From Anaerolineaceae bacterium oral taxon 439 (GTDB lineage Bacteria > Chloroflexota > Anaerolineae > Anaerolineales > Anaerolineaceae), in assembly GCA_001717545.1 (NCBI GenBank), contig CP017039.1, positions 310,001 through 374,000 of the forward strand: a stretch of DNA of 64,000 bases. The letters are read 5' to 3'. Below, piece by piece: positions 1-64,000 of this stretch. Position 1 is the stretch's first letter; each line of letters opens with the position of its first letter. The notes under the pieces are model-generated. The model was not told where the DNA came from. It was given only the letters and a program-made list of their open reading frames with translations, and ran no database searches. Both the position numbers and the translations under genes were made by a program.

Positions 1-1
1 T

Positions 2-709
2 ATGGGCGAGGTCATCCATGGGAACTACGGCGAATGGGTAAACGGAACCACGCTGCATTCCGTAACCAACTATCAGCTGTATAAAGCGTTGTATTCCGGT
101 CATAACGACCGCAACTATTTTGAGATCGCGCATACGGTCCGATCGCTGATCCAGCGGCTTGGCGAAACGGCGTATCGTCTATATAACTTTGTCGATAATC
201 ATGACGTCGAGCGGATTTATACGAGGCTCGCCGATAAGAAAAATTTTAAACCGGTCCATCTTCTCTTATATTCTCTTCCCGGAATTCCTTCAATTTATTA
301 CGGATCGGAGTTCGGGATCGAAGGGCGGAAGGAACGGTTTTCCGACGAAAGCCTGCGTCCCGCGCTGGACCTTTCGGAAGCGTCGGCCGCGGCGAAGGCG
401 AGCGGCTCCATGGCGCTGATCCAGGCGCTGGGAAGTATCAGGCGCAGTACGCCGGCCCTGCGGGACGGGGCGTATACGGAACTGCTGCTGACGAACCGGC
501 AGTACGCTTTTTCGCGCGCCAACGGGGACGAGACGGCGCTGATCGCGGTCAACAACGACGATCAGCCGGCGCGCGTCGAAGTCGCGGCGTCCGGCCGTTT
601 TATCGAAGCGCTGACTGGCGAAATCCGGGAAGCTTCGGACGGGCGGCTGCCGCTGGACCTTGGAGGGAACGATGGTCAGATCTGGATCAGGAGCAGAGCC
701 GGATCGTAA
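2..709 (+). CDS. GH13 alpha-amylase family glycosyl hydrolase, C-terminal part (5' end outside window)
   Basis: The gene enters from the left edge, so its first methionine here is internal. It encodes the end of a GH13 (alpha-amylase family) enzyme that cleaves or transfers alpha-glucosidic bonds. Conserved region III (GEVIHG) lies at the very start and supplies the acid/base glutamate. Region IV (FVDNHD) supplies the transition-state aspartate. PGIPSIYYGSE, typical of the end of the barrel, follows. The last 100 or so residues form the beta-sandwich C domain (SRANGDETALIAVNN). There is no signal in this part that shows location or exact substrate. Subfamily cannot be fixed without the N-terminal half. 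The family call is firm. Confidence 0.9.
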   Translation: MGEVIHGNYGEWVNGTTLHSVTNYQLYKALYSGHNDRNYFEIAHTVRSLIQRLGETAYRLYNFVDNHDVERIYTRLADKKNFKPVHLLLYSLPGIPSIYYGSEFGIEGRKERFSDESLRPALDLSEASAAAKASGSMALIQALGSIRRSTPALRDGAYTELLLTNRQYAFSRANGDETALIAVNNDDQPARVEVAASGRFIEALTGEIREASDGRLPLDLGGNDGQIWIRSRAGS

Positions 710-830
710 GAAAAAGCGCAAGAAAAACGGTCTCCGGACGACGCAGCGCGTTATTAAGACCACGCCGGTCATTCGGGGACCATTTTCACTTGTAAAAGGG
801 GCGACGCTTCCTGATAATACGGCGCTGAGG

Positions 831-1109
831 CTATGCGATTACGTCCCCGACCTTTTCCCTGTTCTTCTCGAACCAGGCGGCCGCGAAGGAGCAGGTCGGT
901 TTGATTTTTGCGCCTTCTTCCCGCGCCGCGTCGACGACAGCCTCCATCAACCTGTCCCCGACGCCTTTCCCGCGCAGCGACGGGTCGACAAATGTATGAT
1001 CCAGGACCCAGACGCCATTCTCGTCCTTTGGAAACGTCGCTTCGGCTAATTTTCCGCCTAAATCATAATCAAAGTAAACCAGTGATTGACCATCTCGATT
1101 GAACTTCAT
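831..1109 (-). CDS. Small GNAT-family N-acetyltransferase (YjdJ type)
   Basis: A 92-residue protein of the short GNAT subfamily (Acetyltransf_CG, YjdJ-like), about half the length of standard GNAT enzymes. The acetyl-CoA binding motif is visible as VDPSLRGKGVGDRLMEAVVDAA. It is followed by the family's C-terminal pattern in which a cysteine-containing strand (IKPTCSFAAAWFEKN) precedes the last helix. The start at 1109 is supported by a strong Shine-Dalgarno sequence (AGGAGGGG) a few bases upstream on the minus strand. The substrate is unknown for most of this subfamily. It is the last gene of the minus-strand pair with the YitT protein, 81 bases after it. Confidence 0.85.
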   Translation of the reverse strand: MKFNRDGQSLVYFDYDLGGKLAEATFPKDENGVWVLDHTFVDPSLRGKGVGDRLMEAVVDAAREEGAKIKPTCSFAAAWFEKNREKVGDVIA

Positions 1110-1175
1110 GGAAACCCCTCCTGATAAGTTATGAAAACGAACCTTTCCGACCGCGCGGCGCGCGCATTCATGTAT

Positions 1176-1204
1176 AAAAAAACGCGCCGGTTACTCCGGC
1201 AGCG
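1176..1204 (-). terminator. Rho-independent terminator overlapping the YitT stop codon
   Basis: On the minus strand, a GC-rich stem of CGC-GCCGG against CCGGC-GCG (one bulged T) is followed by seven T residues. The loop AGTAA contains the TAA stop codon of the YitT gene, so the terminator stem is formed partly by coding sequence. This is visible directly in the sequence. Confidence 0.7.
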
Positions 1205-2087
1205 TTTTATAAGGCTGGAACCCTTCCCCCAGGACTTCGGCCGCGTGACCGACGACCATAAACGCGTTTGGATCGGCTTTATGAATGATCCGCTTGAGCA
1301 GGTTGACTTCGGATCGGCCGATTACGACGTAAACGATCTTCTTTTTCTGACCCGAGTAAGCCCCGGTTCCGTCTAAAAAAGTTACGCCATGACTCATCCG
1401 CGTCATCACTGTTTCCGCGATTGCGTCCGCTTCTTCGCTGATGACGATGACTGAGCGGAAGACAGCCGATCCGACCGTGATCATTTCGGCCGCCTCGCCG
1501 GAGACGTAAATCGCGATGATCCCGTACAGCGCTAAATCCCAGCCAAACGCGATCCCGCCGAGGATCACGGAAATCGAGTCGACGACGAGGTAGGACTGCG
1601 TAAGCGGAACGCCCAGGCGCTGGTTCAGGATCCGTCCGACAATATCGGTTCCGCCGCTGGTTCCCGATCCGCGATAAACGAGCCCGAAGCCGACCCCGAG
1701 AATCGACGCGCCGAAGAGCGAATTCAGGAGCAGGTCATGCGTCAGGGCGACCGGGCCGATCGTCTCCGTCAGGAGATCGGTAAACAGCGAAAACAAGGCG
1801 ACCGCGAAAACGGTTCGCAGCGCAAATTTCCGTCCGCCTAAATAACGCCAGCCCAGAATAAACAGCGGGATATTCCCGATCAGCGTCATCGTCCCAATCG
1901 GGAGCGCCGTGTAATGATTAATAACCTGCGCCAGGCCGGAAATCCCGCCGCTGATCAGCCGTGCCGGGATCAGAAAGTAAACCATGCCCAGCGCCTGGAT
2001 AAACGAACCGATCAGGATCAGCGTGTAGTCCCCGACCGATTCTTTCAGTTCCGGCCGATCGATTTTTTTAAATGAAAAAAGCTTCAT
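1191..2087 (-). CDS. YitT family membrane protein (DUF161/DUF2179)
   Basis: A 298-residue protein. About 200 N-terminal residues contain five to six hydrophobic segments (for example TLILIGSFIQALGMVYF). They carry the family's characteristic glycine-rich motifs (LISGGISGLAQ, and YRGSGTSGGTDIVGRIL). The C-terminal 90 residues form a soluble DUF2179 domain (MTRMSHGVTFLDGTGAYSG, KADPNAFMVVGHAAEVLGEGF). YitT proteins are common in Firmicutes and other anaerobes. Their transported substrate, if any, is not established. The start has a short AGGAAA site directly upstream. Length and domain order are normal for the family. Confidence 0.9.
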   Translation of the reverse strand: MKLFSFKKIDRPELKESVGDYTLILIGSFIQALGMVYFLIPARLISGGISGLAQVINHYTALPIGTMTLIGNIPLFILGWRYLGGRKFALRTVFAVALFSLFTDLLTETIGPVALTHDLLLNSLFGASILGVGFGLVYRGSGTSGGTDIVGRILNQRLGVPLTQSYLVVDSISVILGGIAFGWDLALYGIIAIYVSGEAAEMITVGSAVFRSVIVISEEADAIAETVMTRMSHGVTFLDGTGAYSGQKKKIVYVVIGRSEVNLLKRIIHKADPNAFMVVGHAAEVLGEGFQPYKTLPE

Positions 2088-2188
2088 TTTCCTGGCTCCA
2101 TCTGAAGTCGCTCGACGAAAGGTTAAGCTAATCTTACCATCTTAATCCCCGGTTTCGCCAAACCGGTTTTCTCGATTTTAACAGATTC

Positions 2189-2207
2189 TTTAGAATAATT
2201 TTCTAAA
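2189..2207. promoter_or_regulatory. Candidate operator: inverted repeat upstream of the exporter operon
   Basis: A 7-bp inverted repeat TTTAGAA/TTCTAAA with a 5-base AT spacer. It lies 31 bases before the TATAAT box at 2238, in the stretch between the divergent YitT gene and the large efflux locus. The position suits binding of a dimeric regulator. No regulator gene is adjacent, so the role is inferred only. Confidence 0.4.
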
Positions 2208-2237
2208 CGGGCCCTGAGTCGGAAACGCGAAATAACG

Positions 2238-2243
2238 TATAAT
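2238..2243 (+). promoter_or_regulatory. Candidate -10 box (TATAAT) for the efflux operon
   Basis: A perfect TATAAT with no convincing -35 at 17-18 bases. It is about 150 bases before the chosen start of the first adaptor. The rest of the 2088-2394 gap holds no convincing gene. Confidence 0.45.
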
Positions 2244-2394
2244 AGTGGCAAATATATACGGGTGCGATAAAAAAAGCCGAATTTATAGGCTGATTGACTG
2301 TCGGCTGCAACGATTCTGGCAGAGCTGCGTAGATAAAGAGGAATTCGGACGGAACGTACGGGCGGATCCGTCCAAGAGGAAACAAAAAGCGATT

Positions 2395-3846
2395 ATGAAA
2401 CGTATGAAGCAATGGATGAACGGGAAACGAATGAAAAAAAAGAGCTTACGGACGATTTTCCTGTTGGGATTTTTTGGCGTGCTGGCGATGAGCGGCTGCA
2501 GCAGCGCGGATCAGTCGTTTGCGCTGCCGGCGGGGCACGGTCCGTATCGGACGGTTGAAGCGGAGATAACCGACTTTCCGCAGTCGCTCAGTCTCGTCGG
2601 GTACGTCGAGTCGGCGAAATCGGAAACGGTGAAATGGAAGGTCAACGGCGTAATTGAAAGCTGCGGCGCGGCGTCCGGGGACGCGGTTGAACGGGGCGAT
2701 ATCCTGGCGCGGCTGGAAAACGACTCGCTTTCTCCGACGGTTTTTGAGGCGGAGGCGACGAAGATCACCGCCGATACCGCGATTGACAGGATGCTGATCA
2801 GCGCCGCCGCCAAGGTCAAGGCCTATCAGGAGATGATCGACAAGGAAAAAGCGCTGGCGGACGCGAAAAAGTTCCTGGAAGGGCTGAATTATCCGGTCGC
2901 GAGCGCTTCGGACCTGAAGAGCGCTGAAAAGGCGATGATCGCCGCGCGCGACGCGTACGAAATCGCGCAGGCTGATTTTGAGGGTGTTAAGCTCCGCGCT
3001 GAAACGGACCCGGAACGTTATCAAAAGAAAGACGCGCTTCAAAAAGCGATGAACGCTTTTTTCCAGGCGAATAACGTTTACGTCTATTACCGCGACGGCG
3101 TCGGCGAAGCCGCAAAGGCGCAGGCGCGCGCCGCCGTCTTAACGGCGCAGGCGGCTTACGACGCGGCGGTTCGTGCGTATGAAGATTTTGGCGACCTGTC
3201 GTATAACTCAAACGAGCTGACCGCGAAGTTGAAAGAAGCGGATAAAGCGACGACGGTCGCGGACCGCCGGTCGCCGACGGCGGCGATCAGCGGGACGATC
3301 TCCGAAATGAACTGTGAAGCGGGAACCTACGTTCAGGCGAACGATATTCTGGCGAAGATTGACGATTTGAATACGCTTTACTTTCGGATTAACGCTTCTG
3401 AATTTGATCTGGATAAGCTGAAGGTTGGGATGGAAACTGATATTGTTCTGGACGCGAATCCGGGCGTCAGCCTGACTGGGTCGATCGCCGCGATCGACGC
3501 GACGGCGAAAGCGGCGGCGGACAGCGTCCCGACGTATTCCGTCCTGATTCGGATCGCGAAGCCGGCCGGCGGCGAGTCGGTTGGGAACGTTTACCCGTCG
3601 ATGACCGGGGCGGCGCTGATCCACCTGAATAACCGGGAAGGCGTGCTGTCGATTCCGATCGAAGCGCTTCGGACCGACGAAAAAGGAACGTACGTAGAAA
3701 AGTTAGTTAACGATGAGCCGCGCCGGATCGACGTCGAGACAGGCGAATTCATGGCCGGGCGGGTTGAGTTATTGGGGACCTCGATTCAAAGCGGAGATCG
3801 GCTGGTTGTTCCGGACGTTCTTCCCGCTGGATTGAGCGAACCGTAA
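2395..3846 (+). CDS. HlyD/MacA-type efflux adaptor, lipoprotein (first of four)
   Basis: A periplasmic-adaptor-type protein of about 483 residues that should couple an ABC permease to substrates outside the membrane. The frame is open further upstream, but I start at 2395 because the polar leader, hydrophobic stretch and lipobox (LAMSGC) begin there and an AGAGGA site precedes it. Starts at 2404, 2413 or 2431 are also possible. A lipoyl-like half (WKVNGVIESCGAASGDAVERGDILARLE) is followed by a roughly 180-residue alanine/lysine-rich coiled coil. The second lipoyl half (AISGTISEMNCEAGTYVQANDILAKID) and beta-barrel come last. It is the first gene of the eight-gene export locus, 27 bases before the next adaptor. 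The N-terminal cysteine suggests lipid anchoring on the outer face of the membrane. Confidence 0.85.
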   Translation: MKRMKQWMNGKRMKKKSLRTIFLLGFFGVLAMSGCSSADQSFALPAGHGPYRTVEAEITDFPQSLSLVGYVESAKSETVKWKVNGVIESCGAASGDAVERGDILARLENDSLSPTVFEAEATKITADTAIDRMLISAAAKVKAYQEMIDKEKALADAKKFLEGLNYPVASASDLKSAEKAMIAARDAYEIAQADFEGVKLRAETDPERYQKKDALQKAMNAFFQANNVYVYYRDGVGEAAKAQARAAVLTAQAAYDAAVRAYEDFGDLSYNSNELTAKLKEADKATTVADRRSPTAAISGTISEMNCEAGTYVQANDILAKIDDLNTLYFRINASEFDLDKLKVGMETDIVLDANPGVSLTGSIAAIDATAKAAADSVPTYSVLIRIAKPAGGESVGNVYPSMTGAALIHLNNREGVLSIPIEALRTDEKGTYVEKLVNDEPRRIDVETGEFMAGRVELLGTSIQSGDRLVVPDVLPAGLSEP

Positions 3847-3873
3847 AATCTGGATAAAGGAAACGCATTAAAC

Positions 3874-5667
3874 ATGATGGCAAATTCAATTCAAGGAAAT
3901 CCGAAAAAGAAATCGAAGCGGTCGATGATCGTTATCCTTATTTTGCTGCTGATCCTGGCGGCGTTGGTTGTTCTGATCTGGACGACGTACAGCGCGATGC
4001 TTCGCGAATATCAGGCCGCGCGGGAAGCGATCGCGAACGCGCCGGTTCAGACGGCGGTCGTTGAGCGCGGTGATTTATCGGAGGCGATCGATGATCTGAC
4101 CGGGACGCTGCGCTCGAAACAGAGCGTTTCGCTGTACTGGAAAGCGGCGGGAACGGTCGGGTCGGTTGACGTCGCTCTCGGCGACAAAGTCGAGAAGGGC
4201 CAGGTTTTAGCCGAACTCGACGAAGGCACGATCAGTTCGACGATCAACGAAGCGGCGGTTACGAAAGAAAAGAAAGAGAAAGAACTTGATAACCTGATCA
4301 CGACCGACCTGGCGTTGGCGACTGCGTATAACAAGATGATCACGGCTAAAAAAGCAATCGACACTGCGCAGGACGCAATTCATGCGCTCAGGCTGGCCCG
4401 GAAGAATACGACTGAGCTCAATACTTATTATCAGGATTACCTCAACGCTCAGACTCAGTATCAGGAAGCGCTCGCTTCCTTCGAGGAGCTGAAAGACCGG
4501 CCGGTTGACGATTTCGATCGGCAGATGGCGGCGTCGATGGTCGATGGGGCGAAGTCGGGGGTCGCGAGCGCCGAAGCGAAGTACAACTGGTACAACGGCG
4601 AAGCCGACCCGCTCGAACTGAAAAAAGCCGAGGCGACGCTTAAGCTCCGCGAGGCTGAATACGAAGACGCGGTCCGTGATTATGAGAAAATCATGAACGG
4701 TCCGACCGCGGACCAGATCCGATCGCTCGAAGCGGAGATCAACGCAGCCGCGGCGACGATGAAAACCGCGCAGATTATCGCCCCGATTACAGGGGTTATT
4801 ACCGAGGTCAAGGCGGCCCCGCTTGACGTTATTCAGGCGAACGCCGCCGGGATCGTCAACGAAACGCTGGCGATCCGGATGGACGATCTTTCGAGTTATT
4901 ACGTCGACGTCGATGTGCATGAGAACAAAATCAACGCGATTCAGCTCGGGCAAAAAGTCGAACTGACGTTTGACGCGGTACCTTTTGAAACGTTTACCGG
5001 AACGATTTCGAATTTTTCGACCGTTGGAACGGTTACGAATAATGTGGTTAAGTATTCCGTAACGGTCAAGCTTGACGGCGTCAGTCCGGAGCTGAAGCCC
5101 GGGATGGTCGCCGACTTGAAAATTATTACGGAAGAATATAACGACGTGCTGACCGTCCCGGCTACTGCGGTTGGAATGAACATGAATGGCGAGTCGGTTG
5201 TCGCGGTTCAGGACGCCGACGGCTTGTTCACCGACGTTGTCGTTACCGTCGGATATTCGAACGGAAAAGAAACCGAGATCTCTTCGCAGAGCGGCGGTAT
5301 TTCCGAAGGGACGATCGTTCGCCGCGATTATATCAGCGGGCTGATCCCCGGATTCGGCGGGCCGGCTGTCCCGAGCCTGTTCGGATGGCCGCTCCCCGGT
5401 TTTGCCTCGGATCAAGGCGCGCCGGAGATACCGATGAGCGCTGGATTTGTCGCGAGCGGGGATATGATCCCCGGAGGCGGAGCTCCGGCGGAGATGAACG
5501 GCGCGGTCATGCCGCAGGACGCCGTTCCGGAAAATATGGCTCCGGAGGATATGGCTGCGGGGGCGGAAGGCCCGATGTCGGCCGGCCCGGGCGCGGAAGC
5601 GGAAGCCCCGATGACGGCCGAGCCAGGCGCGGAGGCGGAAGCTCCGGCGGATTCGCCGGCGAACTGA
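3874..5667 (+). CDS. HlyD-family efflux adaptor, TM-anchored, with long acidic Pro/Ala/Gly/Met-rich tail (second of four)
   Basis: A 597-residue adaptor that starts with a lysine-rich cytoplasmic segment and one transmembrane helix (residues about 19-40, IVILILLLILAALVVLIW), not a lipobox. Then come a lipoyl half-motif (GTVGSVDVALGDKVEKGQVLAELDE), a long coiled coil (about 125-290), the second half (IIAPITGVITEVKAAPLDVIQA) and beta-barrel domains. The last 110 residues are unusual: low-complexity, rich in Pro, Ala, Gly, Glu and Met. They contain a near-exact tandem copy of a 13-residue unit that includes PGAEAEAP. This tail is absent from the other three adaptors here. An AAAGGA site precedes the start; ATG at 3877 is also possible. 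It works with the ATPase and permeases that follow. Confidence 0.85.
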   Translation: MMANSIQGNPKKKSKRSMIVILILLLILAALVVLIWTTYSAMLREYQAAREAIANAPVQTAVVERGDLSEAIDDLTGTLRSKQSVSLYWKAAGTVGSVDVALGDKVEKGQVLAELDEGTISSTINEAAVTKEKKEKELDNLITTDLALATAYNKMITAKKAIDTAQDAIHALRLARKNTTELNTYYQDYLNAQTQYQEALASFEELKDRPVDDFDRQMAASMVDGAKSGVASAEAKYNWYNGEADPLELKKAEATLKLREAEYEDAVRDYEKIMNGPTADQIRSLEAEINAAAATMKTAQIIAPITGVITEVKAAPLDVIQANAAGIVNETLAIRMDDLSSYYVDVDVHENKINAIQLGQKVELTFDAVPFETFTGTISNFSTVGTVTNNVVKYSVTVKLDGVSPELKPGMVADLKIITEEYNDVLTVPATAVGMNMNGESVVAVQDADGLFTDVVVTVGYSNGKETEISSQSGGISEGTIVRRDYISGLIPGFGGPAVPSLFGWPLPGFASDQGAPEIPMSAGFVASGDMIPGGGAPAEMNGAVMPQDAVPENMAPEDMAAGAEGPMSAGPGAEAEAPMTAEPGAEAEAPADSPAN

Positions 5668-5757
5668 ATCAGGCGCGCCGCGCGGTTTCCGGCGCGATCA
5701 GCGATTATGGATACGGGTCCCGGTGGTTGGGGCCCGACAGGAAGAAAAGAGATTTGA

Positions 5758-6678
5758 ATGACAGAACGAAAAGACCAAAACGTAATTCATACCGAACACC
5801 TCTGCAAATATTATGCGTTGGGGGACGTTGAGGTACGGGCGCTTCACGATATTTCGATTGATATCAACTACGGCGAATTCGCCGCAATCATGGGTCCTTC
5901 CGGATCGGGAAAGTCGACGTTGATGAATATTCTGGGCTGTTTGGATCGACCGACGTCGGGGAGCTATCTTCTCGACGGAACGGAAGTTTCCGAAATCAGC
6001 GATAACCGCCTCGCGGAAATCCGCAACCGTAAAATCGGTTTCGTTTTCCAGAGCTTCAACCTGCTGCCGCGGATTTCGGCGTTGGAAAACGTCATGCTGC
6101 CGCTGCTGTACTCGAAAAATAAATCGAGAGCGCGCGACCGCGCCCTCGAAGCGCTTGAACAGGTTGGCCTCGCGAAGCGCTCGAAGCATAAGCCGAAGGA
6201 GCTTTCCGGCGGTCAGCAGCAGCGCGTCGCGATCGCGCGCGCGCTCGTCAACGATCCGGAGATTATCATGGCGGACGAACCGACCGGAAACCTTGATTCG
6301 AAATCCGGAAAAGAAATCATGCAGCTGCTGATCCGGCTGAATAAGGAAAACGGGAAGACGGTCCTGATGGTGACGCATGATCCCAAGATCGGCGCGGTTG
6401 TCCCGCGCGTGATTTCCGTGTTTGACGGGATGCTCGGGTCGCAGGAGGAGCAGGAAATCCTTCAGTCCTGGCGCCAGATCGATTATAGTCAGGCGACCGA
6501 GGAAGAACGGGCGGCTGTTCGCGAAATGATCGCGGAAAAAGCCCGCGCAAAGGCCGAATTTAACACGGCGAACGGGATCGCTGAGTCTGAAGAAGACGTT
6601 CACGCGGGAAACGCGTCCGCCGCGGAGGCGATCGCCGAGGCGTTCGGAAACGGCGCGGCGGAAAAGGAAGCGAAGTAG
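5758..6678 (+). CDS. MacB/LolD-type ABC transporter ATP-binding protein
   Basis: The only ATPase of the export locus. Motifs are complete: Walker [10 protein letters not shown] (46-54), Q-loop Q98, signature LSGGQ (149-153), Walker B IIMADEP (169-175) and switch histidine H207. It also has PTGNLD, characteristic of the MacB/LolD/YknY family of ATPases that drive FtsX-fold permeases. At 306 residues it is longer than the usual 225-250. The extra C-terminal 80 or so residues after the H-loop region are charged and alanine-rich ([10 protein letters not shown] and [19 protein letters not shown]). The tail has no recognised domain. The gene lies between the first adaptor pair and three permeases, so it probably serves all three. 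Confidence 0.93.
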
Positions 6679-6710
6679 GGAGGCCGGGAAACGATCCGGG
6701 ACAAGGCGAG

Positions 6711-7952
6711 ATGGGATTGCGGCGCCTGATATCCGAGGCTTTTCAGACCCTTCGGTCGAATAAGGGCCGTTCATTTTTGACGTTGATCGGAATCGTTATC
6801 GGGATCAGCTCGGTTATTACGATTATTTCCGTTGGGCTCGGCGTCCAGGCGTATATCGACATGGAAACGTCGTCTCTCGGCGCGAACGTGGTCATGATCC
6901 GGGCGGGGAATTTCGTCGGCAGCGAAGACGGATATTCCCTGATTTCCCGCGGCGATCTGAACGAAATCTGCGGCTTGCCTTATGTTATCGACTGTACGCC
7001 GGTCGTTGAAGCGATTAAGGTCGCGGGCGGCGCCGGGGACCGCTCGGTCAGCCTCATTCTCTACGGGTACAGCGAGTCCGGTATCGATCTGGCCGGGAAC
7101 GAGCTCGTTCATGGACGCGGCTATACAAAGGAAGAGATCCTTGACGCGTCGCCGGTTATCGTCACCTGGCAGCCGGTCGCGGAACGGCTCTTCCCCGGCG
7201 TTTCGAACGGGGCGATCGGCGAAAAAATCCTGATCGATAACGTTTCGTACGAAATTATCGGCGAGTATGCCGAACGCGGCTTCGGTCAGGCGGTTACGGC
7301 GCAGTTCAGTTTCGCGTCCGTTCCGTATACCGCGATGCAGCTCCGGCACCTCGACGCAGACCGGAACCATTATGCCAGGATGATGGCGTTTGTCGATTTA
7401 TCCGCTAAGCCGATCGGCGAGGCGATGGACGAAATTGAGACCCTGCTCCGCCGGCGTCATCAGATTACCGGGAGCGAGCGATCCGATTTCATGATCACGA
7501 CGTCAACTGAGATGCTTGGCATGATTGAAACGGTGACGAAGACGTTCGTGATCTTCCTCTCCGGGGCCGCGGGAATTTCGCTTCTTGTCGCCGGGATCGG
7601 GATCATGAATATCATGCTGGTTACGGTTACCGAGCGGACCCGGGAAATCGGGCTGCGAAAAGCCGTCGGCGGGACGAACTTCGATATCCTGACGCAGTTC
7701 CTTTTTGAGGCCGCCGTGCTGTCGATGGTGGGCGGGCTGATTGGAATCGCGCTGGGGCTGGGAGCGTCGTTCTGCCTCGAAGCGGTATTCCGTTCGCTGG
7801 GGAACGGGTTTGAAATGATCCGTGCTCAGGTGGATGTCGGGGTGGTCGGGCTGACCGTCCTGTTTGCCGGGACCTTTGGAGTGGTATTCGGTTTCGCGCC
7901 GGCGCGGAGAGCGGCAAAGATGGAACCGGTTCTGGCGCTGCGTTCGGAATAA
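6711..7952 (+). CDS. MacB/YknZ-type ABC permease (FtsX fold), first of three
   Basis: A 413-residue permease with the MacB architecture. It has an amphipathic N-terminus, TM1 (FLTLIGIVIGISSVITIISVGLG) and an extracytoplasmic MacB_PCD domain from about 45 to 270. Three TM helices of the FtsX domain follow. The conserved GIGIMNIMLVTVTERTREIGLRKAVGG segment forms the coupling region with the ATPase. It ends with PARRAAKMEPVLALRSE, typical of the family. The substrate is unknown. It resembles the two following permeases over its whole length (same TM positions and coupling motif), so the three probably arose by duplication. It is spaced 32 bases after the ATPase gene. Confidence 0.92.
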   Translation: MGLRRLISEAFQTLRSNKGRSFLTLIGIVIGISSVITIISVGLGVQAYIDMETSSLGANVVMIRAGNFVGSEDGYSLISRGDLNEICGLPYVIDCTPVVEAIKVAGGAGDRSVSLILYGYSESGIDLAGNELVHGRGYTKEEILDASPVIVTWQPVAERLFPGVSNGAIGEKILIDNVSYEIIGEYAERGFGQAVTAQFSFASVPYTAMQLRHLDADRNHYARMMAFVDLSAKPIGEAMDEIETLLRRRHQITGSERSDFMITTSTEMLGMIETVTKTFVIFLSGAAGISLLVAGIGIMNIMLVTVTERTREIGLRKAVGGTNFDILTQFLFEAAVLSMVGGLIGIALGLGASFCLEAVFRSLGNGFEMIRAQVDVGVVGLTVLFAGTFGVVFGFAPARRAAKMEPVLALRSE

Positions 7953-7994
7953 CCCGGTGGAACGCAGGATGGAACAGAAAAGGGAAAGTATTGG

Positions 7995-9239
7995 ATGAAT
8001 ATAAAGTTTTTACTCTTGGAAGCGTTAAGAAACTTACGGGCGAATAAGGGCCGTTCGTTGTTAACGATTTTGGGGATTCTGATTGGCGTCAGTTCAGTTA
8101 TTATGATGACTGGAATTGGGTTAGGCGTTCGCCGTGCATTAAACAGCCAGCTTTCAGATCTGGGAACCGACGAGATTTATATCTACGAAGGATATTATTC
8201 GAGCGAAGGAATGAGCGCGTTCGCCCGGTTGACGAAGGGCGATTACGACGCGATCTGCTCGCTGCCGATTATAAAAGACTGCAGCCCTGAAATCGGCAAC
8301 AGCTATCCGGTCGTCGGCGAAGGGGGCACCAGCGCGACGGCGAACCTGTCCGGGTATAGCGAGGCATATTATCGAAACGAAACGCTGAAGCTCGCTTCCG
8401 GGCGGAATTTTACGAAATCTGAAGTCGAAGGCGCCGCCATGGTTGTTCTGCCCGACGAAAACGCGGTCATGCGTCTTTTTCCGAACGATACACCTGAAAC
8501 GGTTATCGGGAAGAAAATCAAGATTCGGGATCTGAATTTTGAAATTATCGGTGTTCTAAAGAATTCGAGTACGACGATTTCTTATGGGAATATGATCATG
8601 GCGTCGGTCCCGTATACGGCGATGACGCTTCGGTTAAGCCCGGACCGACGGATCAATATCGCCTCGATGATCGCGTTTATCGATCCGGAGAAAACGACCG
8701 CGGCTGAGGCGACGACCGTGATTACCGCGCTCCTTCGCGAACGGCATTCGCTTTCCGAGACCGATTCAGACGATTTTACGATCCAGCAGGCGCAGGAATA
8801 TATCGAATCGACCGATCGGATTTCAAAGTCGTTCGTGATCTTTCTCGGCGGCGTTGCGGCGATTTCGCTCCTTGTCGGCGGGATCGGGATCATGAATATC
8901 ATGCTCGTCGTTGTCTCGGAACGGACCCGCGAAATCGGGCTTCGGAAAGCGATCGGGGCGAAGAAAGCCGATATCCTGACGCAGTTTCTTTTTGAATCTG
9001 CGATCTTATCTCTTTTCGGCGGATTTGTCGGGATTTTCTTCGGTGTCCTGACGTCGGAAATTCTTGCGGTCCTGCTGCGCTCGTCGGGACAGGGTTTTGA
9101 TGATTTTTCGGTGGTGATCAGCGCGCCGATCCTGTTCGGAGCGCTGCTGTTTTCGGCGATGTTCGGGCTGTTTTTCGGATTTTATCCGGCGAACCGTGCC
9201 GCGGAGCTTCAGCCGGTCACCGCGCTTCGATCGGAATAA
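7995..9239 (+). CDS. MacB/YknZ-type ABC permease (FtsX fold), second of three
   Basis: A 414-residue paralogue of the preceding gene. TM1 is SLLTILGILIGVSSVIMMTGIGLG. An extracytoplasmic domain of about 220 residues is followed by GIGIMNIMLVVVSERTREIGLRKAIGAKKADILTQFLFE and the last two TM helices. It ends ANRAAELQPVTALRSE. The extracytoplasmic domain is tyrosine-rich near its start (EIYIYEGYYSSEG), unlike the first copy. That is where substrate specificity of MacB-like permeases is expected to differ. It could pair with either neighbour as a heterodimer or act as a homodimer. The sequence does not decide this. Confidence 0.92.
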   Translation: MNIKFLLLEALRNLRANKGRSLLTILGILIGVSSVIMMTGIGLGVRRALNSQLSDLGTDEIYIYEGYYSSEGMSAFARLTKGDYDAICSLPIIKDCSPEIGNSYPVVGEGGTSATANLSGYSEAYYRNETLKLASGRNFTKSEVEGAAMVVLPDENAVMRLFPNDTPETVIGKKIKIRDLNFEIIGVLKNSSTTISYGNMIMASVPYTAMTLRLSPDRRINIASMIAFIDPEKTTAAEATTVITALLRERHSLSETDSDDFTIQQAQEYIESTDRISKSFVIFLGGVAAISLLVGGIGIMNIMLVVVSERTREIGLRKAIGAKKADILTQFLFESAILSLFGGFVGIFFGVLTSEILAVLLRSSGQGFDDFSVVISAPILFGALLFSAMFGLFFGFYPANRAAELQPVTALRSE

Positions 9240-9314
9240 AAAAATACCGGCGTTCCGCTTCTTCGCCGTTAGCCTGGAGAAGGATCATCTGGAACGCTTG
9301 AAAGGAAAGAACTT

Positions 9315-10544
9315 ATGAATTTACTCGCGTCTATACGGGAATCCCTGCGGAGCCTGCGCGCGAATCGGATGCGTTCCGGGCTGACGATGCTGGGGATCTT
9401 TATTGGAATCGGCGCGGTAATCGCGATGTCTTCGGTGGGTTTCGGCGTTCAGAAAAGTATGACGTCGGAATTCGAAGCGCTGGGCTCGGATAAGCTTGAA
9501 ATCTTTTCGGGAAGCGTGACGCAAAATGTCCGCAACCAGAAACAATTATCAGCGAGCGACGTTGAAGCGATCAGGAAGGTCCCCTTCGTCGCCGCGGTTT
9601 CGTCGACGCTTCAGCTCGGAAACGCGACGGTCTCCCGCGAAGATATTTCGAGCGCATCGCCCGTGACCGGCGTCGACGCCGGTTACTTCGAGACTCAGGG
9701 CGCTTCGTTCGCCGCCGGCCGCGGCTTTTCCGAAAAAGAGTCCGCAAGCGGCGCGTTCGTCGCGGTCATTGGGAGCGATATTCGAAAGCGCTTCTTCAGC
9801 GACGAAACGGAGGCGGCGATTGGGCGATCTATCCGGATTAATAATCAGGTGTATACGGTCGTGGGCGTCTTGAATCCAAAGAACAGCGGTATGGGCGGGT
9901 CGCTGAACCGCGCCGTTCTCGTTCCGATGGGGACGATGGAAAACCGGCTCCTTCCCGCGCAGCGGGGAAAGCGGCAGACGATCGGCGTCAAGGTCAGGAC
10001 GAACCTGATTTCGATTACAGCGGCTGAAAAGGAAATCAAGGATGTCCTGCGCGAGCAGCACGGGATCGAAGCGAATGGCGCCGACGATTTTTCGATCATG
10101 AATATCGGAACGTATCTTGAAACGTTCAATCAGGTTTTCACGGTTTTCGTCCTCTTCATGAGCGCGGTTTCCGGGATTTCGCTCGTCGTTGGCGGAATCG
10201 GAATTATGAATATTATGCTCGTGACCGTTACGGAACGGACGAAAGAAATCGGGCTTCGAAAAGCGATCGGCGCGAACAGCGGCAACATTCGCATGCAGTT
10301 CCTGATCGAATCGGCGGTGCTCTCGCTCGTCGGCGGTATTTTGGGTATTTTATTCGGTATCGCGTTGGCGTATCTGATTGGGTTTATCGCGAGCTCGATG
10401 GGCTATCCGATCGACCCGGTGATCAATCCGATGATGATCCTGAGCGCATGCGGTTTTTCGATTATGATTGGTATATTTTTCGGGGTTTATCCGGCGGGCC
10501 GGGCCGCGGCGCTCCAGCCGGTCATCGCGCTCAGGACGGAGTGA
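9315..10544 (+). CDS. MacB/YknZ-type ABC permease (FtsX fold), third of three
   Basis: A 409-residue third paralogue. TM1 is SGLTMLGIFIGIGAVIAMSSVGFG. The coupling segment GIGIMNIMLVTVTERTKEIGLRKAIGANSGNIRMQFLIE and the tail PAGRAAALQPVIALRTE match the other two copies. It is separated from the second permease by 75 bases with an AAAGGAAAG ribosome site. It is followed after only 15 bases by the third adaptor, so this permease may have come with the second adaptor pair. Function is export of an unknown amphipathic substrate or protein, by analogy with MacB and YknZ. Confidence 0.92.
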   Translation: MNLLASIRESLRSLRANRMRSGLTMLGIFIGIGAVIAMSSVGFGVQKSMTSEFEALGSDKLEIFSGSVTQNVRNQKQLSASDVEAIRKVPFVAAVSSTLQLGNATVSREDISSASPVTGVDAGYFETQGASFAAGRGFSEKESASGAFVAVIGSDIRKRFFSDETEAAIGRSIRINNQVYTVVGVLNPKNSGMGGSLNRAVLVPMGTMENRLLPAQRGKRQTIGVKVRTNLISITAAEKEIKDVLREQHGIEANGADDFSIMNIGTYLETFNQVFTVFVLFMSAVSGISLVVGGIGIMNIMLVTVTERTKEIGLRKAIGANSGNIRMQFLIESAVLSLVGGILGILFGIALAYLIGFIASSMGYPIDPVINPMMILSACGFSIMIGIFFGVYPAGRAAALQPVIALRTE

Positions 10545-10559
10545 AGCGGAAGGGCGCGT

Positions 10560-12053
10560 ATGGAAAGGATTGGGATGAAAAAAAAGATTGAGAACGATTG
10601 GGAGCGAATCGGAACGAAGCTTCTGGGAGGCGTTGTTGCCGTCTTGCTGACGCTGATGCTTGGATTGGCCGCGGGCTGCGCCCCGTCGGGGGCGTCAGCG
10701 CCGGACGCCGGCATGATGGATGAATCAGCCTCAGAGGTGTACACCGTTCAAACCGGGACGCTTAAGAAGTCGATTGAATTCCTTGGAAATATCGAGTACG
10801 AGCAGGCGGCGAAATTAAAATGGGAAACGGGCGGCGTGATCGGCGCCGTGAACGTCAGCGTCGGGGACCGGGTCAAAAAGGGCGATATCCTGGCGGAGCT
10901 GACGACGGATTCGCTGTCGACGGCGGTCCTGAACGCGGAAAAGGAACTGGTGTCCGCGATGGACGCCGCCGCGGACGTCATGGTTTCCGAGGTCAAAAAA
11001 TATCAGGCGCTGGCGACGCTGGCTTTCGACGAGGTCTCGCTGAAGGCGACGAAGGCGGCGCAGGAAAAGCTCTATTATCCGCGGGGAACGTCGCAGGATC
11101 TGGAGATGGCTTACGATTCGCTTCAGTTGGCCGAAAAGAATTTCGGCTACGCTAAGCAGGATTTCATGAACGTTTTGGATAACTATAAAAGCTGGGGCGA
11201 GGACGAAACGCGCGCGACGTATTTCGAATCGTATCAGCAGAATTATCAATCGCTTCAGAGCGCTTATGCGAAGTGGAAATACCTGCGTCAGGCTCCGGAA
11301 GCGGTCGAGTTAGCGTTTGCTCAGGGAGCGGTTGCCAACGCGCAGCGGATTTATGACGAAGTCCTGAAGGAATTCAATTCATACAGCTCGATTCCGCGGG
11401 CAAAGGACCTGAAGAGCGCGAATTCCGCCGTCGATCTCGCTGAAAATACGTATGGACAGCGGTATATTACCGCTCCGTTCGACGGGTTGGTCGCGAGCGT
11501 CAGCGCTGAAGTCGATCAGGTCGTCGCCAAGGATACCGACGCGATACAGCTTGTCGACGATTCTGCGTATTACCTCGAGGTTCAGGTCAACGAGGTCGAT
11601 CGCGATAAGGTTGCCGTAGGTCAGCCAGTCGCGATCCGGATCGACGTTCTTCCCGGACGTACTTACGCGGGAAAGATTATTAAGATGGATAACGCCGCCG
11701 TCGTTTCGAATTCTGGAATTAAATTCGCCGCGCTGATGAAGCTTGACACGCTGGATCCGGAGATCAAGGCGGGAATGTCGGCGTCGGTCGAGTTCCCGAC
11801 GGCGACGATTGAGGACGTCCTGCTGGTCCCGGTCAGCGCGATTACGACGAAGAATGGCGTTCGGACGGTTCAGCGGATTACGGCGAATGGGACGGAACCG
11901 GTCGAGATTACGATTGGACGTGTCAATACGTTTGCCGCTGAGGTTACCGGCGGCGGGCTGCGGCCTGGGGACCGGCTGTCGGTTCCGTCGATCGATCCGC
12001 GCTTTTACGAAGTCAGCGGGATCGCCGCTCCCGAAGCGTCGGTTCAAAAATAG
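10560..12053 (+). CDS. HlyD/MacA-type efflux adaptor, lipoprotein (third of four)
   Basis: A 497-residue adaptor with a basic N-terminus, hydrophobic segment and lipobox (LGLAAGC), so probably lipid-anchored. The lipoyl half ETGGVIGAVNVSVGDRVKKGDILAELT comes first, followed by a coiled coil (about 120-300). The second half (ITAPFDGLVASVSAEVDQVVA) and beta-barrel end the protein. Two starts are possible. ATG at 10560 has GGAAGGG five bases upstream; ATG at 10575 has AAAGGA six bases upstream. Either leaves the signal intact. It is organised like the first adaptor, and together with the next gene it repeats the lipoprotein plus TM-anchored arrangement at the start of the locus. Confidence 0.85.
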   Translation: MERIGMKKKIENDWERIGTKLLGGVVAVLLTLMLGLAAGCAPSGASAPDAGMMDESASEVYTVQTGTLKKSIEFLGNIEYEQAAKLKWETGGVIGAVNVSVGDRVKKGDILAELTTDSLSTAVLNAEKELVSAMDAAADVMVSEVKKYQALATLAFDEVSLKATKAAQEKLYYPRGTSQDLEMAYDSLQLAEKNFGYAKQDFMNVLDNYKSWGEDETRATYFESYQQNYQSLQSAYAKWKYLRQAPEAVELAFAQGAVANAQRIYDEVLKEFNSYSSIPRAKDLKSANSAVDLAENTYGQRYITAPFDGLVASVSAEVDQVVAKDTDAIQLVDDSAYYLEVQVNEVDRDKVAVGQPVAIRIDVLPGRTYAGKIIKMDNAAVVSNSGIKFAALMKLDTLDPEIKAGMSASVEFPTATIEDVLLVPVSAITTKNGVRTVQRITANGTEPVEITIGRVNTFAAEVTGGGLRPGDRLSVPSIDPRFYEVSGIAAPEASVQK

Positions 12054-12119
12054 AACTGCAAGTTTTCGCGCGGAGCCATTCAGGCGGTGCCGCGCGGATA
12101 AAATACGAGGAAGATAAAG

Positions 12120-13607
12120 ATGGATCGTAATATTCAGGTTGAGAAGAAGAACCGGGTTCCCGGCTGCGTGATTGCTTTGCTTATTTTGTTGATTCTGATC
12201 GCCGGCGGGATTTTATATGTATTGAAGAGTGGGATGGTTTCTCAGGGGCCCTCTCCTGACATGCTGGGATCGTTGATGGGATCGTCGACGACGACGGTGG
12301 CGCATGGAAATCTGACCGCCGCGATTGACGAGGCGTCGGGAACTGTCCGTTCTAATCGCAGTATTACACTGAAATGGAAAACGACCGGAACGGTTTCGGC
12401 GATTCACGCCGCGATCGGCGACCGGGTCAAAAAGGACGAGGTTTTAGCGGAACTGAGCCCGGATACGCTTCCGGTTTCGGTTCTGTCGGCGTCCGTTGAG
12501 CTGGCTCAGGCTCAGGAAGATTATGCGAAGCTTGAAAATACGGCGGAACGGATCGCGAAAGCGCTGAGCGAGCTCGTCACAGCCCAGAAAGCGGTTGACG
12601 ACGCGAAGCAGGCAGTCGCGGACCTGGACCCGAATCTGGCGTCGTCGGATGCGGTCCGAATTGCGTATGAGAACTACCAGAAGGCGCAGGCGCAATTCGA
12701 CGCGTCGAAGGACAAATTTGAAGAGGTTCGCTCCGCCGATCCCGATAACGACGCGCGGAAAAAGCGAATCGGCGACGTCGTCGGCTATCGGAACGCGCGC
12801 GATAACGCGCTCGCGGAATACCGGCGTTACCTGAACGGCGGAGACGCGCTTGAACGCGAGATCCGCGAAGCTGCGCTGCAGCTGGCGGAGGCGACGCTCA
12901 TCGAAAAACAGCAGGCATACGAAGACGCTAAAGCCGGCCCGACCCAAGCCGAGTTAGCGGCGGCGCAGGCGAAAATTTCCGCAGCTCAAACGACGATCGA
13001 TTATGCGAAGCTGATCGCGCCGTTCGACGGCGTAATTACGAAGCTTGACGCGAAGGTTAATGAGACGATCACCTCTGATCAGGTTGACGTAACGACCGCG
13101 GCTCAGATCGACGATTTGTCGCAGCTCTTTGTCGATATTGCGGTATCGGAATTGGAAATATCGCAGGTGAAAGTGGGTCAGGAAGCGACCGTCCAGTTCA
13201 TTTCGATTCCGGGCCGCGTTTATCATGGCGTCGTGTCTTCGGTCGCGGATACCGGGAAAACGGATACGAATAATAACTCGGTAAGCTTTACCGTCACGAT
13301 CCGGCTGACGGACGCGGACGCCGCGGTCGTTCCGGGATTAACGGCGGATATTCAAATTCCGATTGCAAGCGCGACGGACGTGAATTACCTGCCGATTCAG
13401 GCGGTGTACATGGAAGATGGGCAGGCGTATGTGAATCGGATCGAAGCCGACGGCTCGACGACGAAGATTCCTGTCGAATTGGGCGTTATGAGCGGCTTGC
13501 ATGTCGAAGTGAAGTCTGACGAGCTCTCCGAGGGACAGGAGGTCGAGACGTTTGATAAAAGCGGCTCGGACGATATGAATAGCATGCCGCAGATCATGTT
13601 TTTCTGA
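12120..13607 (+). CDS. HlyD-family efflux adaptor, TM-anchored (fourth of four)
   Basis: A 495-residue adaptor anchored by one N-terminal helix (VIALLILLILIAGGILYVL). It contains the lipoyl half TTGTVSAIHAAIGDRVKKDEVLAELS and a long coiled coil rich in Ala, Glu and Lys (about 115-295). LIAPFDGVITKLDAKVNETIT and the beta-barrel follow. It closely parallels the second adaptor (for example the AAIDEASGTVRSNRSITLKW start against AIDDLTGTLRSKQSVSLYW) but lacks the low-complexity tail. It is the last gene of the operon and is followed by a terminator at 13633. Confidence 0.85.
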   Translation: MDRNIQVEKKNRVPGCVIALLILLILIAGGILYVLKSGMVSQGPSPDMLGSLMGSSTTTVAHGNLTAAIDEASGTVRSNRSITLKWKTTGTVSAIHAAIGDRVKKDEVLAELSPDTLPVSVLSASVELAQAQEDYAKLENTAERIAKALSELVTAQKAVDDAKQAVADLDPNLASSDAVRIAYENYQKAQAQFDASKDKFEEVRSADPDNDARKKRIGDVVGYRNARDNALAEYRRYLNGGDALEREIREAALQLAEATLIEKQQAYEDAKAGPTQAELAAAQAKISAAQTTIDYAKLIAPFDGVITKLDAKVNETITSDQVDVTTAAQIDDLSQLFVDIAVSELEISQVKVGQEATVQFISIPGRVYHGVVSSVADTGKTDTNNNSVSFTVTIRLTDADAAVVPGLTADIQIPIASATDVNYLPIQAVYMEDGQAYVNRIEADGSTTKIPVELGVMSGLHVEVKSDELSEGQEVETFDKSGSDDMNSMPQIMFF

Positions 13608-13632
13608 CGCGGGTCGGAATTCTGGCTTTATG

Positions 13633-13676
13633 GCTGCCTCATGCGGTCCACGTGAATCGCTGGGGCGGCTTTTTTT
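13633..13676 (+). terminator. Rho-independent terminator of the efflux operon
   Basis: A 12-bp stem, with one bulged T and two G-T wobbles, pairs GCTGCCTCA-T-GCG with CGCTGGGGCGGC around a loop of about 11 bases. Seven T residues follow. Confidence 0.75.
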
Positions 13677-13916
13677 ATGAACATCCTGATTTCAGATTGT
13701 AGGGATGAATTTGGAATGTGTGCTGGCTGCGCACTGAAAGCAGGACGGGCTTTGGTAAAATGATAGCAGGGGCGCTACGGAGGCCGATCCGTAAGGGCCT
13801 GAGTTAAAAAAGCAGAAGGTAAAGTCTCATGAAATTTTGGCGGGAAAGTTTCCCTGCTTTTCGATCCCGCGGTTTTCAGGGAAAGCGGTTCTTATTGTGA
13901 GAAAGGTGGTAAAAAT
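13677..13916 (+). other. Leader region of the HD-domain gene
   Basis: No gene is visible. An extended -10 box TGGTAAAAT lies at 13753-13761. The predicted RNA leader would be about 150 bases long. It holds a 13-bp palindrome (GGGAAA-G-TTTCCC, 13842-13854), and GGGAAAG recurs at about 13879. A strong GAAAGGTGG ribosome site at 13901 decides the TTG start at 13917. Regulation through this leader is possible but not shown. Confidence 0.35.
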
Positions 13917-14588
13917 TTGTATCAGAGTTCACGCTTATTACTCGAAAGACGAATCGCGCTCCTTTATGGGGCGGAGTCGCTCCCAATGGCGGCGCTCGAT
14001 TTGGTCATGAAAGAGATGTGCGCGATTCGTGGATTTCGGCGGTTCGATGGAAGCGATTTTTATATGCATTGCGTCGACGTCGCTAACTTTTTAATCTCAT
14101 ACGGGATTACGGATCGGGACGCGATCGTTGGCGCGCTGCTTCATGACATGATCGAGGACGTCCCCGGCTATACTGAGGAAGGTCTGGCGGTTCTCTTCGG
14201 TGAGAAACCGGCGCGCTATGTGTCGCTGGTCAGTAAGAAACCGGACTGCGATTATCACGACCCTGCCGTTCTTACCGGGTATTTGGACGAAATATCCGCG
14301 GACGTTTACGCTGCCGCGATTAAGACTGCCGATCGGATGCATAACATGTCGACGCTTTTTGAAGCCGGGATCGAGAAACGCTATCGGAAGGCGATCGAGA
14401 CAGAAACGTACTTCATTCCGTTCTTTAAACAGTGCAGAAAGCGATACCCGCGATACGAAAGTCTTTTTCAGGCGGCGAAAACGCATATCCAGCCGCTGAT
14501 TTTCGAGATCAAGTCGCATTACGCGGATTATTGTGAATTGAGCCGGCTGCGAGAGAGGAATGAGGCGGATCAGTGTGCTGATTTATAG
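13917..14588 (+). CDS. Small HD-domain protein, probably (p)ppGpp hydrolase-like
   Basis: A 223-residue protein that I start at TTG (13917) because GAAAGGTGG sits seven bases upstream and no ATG is suitably placed. It has the metal-binding HD signature of the RelA/SpoT hydrolase domain: H51, then ALLHDMIED (H76-D77), and TADRMHNMSTL with D139, which matches the KLADRLHNMRTL block of Rel enzymes. No synthetase, TGS or ACT domain follows. It therefore resembles stand-alone small alarmone hydrolases (MESH1-like). The role would be removal of alarmone or a related nucleotide in the cytoplasm. It is monocistronic, bounded by a terminator on each side. Another HD phosphohydrolase role cannot be excluded. 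Confidence 0.75.
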   Translation: MYQSSRLLLERRIALLYGAESLPMAALDLVMKEMCAIRGFRRFDGSDFYMHCVDVANFLISYGITDRDAIVGALLHDMIEDVPGYTEEGLAVLFGEKPARYVSLVSKKPDCDYHDPAVLTGYLDEISADVYAAAIKTADRMHNMSTLFEAGIEKRYRKAIETETYFIPFFKQCRKRYPRYESLFQAAKTHIQPLIFEIKSHYADYCELSRLRERNEADQCADL

Positions 14589-14650
14589 AAGGCGTACTGA
14601 TTGGTTGAAATCCTGTTCACTGCGGAAATGATTTTAGCTGCCGCTAAAAT

Positions 14651-14697
14651 AGCGCAGCGTCAGATTTTATCCACATCTGACGCTGCGCTCTGTTTTT
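14651..14697 (+). terminator. Rho-independent terminator after the HD-domain gene
   Basis: A perfect 14-bp stem (14651-14664 with 14676-14689) and an 11-base loop are followed by CTGTTTTT. It is the strongest terminator in the window. Confidence 0.85.
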
Positions 14698-14757
14698 ATT
14701 GGATCGGGGCGTTTACGCTTTCGGATCCATAGACATGGGTTCTATCCCGGCGCGCTT

Positions 14758-14766
14758 TGATATAAT
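14758..14766 (+). promoter_or_regulatory. Extended -10 promoter for the DppA-like gene
   Basis: TGATATAAT, a full extended -10 element, lies 43 bases before the next start. No clear -35 is present, which is usual for extended -10 promoters. Confidence 0.5.
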
Positions 14767-14809
14767 CATCCGCAGTTGAGACATCCTGCATGAAACGAGG
14801 AAATATGCC

Positions 14810-15628
14810 ATGCGAATCTTAATCAGCGCGGACATGGAAGGGATCAGCGGCGTCTGCCGCTGGGAGCAGGTCGCGCCCGGCAGTCCCGAGTATCCAATGT
14901 ATCAGAAGCTTATGACCGCGGAGGTTAACGCCGCGATCCGCGGCGCGTTCTCCGGCGGGGCGTCGGAGGTCATCGTTCATGACGGGCATCACCGCGGTCA
15001 GAATCTCCTCCCCGACGCGCTCGACGCCCGCGCCGAACTCAGCCGTGGGACGAGCTCGCCGTTTTGCATGATGACCGGGATCGAGACGGGCGTCGACGCC
15101 GTTTTCACCGTCGGTTACCACGCGAAATCCGGGAGCGCGCCGGCGATCCTGGCGCATTCGATGGACGATCATATCCTGTCGTATAAGGTTAATGGACTCG
15201 AGGTCGGCGAATTCGGGCTGAGCGCGATTCTCGCGGGCTGGTTCGAGGCGCCGGTTCTTTTCGGGAGCGGCGACCAGGCGTTCGCCGCCGAGGCAGGCGA
15301 GTTGGTTCCGGGAATCGAGATCGCGATGGTCAAGCTCGCGACCGGTTATTATTCCGGGATCTGCTTCGCGCCGGAGAAGAATCAGGCCGCGATCGAAGCC
15401 GGCGCGAAGGCGGCGGTCGAGCGCTTTTCCGCCGGAAACGGGCCGAAGCCGTTTCAGGTCAGCGTTCCGGCGACGCTCGAGGTCAGCTACGCCGAACCGT
15501 TTTCTGCCGAAAAGGCGGCGGAGCTCCCGTTCGTAAAACGCGAAAGCGGACGGACCGTCTCGGTTTTCTGCCGGACGGTCATGGAAATATATCGTTACGC
15601 GGACATGATGGCGTCGTTTAAGGGATAA
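14810..15628 (+). CDS. M55 family D-aminopeptidase (DppA-like)
   Basis: A 272-residue zinc peptidase of family M55, which in Bacillus releases D-amino acids such as D-alanine from short peptides. The metal ligands of the family are all present: D8 and E10 in ISADMEGISG, H60 in VHDGHH, H104 in VGYH, and E134 in NGLEVGEFG. Length is normal. No signal peptide is visible, so it acts in the cytoplasm. It may recycle cell-wall or dietary peptides. It starts at ATG 14810 after AACGAGGAAAT. It is followed after 29 bases by a cation transporter in the same direction, and a shared transcript is likely. Confidence 0.9.
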   Translation: MRILISADMEGISGVCRWEQVAPGSPEYPMYQKLMTAEVNAAIRGAFSGGASEVIVHDGHHRGQNLLPDALDARAELSRGTSSPFCMMTGIETGVDAVFTVGYHAKSGSAPAILAHSMDDHILSYKVNGLEVGEFGLSAILAGWFEAPVLFGSGDQAFAAEAGELVPGIEIAMVKLATGYYSGICFAPEKNQAAIEAGAKAAVERFSAGNGPKPFQVSVPATLEVSYAEPFSAEKAAELPFVKRESGRTVSVFCRTVMEIYRYADMMASFKG

Positions 15629-15657
15629 GCCCGGCCGTCTCCGGAAAATCAGTAATC

Positions 15658-16557
15658 ATGAGAACGATTTCAAAACCGCGCGGAAACGCGAAGGATCGCG
15701 TATTTATCTATCGGGCGATTTGGATCACCTTTTCAGGGAACCTGATTCTCGCCGGGCTTAAATTCTATCTTTCGCGGCTGTCGCCTTCTTCGGCGCTGTA
15801 CTCGGACGCGCTGAACTCGATTTCGGACGTTATTTATTCGCTGATGATCATTTTGGGTTTGATCCTGGCGATCCGTCCGCCCGACATCGATCATCCGCAG
15901 GGCCATACCCGTTTTGAACCGCTGCTCGCGATTGTAATCAGCCTGTCGATGGGCTGGGCGGGGATCGGGGCGTTTCTTAACGCGATCGAGAAGATCCGTG
16001 ACGGGGTCGAGCCGTTCGCGATTGCGCTGCCGATCGCGGCGCTGGCGTTTTCCGCGGCGATCAAGGGTGTGATGTACCTGCTCATTAAGCGGATTGCCGA
16101 TCAGGTTCAAAGCGCGACGCTGAAGGCGAGCGCGGCGGATAATCTCGCGGATACGGTGACGTCGTTTACCGCGGCGGTCGGGATCGTTTTAAGCCGGGTT
16201 GGATTTCCGATGGCGGATCCGATCGCGGCGATTCTGGTCGCGCTCTGGATTTTCCGGGCGGTGATCGGCCTGTTGAACGAGAATCTGGGTTTTCTGACCG
16301 GGGCCGGGATCGAGGAGGAGGAACGAGCGGCGATTTATGATGCCGCTAGAAGCGTTCCCGGCGTCCTCGACGTGCATCAGATTATCGGCGAGCATGTCGG
16401 TTCCCGGCATGTTATCGATATCCATATCAACGCTGACGGGGAGATGAAGCTTTGCGATGTGCATGAGATGATCAGCGAGGTTGAACGGCGGGTGTATGCG
16501 CTGAGTAAGGATATCGAACGGGTTTATATCCATGTCGAGCCGCCGGGGTATGATTAA
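15658..16557 (+). CDS. Cation diffusion facilitator (CDF) family transporter
   Basis: A 299-residue divalent-cation exporter with six TM helices and a cytoplasmic ferredoxin-like C-terminal domain (about 215-295, [25 protein letters not shown]). Site A residues are visible in TM2 (N53 and D57 of DALNSISD) and TM5 (D161 and D165 of DNLAD). The family motif [11 protein letters not shown] after TM3 is intact. The asparagine at position 53, where Zn exporters have aspartate, resembles CDF members with other metal preferences such as manganese or iron. The metal is therefore uncertain. The C-terminal domain with two histidine-containing segments suggests metal sensing or dimerisation. Confidence 0.88.
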
Positions 16558-16614
16558 TGGTTTCCTATTCGCTGAAATCCGCGCGTATCCGAGCCGACGC
16601 GCGATCATTTCTTT

Positions 16615-16620
16615 TATAAT
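16615..16620 (+). promoter_or_regulatory. -10 box directly before dtd (possible leaderless transcript)
   Basis: TATAAT ends only seven bases before the ATG of dtd. With transcription starting six to eight bases after a -10 box, the mRNA would begin at or within a base or two of the start codon. No Shine-Dalgarno sequence is present between them. Confidence 0.5.
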
Positions 16621-16627
16621 TACCCCC

Positions 16628-17065
16628 ATGAAAGCAGTTATCCAACGTGTATCGCATGCGTCCGTCAGCGTCGGCGGAGCGCTTCTATCCAGGATCGACG
16701 CAGGCCTGCTGATCCTGTTGGGGATCCGCAAGGGAGACAGCGCCGAGCAGGTTTCAGCGATGGCGCGGAAGATTGCCGCATTGCGGATTTTTACCGACGC
16801 GGAAGGGAAAATGAACTTATCGGTTCTCGATATCGCTGGCGCGGCGCTCGTCGTGTCGCAGTTTACCCTCTGCGCCAATACCCGGAAGGGGAACCGTCCC
16901 TCGTTCGTCGAGGCTGAAAAACCGGAGCGGGCGGAAGGCCTGGTGAACGATTTCGCGGACGAGCTTCGCCGGCTCGGCGTCCCGACGCAGACCGGGAAAT
17001 TCGGCGCGTCGATGCAGGTTGAGCTGCTGAACGACGGTCCGGTAACGATTGTTTTGGAAAGCTAA
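16628..17065 (+). CDS. dtd: D-aminoacyl-tRNA deacylase
   Basis: A 145-residue DTD enzyme that hydrolyses D-aminoacyl-tRNAs (and glycyl-tRNA-Ala) in the cytoplasm. The start [15 protein letters not shown] is the family's standard N-terminus. The signature blocks [17 protein letters not shown] and [11 protein letters not shown] are present; the second is the NxGPVT proofreading motif. The frame is open upstream to 16532, but the family alignment and the spacing of conserved blocks support 16628. It is followed after 27 bases by uvrC, and the two are probably co-transcribed. Confidence 0.95.
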
Positions 17066-17092
17066 GGCTCTCCGCCCGTAAGACAGGTTCCT

Positions 17093-18961
17093 ATGGCGGT
17101 TTCAGAAAAAATCGCGAATATTCTGGCGACGCTCCCCGATCGTCCGGGCTGCTACCTGATGAAGGACCGGGAGGACCAGCTCCTCTACGTCGGAAAAGCG
17201 GTCAATCTTAAAAACCGCGTCCGCTCTTATTTTCATTCTCCAGGGCAGCAGACGCAGAAAACGCGGCGCATGGTCAGCCTCATCGATCATATCGAATGGA
17301 TCGTCGTCGATTCGGAGCTCGAGGCGCTGATCCTCGAAATGAACCTGATTAAGAAGAACCGCCCGCCGTTCAACGTTCAGCTTAAAGACGATAAACGCTA
17401 CCCGTATATTAAGATTTCGTTTCAGGACCCGTATCCGAAAATCAGCGTGACACGCCAGCTCGAATCCGACGGCGCGCGCTACTTCGGCCCGTATACTTCG
17501 GTTTGGGCGGTCAATCAGACGCTCGACCTGCTGCGGCGGATTTTCCCGTATCATACCTGCGATCGCGATCTGACCGGCGCGGATCAGCGCGCCTGCCTGT
17601 ACTACGATATCAAGCTCTGTCCCGCCCCCTGTACCGGGAAGATCAGCCGTGACGATTACCGCGCGTCGATGGAGAATATCGCGTCGTTCCTGTCCGGCGA
17701 TACCGACGAAATCATCGATTCGTTGACGGCGAAGATGAACGATGACGCGGAGGCGCTTCGTTACGAAGCGGCGGCGATTCGCAGGGATCAGATTCGCGCG
17801 ATCGAGCGCGTCGTCGAGCGCCAGCGGATCGTGACGACCGATGAGCTGAATTCGGACGTGCTCGCCATGGCGCGGATCGAGAACGAAGCCTGCGTTCAGG
17901 TTTTCTTTATCCGAAAGGGGAAGCTCATCGGTCAGGACTATTTCATCATGAACGAAACCGAGGACGAGAACGACGAAGAAATCCTTTCCGGCTTTATTAA
18001 GCAGTTCTACTCGAAATCGGTAAACGTTCCCGACAGGATGTACCTGCCGATCGAGATTGAAGAACGGCGGATTATTCAGCAATGGCTTCGGCAGGATCGG
18101 CGCAATCCGAAGGTTCAGCTCCAGGTCCCGAAAAGCGGGAACCCGAAAGAGCTCGTCAGCATGGCGACCGAGAACGCGATCGAGACGCTGCGCGCGCTGA
18201 AGACGCAGTGGGCCAACGATACCCATAAGCAGAGTCAGTCTCTTGCGGAGTTGGAAACCGCGCTGGAGCTTCCGCGGACCCCGAATCGGATCGAATGCTA
18301 CGATATTTCGAATACGCAGGGGACGCTCTCGGTCGGATCGATGGTCGTTTTTGAGCAGGGTATTCCGCGCAAGGCCCATTACCGGCGTTTTAATATCAAA
18401 ACGGTCGAAGGACCGAATGACTTCGAATCGATGACAGAGGTGCTGACGAGGCGGCTGAAACGCTGGCAGTCGGCTCAGGAAAAGGATAACAGGACCGGCG
18501 GGAGGATCGACGAATCGTTCGCGCTCCTTCCCGACCTGATTATCATGGACGGCGGTAAGGGACAGCTCGGACGCGCGGTCGAGGTCCTCCGTGAGTTCGA
18601 CCTCTTCGGGCGGATTTCCGTCGTCGGACTGGCGAAGCGGGAGGAAGAACTTTTCCGTCCGTTCGAATCGGATCCGATCCTGCTTCCGCGCCGATCGGAG
18701 GGGCTTTACCTCGTTCAGCGGGTTCGAGACGAGGCCCATCGCTTCGCAATCACAGCGCATCGCAACCGCCGGACCAGATCCGGACTGACGTCCGAATTGG
18801 AGAAAATTCCCGGAATCGGCCCGGTCAAGCGCAAGGCGCTGATGAAAAAGTTCGGATCGACCGAGGGAATCGCCAAAGCGACTGCCTTTGAGCTGACGCG
18901 TGTCTCCGGAATTACGCAGTCGAACGCTGACGCGATCCGCGCCTATTTCGGTGGGGAGTAG
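17093..18961 (+). CDS. uvrC: UvrABC excinuclease subunit C
   Basis: A 622-residue nucleotide-excision-repair nuclease of normal length. Domains in order are a GIY-YIG nuclease (about 14-94, PGCYLMKDREDQLLYVGKA) for the 3' incision, and a cysteine cluster (DQRACLYYDIKLCPAPC). A UVR motif (about 205-240) and an RNase H-like domain for the 5' incision (about 370-540, IECYDISNTQGTLSVGSMVVF; LPDLIIMDGGKGQ) follow. Tandem helix-hairpin-helix motifs end the protein (EKIPGIGPVKRKALMKKFGS). The four cysteines at about 163-181 may hold an iron-sulfur cluster, as described for some UvrC proteins. uvrA and uvrB are not in the window. Confidence 0.97.
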   Translation: MAVSEKIANILATLPDRPGCYLMKDREDQLLYVGKAVNLKNRVRSYFHSPGQQTQKTRRMVSLIDHIEWIVVDSELEALILEMNLIKKNRPPFNVQLKDDKRYPYIKISFQDPYPKISVTRQLESDGARYFGPYTSVWAVNQTLDLLRRIFPYHTCDRDLTGADQRACLYYDIKLCPAPCTGKISRDDYRASMENIASFLSGDTDEIIDSLTAKMNDDAEALRYEAAAIRRDQIRAIERVVERQRIVTTDELNSDVLAMARIENEACVQVFFIRKGKLIGQDYFIMNETEDENDEEILSGFIKQFYSKSVNVPDRMYLPIEIEERRIIQQWLRQDRRNPKVQLQVPKSGNPKELVSMATENAIETLRALKTQWANDTHKQSQSLAELETALELPRTPNRIECYDISNTQGTLSVGSMVVFEQGIPRKAHYRRFNIKTVEGPNDFESMTEVLTRRLKRWQSAQEKDNRTGGRIDESFALLPDLIIMDGGKGQLGRAVEVLREFDLFGRISVVGLAKREEELFRPFESDPILLPRRSEGLYLVQRVRDEAHRFAITAHRNRRTRSGLTSELEKIPGIGPVKRKALMKKFGSTEGIAKATAFELTRVSGITQSNADAIRAYFGGE

Positions 18962-19038
18962 GGCGAAACAAACAGGGAAGGTTCCGCGCGGGATTTCCTT
19001 ACGGGCTCAGGAAAGCTCTGGGAGCCCGGCGCCGTTGA

Positions 19039-19998
19039 TTATCGCCTCCCGCCTCGGTCCGGCTGGAACCCCATCGTTTTCAGCACGGCCGGGTTATTCA
19101 TCCAGTTCTTCGCCGTCTTCACCCGCAGCTCCAGGTACGCCTTCCGATCGAGAAGCTTCTCGATCTCGACGCGCGCGTCGGTCCCGATTTTTTTCAACAT
19201 CGATCCGTTCCGACCGATGACGATGCTTTTATGCGCTTCGCGGTCGAGGAGGAGCGTCGCCTGAATGTACGACTGCGTATCGCTTCGGTCGACAAATTCG
19301 TCGATCCGGACGCCGATCGAATGTGGGATTTCTTCGTCAAGGTTCATCAGCAGCGCTTCGCGGATCAGGTCGCGGACGATCTCGCGCTCGTACAGGTCGG
19401 TGATCTGGTCCGGGTCGAAGAAGCGCGGACCTTCCGGGAGCCGTTCGATCAGCGTTTTCAGCAGTTCGGCGCAGCCCATGCCGGTTTGCGCTGAAATCTC
19501 AATAAACGACGCGCCGGGAAGCGCGCTTCGGAAGTCCGCGCCGGGATTCTCGCGGCTCTTCCCGCGGAGGAGGTCGATTTTATTCAGCGCGACGATAACG
19601 CTCCCGGACAGGTTCAATTTTCGAAACGTTTCCGCGATCGCCGTGTCGTCGGCGCTGATCCGTTCGGACGCGTCGACGATCCAGAGGATCCAGTCCGCGT
19701 CGGTAAACGTCCCTTTGGCCGCGTCGTTCATGATCTCGCCCAGCTTATTCTTCGCGCGGTGGATTCCCGGCGTGTCGATCAGGATCAGCTGCGCGCTGTC
19801 GGTCGTGATAATACTGAGCTGGTTCCGCTGCGTCGTCTGAGGACGGGGGGAGACGGCGGCGATTTTCTGGCCTAAAAGGCGGTTCGTCAGCGTCGATTTC
19901 CCGACGTTCGGTCGGCCGACGACGGCGACGTAGCCCGATTTAAACGGCTCCGCCGCGTGGGGGATCTCATCGTTCGAATTCAGCAGCGTTTCGGTCAT
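19039..19998 (-). CDS. era: GTPase Era
   Basis: A 319-residue GTPase for 30S subunit maturation. It binds the 3' end of 16S rRNA through its KH domain. Switch and nucleotide motifs are present: G1 GRPNVGKST (28-36), G2 in the TTQRN segment, G3 DTPG (75-78), G4 NKID (139-142) and G5 ISAQTG. The KH domain (about 210-300) carries VIGRNGSMLKKIGTDAR. The N-terminal 20 residues are an extra polar extension. It is the last gene of a four-gene minus-strand cluster and its start overlaps the preceding GIY-YIG gene by 32 bases. It converges on uvrC. Confidence 0.96.
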   Translation of the reverse strand: MTETLLNSNDEIPHAAEPFKSGYVAVVGRPNVGKSTLTNRLLGQKIAAVSPRPQTTQRNQLSIITTDSAQLILIDTPGIHRAKNKLGEIMNDAAKGTFTDADWILWIVDASERISADDTAIAETFRKLNLSGSVIVALNKIDLLRGKSRENPGADFRSALPGASFIEISAQTGMGCAELLKTLIERLPEGPRFFDPDQITDLYEREIVRDLIREALLMNLDEEIPHSIGVRIDEFVDRSDTQSYIQATLLLDREAHKSIVIGRNGSMLKKIGTDARVEIEKLLDRKAYLELRVKTAKNWMNNPAVLKTMGFQPDRGGRR

Positions 19999-20320
19999 CT
20001 GGATTCTCCTTCGGTTCGGACGGGCGCGCCTCGATGGGCGCTGTCCATGCCATTTTCTCTTTTTTTGCGTGCGGATAGCGTTTAATTTCGATTTCGCGCC
20101 GGAGCGCGTCGGTCTTCGAGGCGACTTCTTCTAAATAAACGAGCTCCACCGGCCGGTGCGTCCGCGTGTAGGCTCCGCCGGCGCCGCTGTTATGCTGCCT
20201 GACGCGGCGAACAGGATCCCCCGTCCAGCCGGTATAAAAGCTTCCGTCAGCGCAGCGGACCATATAGCAGTAATAGCGCTTCGCCGGCCGCGGGGCCTCG
20301 GACGCGCCGCCCTCGCTCAA
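19967..20320 (-). CDS. GIY-YIG domain protein (UPF0213/YhbQ-YazA type)
   Basis: A 117-residue single-domain GIY-YIG protein. The nuclease core reads YYCYMVRCADGSFYTGWTGDPVRRVRQHNSG, followed by PVELVYLEEVASKTDALRREIEIK with the conserved glutamate-containing helix. Small proteins of this type are widespread and have been linked to DNA structure-specific cleavage in some bacteria, but the biological role is unclear. The C-terminal 25 residues are charged and coincide with the overlap into era. The stop-start overlap with the TyrA-like gene upstream (20317-20320) shows a tightly coupled operon. Confidence 0.85.
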   Translation of the reverse strand: MSEGGASEAPRPAKRYYCYMVRCADGSFYTGWTGDPVRRVRQHNSGAGGAYTRTHRPVELVYLEEVASKTDALRREIEIKRYPHAKKEKMAWTAPIEARPSEPKENPDDRNAAEFER

Positions 20321-21309
20321 TTCTTTTTTTTTCCGGACAGGAGGCCGCCTAAAAAGAACTGGCTCAGCGTTTCGCTCATCGAAGTCCGTTCCGGTTTGAC
20401 CTCCGCTTCGGAGCGCCAGGCGGCTTTTTCATACTGCTCGATCCAGGTCCGGCGGTTGGCGCTCGTCTCGTCAAAAAACCGGCTCAGCCTTTCCGCGTCT
20501 TCGTCTCGGAGCGCGTCGCGGAGCTCCTTCATCGCCGCGGTCGCCTCATGAATCGCCAGCAGCGCGTTTTCCCGGTTCGCCAGTAGTTCCAGCGCGCGGT
20601 TCAGTCCCGTCTCGTCCTGGTTCCCGATCCCGCTCAGCGCATGGAACGGTTTCCCGCCGAGCTTGCGTTGGTCGCTCCAGCCCTGACCGCGGAAAGCGGC
20701 GGCTGAAAACGCGGCCGCGGCGATTTTCGGCGCAAGCTCTGACCGCGCCGTCAGCGCGTCGATTTCCGCCGGCGCGAAAAACGCGCTATGCGCCCCTAAC
20801 AGGATCGCGAAGTCTTGTGCTAAATGCAAAAGCTCCGGATCGGTCGTTTCCGTCGCCGCGATCGTCAGCGTCCCGTCCTTGAACAGGTCTTCGCGCGCGC
20901 TGCGCCAGCCTTCCTGCGCCTCGGCAAGCCGCGCCGGGCTCAAGGCCGCGTGCAGACCGACGAACTGATCCGGGTTGGGGAGATATTTCCGCGCGAGCCG
21001 ATTCGCCCGAACCTTATTCAGACTGAAATCGAGGATGCCGATATCTTCCGGCAGGTTCGGCGCGATCGCGTCCAATACCGGTTCCAGTTCGCCATCCGGA
21101 ACGGCAATCACGATCAGATGAGCTTTTTTTACCGCGTCCGCGTAGGAATGCTCGATTTTGTCCACCGCGTCTACGCGTTTCGCGGCCTCCTCCGCGCTTT
21201 TACGGCTGTCGAGGCCAACACGAAAAATATCTTTTTTCTGATAGCGAAGCGCTAAACCGACGGAGGCGCCGATTTCGCCGAGTCCGATAAGTGTCAATTG
21301 AAGCTGCAT
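20317..21309 (-). CDS. TyrA/prephenate dehydrogenase-like NAD(P)-binding protein
   Basis: A 330-residue protein with an N-terminal Rossmann fold (LTLIGLGEIGASVGLAL). The helical C-terminal half is organised like prephenate dehydrogenase. In true TyrA enzymes a histidine-proline motif sits after the Rossmann domain. Here the corresponding segment reads VGLHAALSP, where the histidine is kept but the proline-x-x-glycine part is not. The C-terminal region is also diverged. It may act on a different substrate or be a regulatory homologue. No aromatic biosynthesis genes lie nearby; the context is era and a site-2 protease. It may well use NAD(P), but the reaction is open. Confidence 0.7.
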   Translation of the reverse strand: MQLQLTLIGLGEIGASVGLALRYQKKDIFRVGLDSRKSAEEAAKRVDAVDKIEHSYADAVKKAHLIVIAVPDGELEPVLDAIAPNLPEDIGILDFSLNKVRANRLARKYLPNPDQFVGLHAALSPARLAEAQEGWRSAREDLFKDGTLTIAATETTDPELLHLAQDFAILLGAHSAFFAPAEIDALTARSELAPKIAAAAFSAAAFRGQGWSDQRKLGGKPFHALSGIGNQDETGLNRALELLANRENALLAIHEATAAMKELRDALRDEDAERLSRFFDETSANRRTWIEQYEKAAWRSEAEVKPERTSMSETLSQFFLGGLLSGKKKN

Positions 21310-21317
21310 ATGCGCGG

Positions 21318-21947
21318 TTAAACTCCTGTCATGAAGCGAAAGAGGGAGGATACGATCGGGTTCAGGACCCGCGAAAACAAGTCGATTCGCAGGTACGGCA
21401 GCACGAGAATCAGGACGAGGAGCAGCTGCGGCCCGATCGCCTGAACCCGGGTCCAGCCGCCTCTGAATTTTTCAGGGACGAACGGATCGAGAACCTTTGA
21501 CCCGTCGAGCGGGGCGAGCGGGATCAGGTTGAAAATCGCCAGACTGATATTGATGAACGTGAAATTCGCTAAGAAATAAGCGGGCCATCCGGAACTCGCC
21601 GCCGGAAGGCGCAGCCGGATGATCATCCCGGAGATCAGCGCCAGCAGGAGGTTTGAAAGCGGTCCCGCGATCGAAACGAGCGCCAGCCCGACGCGGCTGC
21701 GGCGGTTGACGATATCGGCGCGAACCGGAACCGGTTTCGCCCAACCGAACCCCACGAGCATCAGCATCAGCGTTCCGGCGATGTCCAGATGCGCCAGGGG
21801 GTTCAGCGTCAGCCGTCCGGCGTTTTTCGCCGTGTCGTCCCCGAGCGCGGTGGCGACGCGGGCGTGCGAATACTCGTGAACCGAGAACGCGACAACGAGC
21901 GTCAGCGCACGGACGATGTATAATGATAGTTGATCGAGACGTCCCAT
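21318..21947 (-). CDS. Site-2 protease family (M50) membrane metalloprotease
   Basis: A 209-residue membrane protein with the zinc motif HEYSH (H24, E25, H28) in its first helix. The third ligand is in the motif FNLIPLAPLDG (D148). It lacks a PDZ domain and matches the short group of M50 proteases common in Gram-positive and Chloroflexi genomes. About five hydrophobic segments are visible. It would cleave substrates within the membrane. The gene is the first of the minus-strand cluster and is eight bases before the TyrA-like gene. Its natural substrate cannot be inferred from the context. Confidence 0.9.
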   Translation of the reverse strand: MGRLDQLSLYIVRALTLVVAFSVHEYSHARVATALGDDTAKNAGRLTLNPLAHLDIAGTLMLMLVGFGWAKPVPVRADIVNRRSRVGLALVSIAGPLSNLLLALISGMIIRLRLPAASSGWPAYFLANFTFINISLAIFNLIPLAPLDGSKVLDPFVPEKFRGGWTRVQAIGPQLLLVLILVLPYLRIDLFSRVLNPIVSSLFRFMTGV

Positions 21948-22069
21948 ATCCTTCTGAATTATACCTGATCGCGATGGTCTTCTTTATCGGGAGATTCGAC
22001 GTGCCGCGGCTCGGGATCGGCGGAACGGGACGGGCTTTTTGGAAAAATCGAATCGGGAGAGGGAGAAAA

Positions 22070-22708
22070 ATGAACGAGTTTGTCAGGCTTCGGAAAGAAA
22101 AGCTGGCGGATGTCGTCGTTGGCAACTTGAAGAAGCATTTTTTCGATGCGTATAGCTGCGCGACAGCGGCGGAAGCCAGGGATCTGGCCATATCGCTGAT
22201 TCCGGTGGGATCGACGATCGGCTGGGGCGGTTCGGCGACGATCGACGCAATCGGGATAAAAGACGCGCTCCGGGGCGGGAATTACCGTCTTTTTGACCGT
22301 GATCTGGCGAAGACGCCGGAGGAGCGCGTCAGGATCGTGCGTTCCGCGCTGACGGCGGACGTATTTTTGATGAGTTCGAACGCGGTTTCTGCGGACGGGC
22401 AGCTCGTCAATATTGACGCGAACGGCAACCGGGTTGCGGCGTTGGTCTACGGTCCGAAATCGGTGATTGTCGTCGTTGGAATGAACAAGGTGGAAGCGAC
22501 GCTGGATTTAGCGATGGCGCGGGCGGAGACGGTCGCCGCGCCGATTAACGCCGGCCGCTTTCCCGGAAAGACCCCCTGCCGGGTCAGCGGCGCCTGCGGT
22601 CATTGCTTTTCAGCGGATTCGATCTGCGCTACGGTCGCGATTACTCGGCTTTCGAAGCCTGCGAACCGGATCAAGGTCATTCTCGTCAACGAGGATCTGG
22701 GCTTCTGA
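22070..22708 (+). CDS. LUD-domain lactate-utilisation-like protein
   Basis: A 212-residue LUD (YkgG/LutC-like, DUF162) protein. I start at 22070 because GGGAGAGGGAGA lies immediately before it, although the frame is open further upstream. The conserved phosphate-binding-like loop VGSTIGWGGSATIDAIGIKDAL and the block FLMSSNAVSADGQLVNIDANGNRVAALVYGP define the family. The C-terminal cysteines (CRVSGACGHCFSADSIC) match the motif of the stand-alone group, which probably binds a metal or cluster. No lutA or lutB partner is nearby. Function as an oxidoreductase component is inferred. Confidence 0.88.
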   Translation: MNEFVRLRKEKLADVVVGNLKKHFFDAYSCATAAEARDLAISLIPVGSTIGWGGSATIDAIGIKDALRGGNYRLFDRDLAKTPEERVRIVRSALTADVFLMSSNAVSADGQLVNIDANGNRVAALVYGPKSVIVVVGMNKVEATLDLAMARAETVAAPINAGRFPGKTPCRVSGACGHCFSADSICATVAITRLSKPANRIKVILVNEDLGF

Positions 22709-22765
22709 GTTGGGGCGGTCACGAATCCGTAGATCGAACGTTAATCCGAAAGGAAAGATATATTT

Positions 22766-23131
22766 TTAACTCTCGCGCTTATAAATCGGGCCCACGACGT
22801 CCCGGTTCCCCCAGATCAGGATCCAGCCGAGCGCGATCGTGATCAGCGAACAGCCCGTCACGCACCAGCGGTAATCGATCCGTTCGCCTATCCAGCCGGC
22901 GGAAACGGTCAGCGCAAGCGCGAATGCGTTGCTCAGGATGTTTTGCGCCGCGCTGATCCTCGCGCGCAGGTTATCGGGAAAAGCGGTTTGGACCGCCCTG
23001 CGGCGCATGGCGGCGCTGTTCATGCCTGAAAACCCGGCGATCGCCCGGTTGATCAGCATCGCGGGGTACGGGATCCATAGCAGAATTGTGTCCAGAAAAT
23101 CGTAAATCTGATAAATCGTGAAGGCCGTCAA
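22766..23131 (-). pseudogene. MFS transporter remnant, C-terminal part
   Basis: About 121 residues with three hydrophobic stretches that match the last third of a major facilitator permease. The typical cytoplasmic-loop motif reads AFPDNLRARISAAQNILSNA and is followed by LTVSAGWIGERIDYRWC. The N-terminal nine or so helices are missing. The upstream sequence (23132 onward) contains no matching frame, so the gene has been cut down by deletion. The stop codon is intact. It is probably not functional. Confidence 0.7.
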
Positions 23132-23453
23132 GAACCGGCGTTTTGCGGGGATTTAGCATCGTATTTGAACGAAGCTGCCGGCCGTCCGGCCGACGAATTC
23201 GGATACGTTGAAAAATGAATACATCGCGATCGAAAACCCGGACGCGGTTCAGGAAAAGGCGACGATGATTGGGGGCGGTTCCGTCGTTGATTCCGCTTGC
23301 GAACGAGACGTAACTGAGTGAAATTCCGCGTCCAGAGTTTCGAGTTCATCTGCTTCCTCCTTTGTTTCCGGTAAAGCGGATATCCTTGAATATTTGGGCC
23401 GCCGCGTATGAAGGATGATTCCGGGAAGGATAAAAATACGAACGGGGATCATT
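23132..23453. other. Non-coding stretch between MFS remnant and beta-lactamase-fold gene
   Basis: Only short frames without family motifs are present on either strand. I see no terminator, tRNA or repeat. It is probably decayed sequence left by the event that truncated the MFS gene. Confidence 0.4.
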
Positions 23454-24218
23454 TCAATTTTCCAGCAGGTTTTTTCCGAGGATCCCGAAAATCCGGCGCG
23501 TTTCCGATTTTGACCTGACCTCGTTCGTGATCAGGAAGAAGCGTTTCCCGTCCGAAAAGCCCCAATCGTTGACGACGCCGGGGAGCCCGCCGGTTTTATG
23601 ATAAAAGCCGTCCGGATCGGTTTCAAAATCGCGGAAGAACAGGTTATCGTCCTGACAATAACACATCAGCCGCCGGAGCTCGTTCCGGTCGTCTTCCGGG
23701 AGCGCGTCGATCGCGTCGTACCACTTTTCCAGATCCGCGCTGATCGTCCAATTGTCCCGCCCGGATCCACGGTCCGCCGGCTGCATCATTTTTCGTCCGA
23801 GGCGCGTATCGGTCAGTCCGAACGCCTCGCGCCAGACCTGATTCAGCCGCTCCATCCCGATTTTTTCGATCACGACGTTGGTACAGAGATTATCGGACGT
23901 CGCCAGCATGTGCAGCAGCGCGTCGGCGTACGGGAACGATCGGACCGTCAGGGCGCAGGCGAACCCCGCGCCCTCGACGCGCGCCTCCCGGTCGAGCTCC
24001 GCGATTTTGCGGCGGTCGAGCGCGCCGCCGCGTTCGAGGACGAACCAGCTCAGCGCGATCGGAACTTTAATGATCGACGCGGTCCGGAAGCGGAAATCGG
24101 GACCGCGGTTGGAAAACCGGATAGGTTCGCCGTCCCGTTCTCGATAATAAAATGTGTACGCGCCGTCGAGCTGGTCGAGCTGCGTCCGGATCGCGGCGCT
24201 GAGCGTCTCGTTTTGCAT
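23454..24218 (-). CDS. Serine hydrolase of the class A beta-lactamase fold
   Basis: A 254-residue protein with the three active-site motifs of the penicilloyl-serine transferase fold: S48-x-x-K51 in TASIIKVPI, SDN at 108-110 (MLATSDNLCTN), and KTG at 209-211 (YHKTGGLPG). No clear counterpart of the E166 general base of true class A beta-lactamases is seen; the region reads QPADRGSGRDNWTISADLE. There is no signal peptide, so it should be cytoplasmic, where beta-lactam hydrolysis would be of little use. A peptidase, esterase or amidase role is plausible. Many such intracellular homologues are of unknown substrate. Start at ATG 24218 is supported by GGGGAACAC upstream. Confidence 0.85.
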   Translation of the reverse strand: MQNETLSAAIRTQLDQLDGAYTFYYRERDGEPIRFSNRGPDFRFRTASIIKVPIALSWFVLERGGALDRRKIAELDREARVEGAGFACALTVRSFPYADALLHMLATSDNLCTNVVIEKIGMERLNQVWREAFGLTDTRLGRKMMQPADRGSGRDNWTISADLEKWYDAIDALPEDDRNELRRLMCYCQDDNLFFRDFETDPDGFYHKTGGLPGVVNDWGFSDGKRFFLITNEVRSKSETRRIFGILGKNLLEN

Positions 24219-24368
24219 GTGTTCCCCTTTCGAAAATCATGGTTTGTTCCTAAAATTGTACTCAGGTTTTGTCGATTGACCCTGCGCCGCCCGCTTTATT
24301 TTCAGGGTACATCCTTGCGGATCGTTTACGGGAAAATCTTTGCGTTATATAAGGAGGTATGCCTCGTC

Positions 24369-25937
24369 ATGATTTATCATATCTGCCGCAGGGGAGAAGC
24401 GGAAAAGGCGTTCGCCGCCGGCGTCTACGCGCCGGACTCGCTTCAAACCGAAGGATTTATTCATTTCTCGACCGCCGCGCAGGTCGTCAGCGTCGCCAAT
24501 CGTTTCTACGCGGCGGACCCGGATCTGGTCCTGCTGACCGTTGACGATACGAACGCGGAGAATTCCGGGAAAGTTAAATTTGAAGCCGTTCCGGACAGCG
24601 ATCAGGCCTTCCCGCATTATTACGGCCCGCTTCCGATGGATCGGGTCCTGAGCGTTCTCGATCTTCCTCTGGACGCGGAGGCCGGGTTCCTGCTTCCGGA
24701 GGGGCTGACTGTCGGGAGCGGCGCCGGGGACCCGGGGCGCGGCTGGCGCGTCGTTATCGACTCGATCCTGGATCAGGTCCGTCTCGCGATCGCTCCGGAC
24801 CAGCTCCTCTATCGAATCGCGCAGGAGACGGAAACCGGGTACCGCTTCGGCGATATCGATGTCGATTTTTCTCTTTACCGGACGGTTAACGTTTTGGCGA
24901 TCGGAAAAGCGGCGCGGCGGATGGCGTCGGCGCTGGGGAACCTGATCGAAGAGCGGATCGACGCCGGACTGATCGTATCGAAAACGCCGTTCGAAATGGG
25001 CGAATTCCCGCCGAAATACCGCTGTTTCGTCGGGAGCCATCCCGATCCGACGGAAGCGTCGGTCCTTGCGGGAGAGGCTGTTCTCGAATTTGCGGGGGCG
25101 CTGAACGAGAAGGACCTCCTGATCGTCCTGATTTCCGGCGGCGGGTCGTCGCTGGCGGTCGCGCCGGCGAAAGGGGTATCGCTCGCGGAAATTCGTGAGC
25201 TGAACCGTAGGCTGCTTGCGTCGGGAGCGTCGATTCATGAAATTAACGAAACGCGGAAACGGGTCGACCGGCTTAAGGGCGGCGGCGTTGCCCGTGCCGC
25301 AGGCGGGGCGCGGATCCTCAACCTGATTCTTTCGGACGTGATCGGGAACGATCTTGCGACGATCGCTTCCGGCCCGACAGTTTTAGCGAAGGAAGACGGC
25401 GGGGCGAGGATCGAATCGCTGATGATCGGGGACGTCGGAACGGCGATCGACGCGGCGGCGAAAACCGCTCTCGGATTCGGTTTCGAAATCGTTCGCGTCG
25501 ACGAGCCGATATCAGGCGAAGCGCGCGAGGTCGGGAAAGCGTTCGCCGAGCGGATCCGCTCCGTTCGGTCGGAACGCGAACCGGGTTCGAGACCGGTCCT
25601 GATCCTGCGCGGCGGCGAATCGACGGTGACGCTGCGCGGGGATGGGTTCGGAGGGCGGAATTTGGAAACGGCGCTGGGCGCTGTCGAAACGCTTTCGGGG
25701 CTTTCAGGCGTCGCGCTCGTCACGTTCGCGACCGATGGGGAAGACGGCCCGACCGACGCCGCCGGCGCGATCGTGACCGGCGATACGGCCCGGCCTGGCG
25801 TCGCGGCGGGCCTGAAGCTTTCGGAGGCGCTGGAAAGGAATGATTCGTATCGGTATTTTGAAGCGGCCGGCGGCCTGATCCGGATCGGATCGACTGGGTC
25901 GAACGTGAACGATCTGCTGATGGGGTTTATTTTCTGA
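24369..25937 (+). CDS. DUF952-glycerate kinase (DUF4147/MOFRL) fusion protein
   Basis: A 522-residue fusion. Residues 1 to about 110 are a DUF952 domain (MIYHICRRGEAEKAF; TEGFIHFSTAAQVVSVANRFYAAD). From about 125 it continues in frame as a bacterial glycerate 2-kinase of the MOFRL class. DUF4147 blocks are SHPDPTEASVLAGEAVL, LLIVLISGGGSSLA, INETRKRVDRLKGGGVA and LSDVIGNDLATIASGP. The MOFRL domain has LRGGESTVTLRGDGFGGRN and TFATDGEDGPTDAAGAIV. I start at 24369, after AAGGAGG at 24351, though the frame is open far upstream across the divergent gene. The kinase would make 2-phosphoglycerate from glycerate. The role of the DUF952 part is unknown. I know of no standard fusion of this kind. Confidence 0.85.
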   Translation: MIYHICRRGEAEKAFAAGVYAPDSLQTEGFIHFSTAAQVVSVANRFYAADPDLVLLTVDDTNAENSGKVKFEAVPDSDQAFPHYYGPLPMDRVLSVLDLPLDAEAGFLLPEGLTVGSGAGDPGRGWRVVIDSILDQVRLAIAPDQLLYRIAQETETGYRFGDIDVDFSLYRTVNVLAIGKAARRMASALGNLIEERIDAGLIVSKTPFEMGEFPPKYRCFVGSHPDPTEASVLAGEAVLEFAGALNEKDLLIVLISGGGSSLAVAPAKGVSLAEIRELNRRLLASGASIHEINETRKRVDRLKGGGVARAAGGARILNLILSDVIGNDLATIASGPTVLAKEDGGARIESLMIGDVGTAIDAAAKTALGFGFEIVRVDEPISGEAREVGKAFAERIRSVRSEREPGSRPVLILRGGESTVTLRGDGFGGRNLETALGAVETLSGLSGVALVTFATDGEDGPTDAAGAIVTGDTARPGVAAGLKLSEALERNDSYRYFEAAGGLIRIGSTGSNVNDLLMGFIF

Positions 25938-26025
25938 AACCTGGCGGTCATTCTTCTGAATCGCGACGCGCGTCGGATTTTCGCCGGCAGGACGATCGCG
26001 AAAACCGCATGTTTCCGGTTCGGAA

Positions 26026-26034
26026 TGCTATAAT
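26026..26034 (+). promoter_or_regulatory. Extended -10 promoter of the oligopeptidase gene
   Basis: TGCTATAAT, a complete extended -10, lies 40 bases before the chosen start at 26075. Confidence 0.55.
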
Positions 26035-26074
26035 TCCGGGAGGCTACGAACGATTTAAGAAAGGATCGAAAACA

Positions 26075-27844
26075 ATGTCGGTTTATGAGACTGGAAAATG
26101 GGACTTAGGGGATTTATTCAGCGGGATTGAAGCGGACGACTTTAAGAATGCGCTGAAGGAGGTCGACGATCGCGTCAAGGAAATCGAGGGATGGCGCGGT
26201 AAGCTGGACGATTCGACGACGAACGCAGCGTTTCGCGAGCTGCTGGGGAAGATCGAGGCGATGGAAACGCTGGTGATGCGGATTTATTCGTTTGTGAACC
26301 TGATGTTCACTGCCGATTCGCAGGATCAGAAGATTATCGCGATGGTCGGGCGGATCGACGCGCTTCTCGCGGAGATTCAGAATAAAACGGTTTTCATGTC
26401 GCTCTGGTGGAAGAATCTTTCCGACGGCGTCGCCGCGGATCATCTGGCCGCGCTCCCGGAGTATCGTTACTATCTGACCAAAATGCGTCAGACAAAGCCG
26501 TACACGCTCAGCGAAAGCGAAGAAAAAATTATCGCGACGAAGAATGTCTCCGGCGCGGGCGCGATGCAGAACCTGTACAGCATGATTACCAATCGCTATA
26601 CGTTTGAGCTGGAGGTCGACGGTGAGAAGAAAACGATGACCCGCGGCGAAATTTCGCAATATTTCCGCGATCCGGATCCGGACGTTCGCCGGCGCGCGTA
26701 TGAGGAGCTGTATCGGGTTTACGCGAAGGACAGCGCGATTCTGACGCAGATTTATCAGGCGCTCGTCCGCGACTGGGACAGCGAAGGGCTGACGATCCGC
26801 GGGTATGAAACGGCGATGAGCGTCCGCAACGTTGAAAACGACATCCCGGGCGAGGTGGTTGATCTGCTGCTCGCGAAGGCGCAGGAGAATAAAGGGGTTT
26901 TCCAGCGTTATTTCCGGCTGAAGGCGAAGCTGCTCGGGCTGGAAGGGATGCGCCGGTCGGATCTCTACGCTCCGTCCGAAGAAACGAAGAAGCGGTACAG
27001 CTTTGACGAAGCGGTTCGCATGGTCCAGGCGGCGTTCGACGGCTTCGATCCGGAATTCAAGCAGAAAGCGATGCGCGTGTTTAACGATCGTCATATCGAC
27101 AGCGAAATCCGCGCCGGGAAACGGGACGGAGCGTTCTGCTGGACGGTTTGTCCGGATCTGACGCCGTACGTTCAGGTCAATTATCAGGGAAAGCTGGAAG
27201 ACGTTTCGACGCTGGCGCATGAGCTCGGACATGCGATTCATTCGATGATGGCCGAGAAGCAGAATATTTTCCAGCAGCATGCCTGCCTGCCGCTGGCGGA
27301 AACGGCGTCTACGTTTTGCGAGATGGTGCTTTCGGATTATCTCATGGCGCATGAGACGGATAAGCTGGTCCGGCGGACGCTGCTGATGACGTCGATGGAC
27401 GGGAATTATGCGACGATCCAGCGTCAGGCTTATTTCGCCCTTTTCGAACGCGACGCGCATGCGCTGATCCGCGAGGGCGCGGACACGGACGCGCTGAACG
27501 AGCTGTACATGAAGAATTTACAGGATCAGTTTGGCGATTCGCTCGATGTGAACGCTGAATTTAAGGGCGAATGGACCGTCATTCCGCATATTTTCTACAC
27601 GCCGTTCTACGTTTACGCTTACTCATTCGGACAATTGCTGGTGCTGAGCCTGTTCAAGGCGTATAAGGAAGAGGGAAAATCGTTTATCCCGCGCATGAAG
27701 CAGCTGCTGGCGACGGGCGGATCGCTTGCGCCGGAAGGTGTATTGAAAAAAGCGGGCTTCGATTTCCGCGATCCTGCGTTCTGGCAGGGTGGGTTCGATA
27801 TCCTTTCCGATATCGTTGATCAGATCGAAGCGTTAAGTAAATAG
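26075..27844 (+). CDS. pepF: Oligoendopeptidase F (M3 family metallopeptidase)
   Basis: A 589-residue zinc oligopeptidase that degrades short peptides in the cytoplasm. The HExxH zinc motif is HELGH (382-386), followed by AIHSMMAEKQ and the third ligand region LAETASTFCEMVLSDYL. Upstream FCWTVCPDLTPYVQVNYQG and downstream FYTPFYVYAYSFGQLL are typical of the PepF subfamily. I start at 26075 because AAAGGA is upstream and the transcription start inferred from the -10 box lies within the earlier open frame. The gene is monocistronic and closed by a terminator at 27869. Confidence 0.95.
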   Translation: MSVYETGKWDLGDLFSGIEADDFKNALKEVDDRVKEIEGWRGKLDDSTTNAAFRELLGKIEAMETLVMRIYSFVNLMFTADSQDQKIIAMVGRIDALLAEIQNKTVFMSLWWKNLSDGVAADHLAALPEYRYYLTKMRQTKPYTLSESEEKIIATKNVSGAGAMQNLYSMITNRYTFELEVDGEKKTMTRGEISQYFRDPDPDVRRRAYEELYRVYAKDSAILTQIYQALVRDWDSEGLTIRGYETAMSVRNVENDIPGEVVDLLLAKAQENKGVFQRYFRLKAKLLGLEGMRRSDLYAPSEETKKRYSFDEAVRMVQAAFDGFDPEFKQKAMRVFNDRHIDSEIRAGKRDGAFCWTVCPDLTPYVQVNYQGKLEDVSTLAHELGHAIHSMMAEKQNIFQQHACLPLAETASTFCEMVLSDYLMAHETDKLVRRTLLMTSMDGNYATIQRQAYFALFERDAHALIREGADTDALNELYMKNLQDQFGDSLDVNAEFKGEWTVIPHIFYTPFYVYAYSFGQLLVLSLFKAYKEEGKSFIPRMKQLLATGGSLAPEGVLKKAGFDFRDPAFWQGGFDILSDIVDQIEALSK

Positions 27845-27868
27845 ACCGGGCAATGGATTCGGCCTCGA

Positions 27869-27898
27869 AGGCGGAACGCTCCGGAGTTCCGCCTTTTT
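27869..27898 (+). terminator. Rho-independent terminator after pepF
   Basis: A perfect 9-bp stem AGGCGGAAC/GTTCCGCCT with an 8-base loop and five T residues. Confidence 0.8.
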
Positions 27899-27950
27899 GT
27901 GGGACGACTCCCATTAATCTGGCGTTTCCCTGTCGGAAAACGGCGAGGCA

Positions 27951-27959
27951 TGATAGAAT
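27951..27959 (+). promoter_or_regulatory. Candidate extended -10 promoter for rpsB-tsf
   Basis: TGATAGAAT lies about 117 bases before rpsB. The leader of over 100 bases would allow autoregulation by S2, but no defined element is recognised. Confidence 0.4.
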
Positions 27960-28075
27960 AAACCGGTTATAAAAACGCATGCCCCTGAATCGAACGGCAG
28001 CGTGCGGCGGGGTCTCCCGCCGTCGCCGGACGAAGCGAAGGGGGCAGAGGAAAAAACGCTAAGGAGTCAGTTTTT

Positions 28076-28936
28076 ATGTCGAACGTCATTTCAATGAAGG
28101 CTTTACTGGAAAGCGGCGTCCATTTCGGGCACCGCACGAATAAATGGAATCCGGCGATGAAACCGTATATTTTTACGGAACGCAACGGTATCCATATTCT
28201 CGATTTACAGCAGACGGCGAAGAGTATCAACACGGCGTACGCGCTCGTTCGCGATACTGTCAAAAGCGGTCAGAACGTTCTTTTCGTCGGAACGAAGCGC
28301 CAGGCGCAGGAAACGATTAAGGATGAAGCGATGCGCTGCGGGATGCCTTACGTTACCGAACGCTGGCTGGGCGGTACGCTGACGAACTGGGACACGATTT
28401 CATCCCGGATCGGCGAGCTCGACCGGCTTGAGAAGCTGGTTTCGAGCGGCGAGGTCAATAAGCTGACGAAGAAGGAAGGACTGCTGATCGAGCGTGAAAT
28501 CCAGCGGCTGAACCTGCGGCTGGGCGGCCTGCGGACGATTCACAGCATTCCCGGAATGCTGATCGTGGTTGACGTGATGCGCGAGGATACCGCGATTCAT
28601 GAAGCGAACCTGACGGGAATCCCGGTCGTCGCGCTCGTTGATACGAACTGCGATCCGGGGAACGTCGATTACGTGATCCCGTCGAACGACGACGCGATCC
28701 GCGCGATCAAGCTGATTATCGGACGTCTCGCCGACGCGGTTATCGAAGGCAAAGCGCTGCGCGACGAAGGCGACATGGGCGATTTCGGATTTGCGCCGAG
28801 CGCCGCGTATGAAAAAGAGTCTTTCATGTCGGGCGAAGAGCTGGCGGAAGAGGACCTTTTGAGCGATAACCTGCTTGCAAAGATCAGCGAGAAGAAAACC
28901 AGCGAAGAATCTGACGAAAGCGAAGGGGAAGAGTAA
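28076..28936 (+). CDS. rpsB: 30S ribosomal protein S2
   Basis: A 286-residue S2 protein. The start [33 protein letters not shown] and the block [17 protein letters not shown] are diagnostic. [16 protein letters not shown] and [30 protein letters not shown] are also typical. The C-terminal 45 residues form an acidic extension ([10 protein letters not shown]). AAGGAG lies nine bases before ATG. The gene is followed by tsf after a single base, the usual rpsB-tsf pair. Confidence 0.98.
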
Positions 28937-28937
28937 A

Positions 28938-29558
28938 ATGGCGATTTCGATTGATATGATCAAGGAATTACGTGAAAGCACGGGGGCGGGGATTTTAGAG
29001 TGCCGCAAGGCGTTGGAGAACGCGAACGGCGACATGAAAGCGGCGCTGGACTTTTTACGCGAAAAAGGGTTGGCGACGGCGAAAAAACGCTCCGCTCGCG
29101 TTGCGTCGGAAGGCGTTGTTGAAGTCTATTCGCATGGCGGAGGTCGGGTCGGCGTTCTGGTTGAGCTGAATTGCGAAACCGACTTCGTCGGCCGGTCGGA
29201 AGCGTTCCGAACGCTGGCGCATGAAATCGCGCTTCAGGTCGCTGCGACGTCGCCGCTGTATATTTCGGAAGAGGATATTCCCGCCGACGTCCTGGAGCAC
29301 GAGGAAAAGATTGCCACGGCGAAGGCCCGGGAAGAGGGAAAGAAGGAAGCGATTATTCCGAAGATCGTCGAGGGCTCGATCAAAAAATATAAGGATGAGT
29401 TCGTGCTGCTGAACCAGACGTACGTCCGCGACGAGAGCGTCACGATTCAGGACCTGATCAATCAGAATATTGCGTCGATGGGAGAGAACGTCATCGTCCG
29501 CCGCTTCGCCCGCTTCGGGTTGGGGGAGACGACGGAGACGGCTGAGGAAGAAGCGTAA
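28938..29558 (+). CDS. tsf: Elongation factor Ts (short form)
   Basis: The nucleotide exchange factor for EF-Tu. Residues 1-50 hold the UBA-like N-terminus (IKELRESTGAGILECRKALENANGDMKAALDFLREKGLATA). VELNCETDFVGRSEAFRTLAHEIALQVAA is the core motif. At 206 residues it is the short form with one core subdomain, as in Thermus, cyanobacteria and Chloroflexi, not the 280-residue proteobacterial form. The start at 28938 follows directly on the S2 stop, and the reading frame upstream lies in rpsB. The gene is followed by a terminator, which separates it from pyrH. Confidence 0.97.
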   Translation: MAISIDMIKELRESTGAGILECRKALENANGDMKAALDFLREKGLATAKKRSARVASEGVVEVYSHGGGRVGVLVELNCETDFVGRSEAFRTLAHEIALQVAATSPLYISEEDIPADVLEHEEKIATAKAREEGKKEAIIPKIVEGSIKKYKDEFVLLNQTYVRDESVTIQDLINQNIASMGENVIVRRFARFGLGETTETAEEEA

Positions 29559-29577
29559 GGCTGTCTTTTACGATGCG

Positions 29578-29607
29578 AATCCGCTCTGAATAAGGGCGGA
29601 TTTTTTT
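29578..29607 (+). terminator. Rho-independent terminator after tsf
   Basis: A 7-bp stem AATCCGC/GCGGATT with an 11-base loop and a run of seven T residues. Confidence 0.7.
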
Positions 29608-29694
29608 ATGGCCGGGAACTGCTGCTGGGATATTCGGCGCGGAGGAGGTTCTTGTGTGAATGAAACGGATCTTCTCCGCTTTCCCGCGTTCGCT

Positions 29695-29700
29695 TATAAT
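29695..29700 (+). promoter_or_regulatory. -10 box for pyrH
   Basis: TATAAT lies 33 bases before the ATG of pyrH and after the tsf terminator, so pyrH has its own promoter. No clear -35 is visible. Confidence 0.5.
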
Positions 29701-29733
29701 CAACGTATCAAATTAAGTCGGAAGGGGATTCGG

Positions 29734-30450
29734 ATGACAGGGTTACAGTATCAACGCGTCCTGATCAAGCTCAGTGGAGAAGCGCTCTCTACCAACGGTA
29801 AGCTGGGGATCGACCCGCCGTCGGCGTTGGAAATCGCGACGAAGATTAAACAGCTGTATGAGACAGGGGCGCAGATCGCGATCGTGATTGGCGGCGGCAA
29901 TCTCTGGCGCGGACGGATCGGGATCGAAGTCGGGATGGACCAGCCGACAGCCGATTATATGGGAATGCTGGCGACGGTGATGAATTCGCTGGTCCTGATG
30001 GATTCGCTGGAGAAGATCGGCGTTGTGACCCGCGTTCAGACGGCTATTTCAATGCCGACGATCGCGGAGCCCTATATTCGCCGCCGCGCGATCCGGCATA
30101 TCGAAAAGGGGCGGGTCGTTATTTTCGGCGGCGGGACCGGGAACCCTCTCTGCACGACGGATACGGCCGCGGCGCAACGGGCGATCGAGATTAACGCCGC
30201 CCTGCTCATCAAGGCGACCAAGGTCGACGGGGTTTACGATTCCGATCCGAAGCGAAATCCGAACGCGAAAAGGTACGAACGGATCAGCTATATGGACGTG
30301 CTGTCGAAAAGGCTGGGCGTGATGGATTCGACCGCAATTTCGATGTGCATGGATTATAAGATGCCGATGATGATTCTCAATTTCTGGGACGATGACGCGC
30401 TGATCCGCGCGGTTCATGGCGAGACGGTCGGGACGATCGTCGTTCCTTAA
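29734..30450 (+). CDS. pyrH: UMP kinase
   Basis: A 238-residue amino-acid-kinase-fold enzyme that phosphorylates UMP to UDP in the cytoplasm. Motifs are RVLIKLSGEAL, IAIVIGGGNLWRGR, ADYMGMLATVMNSL, IFGGGTGNPLCTTDTAA and ATKVDGVYDSDP. The frame is open to 29608, but GGAAGGGG six bases before 29734 and the normal N-terminus MTGLQYQRVLIKLSG decide the start. Genomes often continue with frr; here an FkbH-like gene follows after ten bases. Co-transcription of pyrH with that cassette is likely from spacing alone. Confidence 0.97.
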   Translation: MTGLQYQRVLIKLSGEALSTNGKLGIDPPSALEIATKIKQLYETGAQIAIVIGGGNLWRGRIGIEVGMDQPTADYMGMLATVMNSLVLMDSLEKIGVVTRVQTAISMPTIAEPYIRRRAIRHIEKGRVVIFGGGTGNPLCTTDTAAAQRAIEINAALLIKATKVDGVYDSDPKRNPNAKRYERISYMDVLSKRLGVMDSTAISMCMDYKMPMMILNFWDDDALIRAVHGETVGTIVVP

Positions 30451-30460
30451 AGAGCCTGGT

Positions 30461-32317
30461 ATGACGAGCGACGGGGCGACCTTTCCGACTATCGACACTC
30501 TCCGTGCGATGAACGCGACGGAGCTTCTAAGCTTAGGGCGGAAACTTTCAACGCATAAGGCGCCGGTTTCCGGTGGACGACCGATCCGGATCGCGCTGAC
30601 CGGCGGAGGGAATCTTTCCTATCTTGGGCTGGCGCTGGCGCCGTTTTTTATCAGCGCCGGCTTCGATCCCCGTCTTTACGTCAGTCCCTACGGCGGATTT
30701 CATCGCGAAGTTTACGACGACGCGTCTCCGCTCGTTCAGTCTGCGCCCGACGTCGTTCTCGTCGTTGAATATTGGCGCGATACCGCTGTATTCCAGCCCG
30801 ACCTGAGCGCTTCTGCGGGGGAAACCGCTGAAATTATCGAGCGGATCGTCGCCGAGCGGATCGCGATTTTATCAAAGCTGCAGGAACGAACCGGCGCGCC
30901 GGTTTTCCTGAGCGAGATCGTAACGCCGGACCGACGCGCCGACGGATTTTTCGCGATGAACCGGCCGGCTGGCTTGACGCGGTTTTTACGCGAGGTGAGC
31001 CGGCTGACGGCGGAACGAAAACCGGACGCGATTCGGATGATCGATTTGGACGAGGCCGCCGCCGCGTTCGGGAAGAAAGACTGGTTCGACGACGCGGCGT
31101 GGTTCTTATCGAAACAGCCGTTGGCTCTGTCAGCGCTCCCAGCCGCCGCGTGGGCGCTCAGCGCTCCGATTCTGAACGCGTTCGGCGTCGTTCGGAAATG
31201 CCTGGTTCTCGATTTGGACCAGACGCTCTGGGGCGGGGTCGTCGGCGACGACGGGCTTTTCGGAATCCGGCTTGAACCGAACGACGCGGTCGGCGAAGCT
31301 TACCTCGATTTTCAGCGAACGATCCTGAAATATTATCAGCGCGGGGTCCTGTTGGCGGTCTGCTCTAAGAATAACGACGCAACCGCGCGGGAGGTTTTCG
31401 AAAAACATCCTTACTGCCTCCTCAAGCTGGATCATTTTGCCGCTTTTTACGCGAATTGGAATTCCAAAGCGGAGAACCTGAAGCGGATCGCCGCCGATTT
31501 GAATATCGGAACGGACGCGATCGTCTTTTTTGACGATAATCCGGTTGAACGCGATCTCGTTCGGCGCGCGCTTCCGGAGGCGGCGGTCGTCGACGTTCCG
31601 GACGACCCGGCGGAATACAGCGTTGCGCTCGATCAGGCGCGGCTGTTTGACTGGGTGACGCTGACGAAGGAGGATCTCGTTCGAAACGAAACGTTCGCCG
31701 CGGATCGGAAGCGCGAGACGCTTAAATTGTCCGTGAACGACTATCAGGCGTACCTCCGCGATTTGGAAATGCGCGCCGCGTTCGGTCCGGCCGCGGATCC
31801 GGAGCGGGAGCGGTTTATTCAGCTTTTCAATAAAACGAATCAGTTCAACCTGAGAACGGAGCGGATTCAGCCGGAAGATTATGATCGGTTCAGCGACGAG
31901 CCGGGAACGTCGCTGCTTGCCGTGAGATTGAAGGACCGGTTCAGCGATTATGGGATGATTTCCGCGCTGATCGTTCGAATGGGAGATGAAACGGACGGCG
32001 CTCCTGGTTTCGACGAAAAAACGTTAAGAATCGACGGCTGGGTGATGAGCTGCCGCGTGTTTAATCGCGGGCTGGAGGCGTTTATCCTCGCGCGGCTGCG
32101 GAAAATCGCGTTAGCGGCCGGTATCCGCTATATCATCGCGCTGTTCCGCCCGACGGCGAAGAACGATTACCTGAAGCGTGTCCTTCCAGCGCTGGGGTTT
32201 GAGACGATCGGCGAGACCGGCGGGATGACGCGGTATGCGTACGACTGCCGGCGGGAAGATGAACCGGAGACGACGATCGAAGATGAAGATGAAAAAGAGC
32301 GTCATCCCGGACTTTAA
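30461..32317 (+). CDS. FkbH-like HAD-superfamily protein (HAD-IIIC phosphatase/acyl transferase)
   Basis: A 618-residue protein of the FkbH family. The N-terminal 240 residues resemble the SGNH-like part (RIALTGGGNLSYLGLALAPFF). The HAD-IIIC core follows, with nucleophile D251 in VLDLDQTLWGGVVGDDG, then LLAVCSKNN and FFDDNPVERDLV. The C-terminal 150 residues form a GNAT-like domain (FNKTNQFNLRTERI; DYGMISALIV). Characterised members take 1,3-bisphosphoglycerate, remove phosphate and load glycerate on an acyl carrier protein. That fits the carrier protein two genes downstream. The frame is open to 30416 but the start at 30461 avoids overlap with pyrH. Its product is unknown, since no synthase gene is nearby. 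Confidence 0.87.
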   Translation: MTSDGATFPTIDTLRAMNATELLSLGRKLSTHKAPVSGGRPIRIALTGGGNLSYLGLALAPFFISAGFDPRLYVSPYGGFHREVYDDASPLVQSAPDVVLVVEYWRDTAVFQPDLSASAGETAEIIERIVAERIAILSKLQERTGAPVFLSEIVTPDRRADGFFAMNRPAGLTRFLREVSRLTAERKPDAIRMIDLDEAAAAFGKKDWFDDAAWFLSKQPLALSALPAAAWALSAPILNAFGVVRKCLVLDLDQTLWGGVVGDDGLFGIRLEPNDAVGEAYLDFQRTILKYYQRGVLLAVCSKNNDATAREVFEKHPYCLLKLDHFAAFYANWNSKAENLKRIAADLNIGTDAIVFFDDNPVERDLVRRALPEAAVVDVPDDPAEYSVALDQARLFDWVTLTKEDLVRNETFAADRKRETLKLSVNDYQAYLRDLEMRAAFGPAADPERERFIQLFNKTNQFNLRTERIQPEDYDRFSDEPGTSLLAVRLKDRFSDYGMISALIVRMGDETDGAPGFDEKTLRIDGWVMSCRVFNRGLEAFILARLRKIALAAGIRYIIALFRPTAKNDYLKRVLPALGFETIGETGGMTRYAYDCRREDEPETTIEDEDEKERHPGL

Positions 32318-32343
32318 TGGATTGGAAGAATGGATAGAAAACG

Positions 32344-33027
32344 ATGAGCAAACGGATTTGGGATTGGTACGCGCCGGTATATGAATTCTTCATGCCTATG
32401 GACGAGAAGGTTTTCCCGGGGATGTACGCGCGAGTTCCGGAAGTCATTCGCGGAAAAGACGTGCTGGAAATTGCGACGGGGCCAGGAACGTTGGCGAAGC
32501 GCATTGCGCCGGCGGCCGGGAAATTTATCGCGACGGACTATTCCGAAGGCATGATCAAAACGGCGAGGAAAGGGAAATATGCCACGAACCTGACGTTCGA
32601 GATCGCCGACGCGACCGATTTACCGTATGGTGAAGGAGAGTTTGACGTGGTCGTGATCGCGAACGCGCTGCATATAATGCCCGATCCTGTCAAAGCGTTG
32701 AGAGAGATCGACCGCGTTTTGAGGCCGGCTGGAATTCTGATCGCGCCGAATTTTATTCAAACCGGGCAGGCCGGAAAAACTCGAATCTGGACGAGGTTGC
32801 TGAAACTGTTTGGAATCAGGTTTGAACGTCAATGGACGCCGGATACGTATCCGGCGTTCCTGGCTGAGAACGGCTGGAAGGTTGTTTACAGCGAAGTGAT
32901 GCCGGCGCGGGTGACGATGATGTATACCGAATGTATCAGGGCGAAAGAGGCGGGCGCGGCGGCGGAGGAAAATCCGAACGAGTCAGGAAAGGCGGGATAT
33001 GCGCGAAGCGAACCTGAAAAGGATTGA
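32344..33027 (+). CDS. Class I SAM-dependent methyltransferase
   Basis: A 227-residue Rossmann-fold methyltransferase. Motif I is VLEIATGPGTLAKRIA (40-55), followed by IATDYSEGMIKTARKG, then IADATDLPYGEGEFDVVVIANALHIM and the post-motif LREIDRVLRPAGILIAPNFI. It resembles the UbiE/Methyltransf_11 group. Substrate is not deducible. It is 26 bases after the FkbH-like gene and overlaps the acyl carrier protein gene by 29 bases, so a role in modifying the carrier-bound or released product is likely. The C-terminal 25 residues are charged, alanine-rich and probably disordered. Confidence 0.88.
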   Translation: MSKRIWDWYAPVYEFFMPMDEKVFPGMYARVPEVIRGKDVLEIATGPGTLAKRIAPAAGKFIATDYSEGMIKTARKGKYATNLTFEIADATDLPYGEGEFDVVVIANALHIMPDPVKALREIDRVLRPAGILIAPNFIQTGQAGKTRIWTRLLKLFGIRFERQWTPDTYPAFLAENGWKVVYSEVMPARVTMMYTECIRAKEAGAAAEENPNESGKAGYARSEPEKD

Positions 33028-33238
33028 AGCGATTTTTCGAACGGTCCTGGATGATCCGGGGCTGCGGATTGACGAGGATTCTTCGCCGGAAACGGTCGCG
33101 GACTGGGATTCGTTTGCGAATATTCAGCTTTTAGCGGCGGTCGAAGAAGCGTTCCAGGTCAAGTTTACGGTTTCGGAAGCGCTCGAGCTTCGGACGGTTC
33201 TGGATATTCTCTGCGCGGTTGAGAGAAAAACGACCTGA
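32999..33238 (+). CDS. Acyl carrier protein
   Basis: A 79-residue carrier protein. The phosphopantetheine attachment serine is S38 in VADWDSFANIQLLAAVEEAF. The motif reads DSF where most carriers have DSL, a change often seen in carriers paired with FkbH-like enzymes. The four-helix pattern and acidic composition fit. It overlaps the methyltransferase gene by 29 bases in another frame, which supports translational coupling. It is the third gene of the FkbH, methyltransferase and carrier cassette, and it is probably not the fatty-acid carrier. Confidence 0.85.
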   Translation: MREANLKRIEAIFRTVLDDPGLRIDEDSSPETVADWDSFANIQLLAAVEEAFQVKFTVSEALELRTVLDILCAVERKTT

Positions 33239-33350
33239 CCGCATACGAAAATAACCCGACAAACGGGAAAAGTTTCACTGGTCATCGAGCCTGAAATTCG
33301 GTACGCTTATCTTGTTCAGTATGTTTTCGATTCGGGAAAAAGGAGGCGTG

Positions 33351-33803
33351 ATGAAACTCAGGGAACGCGAAGCCGGAATCCGGGAGGATATTCTCCTGAT
33401 TTCGGAATTCTTCGAGACGTTTGGAACCCGCGGCACGTCCGGTATCACGACGAAACAGCTTCGATTGCTGGAGATGATTGCTGCGTTTTCGCCGGATCGG
33501 CTGACGCTCTCGGCTTTGGCGGAGGCGGCGGGGAGCACCCGGCAGAATATCAAAAAGATGACGCTTCTTTTAGAAAGGGGCGGATGGGTCCGAATTCAGA
33601 AGGATGAAAAGGATCAGCGGATCCTGCGGATCGGCATAACGGAGAGCGGAAAGAATGCACTGGGGTGGGCCGCTGCCGGGCGGCTGGAGAACCTGGAGGA
33701 AGCTTTCGCCGGTCTGGACGAAAAAACGTTAAAGGCGGTCGCGAAAGCGCTGGCGCGCGTGAAAAAAAACTGTCAGCGTGCGGGACGGGTGAAAAGCGTT
33801 TAG
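33351..33803 (+). CDS. MarR-family winged-helix regulator
   Basis: A 150-residue transcription factor. The helical dimerisation ends flank a winged helix, with TTKQLRLLEMIAAFSPDRLTLSALAEAAGSTRQNIKKMTLLLERGGWVR as the recognition part. DEKDQRILRIGITESG is the wing. I start at 33351 because AAGGAGGCG lies five bases upstream; a TTG and an ATG further up are less well placed. It is transcribed towards the minus-strand ABC operon and follows the carrier-protein gene after 112 bases. The regulated gene is unknown. It may control the FkbH cassette or the neighbouring exporter operon. Confidence 0.85.
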   Translation: MKLREREAGIREDILLISEFFETFGTRGTSGITTKQLRLLEMIAAFSPDRLTLSALAEAAGSTRQNIKKMTLLLERGGWVRIQKDEKDQRILRIGITESGKNALGWAAAGRLENLEEAFAGLDEKTLKAVAKALARVKKNCQRAGRVKSV

Positions 33804-33869
33804 TATGGAATTGAGACAAATCAACCTGATTGTCCCCATATCGTTTCTTATGAATATCGCCACCCCCGA

Positions 33870-35603
33870 TCAGATATTCCACGCATTAGTACGTGCCTGA
33901 AGATCCCAGAGCCGGCGATAAGCCCCACCCTCCCTGATCAGCGCCTCATGCGTTCCGGTTTCCTGAACACGCCCGTCCTGATTCAAGACGATAATTTGCT
34001 GCGCATTCTTGATAGGCGAAAGCTTATGCGCCACCACAAACACCGTTTTCTCTCGAATCAGCGCATTGATCGCCTCCTGGATCAGGAGCTCATTTTCCGA
34101 ATCGATATTCACCGTCGCTTCGTCCAGCAGGATGATCGGCGCGTCCTTGAGCAGCGCACGGGCGATCGCGATCCGTTGGCGTTCCCCGCCGGAGAGCGTT
34201 ACGCCGCCCTCCCCGATCACTGTCTGGTATCCATTCGCCATTTTTTCGATAAACTCGTGACAGTGCGCTTTTTTGGCTGCTTCCCGGATATCCGCAAAAG
34301 CAGCGTTCGGATTTCCAAAACGAAGGTTGGCTTCGATTGTGTTATGGAAAAGATATACCTTCTGAAAAATAAAACTGATATTCCTCAGGACAACATCGCT
34401 TCTCATCCTGCGAACGTCCACGCCGCCGATCTCAACAGTTCCACTTTTCGCGTCATGGAAACGGGCGATGAGAGAAAGCAAGGTGCTTTTTCCGCTCCCG
34501 GAAGGACCAACAATTGCCGTCAACGTTTTTTCTGGAGCGTAAAAGTCGATTCCCGTCAGGACTTGCTTTTCGCCATAAGAAAACGAGACGTTTCGAAACC
34601 TGATATCAAAAGCAGCAGGCGTAATCGATCCCCCTTGTTTGTCCATATCTGGGGTCTCCAATACCGTTTCCATACGATGGATGCATTCGTTCATCAAGCG
34701 CAAAATTCCAGAGGTCATGCCTAACGTTTCCATTGGGGCATAAACCGAAAAGGCAATAATCACAAGAAGGAGTGTTTTTTCCAAAGGAAGACTGCCGTCT
34801 GAAAAAAAGAACGCGACGGCGAACAGGATCACAGCGGTAAACAAATTGAAAATTACGAAATACAGCGTCATATACGGCATTCCGGCCATTTCAAAATCAT
34901 AAGAGGTCATTTCCAGATTTTTCAGGACGCCTTCCAATCTTTTTTTCTGGATACCCGTGATTCGGAAAGCCTTAACGACATAGATCCCATGTAGATACTC
35001 CAGCATGACGGAGGACGTCGCCGCATGAGCAGTCTGACGTTCTTTTGATTTTCTTTGATAAATCTGTTGTGTCTGATGATGAACCAGGATAGCGAACGGG
35101 TAAGCCAAAAGAGCCAACAACGCGATTCGGAAATCCAATATCAACAACGTAAGCATTAAAAGAACGATGCTGATCATTGCGCTGATGATTTTCGAAAGGA
35201 AAGACATCGCCATACCTTCTACGAAAACAAGATCATCGTTAACAACGGAAGATAATTCGCCGGCGTCGGTATCATGATAAAAACTCATGGGAAGATGAAG
35301 AAGTTTTTCTCCCAGTGCCAAACGTTGGTTGCAGACCATTTCATACCCGGCGCCGCTCTGTAGCCTGTACTCCAGCAACTTGAAAATAAATCTTAAAACG
35401 AGAGAACATAGCAGGAAAAGCGCGACCCAGATGATACGCTTCATTCGAATATCTCCTGCCAAATACCAGCGAAAGGAGAAGAACATGAACAGCAAGGAAA
35501 GGCTCGGCATGACGCTTTCCAGGAACCCGACCGCAAAGGAAAGAAGCAGCTTGCTCTTCGTTTTCCCCGACAGGCGCAGAATTCTGCGGATGATGTCTAA
35601 CAT
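33870..35603 (-). CDS. ABC exporter-fold half-transporter, second subunit (IrtB/YbtQ-like)
   Basis: A 577-residue protein with six TM helices (about 15-310) fused to an ATPase domain. The ATPase motifs are canonical: Walker [10 protein letters not shown], signature LSGGERQR, Walker B ILLDEATVNID and switch histidine in VAHKLSP. It is the downstream partner of the next gene. Its start overlaps that gene's stop by seven bases (ATGTTAG), so the two are translated together and should form a heterodimer. Pairs of this type next to iron or metallophore importers include IrtAB and YbtPQ, which have exporter folds but act in siderophore uptake. It is the last gene of a seven-gene operon. Confidence 0.88.
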   Translation of the reverse strand: MLDIIRRILRLSGKTKSKLLLSFAVGFLESVMPSLSLLFMFFSFRWYLAGDIRMKRIIWVALFLLCSLVLRFIFKLLEYRLQSGAGYEMVCNQRLALGEKLLHLPMSFYHDTDAGELSSVVNDDLVFVEGMAMSFLSKIISAMISIVLLMLTLLILDFRIALLALLAYPFAILVHHQTQQIYQRKSKERQTAHAATSSVMLEYLHGIYVVKAFRITGIQKKRLEGVLKNLEMTSYDFEMAGMPYMTLYFVIFNLFTAVILFAVAFFFSDGSLPLEKTLLLVIIAFSVYAPMETLGMTSGILRLMNECIHRMETVLETPDMDKQGGSITPAAFDIRFRNVSFSYGEKQVLTGIDFYAPEKTLTAIVGPSGSGKSTLLSLIARFHDAKSGTVEIGGVDVRRMRSDVVLRNISFIFQKVYLFHNTIEANLRFGNPNAAFADIREAAKKAHCHEFIEKMANGYQTVIGEGGVTLSGGERQRIAIARALLKDAPIILLDEATVNIDSENELLIQEAINALIREKTVFVVAHKLSPIKNAQQIIVLNQDGRVQETGTHEALIREGGAYRRLWDLQARTNAWNI

Positions 35604-37354
35604 TGGACGCCCCTGTTCGTCATTAGCGCCCAGTTTTCTGATTCTTTGTATGCGCTGAACAGCGATTGATAGGTCGGACAGTCTTTCAGCAGTGCTGAAT
35701 GCGTTTCCTGCGCGATAACCTTGCCGCCGCTGATGACCAGGATGCTGTTGAGATGTATAATCGTGCGGATCCGGTGCGCTATGACAATGAGGGTCTTCCC
35801 TTTAGCGAGGGCGCTGATCGCCGCTTGGAGATGCTCCTCGCAATCTGGATCGATATTCGCCGTCGCTTCATCCAGAACAAGAATCGGCGCGTCCTTCAAA
35901 ATCGCCCGCGCAATCGCGATCCGCTGCCGTTCTCCGCCGGAAAGCCGGCAGCCGTCATCTCCGACCAAGGTGTCGTAGCCCTGTTCTTTCTCCATGATGA
36001 AATCATGGCATCTCGCTGCTTTAGCCGCGGCGATAATTTCCGCGTTTGTTGCGTCTTGTTTTCCGATTCGGATATTATCCGCAATAGAAATATTAAAAAG
36101 AAAGGTGTCCTGGAAAACGAAGCTGACGATTTTCATCAGAGTATCCATCGAAAAATCATGGATATTCACCCCGCCGATCTGTATACTGCCGCTCCGGACG
36201 TCCCAGAACCGGCAGAGCAATTTGGCGATTGTGGATTTTCCGCCTCCGCTTTCGCCAACGATCGCCAATGAGCTTCCTTCTTTGACCGTAAAGGAAACGT
36301 CCTTCAATACATCCGTAGCGCCGTCATAGCTGAAAAACACTTGCTGAAACCGAATCTCTTTATCCGCGGGAACGGTCGTTTGCGAACCTTCGGTGAGCTC
36401 TGGTTCGGAGAGGATACGGTAGATATTCTGTTCCGCCGTTGCGACCATCGTGATGCTGTCCGCGAATTGCGCCAGCTTGATCAGCGGCGCGGCGAAGCTC
36501 AGCGAGACCAGCAAGAACAGGGTAAAGGTAGAAAAGGACAGGCTTTCGCGGTCAATCAGATAAAGTCCGAATGGGAGAACGGTAACGAATGATGACTGGA
36601 TCAGCACAAAATAGGCGCTCATATATGGCCAGGAAGCTTTGAACCAATCTAGGACGTATTTTTTATAGGCGTAAACCGCCTCGCGGAACCTGATTAGAGA
36701 GCTTTCGCCTTGATTAAATGTCTTGATCTCCTTCATCCCGTTGACATACTCGACAACGACCGCGTTCATGAAGTCGACCGAATCATAATATCGGCGCATC
36801 TTCTCTTTGCTGCCGCGCATCATCAGAAGATAGAACAACACCGCAAACGAAACGCAGAAAAGCAGCGCCAACGTCATGCGCCAGTCGATCAAAAACAGAT
36901 ATACAGTGACCGCAAACGGAACCAGCGCGCTGGAGACGGTTTCTGGGATATTATGCGCCAGAAACCGTTCCAGTTCCTCGACGTCATTTTCCATAACCTT
37001 TTTAATCACTCCAGTATCCCGATCCAGAACGTAGCCAAGTGGCAGTCTCGTCAGCTTATGGGCAAGCCGCATCCGCGTATGATACAGGATCCGATACGCC
37101 GCTTTATGCGAAAGAGTCGTCGACGCAATGAACAGCAGCGATTTCGCGCTCAGGCTTATTCCGATGAAGCAGGCATATCGGTAGAGCTTGATCCTTGACG
37201 GAGCCTCTGCGATGAGTTGGGTGAGAAAATCTCGGACCAGGAAATAGGGGATGATCCCGGCTGTCACGCTGAAAACAGCCAGTACGATGCACAAAACCAT
37301 ATGCCATTTATACGCGCCGGCTATCGTAAAAAGCCGTTGAATACTTTTATGCAT
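35597..37354 (-). CDS. ABC exporter-fold half-transporter, first subunit (IrtA/YbtP-like)
   Basis: A 585-residue TM-ATPase half-transporter. Six TM helices are followed by Walker A GESGGGKST, signature LSGGERQR, Walker B LVLDEATANID and IAHRIRT. It pairs with the following gene through a 7-nt overlap. The stop of the Nik-type binding-protein gene is 26 bases upstream, so it belongs to the same operon. The family and context (metal/metallophore importer and AraC regulator) suggest export or uptake of a metallophore or its metal complex. Direction of transport is not decided by the sequence. Confidence 0.88.
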   Translation of the reverse strand: MHKSIQRLFTIAGAYKWHMVLCIVLAVFSVTAGIIPYFLVRDFLTQLIAEAPSRIKLYRYACFIGISLSAKSLLFIASTTLSHKAAYRILYHTRMRLAHKLTRLPLGYVLDRDTGVIKKVMENDVEELERFLAHNIPETVSSALVPFAVTVYLFLIDWRMTLALLFCVSFAVLFYLLMMRGSKEKMRRYYDSVDFMNAVVVEYVNGMKEIKTFNQGESSLIRFREAVYAYKKYVLDWFKASWPYMSAYFVLIQSSFVTVLPFGLYLIDRESLSFSTFTLFLLVSLSFAAPLIKLAQFADSITMVATAEQNIYRILSEPELTEGSQTTVPADKEIRFQQVFFSYDGATDVLKDVSFTVKEGSSLAIVGESGGGKSTIAKLLCRFWDVRSGSIQIGGVNIHDFSMDTLMKIVSFVFQDTFLFNISIADNIRIGKQDATNAEIIAAAKAARCHDFIMEKEQGYDTLVGDDGCRLSGGERQRIAIARAILKDAPILVLDEATANIDPDCEEHLQAAISALAKGKTLIVIAHRIRTIIHLNSILVISGGKVIAQETHSALLKDCPTYQSLFSAYKESENWALMTNRGVQC

Positions 37355-37380
37355 GCCTCATCCCTTTCTGAACGGACTTC

Positions 37381-38979
37381 TTATTTAAGTACGATCTTGT
37401 TGATATAGCAGGTCGACGGATCGTTGGCGAAGACAATGCTTTCGATTTTATCGCTGTTGAAAGCCGCGATCTCGCGCATTCCGGAGACAGGAACGTTGAT
37501 TGCCGCTTCCTGCAAGGTGGTCAGAATATAGGTATAGGCGTCTTGAATGACGCTTTCGTCCGCTGTTGTCAGCATGGCGCCGATTTTCTCATCAATCTCC
37601 GCTTTTTTGTCCAGCCCCTGCTGGGCCGTGTAATCCAGCGCATAGTCCAGCATGGCTGCGATAAAAACCTGGGGATCCTGCGGAAAACCGTAGGTATCGT
37701 TTACGGAAATGTCAAATTCTCCGGAATAGCCCAACTCAAACCAGGTATTCGTTTCATACGCCAAAACGTTAACCTCTATGCCGATCTGAGCCATCTGTCC
37801 CTTGAAGGCCATTAAGATCTGTTGATCAAGGGCGTGCTCGCTCATGCAGATCGCCTCAAGCGTAAGGCGCTTTCCGTCTTTAACGCGGATCCCATCCTCG
37901 CCGATTTCATTCCATCCAGCCTCTTCCAAGAGCTTTACGGCGAGCTCGGGATCATAGGGATAGACTGTCTGCTCAACGTCACAAAAAGGGAGCGTTTTCG
38001 GGAAGAGCGTATCCGCTTGACGCTCCATTCCATGGAGAACCGTGCTAACGATCTGTTCCTTATGGGTTCCATGCTGAATCGCTTTTCGCACACGCGCATC
38101 CTCCAGGAGATTCCCCGACGTATTGAGCAGCAGGTTTCTCGTTGCGTAAACGGCTTGCGACTGCGTAGTTTCGATCCCCTCCTGAGCCGTAAGCGTTTCG
38201 TACATGTCATACGTCAGTTGCGCGCTTCCATACAATAAATCTATTTCCTTATTTTGAAGCGCCAACATGCGAGCGTCTTCATCCTCGATCAGTTTTACGG
38301 TGAAATTATCCGGGCCATGGCTCTCCCCCCAGTATTCCGCATTGCGGGAGAATTGATAAGAGACTCTTTCCGTATAGTTTCTCGCTTCGATTTTGTAGGG
38401 ACCCGTCCCAGCCGTAGCCGTGACCGTCCCGTATGGCGTCGCCCCATTTTCGAACAGTTTCGGCGAAAGAATTCCGAATACCGCGGCGCTGAGCTCTTCC
38501 AAAACAGCATAATAAGGCTGGCTATAATGAAAACGGACGGTATATTCATCAACGACTTCGATTTCGGTCATTCGAGAAATCGCGCCATAATACGATATGC
38601 TGTCCATCATGTGCGTCTGAAGTCCCTCAAAATTCGTCTTCACCGCTTCTGCGTTAAATGGCTCGCTATCGGTAAATTTCACATTTTTCCGCAGATGAAA
38701 GGTCCACGTCTCACCGTCCTTTTCCCAGCTTTCCGCCAGAACCGGAACGGGCTTCCCGTCTTCATAGTCTACCAGCGTTTCATAGACCATCTTATAGTAA
38801 TGAAGGAATCCTTGCCCTTCAATCGCACCCAACGGATCGAAAGTAGAAAACGTCCCCGATTCCCCAATGATAATGGCCTTCCGATTGCGTTCAGTATTCG
38901 ATGAACTGCACGCAGTGATCGATAGAATTACCAGAATAGATAGGAACATCGCCCAAAAACATTGAACACTCTTTTTCAT
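37381..38979 (-). CDS. Nickel/metallophore-type ABC substrate-binding lipoprotein (NikA-like)
   Basis: A 532-residue SBP_bac_5 lipoprotein. The start at 38979 follows GGAG nine bases upstream; an ATG at 38994 is less well placed. A signal peptide ends with the lipobox LSITAC. Over its length it resembles NikA in order and wording of blocks: VYETLVDYE, LAESWEKDGETWTFHLRKNVKF, EIDLLYG, ADTLFPKTLPF, YDPELAVKLLEEAGW and AQQGLDKKAEIDEKIG. This puts it nearer to nickel-binding NikA/CntA than to oligopeptide-binding OppA. The ligand could be nickel, or another metal with a chelator such as an opine or histidine. It sits outside the membrane and feeds the NikBC permease encoded upstream. Confidence 0.88.
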   Translation of the reverse strand: MKKSVQCFWAMFLSILVILSITACSSSNTERNRKAIIIGESGTFSTFDPLGAIEGQGFLHYYKMVYETLVDYEDGKPVPVLAESWEKDGETWTFHLRKNVKFTDSEPFNAEAVKTNFEGLQTHMMDSISYYGAISRMTEIEVVDEYTVRFHYSQPYYAVLEELSAAVFGILSPKLFENGATPYGTVTATAGTGPYKIEARNYTERVSYQFSRNAEYWGESHGPDNFTVKLIEDEDARMLALQNKEIDLLYGSAQLTYDMYETLTAQEGIETTQSQAVYATRNLLLNTSGNLLEDARVRKAIQHGTHKEQIVSTVLHGMERQADTLFPKTLPFCDVEQTVYPYDPELAVKLLEEAGWNEIGEDGIRVKDGKRLTLEAICMSEHALDQQILMAFKGQMAQIGIEVNVLAYETNTWFELGYSGEFDISVNDTYGFPQDPQVFIAAMLDYALDYTAQQGLDKKAEIDEKIGAMLTTADESVIQDAYTYILTTLQEAAINVPVSGMREIAAFNSDKIESIVFANDPSTCYINKIVLK

Positions 38980-39003
38980 GATGATTTTCTCCATATATTT
39001 TTT

Positions 39004-39732
39004 CTAAAAACTATTCCGGATCAGACCGGTCGAAAACGGGTGCGTGAAGCTGAAGCCTGCGGATCCCTTCTTTGCGACTTCGATAATTTTCCCGTCTTTC
39101 ATCACAGCAATTGTTTTTGACATAAATACAGCGGCCCGGATATCATGTGTAATGAATAGATAAGCGCAGCCGATTTCATTCTGAAGCTCTTTCAGCAGCG
39201 ATAAAATCCTGAGCATGACCGTTATATCCAATCCGCTGACAGCCTCATCCAACACAATCAGCTTTGGGCGAACGGATAAAGCGCGCGCGATGCAGATTCT
39301 TTTTCTCTGTCCTCCGGATAATTCATGAGGATAACGTTCGGCTATGCTTGATTCGAGTCCAACCAAAGAGAGCAGTTCAAGGCTTCTTCTTTCGCGTTCC
39401 GGGGCGGACAATCTGAGCAGATTTCGCATCGGTTCCATCAGGCTTTCTCTGATTTTCCTTCGCGGGTTAAAGCAATCGGCGTTCGACTGGAAAACAGGCT
39501 GGATATCTCCGTACAAGCTTCTCCGGGGAATACGCCACACATCGTTTCCCCTCCAGAATACTGATCCTTTCGTCGGCTTATCCAGCGCCAGGATCAGGCG
39601 GGTGAGCGTGCTCTTTCCGCTGCCGCTCTCGCCGATCAGCGACACGCATTCTCCGTCCCGAATCTGCAGCGATACATCCTCAAGCGCCGCCACCTTCCCA
39701 TAAAGCTTACTGACATGCTCTACCTGAAGCAC
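39004..39732 (-). CDS. ABC transporter ATP-binding protein (NikE/DppF-like)
   Basis: A 242-residue ATPase with Walker A GESGSGKST, Q-loop VFQSN, signature LSGGQRKR, Walker B LIVLDEAVSGLD and switch histidine in ITHD. The Q-loop region reads PVFQSNADCFNPRR, the shape typical of the second ATPase of nickel/peptide importers. It overlaps its partner ATPase by 13 bases and lies 25 bases before the NikA-like gene. Together with the partner it drives uptake through the NikBC permease. Confidence 0.9.
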   Translation of the reverse strand: MLQVEHVSKLYGKVAALEDVSLQIRDGECVSLIGESGSGKSTLTRLILALDKPTKGSVFWRGNDVWRIPRRSLYGDIQPVFQSNADCFNPRRKIRESLMEPMRNLLRLSAPERERRSLELLSLVGLESSIAERYPHELSGGQRKRICIARALSVRPKLIVLDEAVSGLDITVMLRILSLLKELQNEIGCAYLFITHDIRAAVFMSKTIAVMKDGKIIEVAKKGSAGFSFTHPFSTGLIRNSF

Positions 39733-40526
39733 TGGATACCCTCTTCCAGCCTGTGGTCGGCGTCAAAAAGCTCGCGCGTATAAGCATGTTTTGGCGACTT
39801 CTCTAAAGAAAGATATGGCCCAGTTTCAATGATCCTTCCGTCCCGCATGACGACAATCTCATCCGCCATCTTTTTCAGCACGCCGATATCATGCGAAACG
39901 AGCAGCATCGCCGGTTTATATTCCCGCATCACGAATTGCAGGAGGTTGATGATGATATGTCGGCTGCTCGCGTCCAACGCGGCTGTAGGTTCGTCAGCAA
40001 TGATCAGGACCGGATTCAGCGAAATCGCCAGCGCAATCATGATGCGCTGCAGCATGCCGCCGGAAAGCTGGTGCGCGTAACTGCTCATGACGCGATTTCC
40101 GTCAGGAAGCCCAACCTTGGCAAGCATTTCAATCCCATATAGCAAGGCGTTTTTCCTGCCGCAGGAGAGATGCGTACAAAGTGTCTCGATAAAATGCCCG
40201 CTGATTCTCATGCACGGATCAAAGGACACAAACGGATCCTGCAGGATGACGCCGATCTCTTTGCCGTTGATTCGGGAACGGTCACTCCAGCTTAGATGGA
40301 GGATGTCTTTCTCCGCGAGGCGGATAGATCCTTCGAATGTAGTGGTCTTATCGTTCAATAGCCCGAGGATCGCGTTGCACACAGTCGTTTTCCCACATCC
40401 GCTTTCTCCAAGAATACCTGAAACTTGGCCGCGCGCGATTGAGAACTGAATATTCTCAACGCCGAGCCCAGTATTCTGATAATGAACGGTCAGGTTCCGG
40501 ACTGCTAAGATTTCTTCACGATCCAT
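39720..40526 (-). CDS. ABC transporter ATP-binding protein (NikD/DppD-like)
   Basis: A 268-residue ATPase with Walker A GESGCGKTT, Q-loop VILQDPFVSFDP, signature LSGGMLQR, Walker B LIIADEPTAALD and switch histidine in VSHD. LSGGMLQR is characteristic of NikD- and DppD-type subunits. The C-terminal cysteine-containing iron-sulfur segment of many DppD proteins is not present, and the protein is shorter than DppD, like NikD. Overlaps of 11 and 13 bases link it to its neighbours. Confidence 0.9.
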   Translation of the reverse strand: MDREEILAVRNLTVHYQNTGLGVENIQFSIARGQVSGILGESGCGKTTVCNAILGLLNDKTTTFEGSIRLAEKDILHLSWSDRSRINGKEIGVILQDPFVSFDPCMRISGHFIETLCTHLSCGRKNALLYGIEMLAKVGLPDGNRVMSSYAHQLSGGMLQRIMIALAISLNPVLIIADEPTAALDASSRHIIINLLQFVMREYKPAMLLVSHDIGVLKKMADEIVVMRDGRIIETGPYLSLEKSPKHAYTRELFDADHRLEEGIQCFR

Positions 40527-41343
40527 GGATGACTTCCCCCATGCCTATGGCTTTTCGCATTCCTTCTCCCAGAAGATTGAAGCCGAATACGGAAAAAACA
40601 ACGCAAATTCCGGGATATACAGTAAATTGTGGCGCTGTGACCAGGACGCTTTTCGCTTCATTCAGCATTGCACCCCATTCGGGCGTTCCGGACGGAAGTC
40701 CGATTCCGAGGTACGAATATCCGGAAAGCGTCAGGATCATGTCGCCGATCCCCAGGCAAAACAGAACCAGCAGGTTTGGCGCGATATTAGGAAAAACCTG
40801 AATCCCCAGAACAGAAACAGCGGACGCGCCTCCAGTTATCGTGTACGTTACATAGCTCTTGGATAATTCTTCCATGGTGTAGCTTCGAATCATTCGACCA
40901 TACCAGCCAAAATATGAAAAGAAGCTGCTGAATAGCAGGTTCGCCGCTCCGTTGCCAAGGATGCCGGTCATCGCCAGAACGAGAACGATTGGCGGAAGCG
41001 CCATGCTGACGTCGCAGATCCAACAAAAACATTTCTCCGTAAGCCCCTTTTTATAGGCAGCGCCCATGCCCAACGGAATGACGCTGCAGGCAAGTCCAAG
41101 CATGACGATCCCCGCTAAACCAAGAGAGTATCTCGCGCCGTATAAGAGGCGGGATAGAATACAGCGTCCAAAGCTATCGGTTCCAAGCGGAAACGTGTCG
41201 GAAGGTTCTTCGAAACGATGATCCATATCAATGTGAACCGGGTTCCAGGGCGCCAACGATTCCGATAGTACCGCCGCCAAAACCACAATCAACACCATCG
41301 CAAAGCCCAAAATCATGCTCATATTTTTTTGCGGTTTTTTCAC
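40516..41343 (-). CDS. ABC transporter permease (NikC/DppC-like)
   Basis: A 275-residue permease with an N-terminal OppC_N helix (MILGFAMVLIVVLAAVLSE) followed by HRFEEPSDTFPLGTDSFGRCILSRLLYGARYSLG. This is the standard start of the second permease in nickel/peptide importers. Five further TM helices follow. The EAA loop reads SAVSVLGIQVFPNIAPNLLV. The start overlaps the stop of the first permease gene (41340-41343). Confidence 0.92.
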   Translation of the reverse strand: MKKPQKNMSMILGFAMVLIVVLAAVLSESLAPWNPVHIDMDHRFEEPSDTFPLGTDSFGRCILSRLLYGARYSLGLAGIVMLGLACSVIPLGMGAAYKKGLTEKCFCWICDVSMALPPIVLVLAMTGILGNGAANLLFSSFFSYFGWYGRMIRSYTMEELSKSYVTYTITGGASAVSVLGIQVFPNIAPNLLVLFCLGIGDMILTLSGYSYLGIGLPSGTPEWGAMLNEAKSVLVTAPQFTVYPGICVVFSVFGFNLLGEGMRKAIGMGEVIHGS

Positions 41344-42287
41344 GATTTGCTCTCCCGCGTAAGCTTCGGATTCAGCAGCGTGCCAACATGCTCCGCCGCC
41401 ATGTTAAAAACGGCAAAGCAGAGCGCCATCAGCACGAGATAGCAGTTGATCATCGGGAAATCCCGATTCAGCGCGGCTTCTAAAACGATTTTCCCCACGC
41501 CAGGCATCGTGAAAATATTCTCGACGATCGCCGTGCCGGCAAGAAGATAGCCGAGATTCTGCCCGAACAGAATGATGCAGGGAGGAGCGGCGTTGCGAAG
41601 CATATGCCATATCATAATTTGACTCGGACTGACCCCGCGGGCCCGGGCATACAGGACGTAAGAACTATACTGATTTTCAAGCAGAAGGGAGCGCAGAACC
41701 CGGGAAAGCGATCCGATCATTGGGAACGCTAACACGAAGGACGCGCACAGCGTCGATGCGAGATTTCCATGTCCAATAATCGGAATCGCGCGCAGCCGAA
41801 TTCCCAAAATCATGAGGATGAGCAGGCCAAGAAAATAGCCCGGGATCGAAACGGACAGGAATGAAAACACGGTAACTATGCGATCGATCCATCCACCTTC
41901 TTTCTGCGCGGCGAGGATCCCTAACGGAATCGCAAAAATCAGGATAAGGATAGCGGAAAGACCCGCGAGAAAAAAGGTCGGTGGAGCAACCGATAAAAGC
42001 GCCTGCACCACCGGTTTCTTCGTCGCGTATGACTTTCCGAAATCCAGATGAATCGCTCTGCTCAACCACTGAACGTACTGCTCCGGGATTGAGCGATCGA
42101 AGCCAAACGCTTCATTATATTTCCTGATAACTTCTTCCGAAGGGGCTTTCGCGATTCGCCGTGCGTAAGCCTCCGCCGGACTGGTGGGCGCGATATTCGC
42201 AAGGATAAAGGATAAAACGGAAATCCCGATCCATACAGCCAACAGGTAGATTAATTTTCTGACAATCCGCTTTCCCAGTTCCCTCAA
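41340..42287 (-). CDS. ABC transporter permease (NikB/DppB-like)
   Basis: A 315-residue permease and the first gene of the seven-gene operon. The N-terminus (IYLLAVWIGISVLSFILANIAPTSPAEAYARR) has the LAPTSP-like motif of NikB/DppB. YVQWLSRAIHLDFGKSY and the EAA loop YARARGVSPSQIMIWHMLRNAAPP match the family. Six TM helices are evident. A 20-bp palindrome lies 34 bases upstream of the start and is probably its operator. Confidence 0.92.
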   Translation of the reverse strand: MRELGKRIVRKLIYLLAVWIGISVLSFILANIAPTSPAEAYARRIAKAPSEEVIRKYNEAFGFDRSIPEQYVQWLSRAIHLDFGKSYATKKPVVQALLSVAPPTFFLAGLSAILILIFAIPLGILAAQKEGGWIDRIVTVFSFLSVSIPGYFLGLLILMILGIRLRAIPIIGHGNLASTLCASFVLAFPMIGSLSRVLRSLLLENQYSSYVLYARARGVSPSQIMIWHMLRNAAPPCIILFGQNLGYLLAGTAIVENIFTMPGVGKIVLEAALNRDFPMINCYLVLMALCFAVFNMAAEHVGTLLNPKLTRESKS

Positions 42288-42320
42288 GTTTCCACCGCCA
42301 GCGCGAGTTAGACAACTCTG

Positions 42321-42340
42321 TTTTCTTTAGCTAAAGAAAA
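42321..42340 (-). promoter_or_regulatory. Perfect 20-bp palindrome, operator candidate for the Nik-type operon
   Basis: TTTTCTTTAG is followed directly by its exact reverse complement CTAAAGAAAA with no spacer. It lies 34 bases before the NikB-like start and downstream of a TATAAA box on the minus strand (42364-42369, low confidence, no -35). The place and the form suit a metal-dependent or AraC-type repressor site. No T run follows on either strand as a terminator would need. Confidence 0.55.
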
Positions 42341-42406
42341 GAGCTTTTTCTCTCAGTCCTCATTTTATAAGGATTCTTCGATATCTTCCGCCCCGCACGG
42401 GAGTTT

Positions 42407-43405
42407 TCAGGACCCGATCCGGAATTTTTTCGGATTGATCCCGAATTCATTTCGAAACGCTCTCGCGAAATGGCTTGCGTTCGCATACCCGACCATGGCG
42501 GCGACCTGCCCGATACTCATGGAGCGATCTTCGAGCAAATCCCGCGCGTGTTCCATGCGGACGGAGCGGGCGAACTCATGGATACTTTTTCCAAAAGCAA
42601 GACGAAATCCCTGTTTCAGAGTATATTCATTCATAGCTACCATGCGTGCCAGTTTATAGATAGTCGGCGGTTCCATGTATCTTTGACATAGGATATTCCG
42701 GGCGTTCATCAGCGCCTGCATATCCAGATCCGTTCGATTGATTCTTGAAATAGCGGACAGTCGTTCCACAATGTTTTCCTGCCATATTTCGGCCAGCAGC
42801 ATTTTTGACGTTGCCTCCAGGTAACTCTGCAGGAGGCTTCCGGTCATGTTATTTTCCAGAATTGAGCGGAACCGATTGTGGATTTTCGCAGTAGCTTTGA
42901 CTGGTTTGGCCATGCTATAAACCAGCGCCTGAACCGCGGGATCATCAAACTGACTGCATTGCGCGACATGCGGCAGCTGTTGATGGAATTTTCCGTTTGA
43001 TTCGATGGATACTAAAAAAATTCTTTCGCCGGATGGGAGCATCATCATCCCCCGGCTCCGGGGCATCGCGTAGATTCCGATCTCGTTTTTTCCGAGCTCA
43101 GCTTTCGGCAGCCCCGTTTCAGAGTATGCCACGTGCCCGGACAGACAGTAGGTCACTTCGCACGTGTTGGCGTAGCTATCGTAGTAGGCAACCAAAGGTA
43201 TATTTAGAATGATATCTATGGTCCCGATCGTTATATCGTCGCTTACTTTTTCGATTTTTATGTACCCTGTCCCCAGGTACGAAGGGACCCGGAGGATGAT
43301 TGCCGTGTTTTGTTCTGTACAGGAAAAACCGAATTGCTGAATCAGCTCAGAAATAAATTCCTGTTTTGTGTTGACCGATATGGCTCGATTTTCAGGACGA
43401 TGCAC
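42407..43405 (-). CDS. AraC-family regulator (YbtA/PchR-like)
   Basis: A 332-residue regulator. The C-terminal 100 residues carry two helix-turn-helix motifs (IYKLARMVAMNEYTLKQGFRLAFGKSIHEF and SIGQVAAMVGYANASHFARAFRNEFGINPKKF). The first 220 residues are a ligand-binding or dimerisation domain without a clear sugar-binding cupin motif. Its place upstream of a metallophore-type operon fits PchR/YbtA regulators that respond to metallophores. The start codon is GTG at 43405, chosen because AGAAGGA lies eleven bases upstream and there is no suitable ATG. It is read in the same direction as the operon with a 119-base gap. Confidence 0.85.
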   Translation of the reverse strand: MHRPENRAISVNTKQEFISELIQQFGFSCTEQNTAIILRVPSYLGTGYIKIEKVSDDITIGTIDIILNIPLVAYYDSYANTCEVTYCLSGHVAYSETGLPKAELGKNEIGIYAMPRSRGMMMLPSGERIFLVSIESNGKFHQQLPHVAQCSQFDDPAVQALVYSMAKPVKATAKIHNRFRSILENNMTGSLLQSYLEATSKMLLAEIWQENIVERLSAISRINRTDLDMQALMNARNILCQRYMEPPTIYKLARMVAMNEYTLKQGFRLAFGKSIHEFARSVRMEHARDLLEDRSMSIGQVAAMVGYANASHFARAFRNEFGINPKKFRIGS

Positions 43406-43429
43406 CTTCGATTAGTTCCTTCTAACCGG

Positions 43430-43438
43430 AGTATACCA
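43430..43438 (-). promoter_or_regulatory. Extended -10 promoter of the AraC gene
   Basis: On the minus strand TGGTATACT lies 25 bases before the GTG start. Confidence 0.5.
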
Positions 43439-43529
43439 TGAATTCAAGGAGTGGAATAACCCCGCTTGGGCAGGTTCGAGAAACATTGCAAGAATCTTCA
43501 TCATTAATTCTATAACAGTAGCATTTAAA

Positions 43530-43559
43530 AAGAAAACACCTTGAAATAGGCGTTTTCTT
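43530..43559 (-). terminator. Inverted repeat, possible minus-strand terminator
   Basis: AAGAAAAC at 43530-43537 pairs with GTTTTCTT at 43552-43559. A further CC/GG pair sits inside one mismatch. On the minus strand the stem is followed by TTTTAAAT, but no minus-strand gene remains upstream, so this may mark a lost gene. Confidence 0.4.
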
Positions 43560-43654
43560 CACTTGAAACTCCTGACGATATACGGTATCGACCCTATCGT
43601 TGTTTACTGGTTCATACGCTTCTGCGGAGTATTTTCCCTCATCCCAATCTATTT

Positions 43655-44056
43655 TTTCACTTCGGGCGGCGGATCGTCGCGATCGGCGGAAACGAGAAGA
43701 ACGCCTTCCTTTCCGGGATTAACGTTGACCGGTATAAAATTATGATCTATTCGATCGCCGGTTTTTACTGTTCGGTTGCGGCGGTTATTTTCTCCTCTCG
43801 GATCGACTCGATTACCGCGAACGCCGGGATAGGGTACGAAACGAGCGCGCTGACGGCGGCGATTATCGGCGGAGTGACCTTCGACGGCGGGAAGGGAACG
43901 GTATTCGGCGCGTTCCTCGGCTGCGTCCTGATGGGCGTTATCAGCAACGCGATGAATATATTGAAGGTTAACTCATACGTTCAGACGATTATTACCGGTC
44001 TGATCATCGTTGTCGCCGTCGTTCTCAGCAACGTCAACAATATTCGCAGGAAATAA
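43655..44056 (+). pseudogene. Sugar ABC permease remnant (RbsC-like, C-terminal 40%)
   Basis: In one frame the sequence reads GRRIVAIGGNEKNAFLSGINVDRYK and then IMIYSIAGFYCSVAAVIFSSRIDS. It continues NAGIGYETSALTAAIIGGVTFDGGKGTVFGAFLGCVLMGVISNAMNIL and ends VNNIRRK. This matches the last 130 or so residues of ribose-type permeases, including the EAA-like loop AIGGNEKNAFLSGI. The N-terminal half, the ATPase and the binding protein are absent. Upstream of about 43655 the frame reads unrelated residues, so a deletion joined foreign sequence here. ATG at 43742 could still give a 104-residue protein, but it would lack the transport core. Confidence 0.75.
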
Positions 44057-44071
44057 GGAGGAAAGGCTGAC

Positions 44072-45091
44072 ATGGTAAAAATAGCGATTATTGGCGCTGG
44101 TTTCATGGGCCAGACGCACGCGGCGGCGTACGCGGAAATTGAAAATGCGGAGCTGACGGCGATCTGCGACCGGTCGCGGGAGAGCCGCGAAGCGTTCGCG
44201 GAAAACTTCGGCTGCTCCGCGTTCGCGGATTTTGAGACGATGCTGGCGGGGGCTGAATTCGACGTCGTCGATATTTGCCTGCCGACGTTTCTGCATGAGG
44301 AATACGTCGGTCTGGCGGCGCGGGCGAAGAAGGATATTTTCTGTGAAAAGCCGTTTACGCTGAGCGTCGCTTCGATGGACCGCATGCTCGAGACTGTCCG
44401 GGAGAATCAGGTCCGGCTCTTCGTCGGTCAGGTCCTGCATTTCTGGCAGGAGTACGTCCTGGCGAAGCGGATGATCGACGGCGGCGAGCTGGGCGAAATT
44501 CGCTATGTCTACGCCGCCCGCCTCTCGGAACATCCGAACTGGGGCGACTGGTACCGGCGTCCGGAGAACAGCGGCGGCGGCCTTTTCGATCTGCACCTAC
44601 ATGACGTTGATTTCATGATCTGGACGTTCGGGGAGGTCGAGAGCGTCTACGCGGCCGGGAAAAAGAACGCGGCCGGCTGCTGGAACTATGTCAGCAGTAT
44701 CCTCAACTTCAGGAACGGGATCTCGGCGACGGTTCAGGGGGTTATCGAAATGGAGAAGGGGTACCCGTTTACGATGGAGCTTCGGCTTGTCGGTTCGGAA
44801 AAGACGTTTGATTATGTGATGCGAGCTGGGGATAATCTCCGGAACCGCGATTCCGCGCTTCGGATAACGCGGATTTATGACGACGGAGCTGCGACCGTCC
44901 CGTCGTTAGAAACGAGGGACGCGTATACGGTTGAGCTTGAGGATTTTGTCGGCTGCGTCGCGAAAAACCGGGAATCCGGATGGGTCCGGAACGAGGACGT
45001 CCGGAAGGTCCTCTGCACGATCGAAGCGCTGCGGCTGTCGCTGGAAAGCGGAGAGAAAGTTCCCGTGAATTACGGAAGGAGAAACGGATGA
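44072..45091 (+). CDS. Gfo/Idh/MocA-family oxidoreductase
   Basis: A 339-residue NAD(P)-dependent dehydrogenase. The N-terminal Rossmann motif is IAIIGAGFMGQTHAAAYAEI and the catalytic lysine lies in CEKPFTLS. The C-terminal domain shows GGGLFDLHLHDVDFMIWTFGEV with the substrate-binding histidine pair. The family acts on inositols, sugars and sugar acids. AGGAGGAAAGG precedes the start. It follows the permease remnant by 15 bases and overlaps the next gene, so the three were once one sugar-use operon. The exact sugar is unknown. Confidence 0.92.
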   Translation: MVKIAIIGAGFMGQTHAAAYAEIENAELTAICDRSRESREAFAENFGCSAFADFETMLAGAEFDVVDICLPTFLHEEYVGLAARAKKDIFCEKPFTLSVASMDRMLETVRENQVRLFVGQVLHFWQEYVLAKRMIDGGELGEIRYVYAARLSEHPNWGDWYRRPENSGGGLFDLHLHDVDFMIWTFGEVESVYAAGKKNAAGCWNYVSSILNFRNGISATVQGVIEMEKGYPFTMELRLVGSEKTFDYVMRAGDNLRNRDSALRITRIYDDGAATVPSLETRDAYTVELEDFVGCVAKNRESGWVRNEDVRKVLCTIEALRLSLESGEKVPVNYGRRNG

Positions 45092-45939
45092 AAACTGCGG
45101 TCAGCATGTTCTCGTTTGCGCAGGACGCCGATCTTCGCGAAAAATTCGCGCTGATCCGGCGCGCGGGGTACGACGGCGTGGAGCCGGTCATGAGCGAGGC
45201 GGGCTACCTGACGCATTTGTCAAGCGAGGCCGAGATTCGGAAGATTGGGAAAATCGCGGCGGATAACGGACTGGAAATTCCCAGCGTCGGCGTCTGGTCG
45301 CTTTGGGAAAATAACCCGTTGTCCGACGATCCGTCGATCCGGGAAAAAGCGAAGGCGATCCTGATACGGCTTCTTGAGGCGGCGAAGATTCTCGGAGCGG
45401 ATACCGTCCTGGCCGTTCCGGGGTATGTCGGCTGCGAATTCGCGGCCCGGCCGGAACGGATCCGTTACGATATTGCGTATGAGCGGTGTGTGAAGCTGTT
45501 TTCGGATCTGGCGAAGACCGCGGAAGCGCTCGGCGTCTCGATCGGGATCGAGAACGTCTGGAATAAGTTTCTGCTTTCGCCGCTGGAAATGAAGCGGTTT
45601 ATTTCCGATACCGGTTCGTCGTCTGTCGGCGTATATTTTGACGTCGGAAATATTCTGTATACCGGCTACCCGGAGGATTGGATCCGGATCCTTGGCCCCG
45701 CGATTAAGAAAATTCATCTTTCCGATTACCGCAGCGGCCAGGCGGGATTGGGCGCGTTCGTCGATCTTTTCGCCGGCGACGTCGATTTTATGGCGGTAGC
45801 GGCCGCGCTGAAGGAAATCGGGTACGACGATTACCTGACGTTGGAGATGCTCCCCAATTATAGGATGTTCCCCGACGTCTCCGTTTTTTCGAATCGGCCG
45901 GCGGTCGAAAAAATTCTGGAGCTTTGCCGCGCGGCTTAG
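45088..45939 (+). CDS. Sugar phosphate isomerase/epimerase family protein (AP endonuclease 2 fold)
   Basis: A 283-residue TIM-barrel protein of the xylose isomerase-like family. Metal-ligand positions are visible: E in GIENVWNKF, D in YFDVGNIL, H in IKKIHLSDYR and E in LTLEML. I start at 45088, since ATGA joins it to the stop of the dehydrogenase gene. Members often act with Gfo/Idh/MocA enzymes on inositol or keto sugars. It ends the operon at the edge of an AT-rich island. Confidence 0.9.
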   Translation: MKTAVSMFSFAQDADLREKFALIRRAGYDGVEPVMSEAGYLTHLSSEAEIRKIGKIAADNGLEIPSVGVWSLWENNPLSDDPSIREKAKAILIRLLEAAKILGADTVLAVPGYVGCEFAARPERIRYDIAYERCVKLFSDLAKTAEALGVSIGIENVWNKFLLSPLEMKRFISDTGSSSVGVYFDVGNILYTGYPEDWIRILGPAIKKIHLSDYRSGQAGLGAFVDLFAGDVDFMAVAAALKEIGYDDYLTLEMLPNYRMFPDVSVFSNRPAVEKILELCRAA

Positions 45940-46150
45940 CGGAAAGTTCACAATTTGGATGGCTTATCTGACAGCGATTCGGGGGTTTCTGGAAAAAAAT
46001 TTAATAATTTATAACTGCAACGCTTATTTCATAACACTGTTTAAGTTGTGATTTAGCATATTATATATTAATTTTTTAATGCATTTTGCATTTTTAATGG
46101 AAAAGGAGTTATTCATTATTTCTGATTACTCTTGTCGTCAAATAGTTTAA
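45940..46150. other. AT-rich junction region
   Basis: From about 45990 the base composition falls sharply to AT-rich sequence. No gene is visible up to the end of the AraC gene at 46151, and no repeat or attachment site was recognised. It is the left border of the island. Confidence 0.5.
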
Positions 46151-47137
46151 TCAATCTTTTATTAGCAATTGCATTTTATCTCTGTATTCGGTAGGCTTCA
46201 TTCCTGTATGCTGTCTGAACATATTGGATAAACTGCTGATATATTTATAACCTACCATTTTTGCAATTTGAGATATTGGTAAAGCTGTGTCTTTAAGGAG
46301 ATGCTCAGCATGTGTAATACGGCGCGTAACAATATACTGCTGAATACTCATATGGTACGCATCTTTGAATACATATTTCAGCTTAGCCTGACTCATGTAT
46401 GCAATTTGAGCAAGGAAATCTATTCTGATATCTTCAGCATAGTGATCATCAATATAATTAGACACGGATATTATGGCATCTAAATCATCATTAGGTATTA
46501 AAAAACGCCGTTGACCATGTTCTTTGTTTTGTTTTTTTGCTTTTTCGAGAATTACTGAGAGAGCTTCATTCACCTTGCTTTCATAAAACAGCTTTGCCGA
46601 TATGCCGTCTCCCATATAATTTTTGAGCTGATTGAAAATCATGACCAGTTCAGGAAAATCGGAACAGCAGTCTATCTGCCTGAATGCTTCTGAAGGATTT
46701 TCATAAATGTCAGGGTATTGTTCATTTAAATATTTCTTATAATATTCGGGCATAAGAGTAATACTTACACTATTGATAGGAATATTTTTGTGAAGTATCA
46801 TACGATATTCACTCTTTTTCCCTAAATATGCCTGGATTGTTCCGGATGTTAAGCGATGATAAGGTGTCAGTATTTCACCGGAGATGGAGTAGAAATAGCC
46901 GACACAGATATATTCCGGTTGTTCAAAAACACAACATGTATCCTCATAGTGAATCTGATCCATAATGGTAATGGTCACATATGGATTGCATTGATAAACC
47001 CAACAATATCCTTTACCAAACTCAGGATTCATTTTATAAAATTCGCCATTCGGATTAAATCCCGGAACGGGTTTACATGGAATAACGCCCCTGCCCGCAA
47101 AAATATCCCTATACATTTTTTCTAACTGTTTGCTCAT
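46151..47137 (-). CDS. AraC-family transcriptional regulator (island gene)
   Basis: A 328-residue regulator. The C-terminal 100 residues hold the AraC helix-turn-helix pair (IDFLAQIAYMSQAKLKYVFKDAYHMSIQQYI and PISQIAKMVGYKYISSLSNMFRQHTGMKP). The first 220 residues are a sensor domain with no known ligand motif. Its codon use is AT-rich, unlike the flanking genes. It is divergent from the nitroreductase gene, which it probably controls. It resembles the AraC regulator at 51376 in layout and length. Confidence 0.87.
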   Translation of the reverse strand: MSKQLEKMYRDIFAGRGVIPCKPVPGFNPNGEFYKMNPEFGKGYCWVYQCNPYVTITIMDQIHYEDTCCVFEQPEYICVGYFYSISGEILTPYHRLTSGTIQAYLGKKSEYRMILHKNIPINSVSITLMPEYYKKYLNEQYPDIYENPSEAFRQIDCCSDFPELVMIFNQLKNYMGDGISAKLFYESKVNEALSVILEKAKKQNKEHGQRRFLIPNDDLDAIISVSNYIDDHYAEDIRIDFLAQIAYMSQAKLKYVFKDAYHMSIQQYIVTRRITHAEHLLKDTALPISQIAKMVGYKYISSLSNMFRQHTGMKPTEYRDKMQLLIKD

Positions 47138-47238
47138 AAAATTCCATTTTCTCCGTTCGATAAATAATTTATGCTAATAGCTAATCACTGTCATTTTTCA
47201 TTGACGCTAAAGGTATGAATAAGTAAAATAAAAAACAA

Positions 47239-47254
47239 GTTAGATAAAACTAAC
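47239..47254 (+). promoter_or_regulatory. Inverted repeat in the AraC-nitroreductase intergenic region
   Basis: GTTAG and CTAAC separated by six A/T bases lie just upstream of a TATACA box at 47260. The position suggests an operator overlapping a promoter. It is short and so only suggestive. Confidence 0.3.
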
Positions 47255-47312
47255 ACGATTATACATTAAACAAAATAAGTTTTCAAGATTTTCGTGCGAA
47301 GGAGGAGAAAAA

Positions 47313-48068
47313 ATGGAAATCAAAAAGTATCTTTCTGCCATGAAAAAAAGATGCTCCCGCAGGAAGTATATAGATAGGCCGATTGATTTAAAGTATGTAA
47401 AAGAACTCGAAGATAGCATCGCTTTGTACAATAGAGAATCCGGACTTAATATGAAATTGATAATTGGAAATGGAGGGAAGCTTTTTGACGGGTTTCGAAA
47501 AAGCTATGGTCTGTTTGTAGGCGTTCAGAATTACATTGCCATGATTGGAAGCAAAACCCTTCCCAATCGTTTGGAAAAAGCAGGTCGTTTTGGCGAAAAG
47601 CTAATTCTTGAAGCAACTGCAATGGGTCTATCCACATGCTGGGTTGGAACAAGTTATGACAAAAATGCAGCGATGGACTTGTGCGAAAGAGATGAAGTAC
47701 TGGATTGTGTTATAACTGTTGGGTATTCAGATAAAAAACATTCGCTTAAAGAACGAATGATGGAATATGGTATGCACAGGCAGAATAAAGCTAATAAAAC
47801 TTTAACAGAAGCAGAAGAGCCTGTGCCAGAGTGGTTTAAGCAAGGGATGGATGCCGTTTATCTTGCCCCTACCGCAAGAAATTTACGGCCATTTGTATTC
47901 AAATATAAAGATGGACAGGTGACTGCTTCCATTACCGTACAAACGGAAATTGCGATGATTGATCTTGGAATTGCCAAATTGCATTTTGAATTGGGCGCAG
48001 GAACTGAAGGTTGGGATTATGGCGACGGAGGTCATTATTATTTTGGTCGTAAACGGGAAGGAAAGTGA
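47313..48068 (+). CDS. Nitroreductase-family protein (TM1586-like)
   Basis: A 251-residue nitroreductase fold protein. The N-terminal RCSRRKYIDRPID, the central YIAMIGSKTLPNRLEKAGRFGEKLILEATAMGLSTCWVG and the C-terminal YLAPTARNLRPFVFKYKDG are the TM1586-type nitroreductase pattern. That group has a tandem pseudo-dimer in one chain and may bind FMN. AAGGAGGAG precedes the start. The gene has AT-rich codon use and is followed six bases later by the EFR1 ferredoxin gene. Substrate is unknown. A flavin-linked reduction driven by the ferredoxin partner is plausible. Confidence 0.85.
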   Translation: MEIKKYLSAMKKRCSRRKYIDRPIDLKYVKELEDSIALYNRESGLNMKLIIGNGGKLFDGFRKSYGLFVGVQNYIAMIGSKTLPNRLEKAGRFGEKLILEATAMGLSTCWVGTSYDKNAAMDLCERDEVLDCVITVGYSDKKHSLKERMMEYGMHRQNKANKTLTEAEEPVPEWFKQGMDAVYLAPTARNLRPFVFKYKDGQVTASITVQTEIAMIDLGIAKLHFELGAGTEGWDYGDGGHYYFGRKREGK

Positions 48069-48074
48069 TATATA

Positions 48075-48941
48075 ATGAAAGCTGTTTTTATTGTATTCAG
48101 TCCATCAGGGCATACACTCATTGCGGCACGAAAATTCATGCATCTGCTTGAAGATAATGGAATTTCCTGTCATATGATTAACATCACAAAAAACGATAAG
48201 TATCTTCAGGACTTCACAATTACAAAAACACTGGTTAATGATCTTGGAGAACATCATCTGCTTATTCCATGTGCACCGGTATATGCCGGACACTGTGAAC
48301 AGAATATGCTCAGGATAATACGGGCGCTCACCCGGGAAAAGGAAAAACAGATACCTGCAATTCCGCTTGTGACATATGGGGGAGTGCACAGTAGCGTTGC
48401 GCTGGAAGAAATGGGTAAAGCGCTTAATGACAGAGGCTATATTCCGATTATGGGCATTAAGATTGCTGCAGAGCATACGTTGACCGCTACTTTCAAAAAA
48501 CAAATCAATCCAGGTCTGCCAGGAAAAGTTGAGGATCAAATCCTTGCAGAAGCAGCAGAAATAACGGAAAAGGTTTTGAACGACAAGATAGCTATGGTTA
48601 ATGTAGGAAAGAAACTTGCATATGCGCCGTTTTTAAAACGCATTATGTTTCGCAGTTTCAGCCAAGAAAAAATTCATGGAAAATATAAGAAAGTCGCAAT
48701 CAATACAGAAAAATGTATTGGCTGTGAGCGATGTGTTGCAGCCTGTCCTGTCAATATGTTTGCACATATTGATAACACAATACAAACGGTTCGTGACAAT
48801 AAACATTGTATTTTATGTGCTGAGTGTTATCATCACTGTCCTGTAAAAGCCATCGTACATCCATATATTGAAGTTGCAAGAAAGAGACTTTCGGACGGTT
48901 TTGCAGAGCTTGAAAACCCACAATCTGAAATTTATCGATAA
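48075..48941 (+). CDS. EFR1-family ferredoxin (flavodoxin-like plus 2x[4Fe-4S])
   Basis: A 288-residue protein. The first 170 residues resemble a flavodoxin domain (MKAVFIVFSPSGHTLIAARKFMHLL, with CAPVYAGHCEQNMLRI). Two [4Fe-4S] motifs follow at the C-terminus: CIGCERCVAACP and CILCAECYHHCP. The combination is that of EFR1 proteins in anaerobic Firmicutes, which may pass electrons between flavins and clusters. It forms a pair with the nitroreductase gene. The arrangement fits donor lineages such as Clostridia. Its exact partners are unknown. Confidence 0.85.
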   Translation: MKAVFIVFSPSGHTLIAARKFMHLLEDNGISCHMINITKNDKYLQDFTITKTLVNDLGEHHLLIPCAPVYAGHCEQNMLRIIRALTREKEKQIPAIPLVTYGGVHSSVALEEMGKALNDRGYIPIMGIKIAAEHTLTATFKKQINPGLPGKVEDQILAEAAEITEKVLNDKIAMVNVGKKLAYAPFLKRIMFRSFSQEKIHGKYKKVAINTEKCIGCERCVAACPVNMFAHIDNTIQTVRDNKHCILCAECYHHCPVKAIVHPYIEVARKRLSDGFAELENPQSEIYR

Positions 48942-49001
48942 AACTGATATCCGCTAAATATAAAATGAAAAAGTTATACCGCAAATAAATAAACGATAAA
49001 T

Positions 49002-49010
49002 TGCTATAAT
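49002..49010 (+). promoter_or_regulatory. Extended -10 box before the methyltransferase remnant
   Basis: TGCTATAAT lies directly before the remnant, with no intact gene downstream. Confidence 0.4.
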
Positions 49011-49176
49011 TAACAGAATAAATATTTATGAACAGCTTGCAACACTACCATATCTCTCCGCTTATCAGCAACTGATACAGAGTACCATCGAATTAGATGT
49101 ATTTTCTAATTTAGCGAGGCCTATCACCACAAAAGAGCTATCTGAAAAAATGAACTGGGACGAAGGTTTGTCGTCT
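49009..49176 (+). pseudogene. Methyltransferase N-terminal remnant at the island border
   Basis: In one frame the sequence reads INRINIYEQLATLPYLSAYQ and continues as IELDVFSNLARPITTKELSEKMNWDEG. This matches the dimerisation domain of SAM-dependent methyltransferases with a small N-terminal domain. There is no ATG in frame (the nearest ATG is one base off). The frame breaks off at about 49176, only 13 bases before the stop of the alcohol dehydrogenase gene. The catalytic domain is gone. The point marks the right border of the AT-rich island. Confidence 0.55.
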
Positions 49177-49188
49177 CCACGGCTCGTT

Positions 49189-50358
49189 TTACAGGCAGGC
49201 TTTATAGATTTCTACGATGTCCTCGTTCGTCAGAGCAACGAACGAGTCTTTCAGGTAACCGCCGGCGTTGGCATGCGCCGCCATCTCTTCAAAGTATTCG
49301 TCCGTGATCCCCAGCTCGCTCAGCGTCATCGGGATTCCGGTCGAGCGGAAATAGGCTTCGAGCGCGTCGATTCCGGCCATCGCGAGATCCTTCTCGTTCT
49401 CCCCAGTCAGTTCCATGACGTTCCGCGCGAAGCGGACGAACCGCGGCGTCGCCGAAGCGTCTTTTTTCAGGATATGGCGCATCCAGCGCGGCGTCAGGAT
49501 CGCCAGTCCGACCCCATGGGTAATATCGTAGTAAGCGGATAACTCATGCTCCATGCTGTGGCACGGCCAGCCGGTTCCCTGCTTCCCGTATTCCGGGATC
49601 CCGGAGCAGGCGACCGATGAATCCGCCATCAGGTTGGCGCGGGCGGCGTAGTTATCCGGCTCTTTCAGCGCGATCGGAACGTTCTTCATGACCGATTTCA
49701 GGATCGTTTCTGCGATTCCGTCGGAAAGGTCGCTGTCGTCCGTCCGCGAAAAATAGCCTTCGAAAATATGGCTCATGATATCGGCGGAACCCGCCGCGGT
49801 CTGATACGCCGGGACGGTAAACGTATACGTCGGGTCGCAGATTGAAACCGCCGGGTACGTGTACAATCCGCCCAGCTTCTCTCTGGTTTTCATATTACTG
49901 ATGACGCCGCCGCCGTCAAATTCGCTTCCCGTCGCGCTCAGCGTCAGGACGTCGACGAGCGGCAGCGCTTTGCGGAGGTGATCCGCGGATTTAACCATCG
50001 CCCAAAGATCGTCCCCTTCGTAGAAAACGCCCGCGGCGATCGCCTTGCAGCAGTCGATCGTGCTTCCGCCGCCGACGGCCAGGATCACGTCGATTTCGTT
50101 TTCTTTACAGAGGCGGACGCCTTCCTCGACCGATTCAATTCGCGGGTTCGGTTCGATCCCGGCGAGCTCGGTCGCCTTAAATCCGCCGCGGTTCAGGATA
50201 TCCATGACGGTATCGTACAGGCCGGTTTTCCGGATCGAACCGCCGCCGTAGGCGAGGAGGACCTTCTTCCCGAACGGGTCCAGCGCGTCCGCTAAATGAC
50301 GGATCTGACCTTTGCCGAAGTAGAGCTTCGTTGGAATATTATGTACAAAATCCAGCAT
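49189..50358 (-). CDS. Iron-containing alcohol dehydrogenase (BDH/YqhD-like)
   Basis: A 389-residue dehydrogenase of the butanol dehydrogenase subgroup, which reduces aldehydes with NADPH or NADH. The NAD(P) motif is AVGGGSTIDCCKAIA. Metal ligands lie in DIMSHIFEGYF and in HSMEHELSAYYDITHGVGLAIL. The start at 50358 is supported by AAGGAGAAAA upstream; the open frame further upstream is not used. It lies 49 bases after the aldo/keto reductase gene in the same direction. The pair may act together in aldehyde and ketone reduction during fermentation. Confidence 0.93.
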   Translation of the reverse strand: MLDFVHNIPTKLYFGKGQIRHLADALDPFGKKVLLAYGGGSIRKTGLYDTVMDILNRGGFKATELAGIEPNPRIESVEEGVRLCKENEIDVILAVGGGSTIDCCKAIAAGVFYEGDDLWAMVKSADHLRKALPLVDVLTLSATGSEFDGGGVISNMKTREKLGGLYTYPAVSICDPTYTFTVPAYQTAAGSADIMSHIFEGYFSRTDDSDLSDGIAETILKSVMKNVPIALKEPDNYAARANLMADSSVACSGIPEYGKQGTGWPCHSMEHELSAYYDITHGVGLAILTPRWMRHILKKDASATPRFVRFARNVMELTGENEKDLAMAGIDALEAYFRSTGIPMTLSELGITDEYFEEMAAHANAGGYLKDSFVALTNEDIVEIYKACL

Positions 50359-50407
50359 AATTTTTCTCCTTTTTTGTTCCAAAACGGGACGATATTCGCG
50401 GCGGTCG

Positions 50408-51334
50408 TCAGGGGAGCTTTTTCCCCGACGCCAGGTACAGCCGGTACCACTCATGATGCGTCAGGCCGACGTTCGTCGCGGCGCAGATATCCTTCAAGTG
50501 GCTGGGGTTCATCGTTCCGGCGATCGCCTGTATTTTCGCCGGATGACGCAGGATCCAGGCGATCGCGACGGCAGTTTTCGGAACGCCGTATTTTTCGCCG
50601 ATCTCGCCCAGCGCTTCGTTAAGCTCCGGGAACGCCGGGTCGTCGACGAAGCAGCCCTTAAAGAAGCCATGCTGGAGCGGCGACCAGGCCTGGATTGTGA
50701 TATCGTTCAACCGGCAGTAATCCAGAATTCCGCCGTCCCGGTCGATCGAGCGTTCTGTCGTCAGGTTATTCATGTAAAGCGCCTGGTCGATGAGCTGCGA
50801 CTGCTCGATTGAGAATTGAAGCTGATTGAAGACCAGCGGCTGACGGACGAATTTCTTAAGCAGCTCCAATTGGAAAACCGGGACGTTGCTGACGCCGAAG
50901 AAGCGGACCTTCCCGTTTTTCTCCAATTCGTCGAACGCCTCCGCGACCGCTTCCGGTTCGAAAATCAGGTCGGGCCGATGCAGCAGCAGGACGTCCAGAT
51001 AGTCGAGCTTCATCCGGGTCAGGCTGTCGTCGACGCTGGAGAGGATATTTTCTTTTGTCCAATCGAATTCGTTCCGCTCAAAGCATAACCCGCATTTCGT
51101 TTGGATCACGACGTCTTCCCGCCGGAGCCCGGTCCGCTTGAACGCGTCGCCGAATCGGGTTTCCGCTTCCCCGTTTCCATAGCAGGTTGCGTTATCGAAG
51201 AAGCTGACGCCGAGCTCCGCCGCCGTCCGGATCATCTCCGCGGCTTTTTCAACCGACAGCGCGGGCATCCTCATGCAGCCGAGAATAATCGCCGACGCGT
51301 TTTGCGGTCCGTTTATGACATTGATTGTTTTCAT
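50408..51334 (-). CDS. Aldo/keto reductase (YdhF-like)
   Basis: A 308-residue NADPH-dependent reductase with a TIM barrel. Catalytic tetrad positions are seen as D and Y in FFDNATCYGNGEAE, K in VIQTKCG and H in LLLHRPD. The C-terminal NADP-binding region reads IAGTMNPSHLKDI. The group resembles E. coli YdhF. Substrate is unknown. The ribosome site AAAGGAGGCAAC lies upstream of the start. It is the first gene of a two-gene operon. Confidence 0.92.
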   Translation of the reverse strand: MKTINVINGPQNASAIILGCMRMPALSVEKAAEMIRTAAELGVSFFDNATCYGNGEAETRFGDAFKRTGLRREDVVIQTKCGLCFERNEFDWTKENILSSVDDSLTRMKLDYLDVLLLHRPDLIFEPEAVAEAFDELEKNGKVRFFGVSNVPVFQLELLKKFVRQPLVFNQLQFSIEQSQLIDQALYMNNLTTERSIDRDGGILDYCRLNDITIQAWSPLQHGFFKGCFVDDPAFPELNEALGEIGEKYGVPKTAVAIAWILRHPAKIQAIAGTMNPSHLKDICAATNVGLTHHEWYRLYLASGKKLP

Positions 51335-51375
51335 GTGTGTTGCCTCCTTTGATATGAATTTATAATGCTGTTCTT

Positions 51376-52332
51376 TTAAGCGCTGATTTTATTCAACCTG
51401 TAAGCCAGCGGGAGAAGCCCCATGCTTTTTTTGAACTGAGCGGAAAAGCTGCCCGGGTTTTTATATCCGACGAGGCGGGCGATCTCCGCAATGTACAGGC
51501 TGCTGTTTGTCAACAGCTCGCAGGCGTATTCCATCCTTTTTTGCGTTACATACTCTGAAAGGGTCTGTCCTGCGACCGCTTTAAACACGTATTTGAATTT
51601 GGAAGCGCTCATGCAGGCGTCAGCTGCCAGGATCTTTAACGGCAATCTCTTTGACAAGCTCTGATTTAAGGTTGTCATGACTTCCGAAATCGCATAACGA
51701 TCCGCGGCAGAGACATTCGCGGATAAACGGCGGAGTTCATCTGCTTTTTGAATCAGATTCGCGGTCAGTTCATCGATCTTACTCCTGAAAAACAGTTTCG
51801 CACTGGACTCGTTCCCTTTAAAGCTGCGAATCTGATTAAATATGGAAGATATTTCAGGAATTGAGAAGCCATGAGGAAAAACCTGAAGCTCCGTTTTCAG
51901 GTCGATATTTCTGATTCCCACCTCCTTTTTCAAATAAGTTTCGTAATATTCCGACGCCAACTGGACCGCGATAACCTTCGCGGGAACATTCTTTTTGATG
52001 ACATACCTGCACAGTTCGTTATCGGAAGTGTGACCAATATACTGTAGTCCCGAATAAACGTCGCCCCTGAGATAACTGCGGTCCGAGTCGATGGAATCGT
52101 ACTGATGTATGCTGATGGACTCATCCGATATGATAGCGTACTCGAAATCCCGATGATATGAATGCTCCGCGATGCAGATACTGGCAAAAGCATTCAGCTC
52201 ATATATGGAAGTATACCCTGTTCCAGATTCGGAAGAAAATCGATAGGTGCTGAAGCATGTATTCGTTGGAAAACTGTTTTTTGAAAGTCTGCTGCCGGTG
52301 TGCTCGATGAAGCTTTGGTACCCTTTGTTCAA
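51376..52332 (-). CDS. AraC-family regulator divergent from the ECF operon
   Basis: A 318-residue regulator. The C-terminal helix-turn-helix pair is LKILAADACMSASKFKYVFKAVAGQTLSEYV and YIAEIARLVGYKNPGSFSAQFKKSMGLLPL. The N-terminal 210 residues have no recognised ligand domain. It is read away from the ECF gene and so probably controls it. It resembles the AraC regulator of the AT-rich island more than the one at 42407. It lies 42 bases after the aldo/keto reductase start, on the same strand, but is likely to be an independent unit. Confidence 0.87.
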   Translation of the reverse strand: MNKGYQSFIEHTGSRLSKNSFPTNTCFSTYRFSSESGTGYTSIYELNAFASICIAEHSYHRDFEYAIISDESISIHQYDSIDSDRSYLRGDVYSGLQYIGHTSDNELCRYVIKKNVPAKVIAVQLASEYYETYLKKEVGIRNIDLKTELQVFPHGFSIPEISSIFNQIRSFKGNESSAKLFFRSKIDELTANLIQKADELRRLSANVSAADRYAISEVMTTLNQSLSKRLPLKILAADACMSASKFKYVFKAVAGQTLSEYVTQKRMEYACELLTNSSLYIAEIARLVGYKNPGSFSAQFKKSMGLLPLAYRLNKISA

Positions 52333-52351
52333 GAAAAGCGCTCCTCTCCAG

Positions 52352-52400
52352 TTCCAATAATTGGAAAAGCCAAAAAATATGGTCCGAAGACAATTATTGG
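52352..52400. promoter_or_regulatory. Palindrome and inverted half-copy between AraC and ECF genes
   Basis: TTCCAAT-A-ATTGGAA (52352-52366) is a 15-bp palindrome with a single central base. A partial copy, CAATTATTGG, lies at 52391-52400, inverted relative to CCAATAATTG of the first. Both lie in the divergent promoter region and could be regulator-binding sites. Base pairing as an RNA hairpin with a 27-base loop is also possible. Confidence 0.45.
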
Positions 52401-52491
52401 CGCCCGGTTAGATTCTGCTAACAATAATATGCTAGTATATCATGGCGTCTGGCGCAAAAACAGGCTTGTCTGCCTGCCAGGAATACTGATC

Positions 52492-53217
52492 ATGAAAGGA
52501 CATCTGGAACCGGTGATTGAAAAGCGTAAAACCCTGGATTTCAGGACAATCCTTTATCTGAATATATTGTTGATTCTCTTCCTGATTATTTCGGGAAAGC
52601 AGGAAGTTCTGCTGCTGTCCTTTCTGATTGCGATTGCGGCGGTGGCGGATATGAAAGATTTCGAGCTCATGGCGAAATTGGTCGTCGGGTTCATTCTTCT
52701 GCAGATCGTTCACTACGGCTTAATCAGGGTTTATCAGGCGCGATGGCAGGCTTCATTTATCCTACTGCTGGAGATTGTTATTTTCCTGGCGCAGCGGATT
52801 TATCCTTTTATTGTTCTGGGGATGGTACTGAAAAGAAGCAAAAATCTCGGCGAAATTACAACATCCTTATGCGAGCTGCGTCTTCACAAAGGGGTAATCC
52901 TGAGTCTTATCGTTATGATCCGTTACCTTCCGGCCATAAAAGACGATTTTTATGTCATCACGGCGGCAATGCGGATCAAAGGAATTCCCATTTCTTTTGG
53001 ATATGCAATCTCTCATCCCATAAAAGCGATAGAGTATTTCATTGTTCCATTGCTGTTTCGAAGCATGCGGACAACCGAAGAATTTTCGGGAGCCGCGCTG
53101 GTGAAAGGATATGCGTTTAACGGGAAGCGCACCTCTTATTTTGATGTACGAATGACGGAGAAAGACATTGTCATGATCGTTCTTTCCACGTTCTCGCTGG
53201 CCTTCTGCGCCATGTAA
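52492..53217 (+). CDS. ECF transporter transmembrane component T (EcfT/CbiQ-like)
   Basis: A 241-residue membrane protein of the energy-coupling-factor T family. Several hydrophobic segments occupy the first half. The T-component motifs are present in the last 90 residues: MIRYLPAIKDDFYVITAAMRIKGI and FRSMRTTEEFSGAALVKGY. The second, with its arginine-containing coupling helices, contacts the ATPases. The start at 52492 is supported by AGGAA nine bases upstream. It is the first gene of an operon with a fused ATPase, S component and an ABC exporter-fold pair. Confidence 0.87.
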   Translation: MKGHLEPVIEKRKTLDFRTILYLNILLILFLIISGKQEVLLLSFLIAIAAVADMKDFELMAKLVVGFILLQIVHYGLIRVYQARWQASFILLLEIVIFLAQRIYPFIVLGMVLKRSKNLGEITTSLCELRLHKGVILSLIVMIRYLPAIKDDFYVITAAMRIKGIPISFGYAISHPIKAIEYFIVPLLFRSMRTTEEFSGAALVKGYAFNGKRTSYFDVRMTEKDIVMIVLSTFSLAFCAM

Positions 53218-53253
53218 CTTGAAAATAGCTCCGCGAAGTAAAGAGCTGGCAGA

Positions 53254-54729
53254 ATGATAGATTTGCAAAAAGCAGGTTTCCAATATGAAAAGAGCGAACG
53301 GAAAAGCATCCATGCGATTTCCTGTTCTGTTCGCAAAGGGGAAATCATTGTTGTTACGGGGGAGAGTGGCTGCGGAAAATCGACCTTATTACGCTGCATC
53401 AATGGCCTTTGTCCCGGTTTTTATGAAGGACTTGTCGACGGGAATATTTTTATCATGAACAGAAATTGTTCCGACATGAGCGTCGGGGATATTTCCCGGC
53501 TCGTCGGGACGGTATTTCAGAATCCCGAAAATCAGTTTTTTACATTGGATGTTCTGTCGGATTTGGTTTTCGGCTGTGAAAACTTCGGTATTGCAAAGGC
53601 GGAGATCGAACGCAAACTGGATTATGTCGTGAATCTGCTGAAAATAAAGCCTTTTTTAGGCAGAAAATTGGCGGAGCTTTCCGGTGGGGAAAAACAGAAA
53701 ATTGCGATCGCTTCGGCTCTGATGATGGAGACGGAAATTCTTTTAATGGACGAGCCGTCGGCGAACCTGGATTATCAATCCATCCAGCTGTTGCGTGAAA
53801 CAATCGCTGTCCTGAAATCCCGCGGGTACACACTTCTGATTGCGGAGCACCGCCTGTATTATCTCAATGATCTTATTGACAGGCTTTTGATTATGGCGGA
53901 CGGAACGATCAGGCAAACCTGTTCCCGGAAGCAGCTGAAATCTCTTGGCGACAGTATGCTGCATGCGCAGGGAATACGCGGGATAAACCTTTTTCAGCAT
54001 GGGGCGCCCTTAATTCCTTTGAATAAAAAGCGCGATCAGGGAACAGTATTGTTGTCGCTGCAAAATATATCATTCGGGTATGACCGGAAAAAGAAAATAT
54101 TGCATGATATCAGCCTCGATATAAGAAATGGCGATCAGGTAGCGCTGTTAGGGAAAAATGGATGCGGAAAGAGCACTCTTGCAAAAGTGCTTTGCGGTCT
54201 TCTTAACGAAAACGGCGGAAAGATTGTTTTTCAAGGCGAAAACCAGCCGGCGAAGAAAAGAACTCAGCAGATAAGCTACGTTATGCAAAATGTGGATTTT
54301 CAGCTCTTCGGATGCAGTTTATACGATGATCTTTTATTAGGAAGCGAAAATATTCCAAACGTTGATATGAAAATAAAGGAGGCGCTTGCAAAACTTAACT
54401 TATTGAATATGATAGACGATCACCCTATGACGTTGTCGATGGGTCAGAAACAGCGATTGATTATTGCGTCATCCTATATCTTGAGGAAGAGGATCAGCAT
54501 ATTTGATGAACCTACCAGCGGTCTGGATTATCGGAGTATGAAGACCGTCTGTTCGCTGATCAGTAGCTTCGCCGGTGATCAAAACGCATCGATCGTTATT
54601 TCTCATGACTATGAGTTCATCATGAACTCCTGTAATCGAGTTGTTCTTTTGGAGAACGGACGGATAGCCGAAGATTTTCAACTGAGCAACAGGATGCAAT
54701 TAGAGCATATTTTCAAAGAAAGGTTATAA
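53254..54729 (+). CDS. ECF transporter fused ATPase (EcfA-EcfA' in one chain)
   Basis: A 491-residue protein with two ATPase domains in tandem. Domain 1 has Walker A GESGCGKST (36-44), signature LSGGE (142-146) and Walker B LLMDEPSANLD. Domain 2 has Walker A GKNGCGKST (300-308), signature LSMGQ (394-398) and Walker B IFDEPTSGLD. Its switch histidine is H451. LSMGQ differs from LSGGQ, so the second site may have an altered signature. Two-domain fused ATPases are found in ECF systems of some Firmicutes. It lies between the T and S genes. Confidence 0.9.
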   Translation: MIDLQKAGFQYEKSERKSIHAISCSVRKGEIIVVTGESGCGKSTLLRCINGLCPGFYEGLVDGNIFIMNRNCSDMSVGDISRLVGTVFQNPENQFFTLDVLSDLVFGCENFGIAKAEIERKLDYVVNLLKIKPFLGRKLAELSGGEKQKIAIASALMMETEILLMDEPSANLDYQSIQLLRETIAVLKSRGYTLLIAEHRLYYLNDLIDRLLIMADGTIRQTCSRKQLKSLGDSMLHAQGIRGINLFQHGAPLIPLNKKRDQGTVLLSLQNISFGYDRKKKILHDISLDIRNGDQVALLGKNGCGKSTLAKVLCGLLNENGGKIVFQGENQPAKKRTQQISYVMQNVDFQLFGCSLYDDLLLGSENIPNVDMKIKEALAKLNLLNMIDDHPMTLSMGQKQRLIIASSYILRKRISIFDEPTSGLDYRSMKTVCSLISSFAGDQNASIVISHDYEFIMNSCNRVVLLENGRIAEDFQLSNRMQLEHIFKERL

Positions 54730-54738
54730 GGCGGCAAA

Positions 54739-55332
54739 ATGGAAAGCGAAAAATGGAAAATCAGTGATTTTGTAATGATCGGAATTCTTTCGGCGGTGTA
54801 CGGGGCGGTAACTTTAGGTATCGGGATGCTTACGGCGACAGTGAATCCGTTTCTGCATTTATTCAGTCCTGCAATTATCGCGATCATTCTCGGAACGGTC
54901 GTTTTGTTTGTTGTGAAAAAAATCAATAAGTTTGGCGCGCTGACCCTGTTTATTACCGTCAGCATTGTGTTGTTCTCAGGCTTTTCCGGGATGTTTTACC
55001 TGCCCTTAGTCGGCGTGGTCGCGGCGACGGCGCTTGTCCTGGAAATTATTATAAAGCAGATGAAATACAGCATATTCGCATTGGCCATCGGATATGGGGT
55101 AATTCAGAGCTCCTATATCTTTGGCGGTTGTATCCCGGTCCTTTTCTTCCTGGACCAGAATATCCTGCATTGGCAGGAAGCGGGCATGGATGCGCAGACA
55201 ATCGAGAATTTTGTGAAATACAGCAGCGGCTGGTATCTGGCGATTGGGATGCTTGGCTGTTTTATTGCCGGGATCATTGGGATTTATATCGGAAAAGGTA
55301 TTTTGAAAAAACATATCAAAGAGATTTCCTGA
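54739..55332 (+). CDS. MptD/Trep_Strep-family ECF transporter S component
   Basis: A 197-residue membrane protein with about six TM helices. The start MESEKWKISDFVMIGILSAVYGAVTLGIGML and the mid-protein segment FYLPLVGVVAATALVLEIIIKQMK match the Trep_Strep (MptD) family of putative substrate-binding components. The family is named from Treponema and Streptococcus. Its ligand is not firmly established; some members are thought to bind haem or metal-related substrates. Its place between a fused ECF ATPase and an exporter pair points to a complete importer. It is nine bases after the ATPase gene. Confidence 0.8.
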   Translation: MESEKWKISDFVMIGILSAVYGAVTLGIGMLTATVNPFLHLFSPAIIAIILGTVVLFVVKKINKFGALTLFITVSIVLFSGFSGMFYLPLVGVVAATALVLEIIIKQMKYSIFALAIGYGVIQSSYIFGGCIPVLFFLDQNILHWQEAGMDAQTIENFVKYSSGWYLAIGMLGCFIAGIIGIYIGKGILKKHIKEIS

Positions 55333-55373
55333 ACCTGAAACGATCAGGATTTAGCAAAGGAGCGTGAAAAAAT

Positions 55374-57137
55374 ATGGAGCAGTTTCGAAAAAAACGTTTC
55401 GCGGATTTCGTAAAACCGCAAGCTCCGGCATATTTCGTTTCCGTATTTCTGGCAATCGTCGGCGTATTTTTTGGATTGTTGCCATATGATATGGTTTATC
55501 GAATGCTGATCAGTATTTCTGAGGCCGGAGATGTCAGGGCGGTTTTTATCTATGCCGCTCTGATTTTGCTTTCTTTTGCGCTCCAGATCCTGATGCATAG
55601 CCTTTCTACCGCAATCTCGCATAAGACAGCATTTTCTATTTTAGAAAAGGTAAGGCTTTCCATTATGGAAAAAATGATGCGCATGCCGCTTGGGTATACG
55701 CAGGCCAAAGGAAGTGGTTTTTTTCATAACATGCTGGTCGACAGTATCGAGCGGCTCGAATTTCCGCTCGCTCACGCTATCCCTGAAACGACGTCTAACG
55801 TGCTGCTGCCGTTAGGCATTATCGGGCTGCTTTTTGCGGCTGATTGGAGAATGGGGCTGTCGGTCCTCGTTCCCGCGTCGCTGACGTTGATCTTTTATTT
55901 GCCTATGTACGTCGGGATCATGAATGAATTTGCCGATACGTACTATAAAATGCTTGAGAAGATGGACGGCCGGGTTATCGAGTACATTCGCGGGAACAAG
56001 GAAATCAAAATTTTCGGAAGAGAAGACGCGGCGTTTTCAAAGTATGAAGCGTCTATTGACGATTATGAAACGGCCACGTTGAAACTGTATAACCGGATGC
56101 ATTTCGCCGTTTCTCCGGCGACCGTTATTTTATCCTCGCTTTTAGTTGGCGTACTTTGCGTTGGCGGGTTGCTATACTGTAAGGGAGAGCTCCCGGCGTA
56201 TCTATACCTGTTTTCCATGTTGATTTCCATGGGTATTGGAAACTCACTTTTGAAATTCGCCGAATTTATGGATAATTTTTATCATATCAGGAACGGAGCT
56301 CGGCTTATTAACGAAGTGCTCTCTGCTCCGGAGCTGCGGGAGCCTGATAAAGATCTGAACGAAATACCGGATAACGAAATTATTTTGCAAAGGGTATCTT
56401 TTGCTTATGAAGAGACACAGGTTCTGAAGGATATTTCGCTTGTTTTTCCGGAAAAAACGAAAACGGCGATTGTCGGACCTTCCGGATCCGGGAAAACAAC
56501 CATCGCCAACCTGATCTCCAGGTTTTGGGATATCGACGAAGGAAGAATTATGATCGGCGGGATCGAGTATCAGAACCTGTCGTTAGCGCAGCTCACGCAA
56601 CGTGTCAACTATGTGACGCAGGATACTTTCCTGTTCAACCTGTCGATCATGGAAAATATACGGCTGGGGAAGCCCGACGCGGACGATCCTGAAATTATAG
56701 AAGCGGCAAAAAAGGCGCAATGCCATGAGTTTATTCTTGCCCTGGAAAAGGGATATGAGACGGTTGTCGGAGACGAAGGATCAAAGTTGTCCGGAGGTCA
56801 GCGGCAGCGTATTATCATTGCGCGCGCAATCCTGCGTAATGCGCCTGTGTTGATTCTTGACGAAGCCACCGCCTACACGGACATGGAGAACCAGCAGAAG
56901 CTCCAGCGTTCGCTGCAGGAGCTCTGCAAAGATAAGACATTGATTTTAATCGCGCATAGATTGTCTACGGTTACAGACTGCGATCAGATTATCGTGATGC
57001 AAAACGGGAAAGCAGACGCAGTCGGAACGCATGAAGAGCTGCTGAAAAAATCGCCTTTATATTTGCAGATGTGGGAAACGCACGAAAAAAGCCGGAACTG
57101 GAAGTTACAGAAAAGCAGCGAGGCGTCGTTATGCTGA
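55374..57137 (+). CDS. ABC exporter-fold half-transporter, first subunit (IrtA/YbtP-like), ECF locus
   Basis: A 587-residue TM-ATPase half-transporter. Six TM helices are followed by Walker A GPSGSGKTT, signature LSGGQRQR, Walker B LILDEATAYTD and IAHRLST. All catalytic residues are canonical. It resembles the first subunit at 35597 and shares with its partner a 7-nt start-stop overlap. AAAGGAGCG precedes the start. It is the fourth gene of the operon. Confidence 0.88.
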   Translation: MEQFRKKRFADFVKPQAPAYFVSVFLAIVGVFFGLLPYDMVYRMLISISEAGDVRAVFIYAALILLSFALQILMHSLSTAISHKTAFSILEKVRLSIMEKMMRMPLGYTQAKGSGFFHNMLVDSIERLEFPLAHAIPETTSNVLLPLGIIGLLFAADWRMGLSVLVPASLTLIFYLPMYVGIMNEFADTYYKMLEKMDGRVIEYIRGNKEIKIFGREDAAFSKYEASIDDYETATLKLYNRMHFAVSPATVILSSLLVGVLCVGGLLYCKGELPAYLYLFSMLISMGIGNSLLKFAEFMDNFYHIRNGARLINEVLSAPELREPDKDLNEIPDNEIILQRVSFAYEETQVLKDISLVFPEKTKTAIVGPSGSGKTTIANLISRFWDIDEGRIMIGGIEYQNLSLAQLTQRVNYVTQDTFLFNLSIMENIRLGKPDADDPEIIEAAKKAQCHEFILALEKGYETVVGDEGSKLSGGQRQRIIIARAILRNAPVLILDEATAYTDMENQQKLQRSLQELCKDKTLILIAHRLSTVTDCDQIIVMQNGKADAVGTHEELLKKSPLYLQMWETHEKSRNWKLQKSSEASLC

Positions 57138-58879
57138 AGACGGTAAAAAACTTAATCGACCTGATGGGCGAGCAAAAAAGACCGCTCTATATTTCCCTTG
57201 TTTTAAGCGTTTTTGACGGCGGCCTGATGATAATTCCGCTCCTTGCGGCGTATCAGATTACCGCGCGAATGCCGGAGTTTAATCATGCTGTCAAAACTCC
57301 GCTGACGTCGCGGGAAATCATGGCGTATACGGCGATGATGATCGGATGCATTATTATTCGTATAATTCTACGGTACTTTACTTTGCGTTTTCGCGGCGGC
57401 GCCGGGTATAAGTGCATGTGCAGCGAGCGCAAGGCGTTGGGGAAAGAACTCCGGAAGGTTTCTCTGGGATTTTTGAACGAGAAGAATTCAGGCGATCTGG
57501 TTTCGACGATTACGTCCGACGCGGCTTTTTTGGAAATAGAAGGGATGGGCGTCGTTGAAAAGATCGCGGTCGGCATTCCTACATTCATTATAGGGCTTAT
57601 GATATGCCTCTCTTTTGATTACCGGATTTTCCTGCTGGTGGCGGCGCTGCTGCTTCCGACCTGGTTTGCTTATCGTTATCTTTCAACGCGTCAGGATAAA
57701 TTGAATATTAACAGGCAGGAATTTATCGGGCAGGTTGCGGAGGCCACGCTTGAATTTATCAAGGGACTGCATGTACTGAAATCCTGTAACATGGCGGATA
57801 AGCAGTTTTATAAAACGCAGGAGATATATGAAGAACTTCGCAGATTTTCCATAAGAGCAGAATTTGCGCATATACCGCCCGCCGGAACTTATCAGTTCTG
57901 TTTTCGCCTGATGACTACGGGGATCATATTCCTTTCCGGGATTTTTGTCCTGAACGCGGATTTTACTTTCCCTCAGGCGTTTTTATTGATGCTCGCTTCC
58001 TTCAGCCTTTTTACAGGCGCGGAAGCCATGGGTATCTTCAGTATTTTCGCCAAAATGACGCAGCAGTCGATTGACCGGATGAACCGGATCAGGGACATTC
58101 CCGAAATGCAGGATATTTCGGGGATGGATACCCTTGATCGTTATGATATTTGTTTTGAACATGTGAGCTTTGCATATGACCAGACGTCCGTATTAAAAGA
58201 CGTCAGCTTTCGCGTGCCGGAGCGGACAACGGCGGCGCTTGTCGGTTTATCCGGAAGCGGAAAAACGACAATTACAAATTTAACGGTTCGCTTCTGGGAT
58301 ATCGAGCAGGGAGCTATCGACATTGGCGGGAAAGCGGTAAAAACTTTATCTTATGGAAATCTGCTGAAAAATGTCAGCTGCGTTTTTCAGGACGTTTTCC
58401 TTTTCAACGATACGGTTCTGAATAATATTCGATTAGGACGGCCGGAAGCAGCTTTGGACGAAGTATACGAAGCGTCCCGAAAGGCGGGCTGCCACGATTT
58501 TATTCTGGCGTTGGAAAAAGGCTATGATACGGTTATTGGAGAAGCGGGGTCGAGACTTTCCGGCGGCGAAAAACAAAGAATCGCGATTGCCCGGGCATTG
58601 ATTAAAGACGCTCCGATTGTGCTTTTAGACGAAGTTACCGCAAACGTAGACGTGGAAAACGAACTCATGATCCAGCGGGCGATCCAGGAGCTGTTGAGCG
58701 ATAAGACTGTCATTATGATTGCGCATAAACTTGCGACAATCCAGAACGTGGATCAGATCCTTGTGATCGAAGCGGGCAGGATCCGTCAGCGCGGATCGCA
58801 CGATGACCTGATCCGGCAGGACGGGCTATATAAAAAACTCTGGGAGATTCAGTATCAGGCGGAAAAATGGAAAGTATGA
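57131..58879 (+). CDS. ABC exporter-fold half-transporter, second subunit (IrtB/YbtQ-like), ECF locus
   Basis: A 582-residue TM-ATPase protein. The start ATG at 57131 lies in the overlap ATGCTGA with its partner's stop; the frame is open further upstream. Motifs are Walker A GLSGSGKTT, signature LSGGEKQR, Walker B VLLDEVTANVD and IAHKLAT. It corresponds to the second subunit at 33870. The heterodimer may move a metallophore or haem-like molecule together with the ECF importer. It ends the operon; no terminator is clearly visible after it. Confidence 0.88.
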   Translation: MLKTVKNLIDLMGEQKRPLYISLVLSVFDGGLMIIPLLAAYQITARMPEFNHAVKTPLTSREIMAYTAMMIGCIIIRIILRYFTLRFRGGAGYKCMCSERKALGKELRKVSLGFLNEKNSGDLVSTITSDAAFLEIEGMGVVEKIAVGIPTFIIGLMICLSFDYRIFLLVAALLLPTWFAYRYLSTRQDKLNINRQEFIGQVAEATLEFIKGLHVLKSCNMADKQFYKTQEIYEELRRFSIRAEFAHIPPAGTYQFCFRLMTTGIIFLSGIFVLNADFTFPQAFLLMLASFSLFTGAEAMGIFSIFAKMTQQSIDRMNRIRDIPEMQDISGMDTLDRYDICFEHVSFAYDQTSVLKDVSFRVPERTTAALVGLSGSGKTTITNLTVRFWDIEQGAIDIGGKAVKTLSYGNLLKNVSCVFQDVFLFNDTVLNNIRLGRPEAALDEVYEASRKAGCHDFILALEKGYDTVIGEAGSRLSGGEKQRIAIARALIKDAPIVLLDEVTANVDVENELMIQRAIQELLSDKTVIMIAHKLATIQNVDQILVIEAGRIRQRGSHDDLIRQDGLYKKLWEIQYQAEKWKV

Positions 58880-58894
58880 CGTTGGAGAATTGAA

Positions 58895-59419
58895 TCAGTC
58901 CTTGTTCAGTATCCGGATCAGGAGGTCGTAGCCGGCTCTCGTTTCTTTGGCGACCGGGAAAAACGGGTAACAATGGAACAGTCCCTCGCCGACGATCGTT
59001 TCATGCGCCGCGCCGTATCGATTCAGCGCGGCTTCAATCGACGGCGCGATTCCGCAGAACGTCTCGTTGCCCCCGTAAATCAGCGTCGCCTTCGGGCAAT
59101 TCGTGAAATCGCCGCGCTGCAAATAGATCATGTAATCCGGGACGGTATCGTCCCCATGGCGCAGGGCCGCTTCAGTCTCCCGCATGAACAGAGCCGGAAT
59201 GAAGACGTCCTTTTCCGATCGCGGACGCATTCGCAGCACCGGACAACCGCAGACCTCGGTCCGGGTGACTTTGATTTCGAGGTCGCGGATTTCCGGAATG
59301 TGGTTCTTTGCGTTGAACCGCCTGGCGATGGCGATAATCTCGTCCGCGCTTCCGGAAAGCATTTTCCGGATTCCTGACGCGAGGATCGATTTCCTGATGA
59401 GCTCAATTCGAATCGACAT
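58895..59419 (-). pseudogene. Alpha/beta hydrolase with catalytic core deleted
   Basis: The N-terminal segment (EVCGCPVLRMRP) and the C-terminal half (FMRETEAALRHGDDTVPDYMIYLQRGDFTNCPKATLIYGGNETFCGIA, ending with EGLFHCYPFFP) are typical of a clostridial acetyl-esterase-like alpha/beta hydrolase. The middle, which should hold the HGGG oxyanion hole and the GxSxG nucleophile, is missing between about residues 66 and 73, and the frame is still intact. AAGGAGGCGTC precedes the start, so it may still be translated. It cannot catalyse by the usual mechanism. Confidence 0.7.
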
Positions 59420-59459
59420 GACGCCTCCTTCCGCGCGATTCCTGCGCTGATCATGGTTA

Positions 59460-59757
59460 GGCGTTAACGTTGGCGTTGTCGAAACGCGGACGTACGCTCC
59501 GGGCGGGGGTGAAGCCCGAAAGCAGCTGGAAGTAGATTTCGTCGCGAATTTGGGCGGGAAAACGGTTTATATTCAATCGGCATGGCGCATGGAGAATCCT
59601 GCGAAGCGGGATCAGGAAATCCGGCCGCTCGTTCGGATCCCGGATTCGTTTAAAAAAAATCATTGTCGTCAGGGACCATATCGTAACCTGGTATGACGAC
59701 AATGGGATTTTATATATCGGAATCCGCGATTTCCTGCTGGACGCTGCGGGTCTGGAC
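59460..59757 (+). pseudogene. DUF4143-type ATPase 3' fragment (copy A), frameshifted
   Basis: In frame from about 59463 the sequence reads VNVGVVETRTYAPG and then RKQLEVDFVANLGGKTVYIQSAWRMENPAKRDQEIRPLVRIPDSFKK. This matches the C-terminus of DUF4143 AAA-type ATPases. In the run of eight A bases near 59652 an extra base shifts the frame compared with copy B. Copy A then reads into a stop. The N-terminal ATPase part is missing. Confidence 0.7.
59602..59757 (+). repeat. Direct repeat copy A (about 155 bp), partner at 61266-61420
   Basis: Copies A and B differ at two bases and one A-run length (8 A against 7 A). Copy A is followed by TGA, copy B by GGATAG. The repeats flank the AlbA_2 gene at 59844. 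Confidence 0.9.
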
Positions 59758-59843
59758 TGAGAATAGCCGCTGGCGGCGATAAAAAGCGTGCATCCTGATT
59801 TCGTTCTATGACTGACGTATAATCAGCGCAAGCCTATCCCGCA

Positions 59844-61184
59844 TCATTTTATCTTCCAGTAACCTTTCCGATCTGAACCGATACGCTCAATGATGTTTTT
59901 TTCTTTAAGCTTTTTCAGCCATAATGCGATCGTTTTTCTGCTCAGTGATAGTTTCTCTGCAAGAACCGAAGAAGTATAGGCAGGATCTTCTTCGATAAGT
60001 CCCAGGATTTGCAGTTCGGTGTCGGTCAATTGATCTGTCACCTTTTCTGTCACCTCACGGGTAACAGAATGGACGATCCTGTCCTTTGGCGCCTTGAAAA
60101 GAATCATAATGTCGCCGGGATTGATCGTGTAATCTGGCAGCGGAAGGCCCTCCCTTTCACAGGAAGAACAGATCTTTTCGATGCCCCGTCCCCAGCTTTC
60201 AATAAATCCGGCCAGATATAATACGTGGGCAATATTCGGATTATAAGGTCTGGAAGCATGCTTTTGCATCAGATTTTCCTGTGTCCAGTTCTCTGGAAGA
60301 CACCCGCAGTTTGCAATATACAGCCTGTCTTCATATATGCTGATCTGAACTGGAACGCCGGATTGATATTGTTTGTGGCAAATCGCGTTTAGAATTGCTT
60401 CGCGCAGCGCCTCTTCAGGAACAAAGTAACGTTCGATCCTCTGCATTCCCACATAGGAGATTTTTGCTTTCATGTACTTCAGATGAACCAGCTCAACAAC
60501 TTTATCGATTTGTTCTAAGATGGATCCGTGGATTTCGTCCTGATATAGAAGGTCAGCATCGGTCTCAAAATATCCGAGCTTGATATAAGCGCCAAGTTGC
60601 CATTTTTCGGGCTCTTTACTAAACAAGAGCATAGCGGCATTTGTCAGATAAGAACCATTCATCAGATGGAGCTTTTCCATCAGGATATTTTTCGGTTCAT
60701 CAAGCACACTTTGATCGATACGACCTTTTTTTATCCCCCATTGTTTAAAGCGGTCCAGGAGTTCATCATTCACATCTTCGAGGGAAAAAGCAGGCAGAGG
60801 CAGGTTATCCCATGTAGCGCCGCGTTTTCGCATCAGGAAGGCTTCAAGTGCGGGGCCGGTCAGTACTTGCCTTGTGCTCCCGCTACGGTAATAGTAGATT
60901 CCTTTACAGGAAATGCCAATGGGATATGGGGGTACGTCAATTTCAATGTATTCCTTATCTTTATCATTCAGAAGATTCACTCCAACAACGATACCCAATG
61001 CGTCACGAATCTTGTTTGGAATATCTTCCAGAAGTTTATGTGAGTTGGGTGTGCCGATCGCATTGCCGCTGTCATCGCAACCAATATAAATTTTTCCGCC
61101 CTGTGCATTGGCATAACCGCAGATCCATTCCAAATATTCATCTTTCCACTTACTTTTCCATTCTGTGTTCTGGTTTTCAGGCAT
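59844..61184 (-). CDS. AlbA_2/HATPase_c_4/winged-helix regulatory protein
   Basis: A 446-residue protein. The first 120 or so residues form an AlbA_2 (Schlafen-like) domain (TEWKSKWKDEYLEWICGYANAQGGKIYIGCDDSGNAIG). A GHKL-type ATPase fragment (HATPase_c_4) follows (EALREAILNAICHKQYQSGVPVQISIYEDRLYIANCG) and a winged helix lies at the C-terminus (LTDTELQILGLIEEDPAYTSSVLAEKLSLSRKTIALWLKKLKE). Such proteins are thought to be DNA- or RNA-binding regulators; the target is unknown. The start at 61184 is chosen because a TATAAT box at 61231 overlaps the upstream ATG at 61232. AT-rich codon use and flanking 155-bp repeats show recent arrival. Confidence 0.85.
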   Translation of the reverse strand: MPENQNTEWKSKWKDEYLEWICGYANAQGGKIYIGCDDSGNAIGTPNSHKLLEDIPNKIRDALGIVVGVNLLNDKDKEYIEIDVPPYPIGISCKGIYYYRSGSTRQVLTGPALEAFLMRKRGATWDNLPLPAFSLEDVNDELLDRFKQWGIKKGRIDQSVLDEPKNILMEKLHLMNGSYLTNAAMLLFSKEPEKWQLGAYIKLGYFETDADLLYQDEIHGSILEQIDKVVELVHLKYMKAKISYVGMQRIERYFVPEEALREAILNAICHKQYQSGVPVQISIYEDRLYIANCGCLPENWTQENLMQKHASRPYNPNIAHVLYLAGFIESWGRGIEKICSSCEREGLPLPDYTINPGDIMILFKAPKDRIVHSVTREVTEKVTDQLTDTELQILGLIEEDPAYTSSVLAEKLSLSRKTIALWLKKLKEKNIIERIGSDRKGYWKIK

Positions 61185-61230
61185 GGTCTTTACTTTCTTG
61201 TTTCTTGTCCTTTGTCCGCTTCTTGCAGAC

Positions 61231-61236
61231 ATTATA
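61231..61236 (-). promoter_or_regulatory. -10 box (TATAAT) of the AlbA_2 gene
   Basis: TATAAT on the minus strand, 46 bases before the chosen ATG. It lies inside the flanked segment, so the gene carries its own promoter. Confidence 0.5.
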
Positions 61237-61265
61237 TCGATTCTTACATTGGGCGCTGTATAAGA

Positions 61266-61426
61266 CGAAGCGGGATCAGGAAATCCGGCCGCTCGTTCAG
61301 ATCCCGGATTCGTTTAAAAAAATCATTGTCGTCAGGGACCATATCGTACCCTGGTATGACGACAATGGGATTTTATATATCGGAATCCGCGATTTCCTGC
61401 TGGACGCTGCGGGTCTGGACGGATAG
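61266..61426 (+). pseudogene. DUF4143-type ATPase 3' fragment (copy B), frame intact
   Basis: Reads KRDQEIRPLVQIPDSFKK and then IIVVRDHIVPWYDDNGILYIGIRDFLLDAAGLDG before TAG. This is the terminal part of DUF4143 ATPases (VRDxIVPWYDDNG-I-x-GIRDFLLD). It lacks any start and ATPase domain. Its direct repeat (61266-61420) matches copy A at 59602-59757. Confidence 0.75.
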
Positions 61427-61453
61427 CCGGTTTTTCCCGTTCGGCGCTCGCGG

Positions 61454-62380
61454 TTATTCCCCTCGATCTTTAATCAGCGTCATCGCGGCCTGCGCCCCGG
61501 AAGCGGCTGACACGATCAGCTGACGATAGTCGCCGTCAACGGTTTCCCCGGCGGCGTAGACGCCCGGAATTTCCGTCCGCATGCGCGCGTCGATCGGGAT
61601 CAGCCCGTTTTTAAGCGAGAGCTTCCCTTCATACAGCTCGGAAACCGGCTTATGCCCGATGAAAACAAAGACGCCGTCGAACGGGAGCCGCCGCTCTTCA
61701 CCGCTCTTGACGTTTTTTACGTTCAACGCTTCAACGAAGTCCTTCCCGACGACCTCGGTCACGACCGAGTCCCAGAGGAAATCAATTTTCGGGTTGGCCT
61801 TGGCTTTCTTCTGCGCTGATGCGTCCGCGCGCAGCTGGTCCCGGCGATGAATAATCGTGACTTTATTCACGAAACGCGTCAGGAAGACCGCTTCCTCGAC
61901 CGCGGCCGTTCCGCCGCCGACGACCGCGACGTTCTTTCCGCGGTAAAACGCCCCGTCGCAGGTCGCGCAGTAGGAGACCCCCGCGCCGGTCAGCTCTTTC
62001 TCGCCCGGGACGTTCATCAGGACGGCTTTCGATCCGGTCGCCAGGATCAGGCTTTCGGCATGGTAGATTTTTCCTTCCGTCTCGACGACGAACGGACGTC
62101 GGGCGAAGTCGATCGATTCAGCGCTCGTGTAATCGATTTTCGCGCCGAATTTTTCCGCCTGATCGGCGAATTTCATGATTAATTCGGTCCCGGAGATTCG
62201 TTCTGGAACGCCGGGATAGTTTTCGACGTCCGCCGTCAGCGTGATCTGGCCGCCGAGCGTCGGCCCGGTCAGGACGACCGGCTCCAGCTCGGCCCGCGCG
62301 GTATAAATCGCGGCGGAAAGCCCCGCCGCGCCGCTGCCGACGATTAAGACTTTGGTGTCAAGATGTTTTTTTTCGCTCAT
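61454..62380 (-). CDS. trxB: Thioredoxin reductase
   Basis: A 308-residue flavoprotein that reduces thioredoxin with NADPH in the cytoplasm. The FAD site is VLIVGSGAAGLSAAIYTAR, the redox-active pair is C138-A-T-C141 (SYCATCDGAFY), and the NADPH site is VAVVGGGTAAVEEA. C-terminal GVYAAGETVDGDYRQLIVSAASGAQAA is the second FAD-binding block. AGGAAAA precedes the start, and a TATAAA box lies about 36 bases upstream on the minus strand. The gene is single. Confidence 0.96.
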   Translation of the reverse strand: MSEKKHLDTKVLIVGSGAAGLSAAIYTARAELEPVVLTGPTLGGQITLTADVENYPGVPERISGTELIMKFADQAEKFGAKIDYTSAESIDFARRPFVVETEGKIYHAESLILATGSKAVLMNVPGEKELTGAGVSYCATCDGAFYRGKNVAVVGGGTAAVEEAVFLTRFVNKVTIIHRRDQLRADASAQKKAKANPKIDFLWDSVVTEVVGKDFVEALNVKNVKSGEERRLPFDGVFVFIGHKPVSELYEGKLSLKNGLIPIDARMRTEIPGVYAAGETVDGDYRQLIVSAASGAQAAMTLIKDRGE

Positions 62381-62706
62381 GTGCTTTTCCTGTTTCTTTT
62401 CTTACAATCGTACTTTTTATATTGTTCGGTTGAAGCTTTTCGTCTTAACGAGGACGATTCTTCCGCCGTTGGATTCATTTTACCGTGACGTATTCCTGGT
62501 TCCCGCGGGTCGGTTCATCCGGGATCGTTATCGCGATCCGCCTTTCGTTCAGGCGGGCCCGGACGATCCGTCTGGCGCTTTTCCGTTCTTTATAGCCGAG
62601 ATATTCCCGAGTCTCGGTCAGGCTTTTCGGCTCCAGGCACAACACAACTTAAGAAGACTGCCCCGTTAAAAGCGTTTCTCCGCGCCTGGGCAGCGGTGGA
62701 TATCGT
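62381..62706. other. Region without a clear gene, possible remnant
   Basis: The trxB promoter is at the left. On the minus strand, 62475-62648 is open for about 57 codons (containing KSLTETREYLGYKERKSARR and ending EPTRGNQEYVTVK) but has no ATG, only GTG or TTG. I do not recognise the product. It could be a remnant or a small gene. No RNA gene or repeat was seen. Confidence 0.25.
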
Positions 62707-63354
62707 CTATGGCGTTATTCGCCGCGCGTTTTCCTCCAGGTTCCCCGAAAATGCGTCCGCTGTACTTTGATTGTACACGACTTTAACCGCAGCTTCGTCC
62801 GAGTCAGGGCCGTTTTCCAGCGCGAACGTTACCAGCAGGAAAGAGGTTTCTTTCGGAAGCGGTTCGAGCGACAGGAGCGCATGGTAAATTTTCGCCAGAT
62901 CCGCGTCGGCCTCGCTGTCCGTGATGCGTTCGGTCGTTTTATTGAAGATTTGATCATATTCGATCATGGCGCGCGCCATGATCTTCGCCGTGTCGAGCGT
63001 TTCGATCTCGACCTCGCGGACCGGCGAACCGTCGAATCCGGGTCCGGCGATCGATACGAGACGAAGCGATTCGGCGATTTTCCGCCCGAATTCGTTCGCC
63101 GGGATCCGAAATGGGACTTCCTCGACGATCAGCGCCCGCGCCCGTTCCTCATCGCCGGAATTCAGCGCGGCGATCAGGCTGCGGAGGGCGGCTTCCTGAT
63201 CCGCGGATGTCATCAGCGGCTTTTCGTCCGGCGCGGGCGTCCAGGCGTTGGTCAGCCGGTACGCGATCCAGAACGCGGCGGCGAAAAGAAGCGCGGCGGC
63301 AATCAGGGCGATTTTCTTTAAAGCTTTGCCTTGGAGGTTAACGGGAAGGTTCAT
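62707..63354 (-). CDS. Membrane-anchored protein of unknown function
   Basis: A 215-residue protein with one N-terminal hydrophobic helix (KIALIAAALLFAAAFWIAYRL), probably a signal anchor, and a soluble region of about 175 residues facing outward. No family motif was recognised. The soluble part is acidic and helical (TSADQEAALRSLIAALNSGDEERARALIVEEV). It may be related to the NTF2-like or DUF4878-type extracytoplasmic domains, but I cannot confirm that. It overlaps the upstream CapA-family gene by four bases (ATGA), so the two are translated together. A role in capsule or envelope assembly is inferred from context only. Confidence 0.65.
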   Translation of the reverse strand: MNLPVNLQGKALKKIALIAAALLFAAAFWIAYRLTNAWTPAPDEKPLMTSADQEAALRSLIAALNSGDEERARALIVEEVPFRIPANEFGRKIAESLRLVSIAGPGFDGSPVREVEIETLDTAKIMARAMIEYDQIFNKTTERITDSEADADLAKIYHALLSLEPLPKETSFLLVTFALENGPDSDEAAVKVVYNQSTADAFSGNLEENARRITP

Positions 63355-64000
63355 GGTTTAAACGTCCGATTAAAATAGGAGTAGGAGAAGACGGTTTTCA
63401 GCAGTTTCGCTCGCTCGGCGCCGCTCAGGAACTCGATCTTCATGTCGTCGTTTCGTCGGATCGTTTCGATTCGCACGCCGAGATATTTCCCGTCGTAGAA
63501 ATAATGCCGGTCGAAGAAGGAATCGCGTTCGATAGACGAGGTCTGGTCGAAAAGGAAATTCCCCAGCCCGAAATGCATAAAATGGTCGCCGATAAAGCCG
63601 AACCCCTGCGGGATATGCGCCTGCGAGCCGGAGACGATCGTCGCGCCGGCCTGAGCTAAATGATAAAACGCGGCGAATTGGATCGTTGGCACGGAATAAT
63701 AATCATGCTCAACCTGCTGGAAGGTGACGATTGGGAAATAACCCTCCTGAATCAGCTTTTTCACTTCCGCGATCAGCTCGTCATAGTCGCAGAGCGCAGC
63801 GCCGGGGGTTTCTTCGGTTGCCCATACGCTTTCCGGCCCGACCGAGTTGCAGCCTGAAAAGGCAAATCGGTTGCCGTTATGCTCAACGAGGAGCGGCGCG
63901 CGCGCGTCGGAAAGCGTCAGCCCGCCGCCGTAGGTTTTCATTCCCGCGCGCTGGAATAATCCGTATGCGTCGATAAACGCCTGCGCGCCCCAGTCCAGAT
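63351..64000 (-). CDS. CapA-family (poly-gamma-glutamate synthesis-like) protein, C-terminal part
   Basis: The gene leaves the window at the right edge. The open frame continues past the methionine at 63941 to the border (LDWGAQAFIDAYGLFQRAGM). The visible 215 residues contain the CapA/PgsA metallophosphatase-like features: AFSGCNSVGPESVW, PIVTFQQVEHDYYSVPTIQ, AGATIVSGSQAHIPQGFGFIGDHFMHFGLGNFLFDQ. CapA proteins act at the cell surface in poly-gamma-glutamate or related polymer production. The neighbouring membrane-anchored gene follows with a four-base overlap. The family call is firm, the exact polymer is not. Confidence 0.88.
   Translation of the reverse strand, partial: LDWGAQAFIDAYGLFQRAGMKTYGGGLTLSDARAPLLVEHNGNRFAFSGCNSVGPESVWATEETPGAALCDYDELIAEVKKLIQEGYFPIVTFQQVEHDYYSVPTIQFAAFYHLAQAGATIVSGSQAHIPQGFGFIGDHFMHFGLGNFLFDQTSSIERDSFFDRHYFYDGKYLGVRIETIRRNDDMKIEFLSGAERAKLLKTVFSYSYFNRTFKP

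Follow-up and report, generated by a model that had tools for sequence, protein, structure and literature searches.

YknWXYZ of the monoderm Bacillus is encoded in one operon with a separate ATPase and genes for a MacB-like permease and an adaptor, as described in PMC4338810, PMC8277102 and PMC4446572. It resembles the locus studied here in this layout. However, YknWXYZ combines a single adaptor and a single permease with the four-TM protein YknW, whereas our run encodes four adaptors and three permeases and contains no YknW-type four-TM gene, all eight genes belonging to other families. Spr0693-0694-0695 of Streptococcus pneumoniae is likewise a MacAB-like pump in a monoderm, and its adaptor forms a hexameric tube atop the ATPase-permease dimer (PMC5768738). 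Our permease M3 matches the permease of this pump (E 2e-38) and our adaptor A4 weakly matches its adaptor (5xu0, E 4e-4), but it too has one adaptor and one permease. MacAB-TolC shares with our locus a MacB_PCD/FtsX permease and an HlyD-type adaptor. It differs in having a fused ATPase-permease, one adaptor and TolC, against split genes, four adaptors and no TolC match here. The NCBIfam equivalog cut-offs for MacA and MacB (342 and 966) were not reached by our best adaptor (72.7 bits) and best permease (252.8 bits), and the split genes score low on the MacB equivalog because this model covers the fused ATPase-permease.

LolCDE sorts lipoproteins in diderms and is not known to have HlyD adaptors. 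Its likeness to our locus lies in a single ATPase gene that serves two different FtsX-type permeases (PMC8277102). In TriABC-OpmH of Pseudomonas, two different adaptors, both required, act with one transporter (PMC4338810); however, this is an RND transporter of a diderm, with two adaptors and not two pairs. Desulfitobacterium DSY0927, listed among Gram-positives, is a double adaptor whose two dissimilar modules serve a single ABC transporter (PMC4338810), but in one fused chain instead of four separate genes. Long-hairpin adaptors in bacteria without an outer membrane have been called puzzling or hard to rationalise (PMC4338810, PMC4446572). Literature searches returned nothing on MacB in Anaerolineaceae or on Vexp1-3, and nothing related, judged by title, on FtsX-like permeases with HlyD or with three permeases.

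The eight-gene run and its host

Positions 2395-13607 of the window (the whole 64,000-nucleotide stretch analysed) form one tight run of eight genes, all on the + strand (Table 1), with gaps of 27, 90, 32, 42, 75, 30 and 66 bp in gene order. A lipoprotein adaptor and a TM adaptor precede the ATPase and three MacB/FtsX permeases, and a second lipoprotein and TM adaptor follow. A sequence-only reading had proposed such an export locus with four adaptors, one ATPase and three permeases. The open reading frames and Pfam agree with it, the latter retrieving four HlyD-type adaptors (PF16576/PF13437), one ABC_tran ATPase and three MacB_PCD+FtsX permeases, with best E-values per protein from 8.7e-15 to 3.6e-42. 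A3 has a second in-frame ATG upstream, at 10560. A scan for promoters and terminators gave 8 and 20, respectively, where shuffled sequence gave 5.4 and 17.7. The run is followed, after 1.2 kb, by a gene for an M55 D-aminopeptidase.

Table 1. Genes of the run at 2395-13607; lipobox Cys numbered from the start codons chosen here
Gene	Product	Position	Strand	Evidence
A1	Lipoprotein HlyD/MacA-type adaptor, 483 aa	2395..3846	+	HlyD_D23 3.6e-17, Cys35 lipobox
A2	TM-anchored adaptor, 597 aa	3874..5667	+	HlyD_D23 8.7e-15, TM segment
N	MacB/LolD-type ATPase, 306 aa	5758..6678	+	ABC_tran 1.1e-36
M1	MacB/FtsX-type permease, 413 aa	6711..7952	+	MacB_PCD 8.5e-26, FtsX 4.3e-17
M2	MacB/FtsX-type permease, 414 aa	7995..9239	+	MacB_PCD 1.6e-31, FtsX 6.2e-20
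M3	MacB/FtsX-type permease, 409 aa	9315..10544	+	MacB_PCD 3.6e-42, FtsX 7.5e-21
A3	Lipoprotein adaptor, 492 aa	10575..12053	+	TIGR01730 134.4 bits, Cys35 lipobox
A4	TM-anchored adaptor, 495 aa	12120..13607	+	TIGR01730 133.7 bits, TM segment

N scores 126.8 bits with ABC_tran (cut-off 25). Its best NCBIfam models are LolD and MacB, both under their equivalog cut-offs, and its Walker and signature motifs were recognised by eye in the translation; taken together, these features place it among LolD/MacB-class ATPases. It is the sole match in the genome at E<=1e-60. N also carries a C-terminal extension, whose end motif, sought in other proteins, gave one extra match in genome G000; the reversed control also gave one. 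Elsewhere in the genome, a 232-aa ATPase with 48% identity to N adjoins a 1334-aa FtsX protein, and this ATPase could in principle also serve the system.

The window genome is a single contig of 2.95 Mb (99.89% complete) and is placed in the GTDB genus that contains Flexilinea flocculi (Chloroflexota). It contains no match to OEP/TolC (PF02321) or to Omp85, while each of these searches was positive in 7 of 14 control genomes. The earlier remark that no TolC-like gene is present thus extends to the whole genome and to the Omp85 family, and since both families are without matches, the suspected monoderm cell gains support: the species seems to be monoderm.

Two adaptor pairs and a tripled permease

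Among 13 congeners, the operon was complete in nine, fragmented in three and apparently missing in one. All nine complete loci have the layout lipoprotein adaptor-TM adaptor-ATPase-permease-lipoprotein adaptor-TM adaptor with a single permease, a count that refers to the operon, some congeners having more MacB_PCD matches outside the fetched loci. The Pfam adaptor search covered nine of the 14 genus genomes (G000-G008) and five other genomes of the order. Compared with the 13 congeners, extra operon permeases are seen only in the window species. The four-adaptor design is therefore common to most of the genus, and with its additional permease genes the window operon is an unusual variant within a well-known family of export pumps. 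What had been read as one design is thus divided: the four adaptors are shared with the congeners and the three permeases are not. Because congener operons have one permease, adaptor duplication and permease triplication were separate events.

Gene order is conserved in close relatives, where neither scattered independent operons nor an ATPase beside each permease was seen. A YitT gene adjoins the operon in the window and in four congeners, and four downstream families occur in matching order in the window and in three; a chance gathering of genes is ruled out by this conserved order and these shared neighbours. Elsewhere in Anaerolineales one adaptor is usual. Two or three were found in 10 of the 69 loci examined, none of these 10 with a clear lipoprotein adaptor, and no three-permease locus was present among the 69. 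The four-adaptor type was not traced beyond the genus, as the best outside match belongs to an Atopobiaceae MAG and has the plain layout adaptor-ATPase-permease.

All four adaptors exceed the curated cut-off (94.9 bits) of TIGR01730, the periplasmic adaptor subfamily, A1 with 101 and A2 with 113.5 bits (A3 and A4 in Table 1). The single N-terminal TM segment of A2 and A4 starts at residue 17, and A2 ends in a long, low-complexity tail. MacA is the closest structural neighbour of the predicted structures of A3 (model m7d494c5e9f13) and A4 (model m50d264fc2af1). It is also the best relative of A4 in a sequence search of solved structures, which additionally returned a weak match to 6vej, presumably TriA-TriB. 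In the adaptor tree, A1, A2, A3 and A4 form four separate clades, window A1 grouping with congener A1, so the locus resembles TriABC-like hetero-adaptor systems in encoding two or more unlike adaptors with one transporter. A1 is sister to A3 and A2 to A4 (support 100/100 and 99/99), bearing out the proposed duplicated lipoprotein plus TM pair around one ATPase. On the simplest reading of these sister relationships, the lipoprotein and TM genes were duplicated together, ahead of the radiation of the genus.

The pairs are old, well-separated paralogues, as would also be expected of two alternative pumps on one N-M core, in which A1/A2 and A3/A4 form separate tubes for different substrates. The A3 hairpin of five congeners, longer than in their A1, A2 and A4 (209-213 versus 189-196 aa), would suit separate tubes as well. 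We nevertheless consider this rather unlikely, since both pairs occur in one operon with one permease in 9/9 complete congener loci, none of which has a single pair. The hairpin spans 189 aa in 21/21 A2/A4 proteins, and 190 and 192 aa in window A1 and A3; as 7/9 single adaptors share the length of 189 aa, length alone is no argument for a mixed ring. The ring Glu (MacA E231) is conserved in all 42 genus adaptors, and 10/10 A2 proteins have Met or Val in place of the ring-contact Thr (E. coli MacA T293). The Thr column is one of four, out of 42 near-invariant columns, that are lost in every A2. Because A1, A3 and A4 also lose such columns (2, 4 and 2), the loss of the Thr shows specialisation of A2 and is not proof of a mixed ring.

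M1, M2 and M3 all exceed both Pfam cut-offs (MacB_PCD outer domain and C-terminal FtsX) and are the only MacB_PCD matches in the window genome at E<=0.001. Among solved structures, M3 retrieved MacB best, followed by 5xu1 (Spr0694-0695). Pairwise identities are 42% (M1-M2), 35% (M1-M3) and 38% (M2-M3), and a mis-assembly repeating one permease is ruled out by these values. M1 is sister to M2 in the permease tree, and a foreign origin of the two is likewise ruled out, as both fall inside the genus clade (100/99), though on long branches. M3 is the best window match for 11/11 congener permeases (43-50% identity). Alternative topologies for the order of duplication gave p 0.357-0.413 in AU tests. 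The triplication was probably a duplication in place.

The restriction of three operon permeases to the window species, together with the M1 and M3 branches, the longest within the genus, would be in keeping with duplicates of little function of their own, the working system being the congeners' six-gene pump with M3. This is unlikely, given that M1 and M2, despite only 42% mutual identity, are full length and retain both the genus-invariant segment GIGIMNIMLV.V.ERT.EIGLRKA.G and the C-terminal PA..A....PV.ALR.E. The outer domains are the most diverged part of the window permeases (24-32% identity to six congeners), while residues 263-345 stand at 64-69%. This contrast would fit one ATPase still driving M1, M2 and M3. 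Congener permeases, however, show a like pattern, with a fast outer domain (56%) and a slow 263-345 segment (83%).

A proposed composite pump

We favour, with moderate confidence in the explanation as a whole, an exporter of the MacB/YknYZ type (type VII ABC) in an apparently monoderm cell, with a composite adaptor tube and one ATPase shared by three permeases. By mechanotransmission, two copies of N would drive a dimer of FtsX/MacB permeases. The substrate would be picked up on the outer side of the membrane and driven into a tube built of HlyD/MacA-type adaptors, whose hairpin regions of about 190 residues would span the space towards the wall. The data show directly which genes are present, their order, conservation and paralogy, and the lack of matches to the two outer-membrane families searched; from these we infer co-assembly, stoichiometry, transport and its direction. 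The best reading, by analogy with TriAB, is a composite tube on one MacB-type motor. The lipoprotein and TM adaptors A1/A2 and A3/A4 would most likely be mixed within one ring, an arrangement proposed for TriA/TriB, in place of a MacA-type homohexamer. In nine relatives, four adaptors accompany a single operon permease; the pairs therefore did not arise for different permeases, and one adaptor pair per permease is rejected. The same loci speak against the parallel half of the earlier suggestion of two parallel or composite assemblies, the composite half being the better option.

As the permease gene is tripled, one ATPase would most likely serve all three permeases, whether these form homodimers or heterodimers, with M1-M2 the likeliest pair because they are sisters. 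A more specific arrangement, which we put forward tentatively and think rather doubtful, has exchangeable permeases: one ATPase would work with an M1-M2 heterodimer and an M3 homodimer beneath a shared four-subunit tube in a monoderm, the substrate range being widened by the permease alone. In the window species, the sharing of one ATPase among permeases could be tested in a natural setting. The same holds for mixed adaptor rings in the genus, whose pump retains two lipoprotein plus TM pairs and which includes the named species Flexilinea flocculi (strain TC1), with one permease in its locus.

In two congeners, genes for a HisKA_3 kinase and a regulator of the LuxR type lie within the operon, and FtsX-type permeases are described in envelope-remodelling or sensing roles (PMC8277102, PMC5985334), so that an FtsEX- or BceAB-like device, and not a pump, might be considered. 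We regard this as very improbable: MacB_PCD domains and four long-hairpin HlyD adaptors agree with export, and none of the eight genes of the run encodes a hydrolase, the M55 D-aminopeptidase being encoded beyond it. An anti-phage system was also rejected: PADLOC matched the ATPase to mad3 and mad8 and M3 to CARF_LolE_TM, but these matches look like generic ABC/FtsX similarity. For the favoured exporter, possible substrates, by family analogy only with YknWXYZ and Spr0693-0695, would be antimicrobial peptides or amphipathic toxins.

Composition of the operon and its host

The sequence-only reading described a MacB/YknWXYZ-like export locus with four adaptors, one ATPase and three permeases, and this composition is borne out by the ORFs, Pfam and NCBIfam. 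The two databases are concordant for each of the eight genes: adaptors A1 to A4 all score above the TIGR01730 cut-off (NCBIfam), ATPase N belongs to the LolD/MacB class, and permeases M1, M2 and M3 carry MacB_PCD and FtsX domains. The lipoprotein and transmembrane (TM) assignments that define the two adaptor pairs were made with a simple script together with inspection of the N-termini by eye. All three MacB_PCD matches of the genome fall inside the operon in a genome-wide domain search. Outside the operon, PF02687 matches were found at a single place in this genome, in a 1334-aa protein. Gly/Pro-rich tails end many adaptors of the congeners (13 other genomes of the same GTDB genus), and A2 of the window has a tail of its own.

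Coordinates of the operon and associated features
Feature	Sequence	Position	Strand	Description
Operon	Window	2395-13607	+	Eight ORFs in the order A1 (lipoprotein), A2 (TM-anchored), N, M1, M2, M3, A3 (lipoprotein), A4 (TM-anchored); intergenic gaps 27 to 90 bp
A2 tail	Window	about 5330-5667		Long, Ala/Pro/Glu/Met-rich, with near-repeats
N extension	Window	6436-6675		Residues 227-306, C-terminal, disordered-looking
HD-domain gene	Window	13917		
Four displaced genes	Window	19039-21947	-	Upstream beyond the YitT gene in four congeners
1334-aa protein	L148 (G000:C1 about 809,300-814,000)	4319-8993		Two FtsX matches; adjoins 232-aa ATPase
Kinase and regulator	L059 (Flexilinea flocculi, G009)	7573-9915		Between permease and A3
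Kinase and regulator	L043 (G010)	6017-8291		Between permease and A3
Split A3 frame	L066 (G007)	1139-2831		Two ORFs; same contig as L146 3359-5051
Lipobox-like adaptor	L127	8731		Called TM

The genome consists of one 2.95 Mb contig with a completeness of 99.89%. The earlier remark that no TolC-like gene is present extends to this whole genome, in which no OEP (TolC) match was found, the same search being positive in 7 of 14 control genomes. Omp85 likewise gave no match in the genome, again with 7/14 controls positive. Flexilinea belongs to the Anaerolineaceae (Chloroflexota), and the monoderm verdict that PMC5481317 gives for a different genome of this family is drawn from the protein profile of that genome.

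Conservation of the locus within the genus

All 13 congeners were searched with N, and 11 hold one close relative each (68-77% identity); G003 and G008 yielded no N-like ATPase at E<=1e-100 or at 1e-60. The complete order lipoprotein, TM adaptor, ATPase, permease, lipoprotein, TM adaptor is present in nine congeners (G001, G002, G004, G005, G006, G009, G010, G012 and G013). A contig end cuts inside A2 in G011, and in G007 the ATPase and permease share a short contig, with A4 and a disrupted A3 on a second. The G007 A3 frame is split, either as a pseudogene or through an assembly error. In G003, whose assembly is 80% complete, A1 and A2 share a contig, A4 lies on a different contig together with a truncated A3, and neither N nor M was found; G008 (98% complete), without such an ATPase, has two HlyD matches in its genome. 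Exactly one permease was found in each of the 11 N-holding loci, two of which lie on short contigs. Total MacB_PCD matches range from 1 to 6 per genome, some congeners having ones outside the locus, and five congeners have a second, weaker ATPase match.

A YitT gene adjoins A1 at the same position in the window, G001, G002, G009 and G010 (64-67% identity). After A4, the window, G001, G002 and G010 share one gene order, namely M55 D-aminopeptidase, cation-efflux protein, 177-aa protein and 620-aa protein. The operon of the window therefore occupies the same place as in its nearest relatives. The HD-domain gene is not common to those congeners. Four genes found upstream beyond YitT in G001, G002, G009 and G010 are displaced in the window, and therefore a local rearrangement took place in this species. 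None of these neighbours was present in the fetched stretches of G004, G005, G006, G012 and G013, goat-gut and RUG MAGs with complete loci.

Two congener operons, one of them that of F. flocculi, where the domains were verified, encode a HisKA_3 sensor kinase together with a LuxR-type response regulator; such a pair would suit a pump turned on by an envelope signal. The C-terminal extension of N is missing from five family ATPases aligned with it. Within the extension, a motif like SAAxALAEAFGNG occurs in the ATPases of the window, G001, G002, G007 (three copies), G009, G010 and G011, and is absent from the other five congener ATPases aligned.

Adaptor specialisation and the putative mixed tube

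Parallel or composite adaptor assemblies on one motor had been proposed from the sequence. One adaptor pair per permease is disfavoured, because nine relatives retain four adaptors with one permease. Most likely, lipoprotein and TM-anchored adaptors, unlike one another, would together form a tube on a MacB-type motor-permease core; we infer the hetero-ring and its stoichiometry, as well as transport direction and substrate. TriA and TriB are 36% identical and both required, and a mixed adaptor tube of the kind suggested here has been proposed for them (PMC4338810). Multi-adaptor or multi-permease systems of related kinds are already known (TriABC, LolCDE and DSY0927), and the operon is therefore a new variant rather than a new kind. 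Literature searches for Anaerolineaceae with MacB and efflux found no paper, and no title retrieved for Flexilinea with ABC transporter concerns this operon.

In a midpoint-rooted tree of 51 adaptors, A1 (10 sequences), A2 (10), A3 (11) and A4 (11) each form their own clade (100/98, 100/99, 100/98 and 100/99), with A1 and A3 grouped at 100/100 and A2 and A4 at 99/99. Most simply, the lipoprotein and TM pair would have been duplicated as one unit before the genus split; with a midpoint root, its order relative to single adaptors would be provisional. The lipobox Cys is invariant across the A1 and A3 alignments.

The span between the lipoyl halves is 189 residues in all 21 A2 and A4 proteins, 190-196 in A1 and 190-213 in A3, where G004, G005, G006, G012 and G013 account for 209-213 (window A1 to A4: 190, 189, 192 and 189). 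Single adaptors, eight from the order and one from Atopobiaceae, have a span of 189 in 7/9 cases. Models of A3 and A4 were predicted from 11 and 10 sequences (mean pLDDT 70.8 and 79.6; pTM 0.43 and 0.46). Both comprise lipoyl strands, barrel strands and a long hairpin whose helices span roughly residues 116-203 and 211-294. In the PDB both models come closest to MacA from the MacAB-TolC pump (E 2.0e-23 and 3.6e-22); TM-scores on the query are modest at 0.39-0.44, and the rmsd is high, exceeding 13 A.

In Escherichia coli MacA, E231, Y276 and T293 are named in a review as contacts closing the barrel ring (PMC8277102). These residues were located by alignment with MacA of MG1655, the Tyr column being unreliable. 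The Glu is retained in all 42 genus adaptors. At the T293 column, Thr is found in A1 (10/10), A4 (11/11) and A3 (10/11, Ser in the window), and A2 has Met (9/10) or Val (1/10). Among 60 adaptors of other loci, 59 retain the ring Thr. As a control, 42 columns with >=90% one residue in those 60 were compared: the numbers lost throughout A1, A2, A3 and A4 are 2, 4, 4 and 2, respectively, and A1 and A3 have one lost column in common. Each adaptor has therefore specialised, and the change in A2 falls on a named ring contact. The 24 adaptors of ten multi-adaptor loci, which are not independent because they include one distinct subfamily, have the Thr in 10/24 and the Glu in 23/24. Ser, Asn, Gly or Met replaces the Thr in 10/12 adaptors of L108, L114, L127 and L132.

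Related loci outside the genus and permease divergence

One adaptor (A) ahead of the ATPase and permease (N-M) was the usual layout among 69 loci from across the family and the order, a non-random sample drawn from the best ATPase matches and including some loci cut by contig ends. More adaptors were present in ten: A-A-N-M in L075, L101, L106 and L130, A-A-A-N-M in L108, L114, L127 and L132, and A-N-M-A in L081 and L112. L077, with a second adaptor nearly 2 kb off, and L131, with two successive A-N-M units, were left outside this count. Of the 24 adaptors, 21 were called TM and three were unassigned; one of the 21, in L127, has a lipobox-like match under a looser test. Single lipoprotein adaptors exist in L098, L109 and L126. 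Neither two permeases beside one ATPase nor four adaptors occurred in any of the 69 loci.

Ten extra loci were chosen for tandem or odd MacB_PCD permease matches. They include M-A-N-M in G058 (L138), a further A-A-A-N-M in G022 (L142), and three loci in which no ATPase was found: A-M-M with a broken second permease in G051 (L134), two adaptors with two spaced permeases in G071 (L135), and an adaptor with two spaced permeases in G077 (L136). These last three suggest ATPases shared in trans. Permease multiplicity thus occurs in the order; three permeases in a row with one ATPase were seen only in the window among the loci examined. An A3-family scan of 84,980 genomes gave at least 18 loci, the matches listed comprising 11 of this genus and 7 distant ones (22-29% identity).

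A first permease tree pairs M1 with M2 as sisters (100/99) and puts every permease of the window's operon inside the genus clade (100/99). A second tree groups them with G001/G002/G011 (90/100), matching the adaptor tree, and places M1, M2 and M3 together on one side of a weakly supported branch (77/73). The alternative, with M1 and M2 outside a group of M3 and the single permeases, was not rejected (AU p 0.357), and the branching order is tentative given the long branches. Pairwise identities are 42% (M1-M2), 35% (M1-M3) and 38% (M2-M3). The outer domain is the most diverged, M1, M2 and M3 being 24, 26 and 32% identical to six congeners, compared with 56% among those congeners, and residues 263-345 are the least diverged (64, 69 and 65%; congeners 83%).
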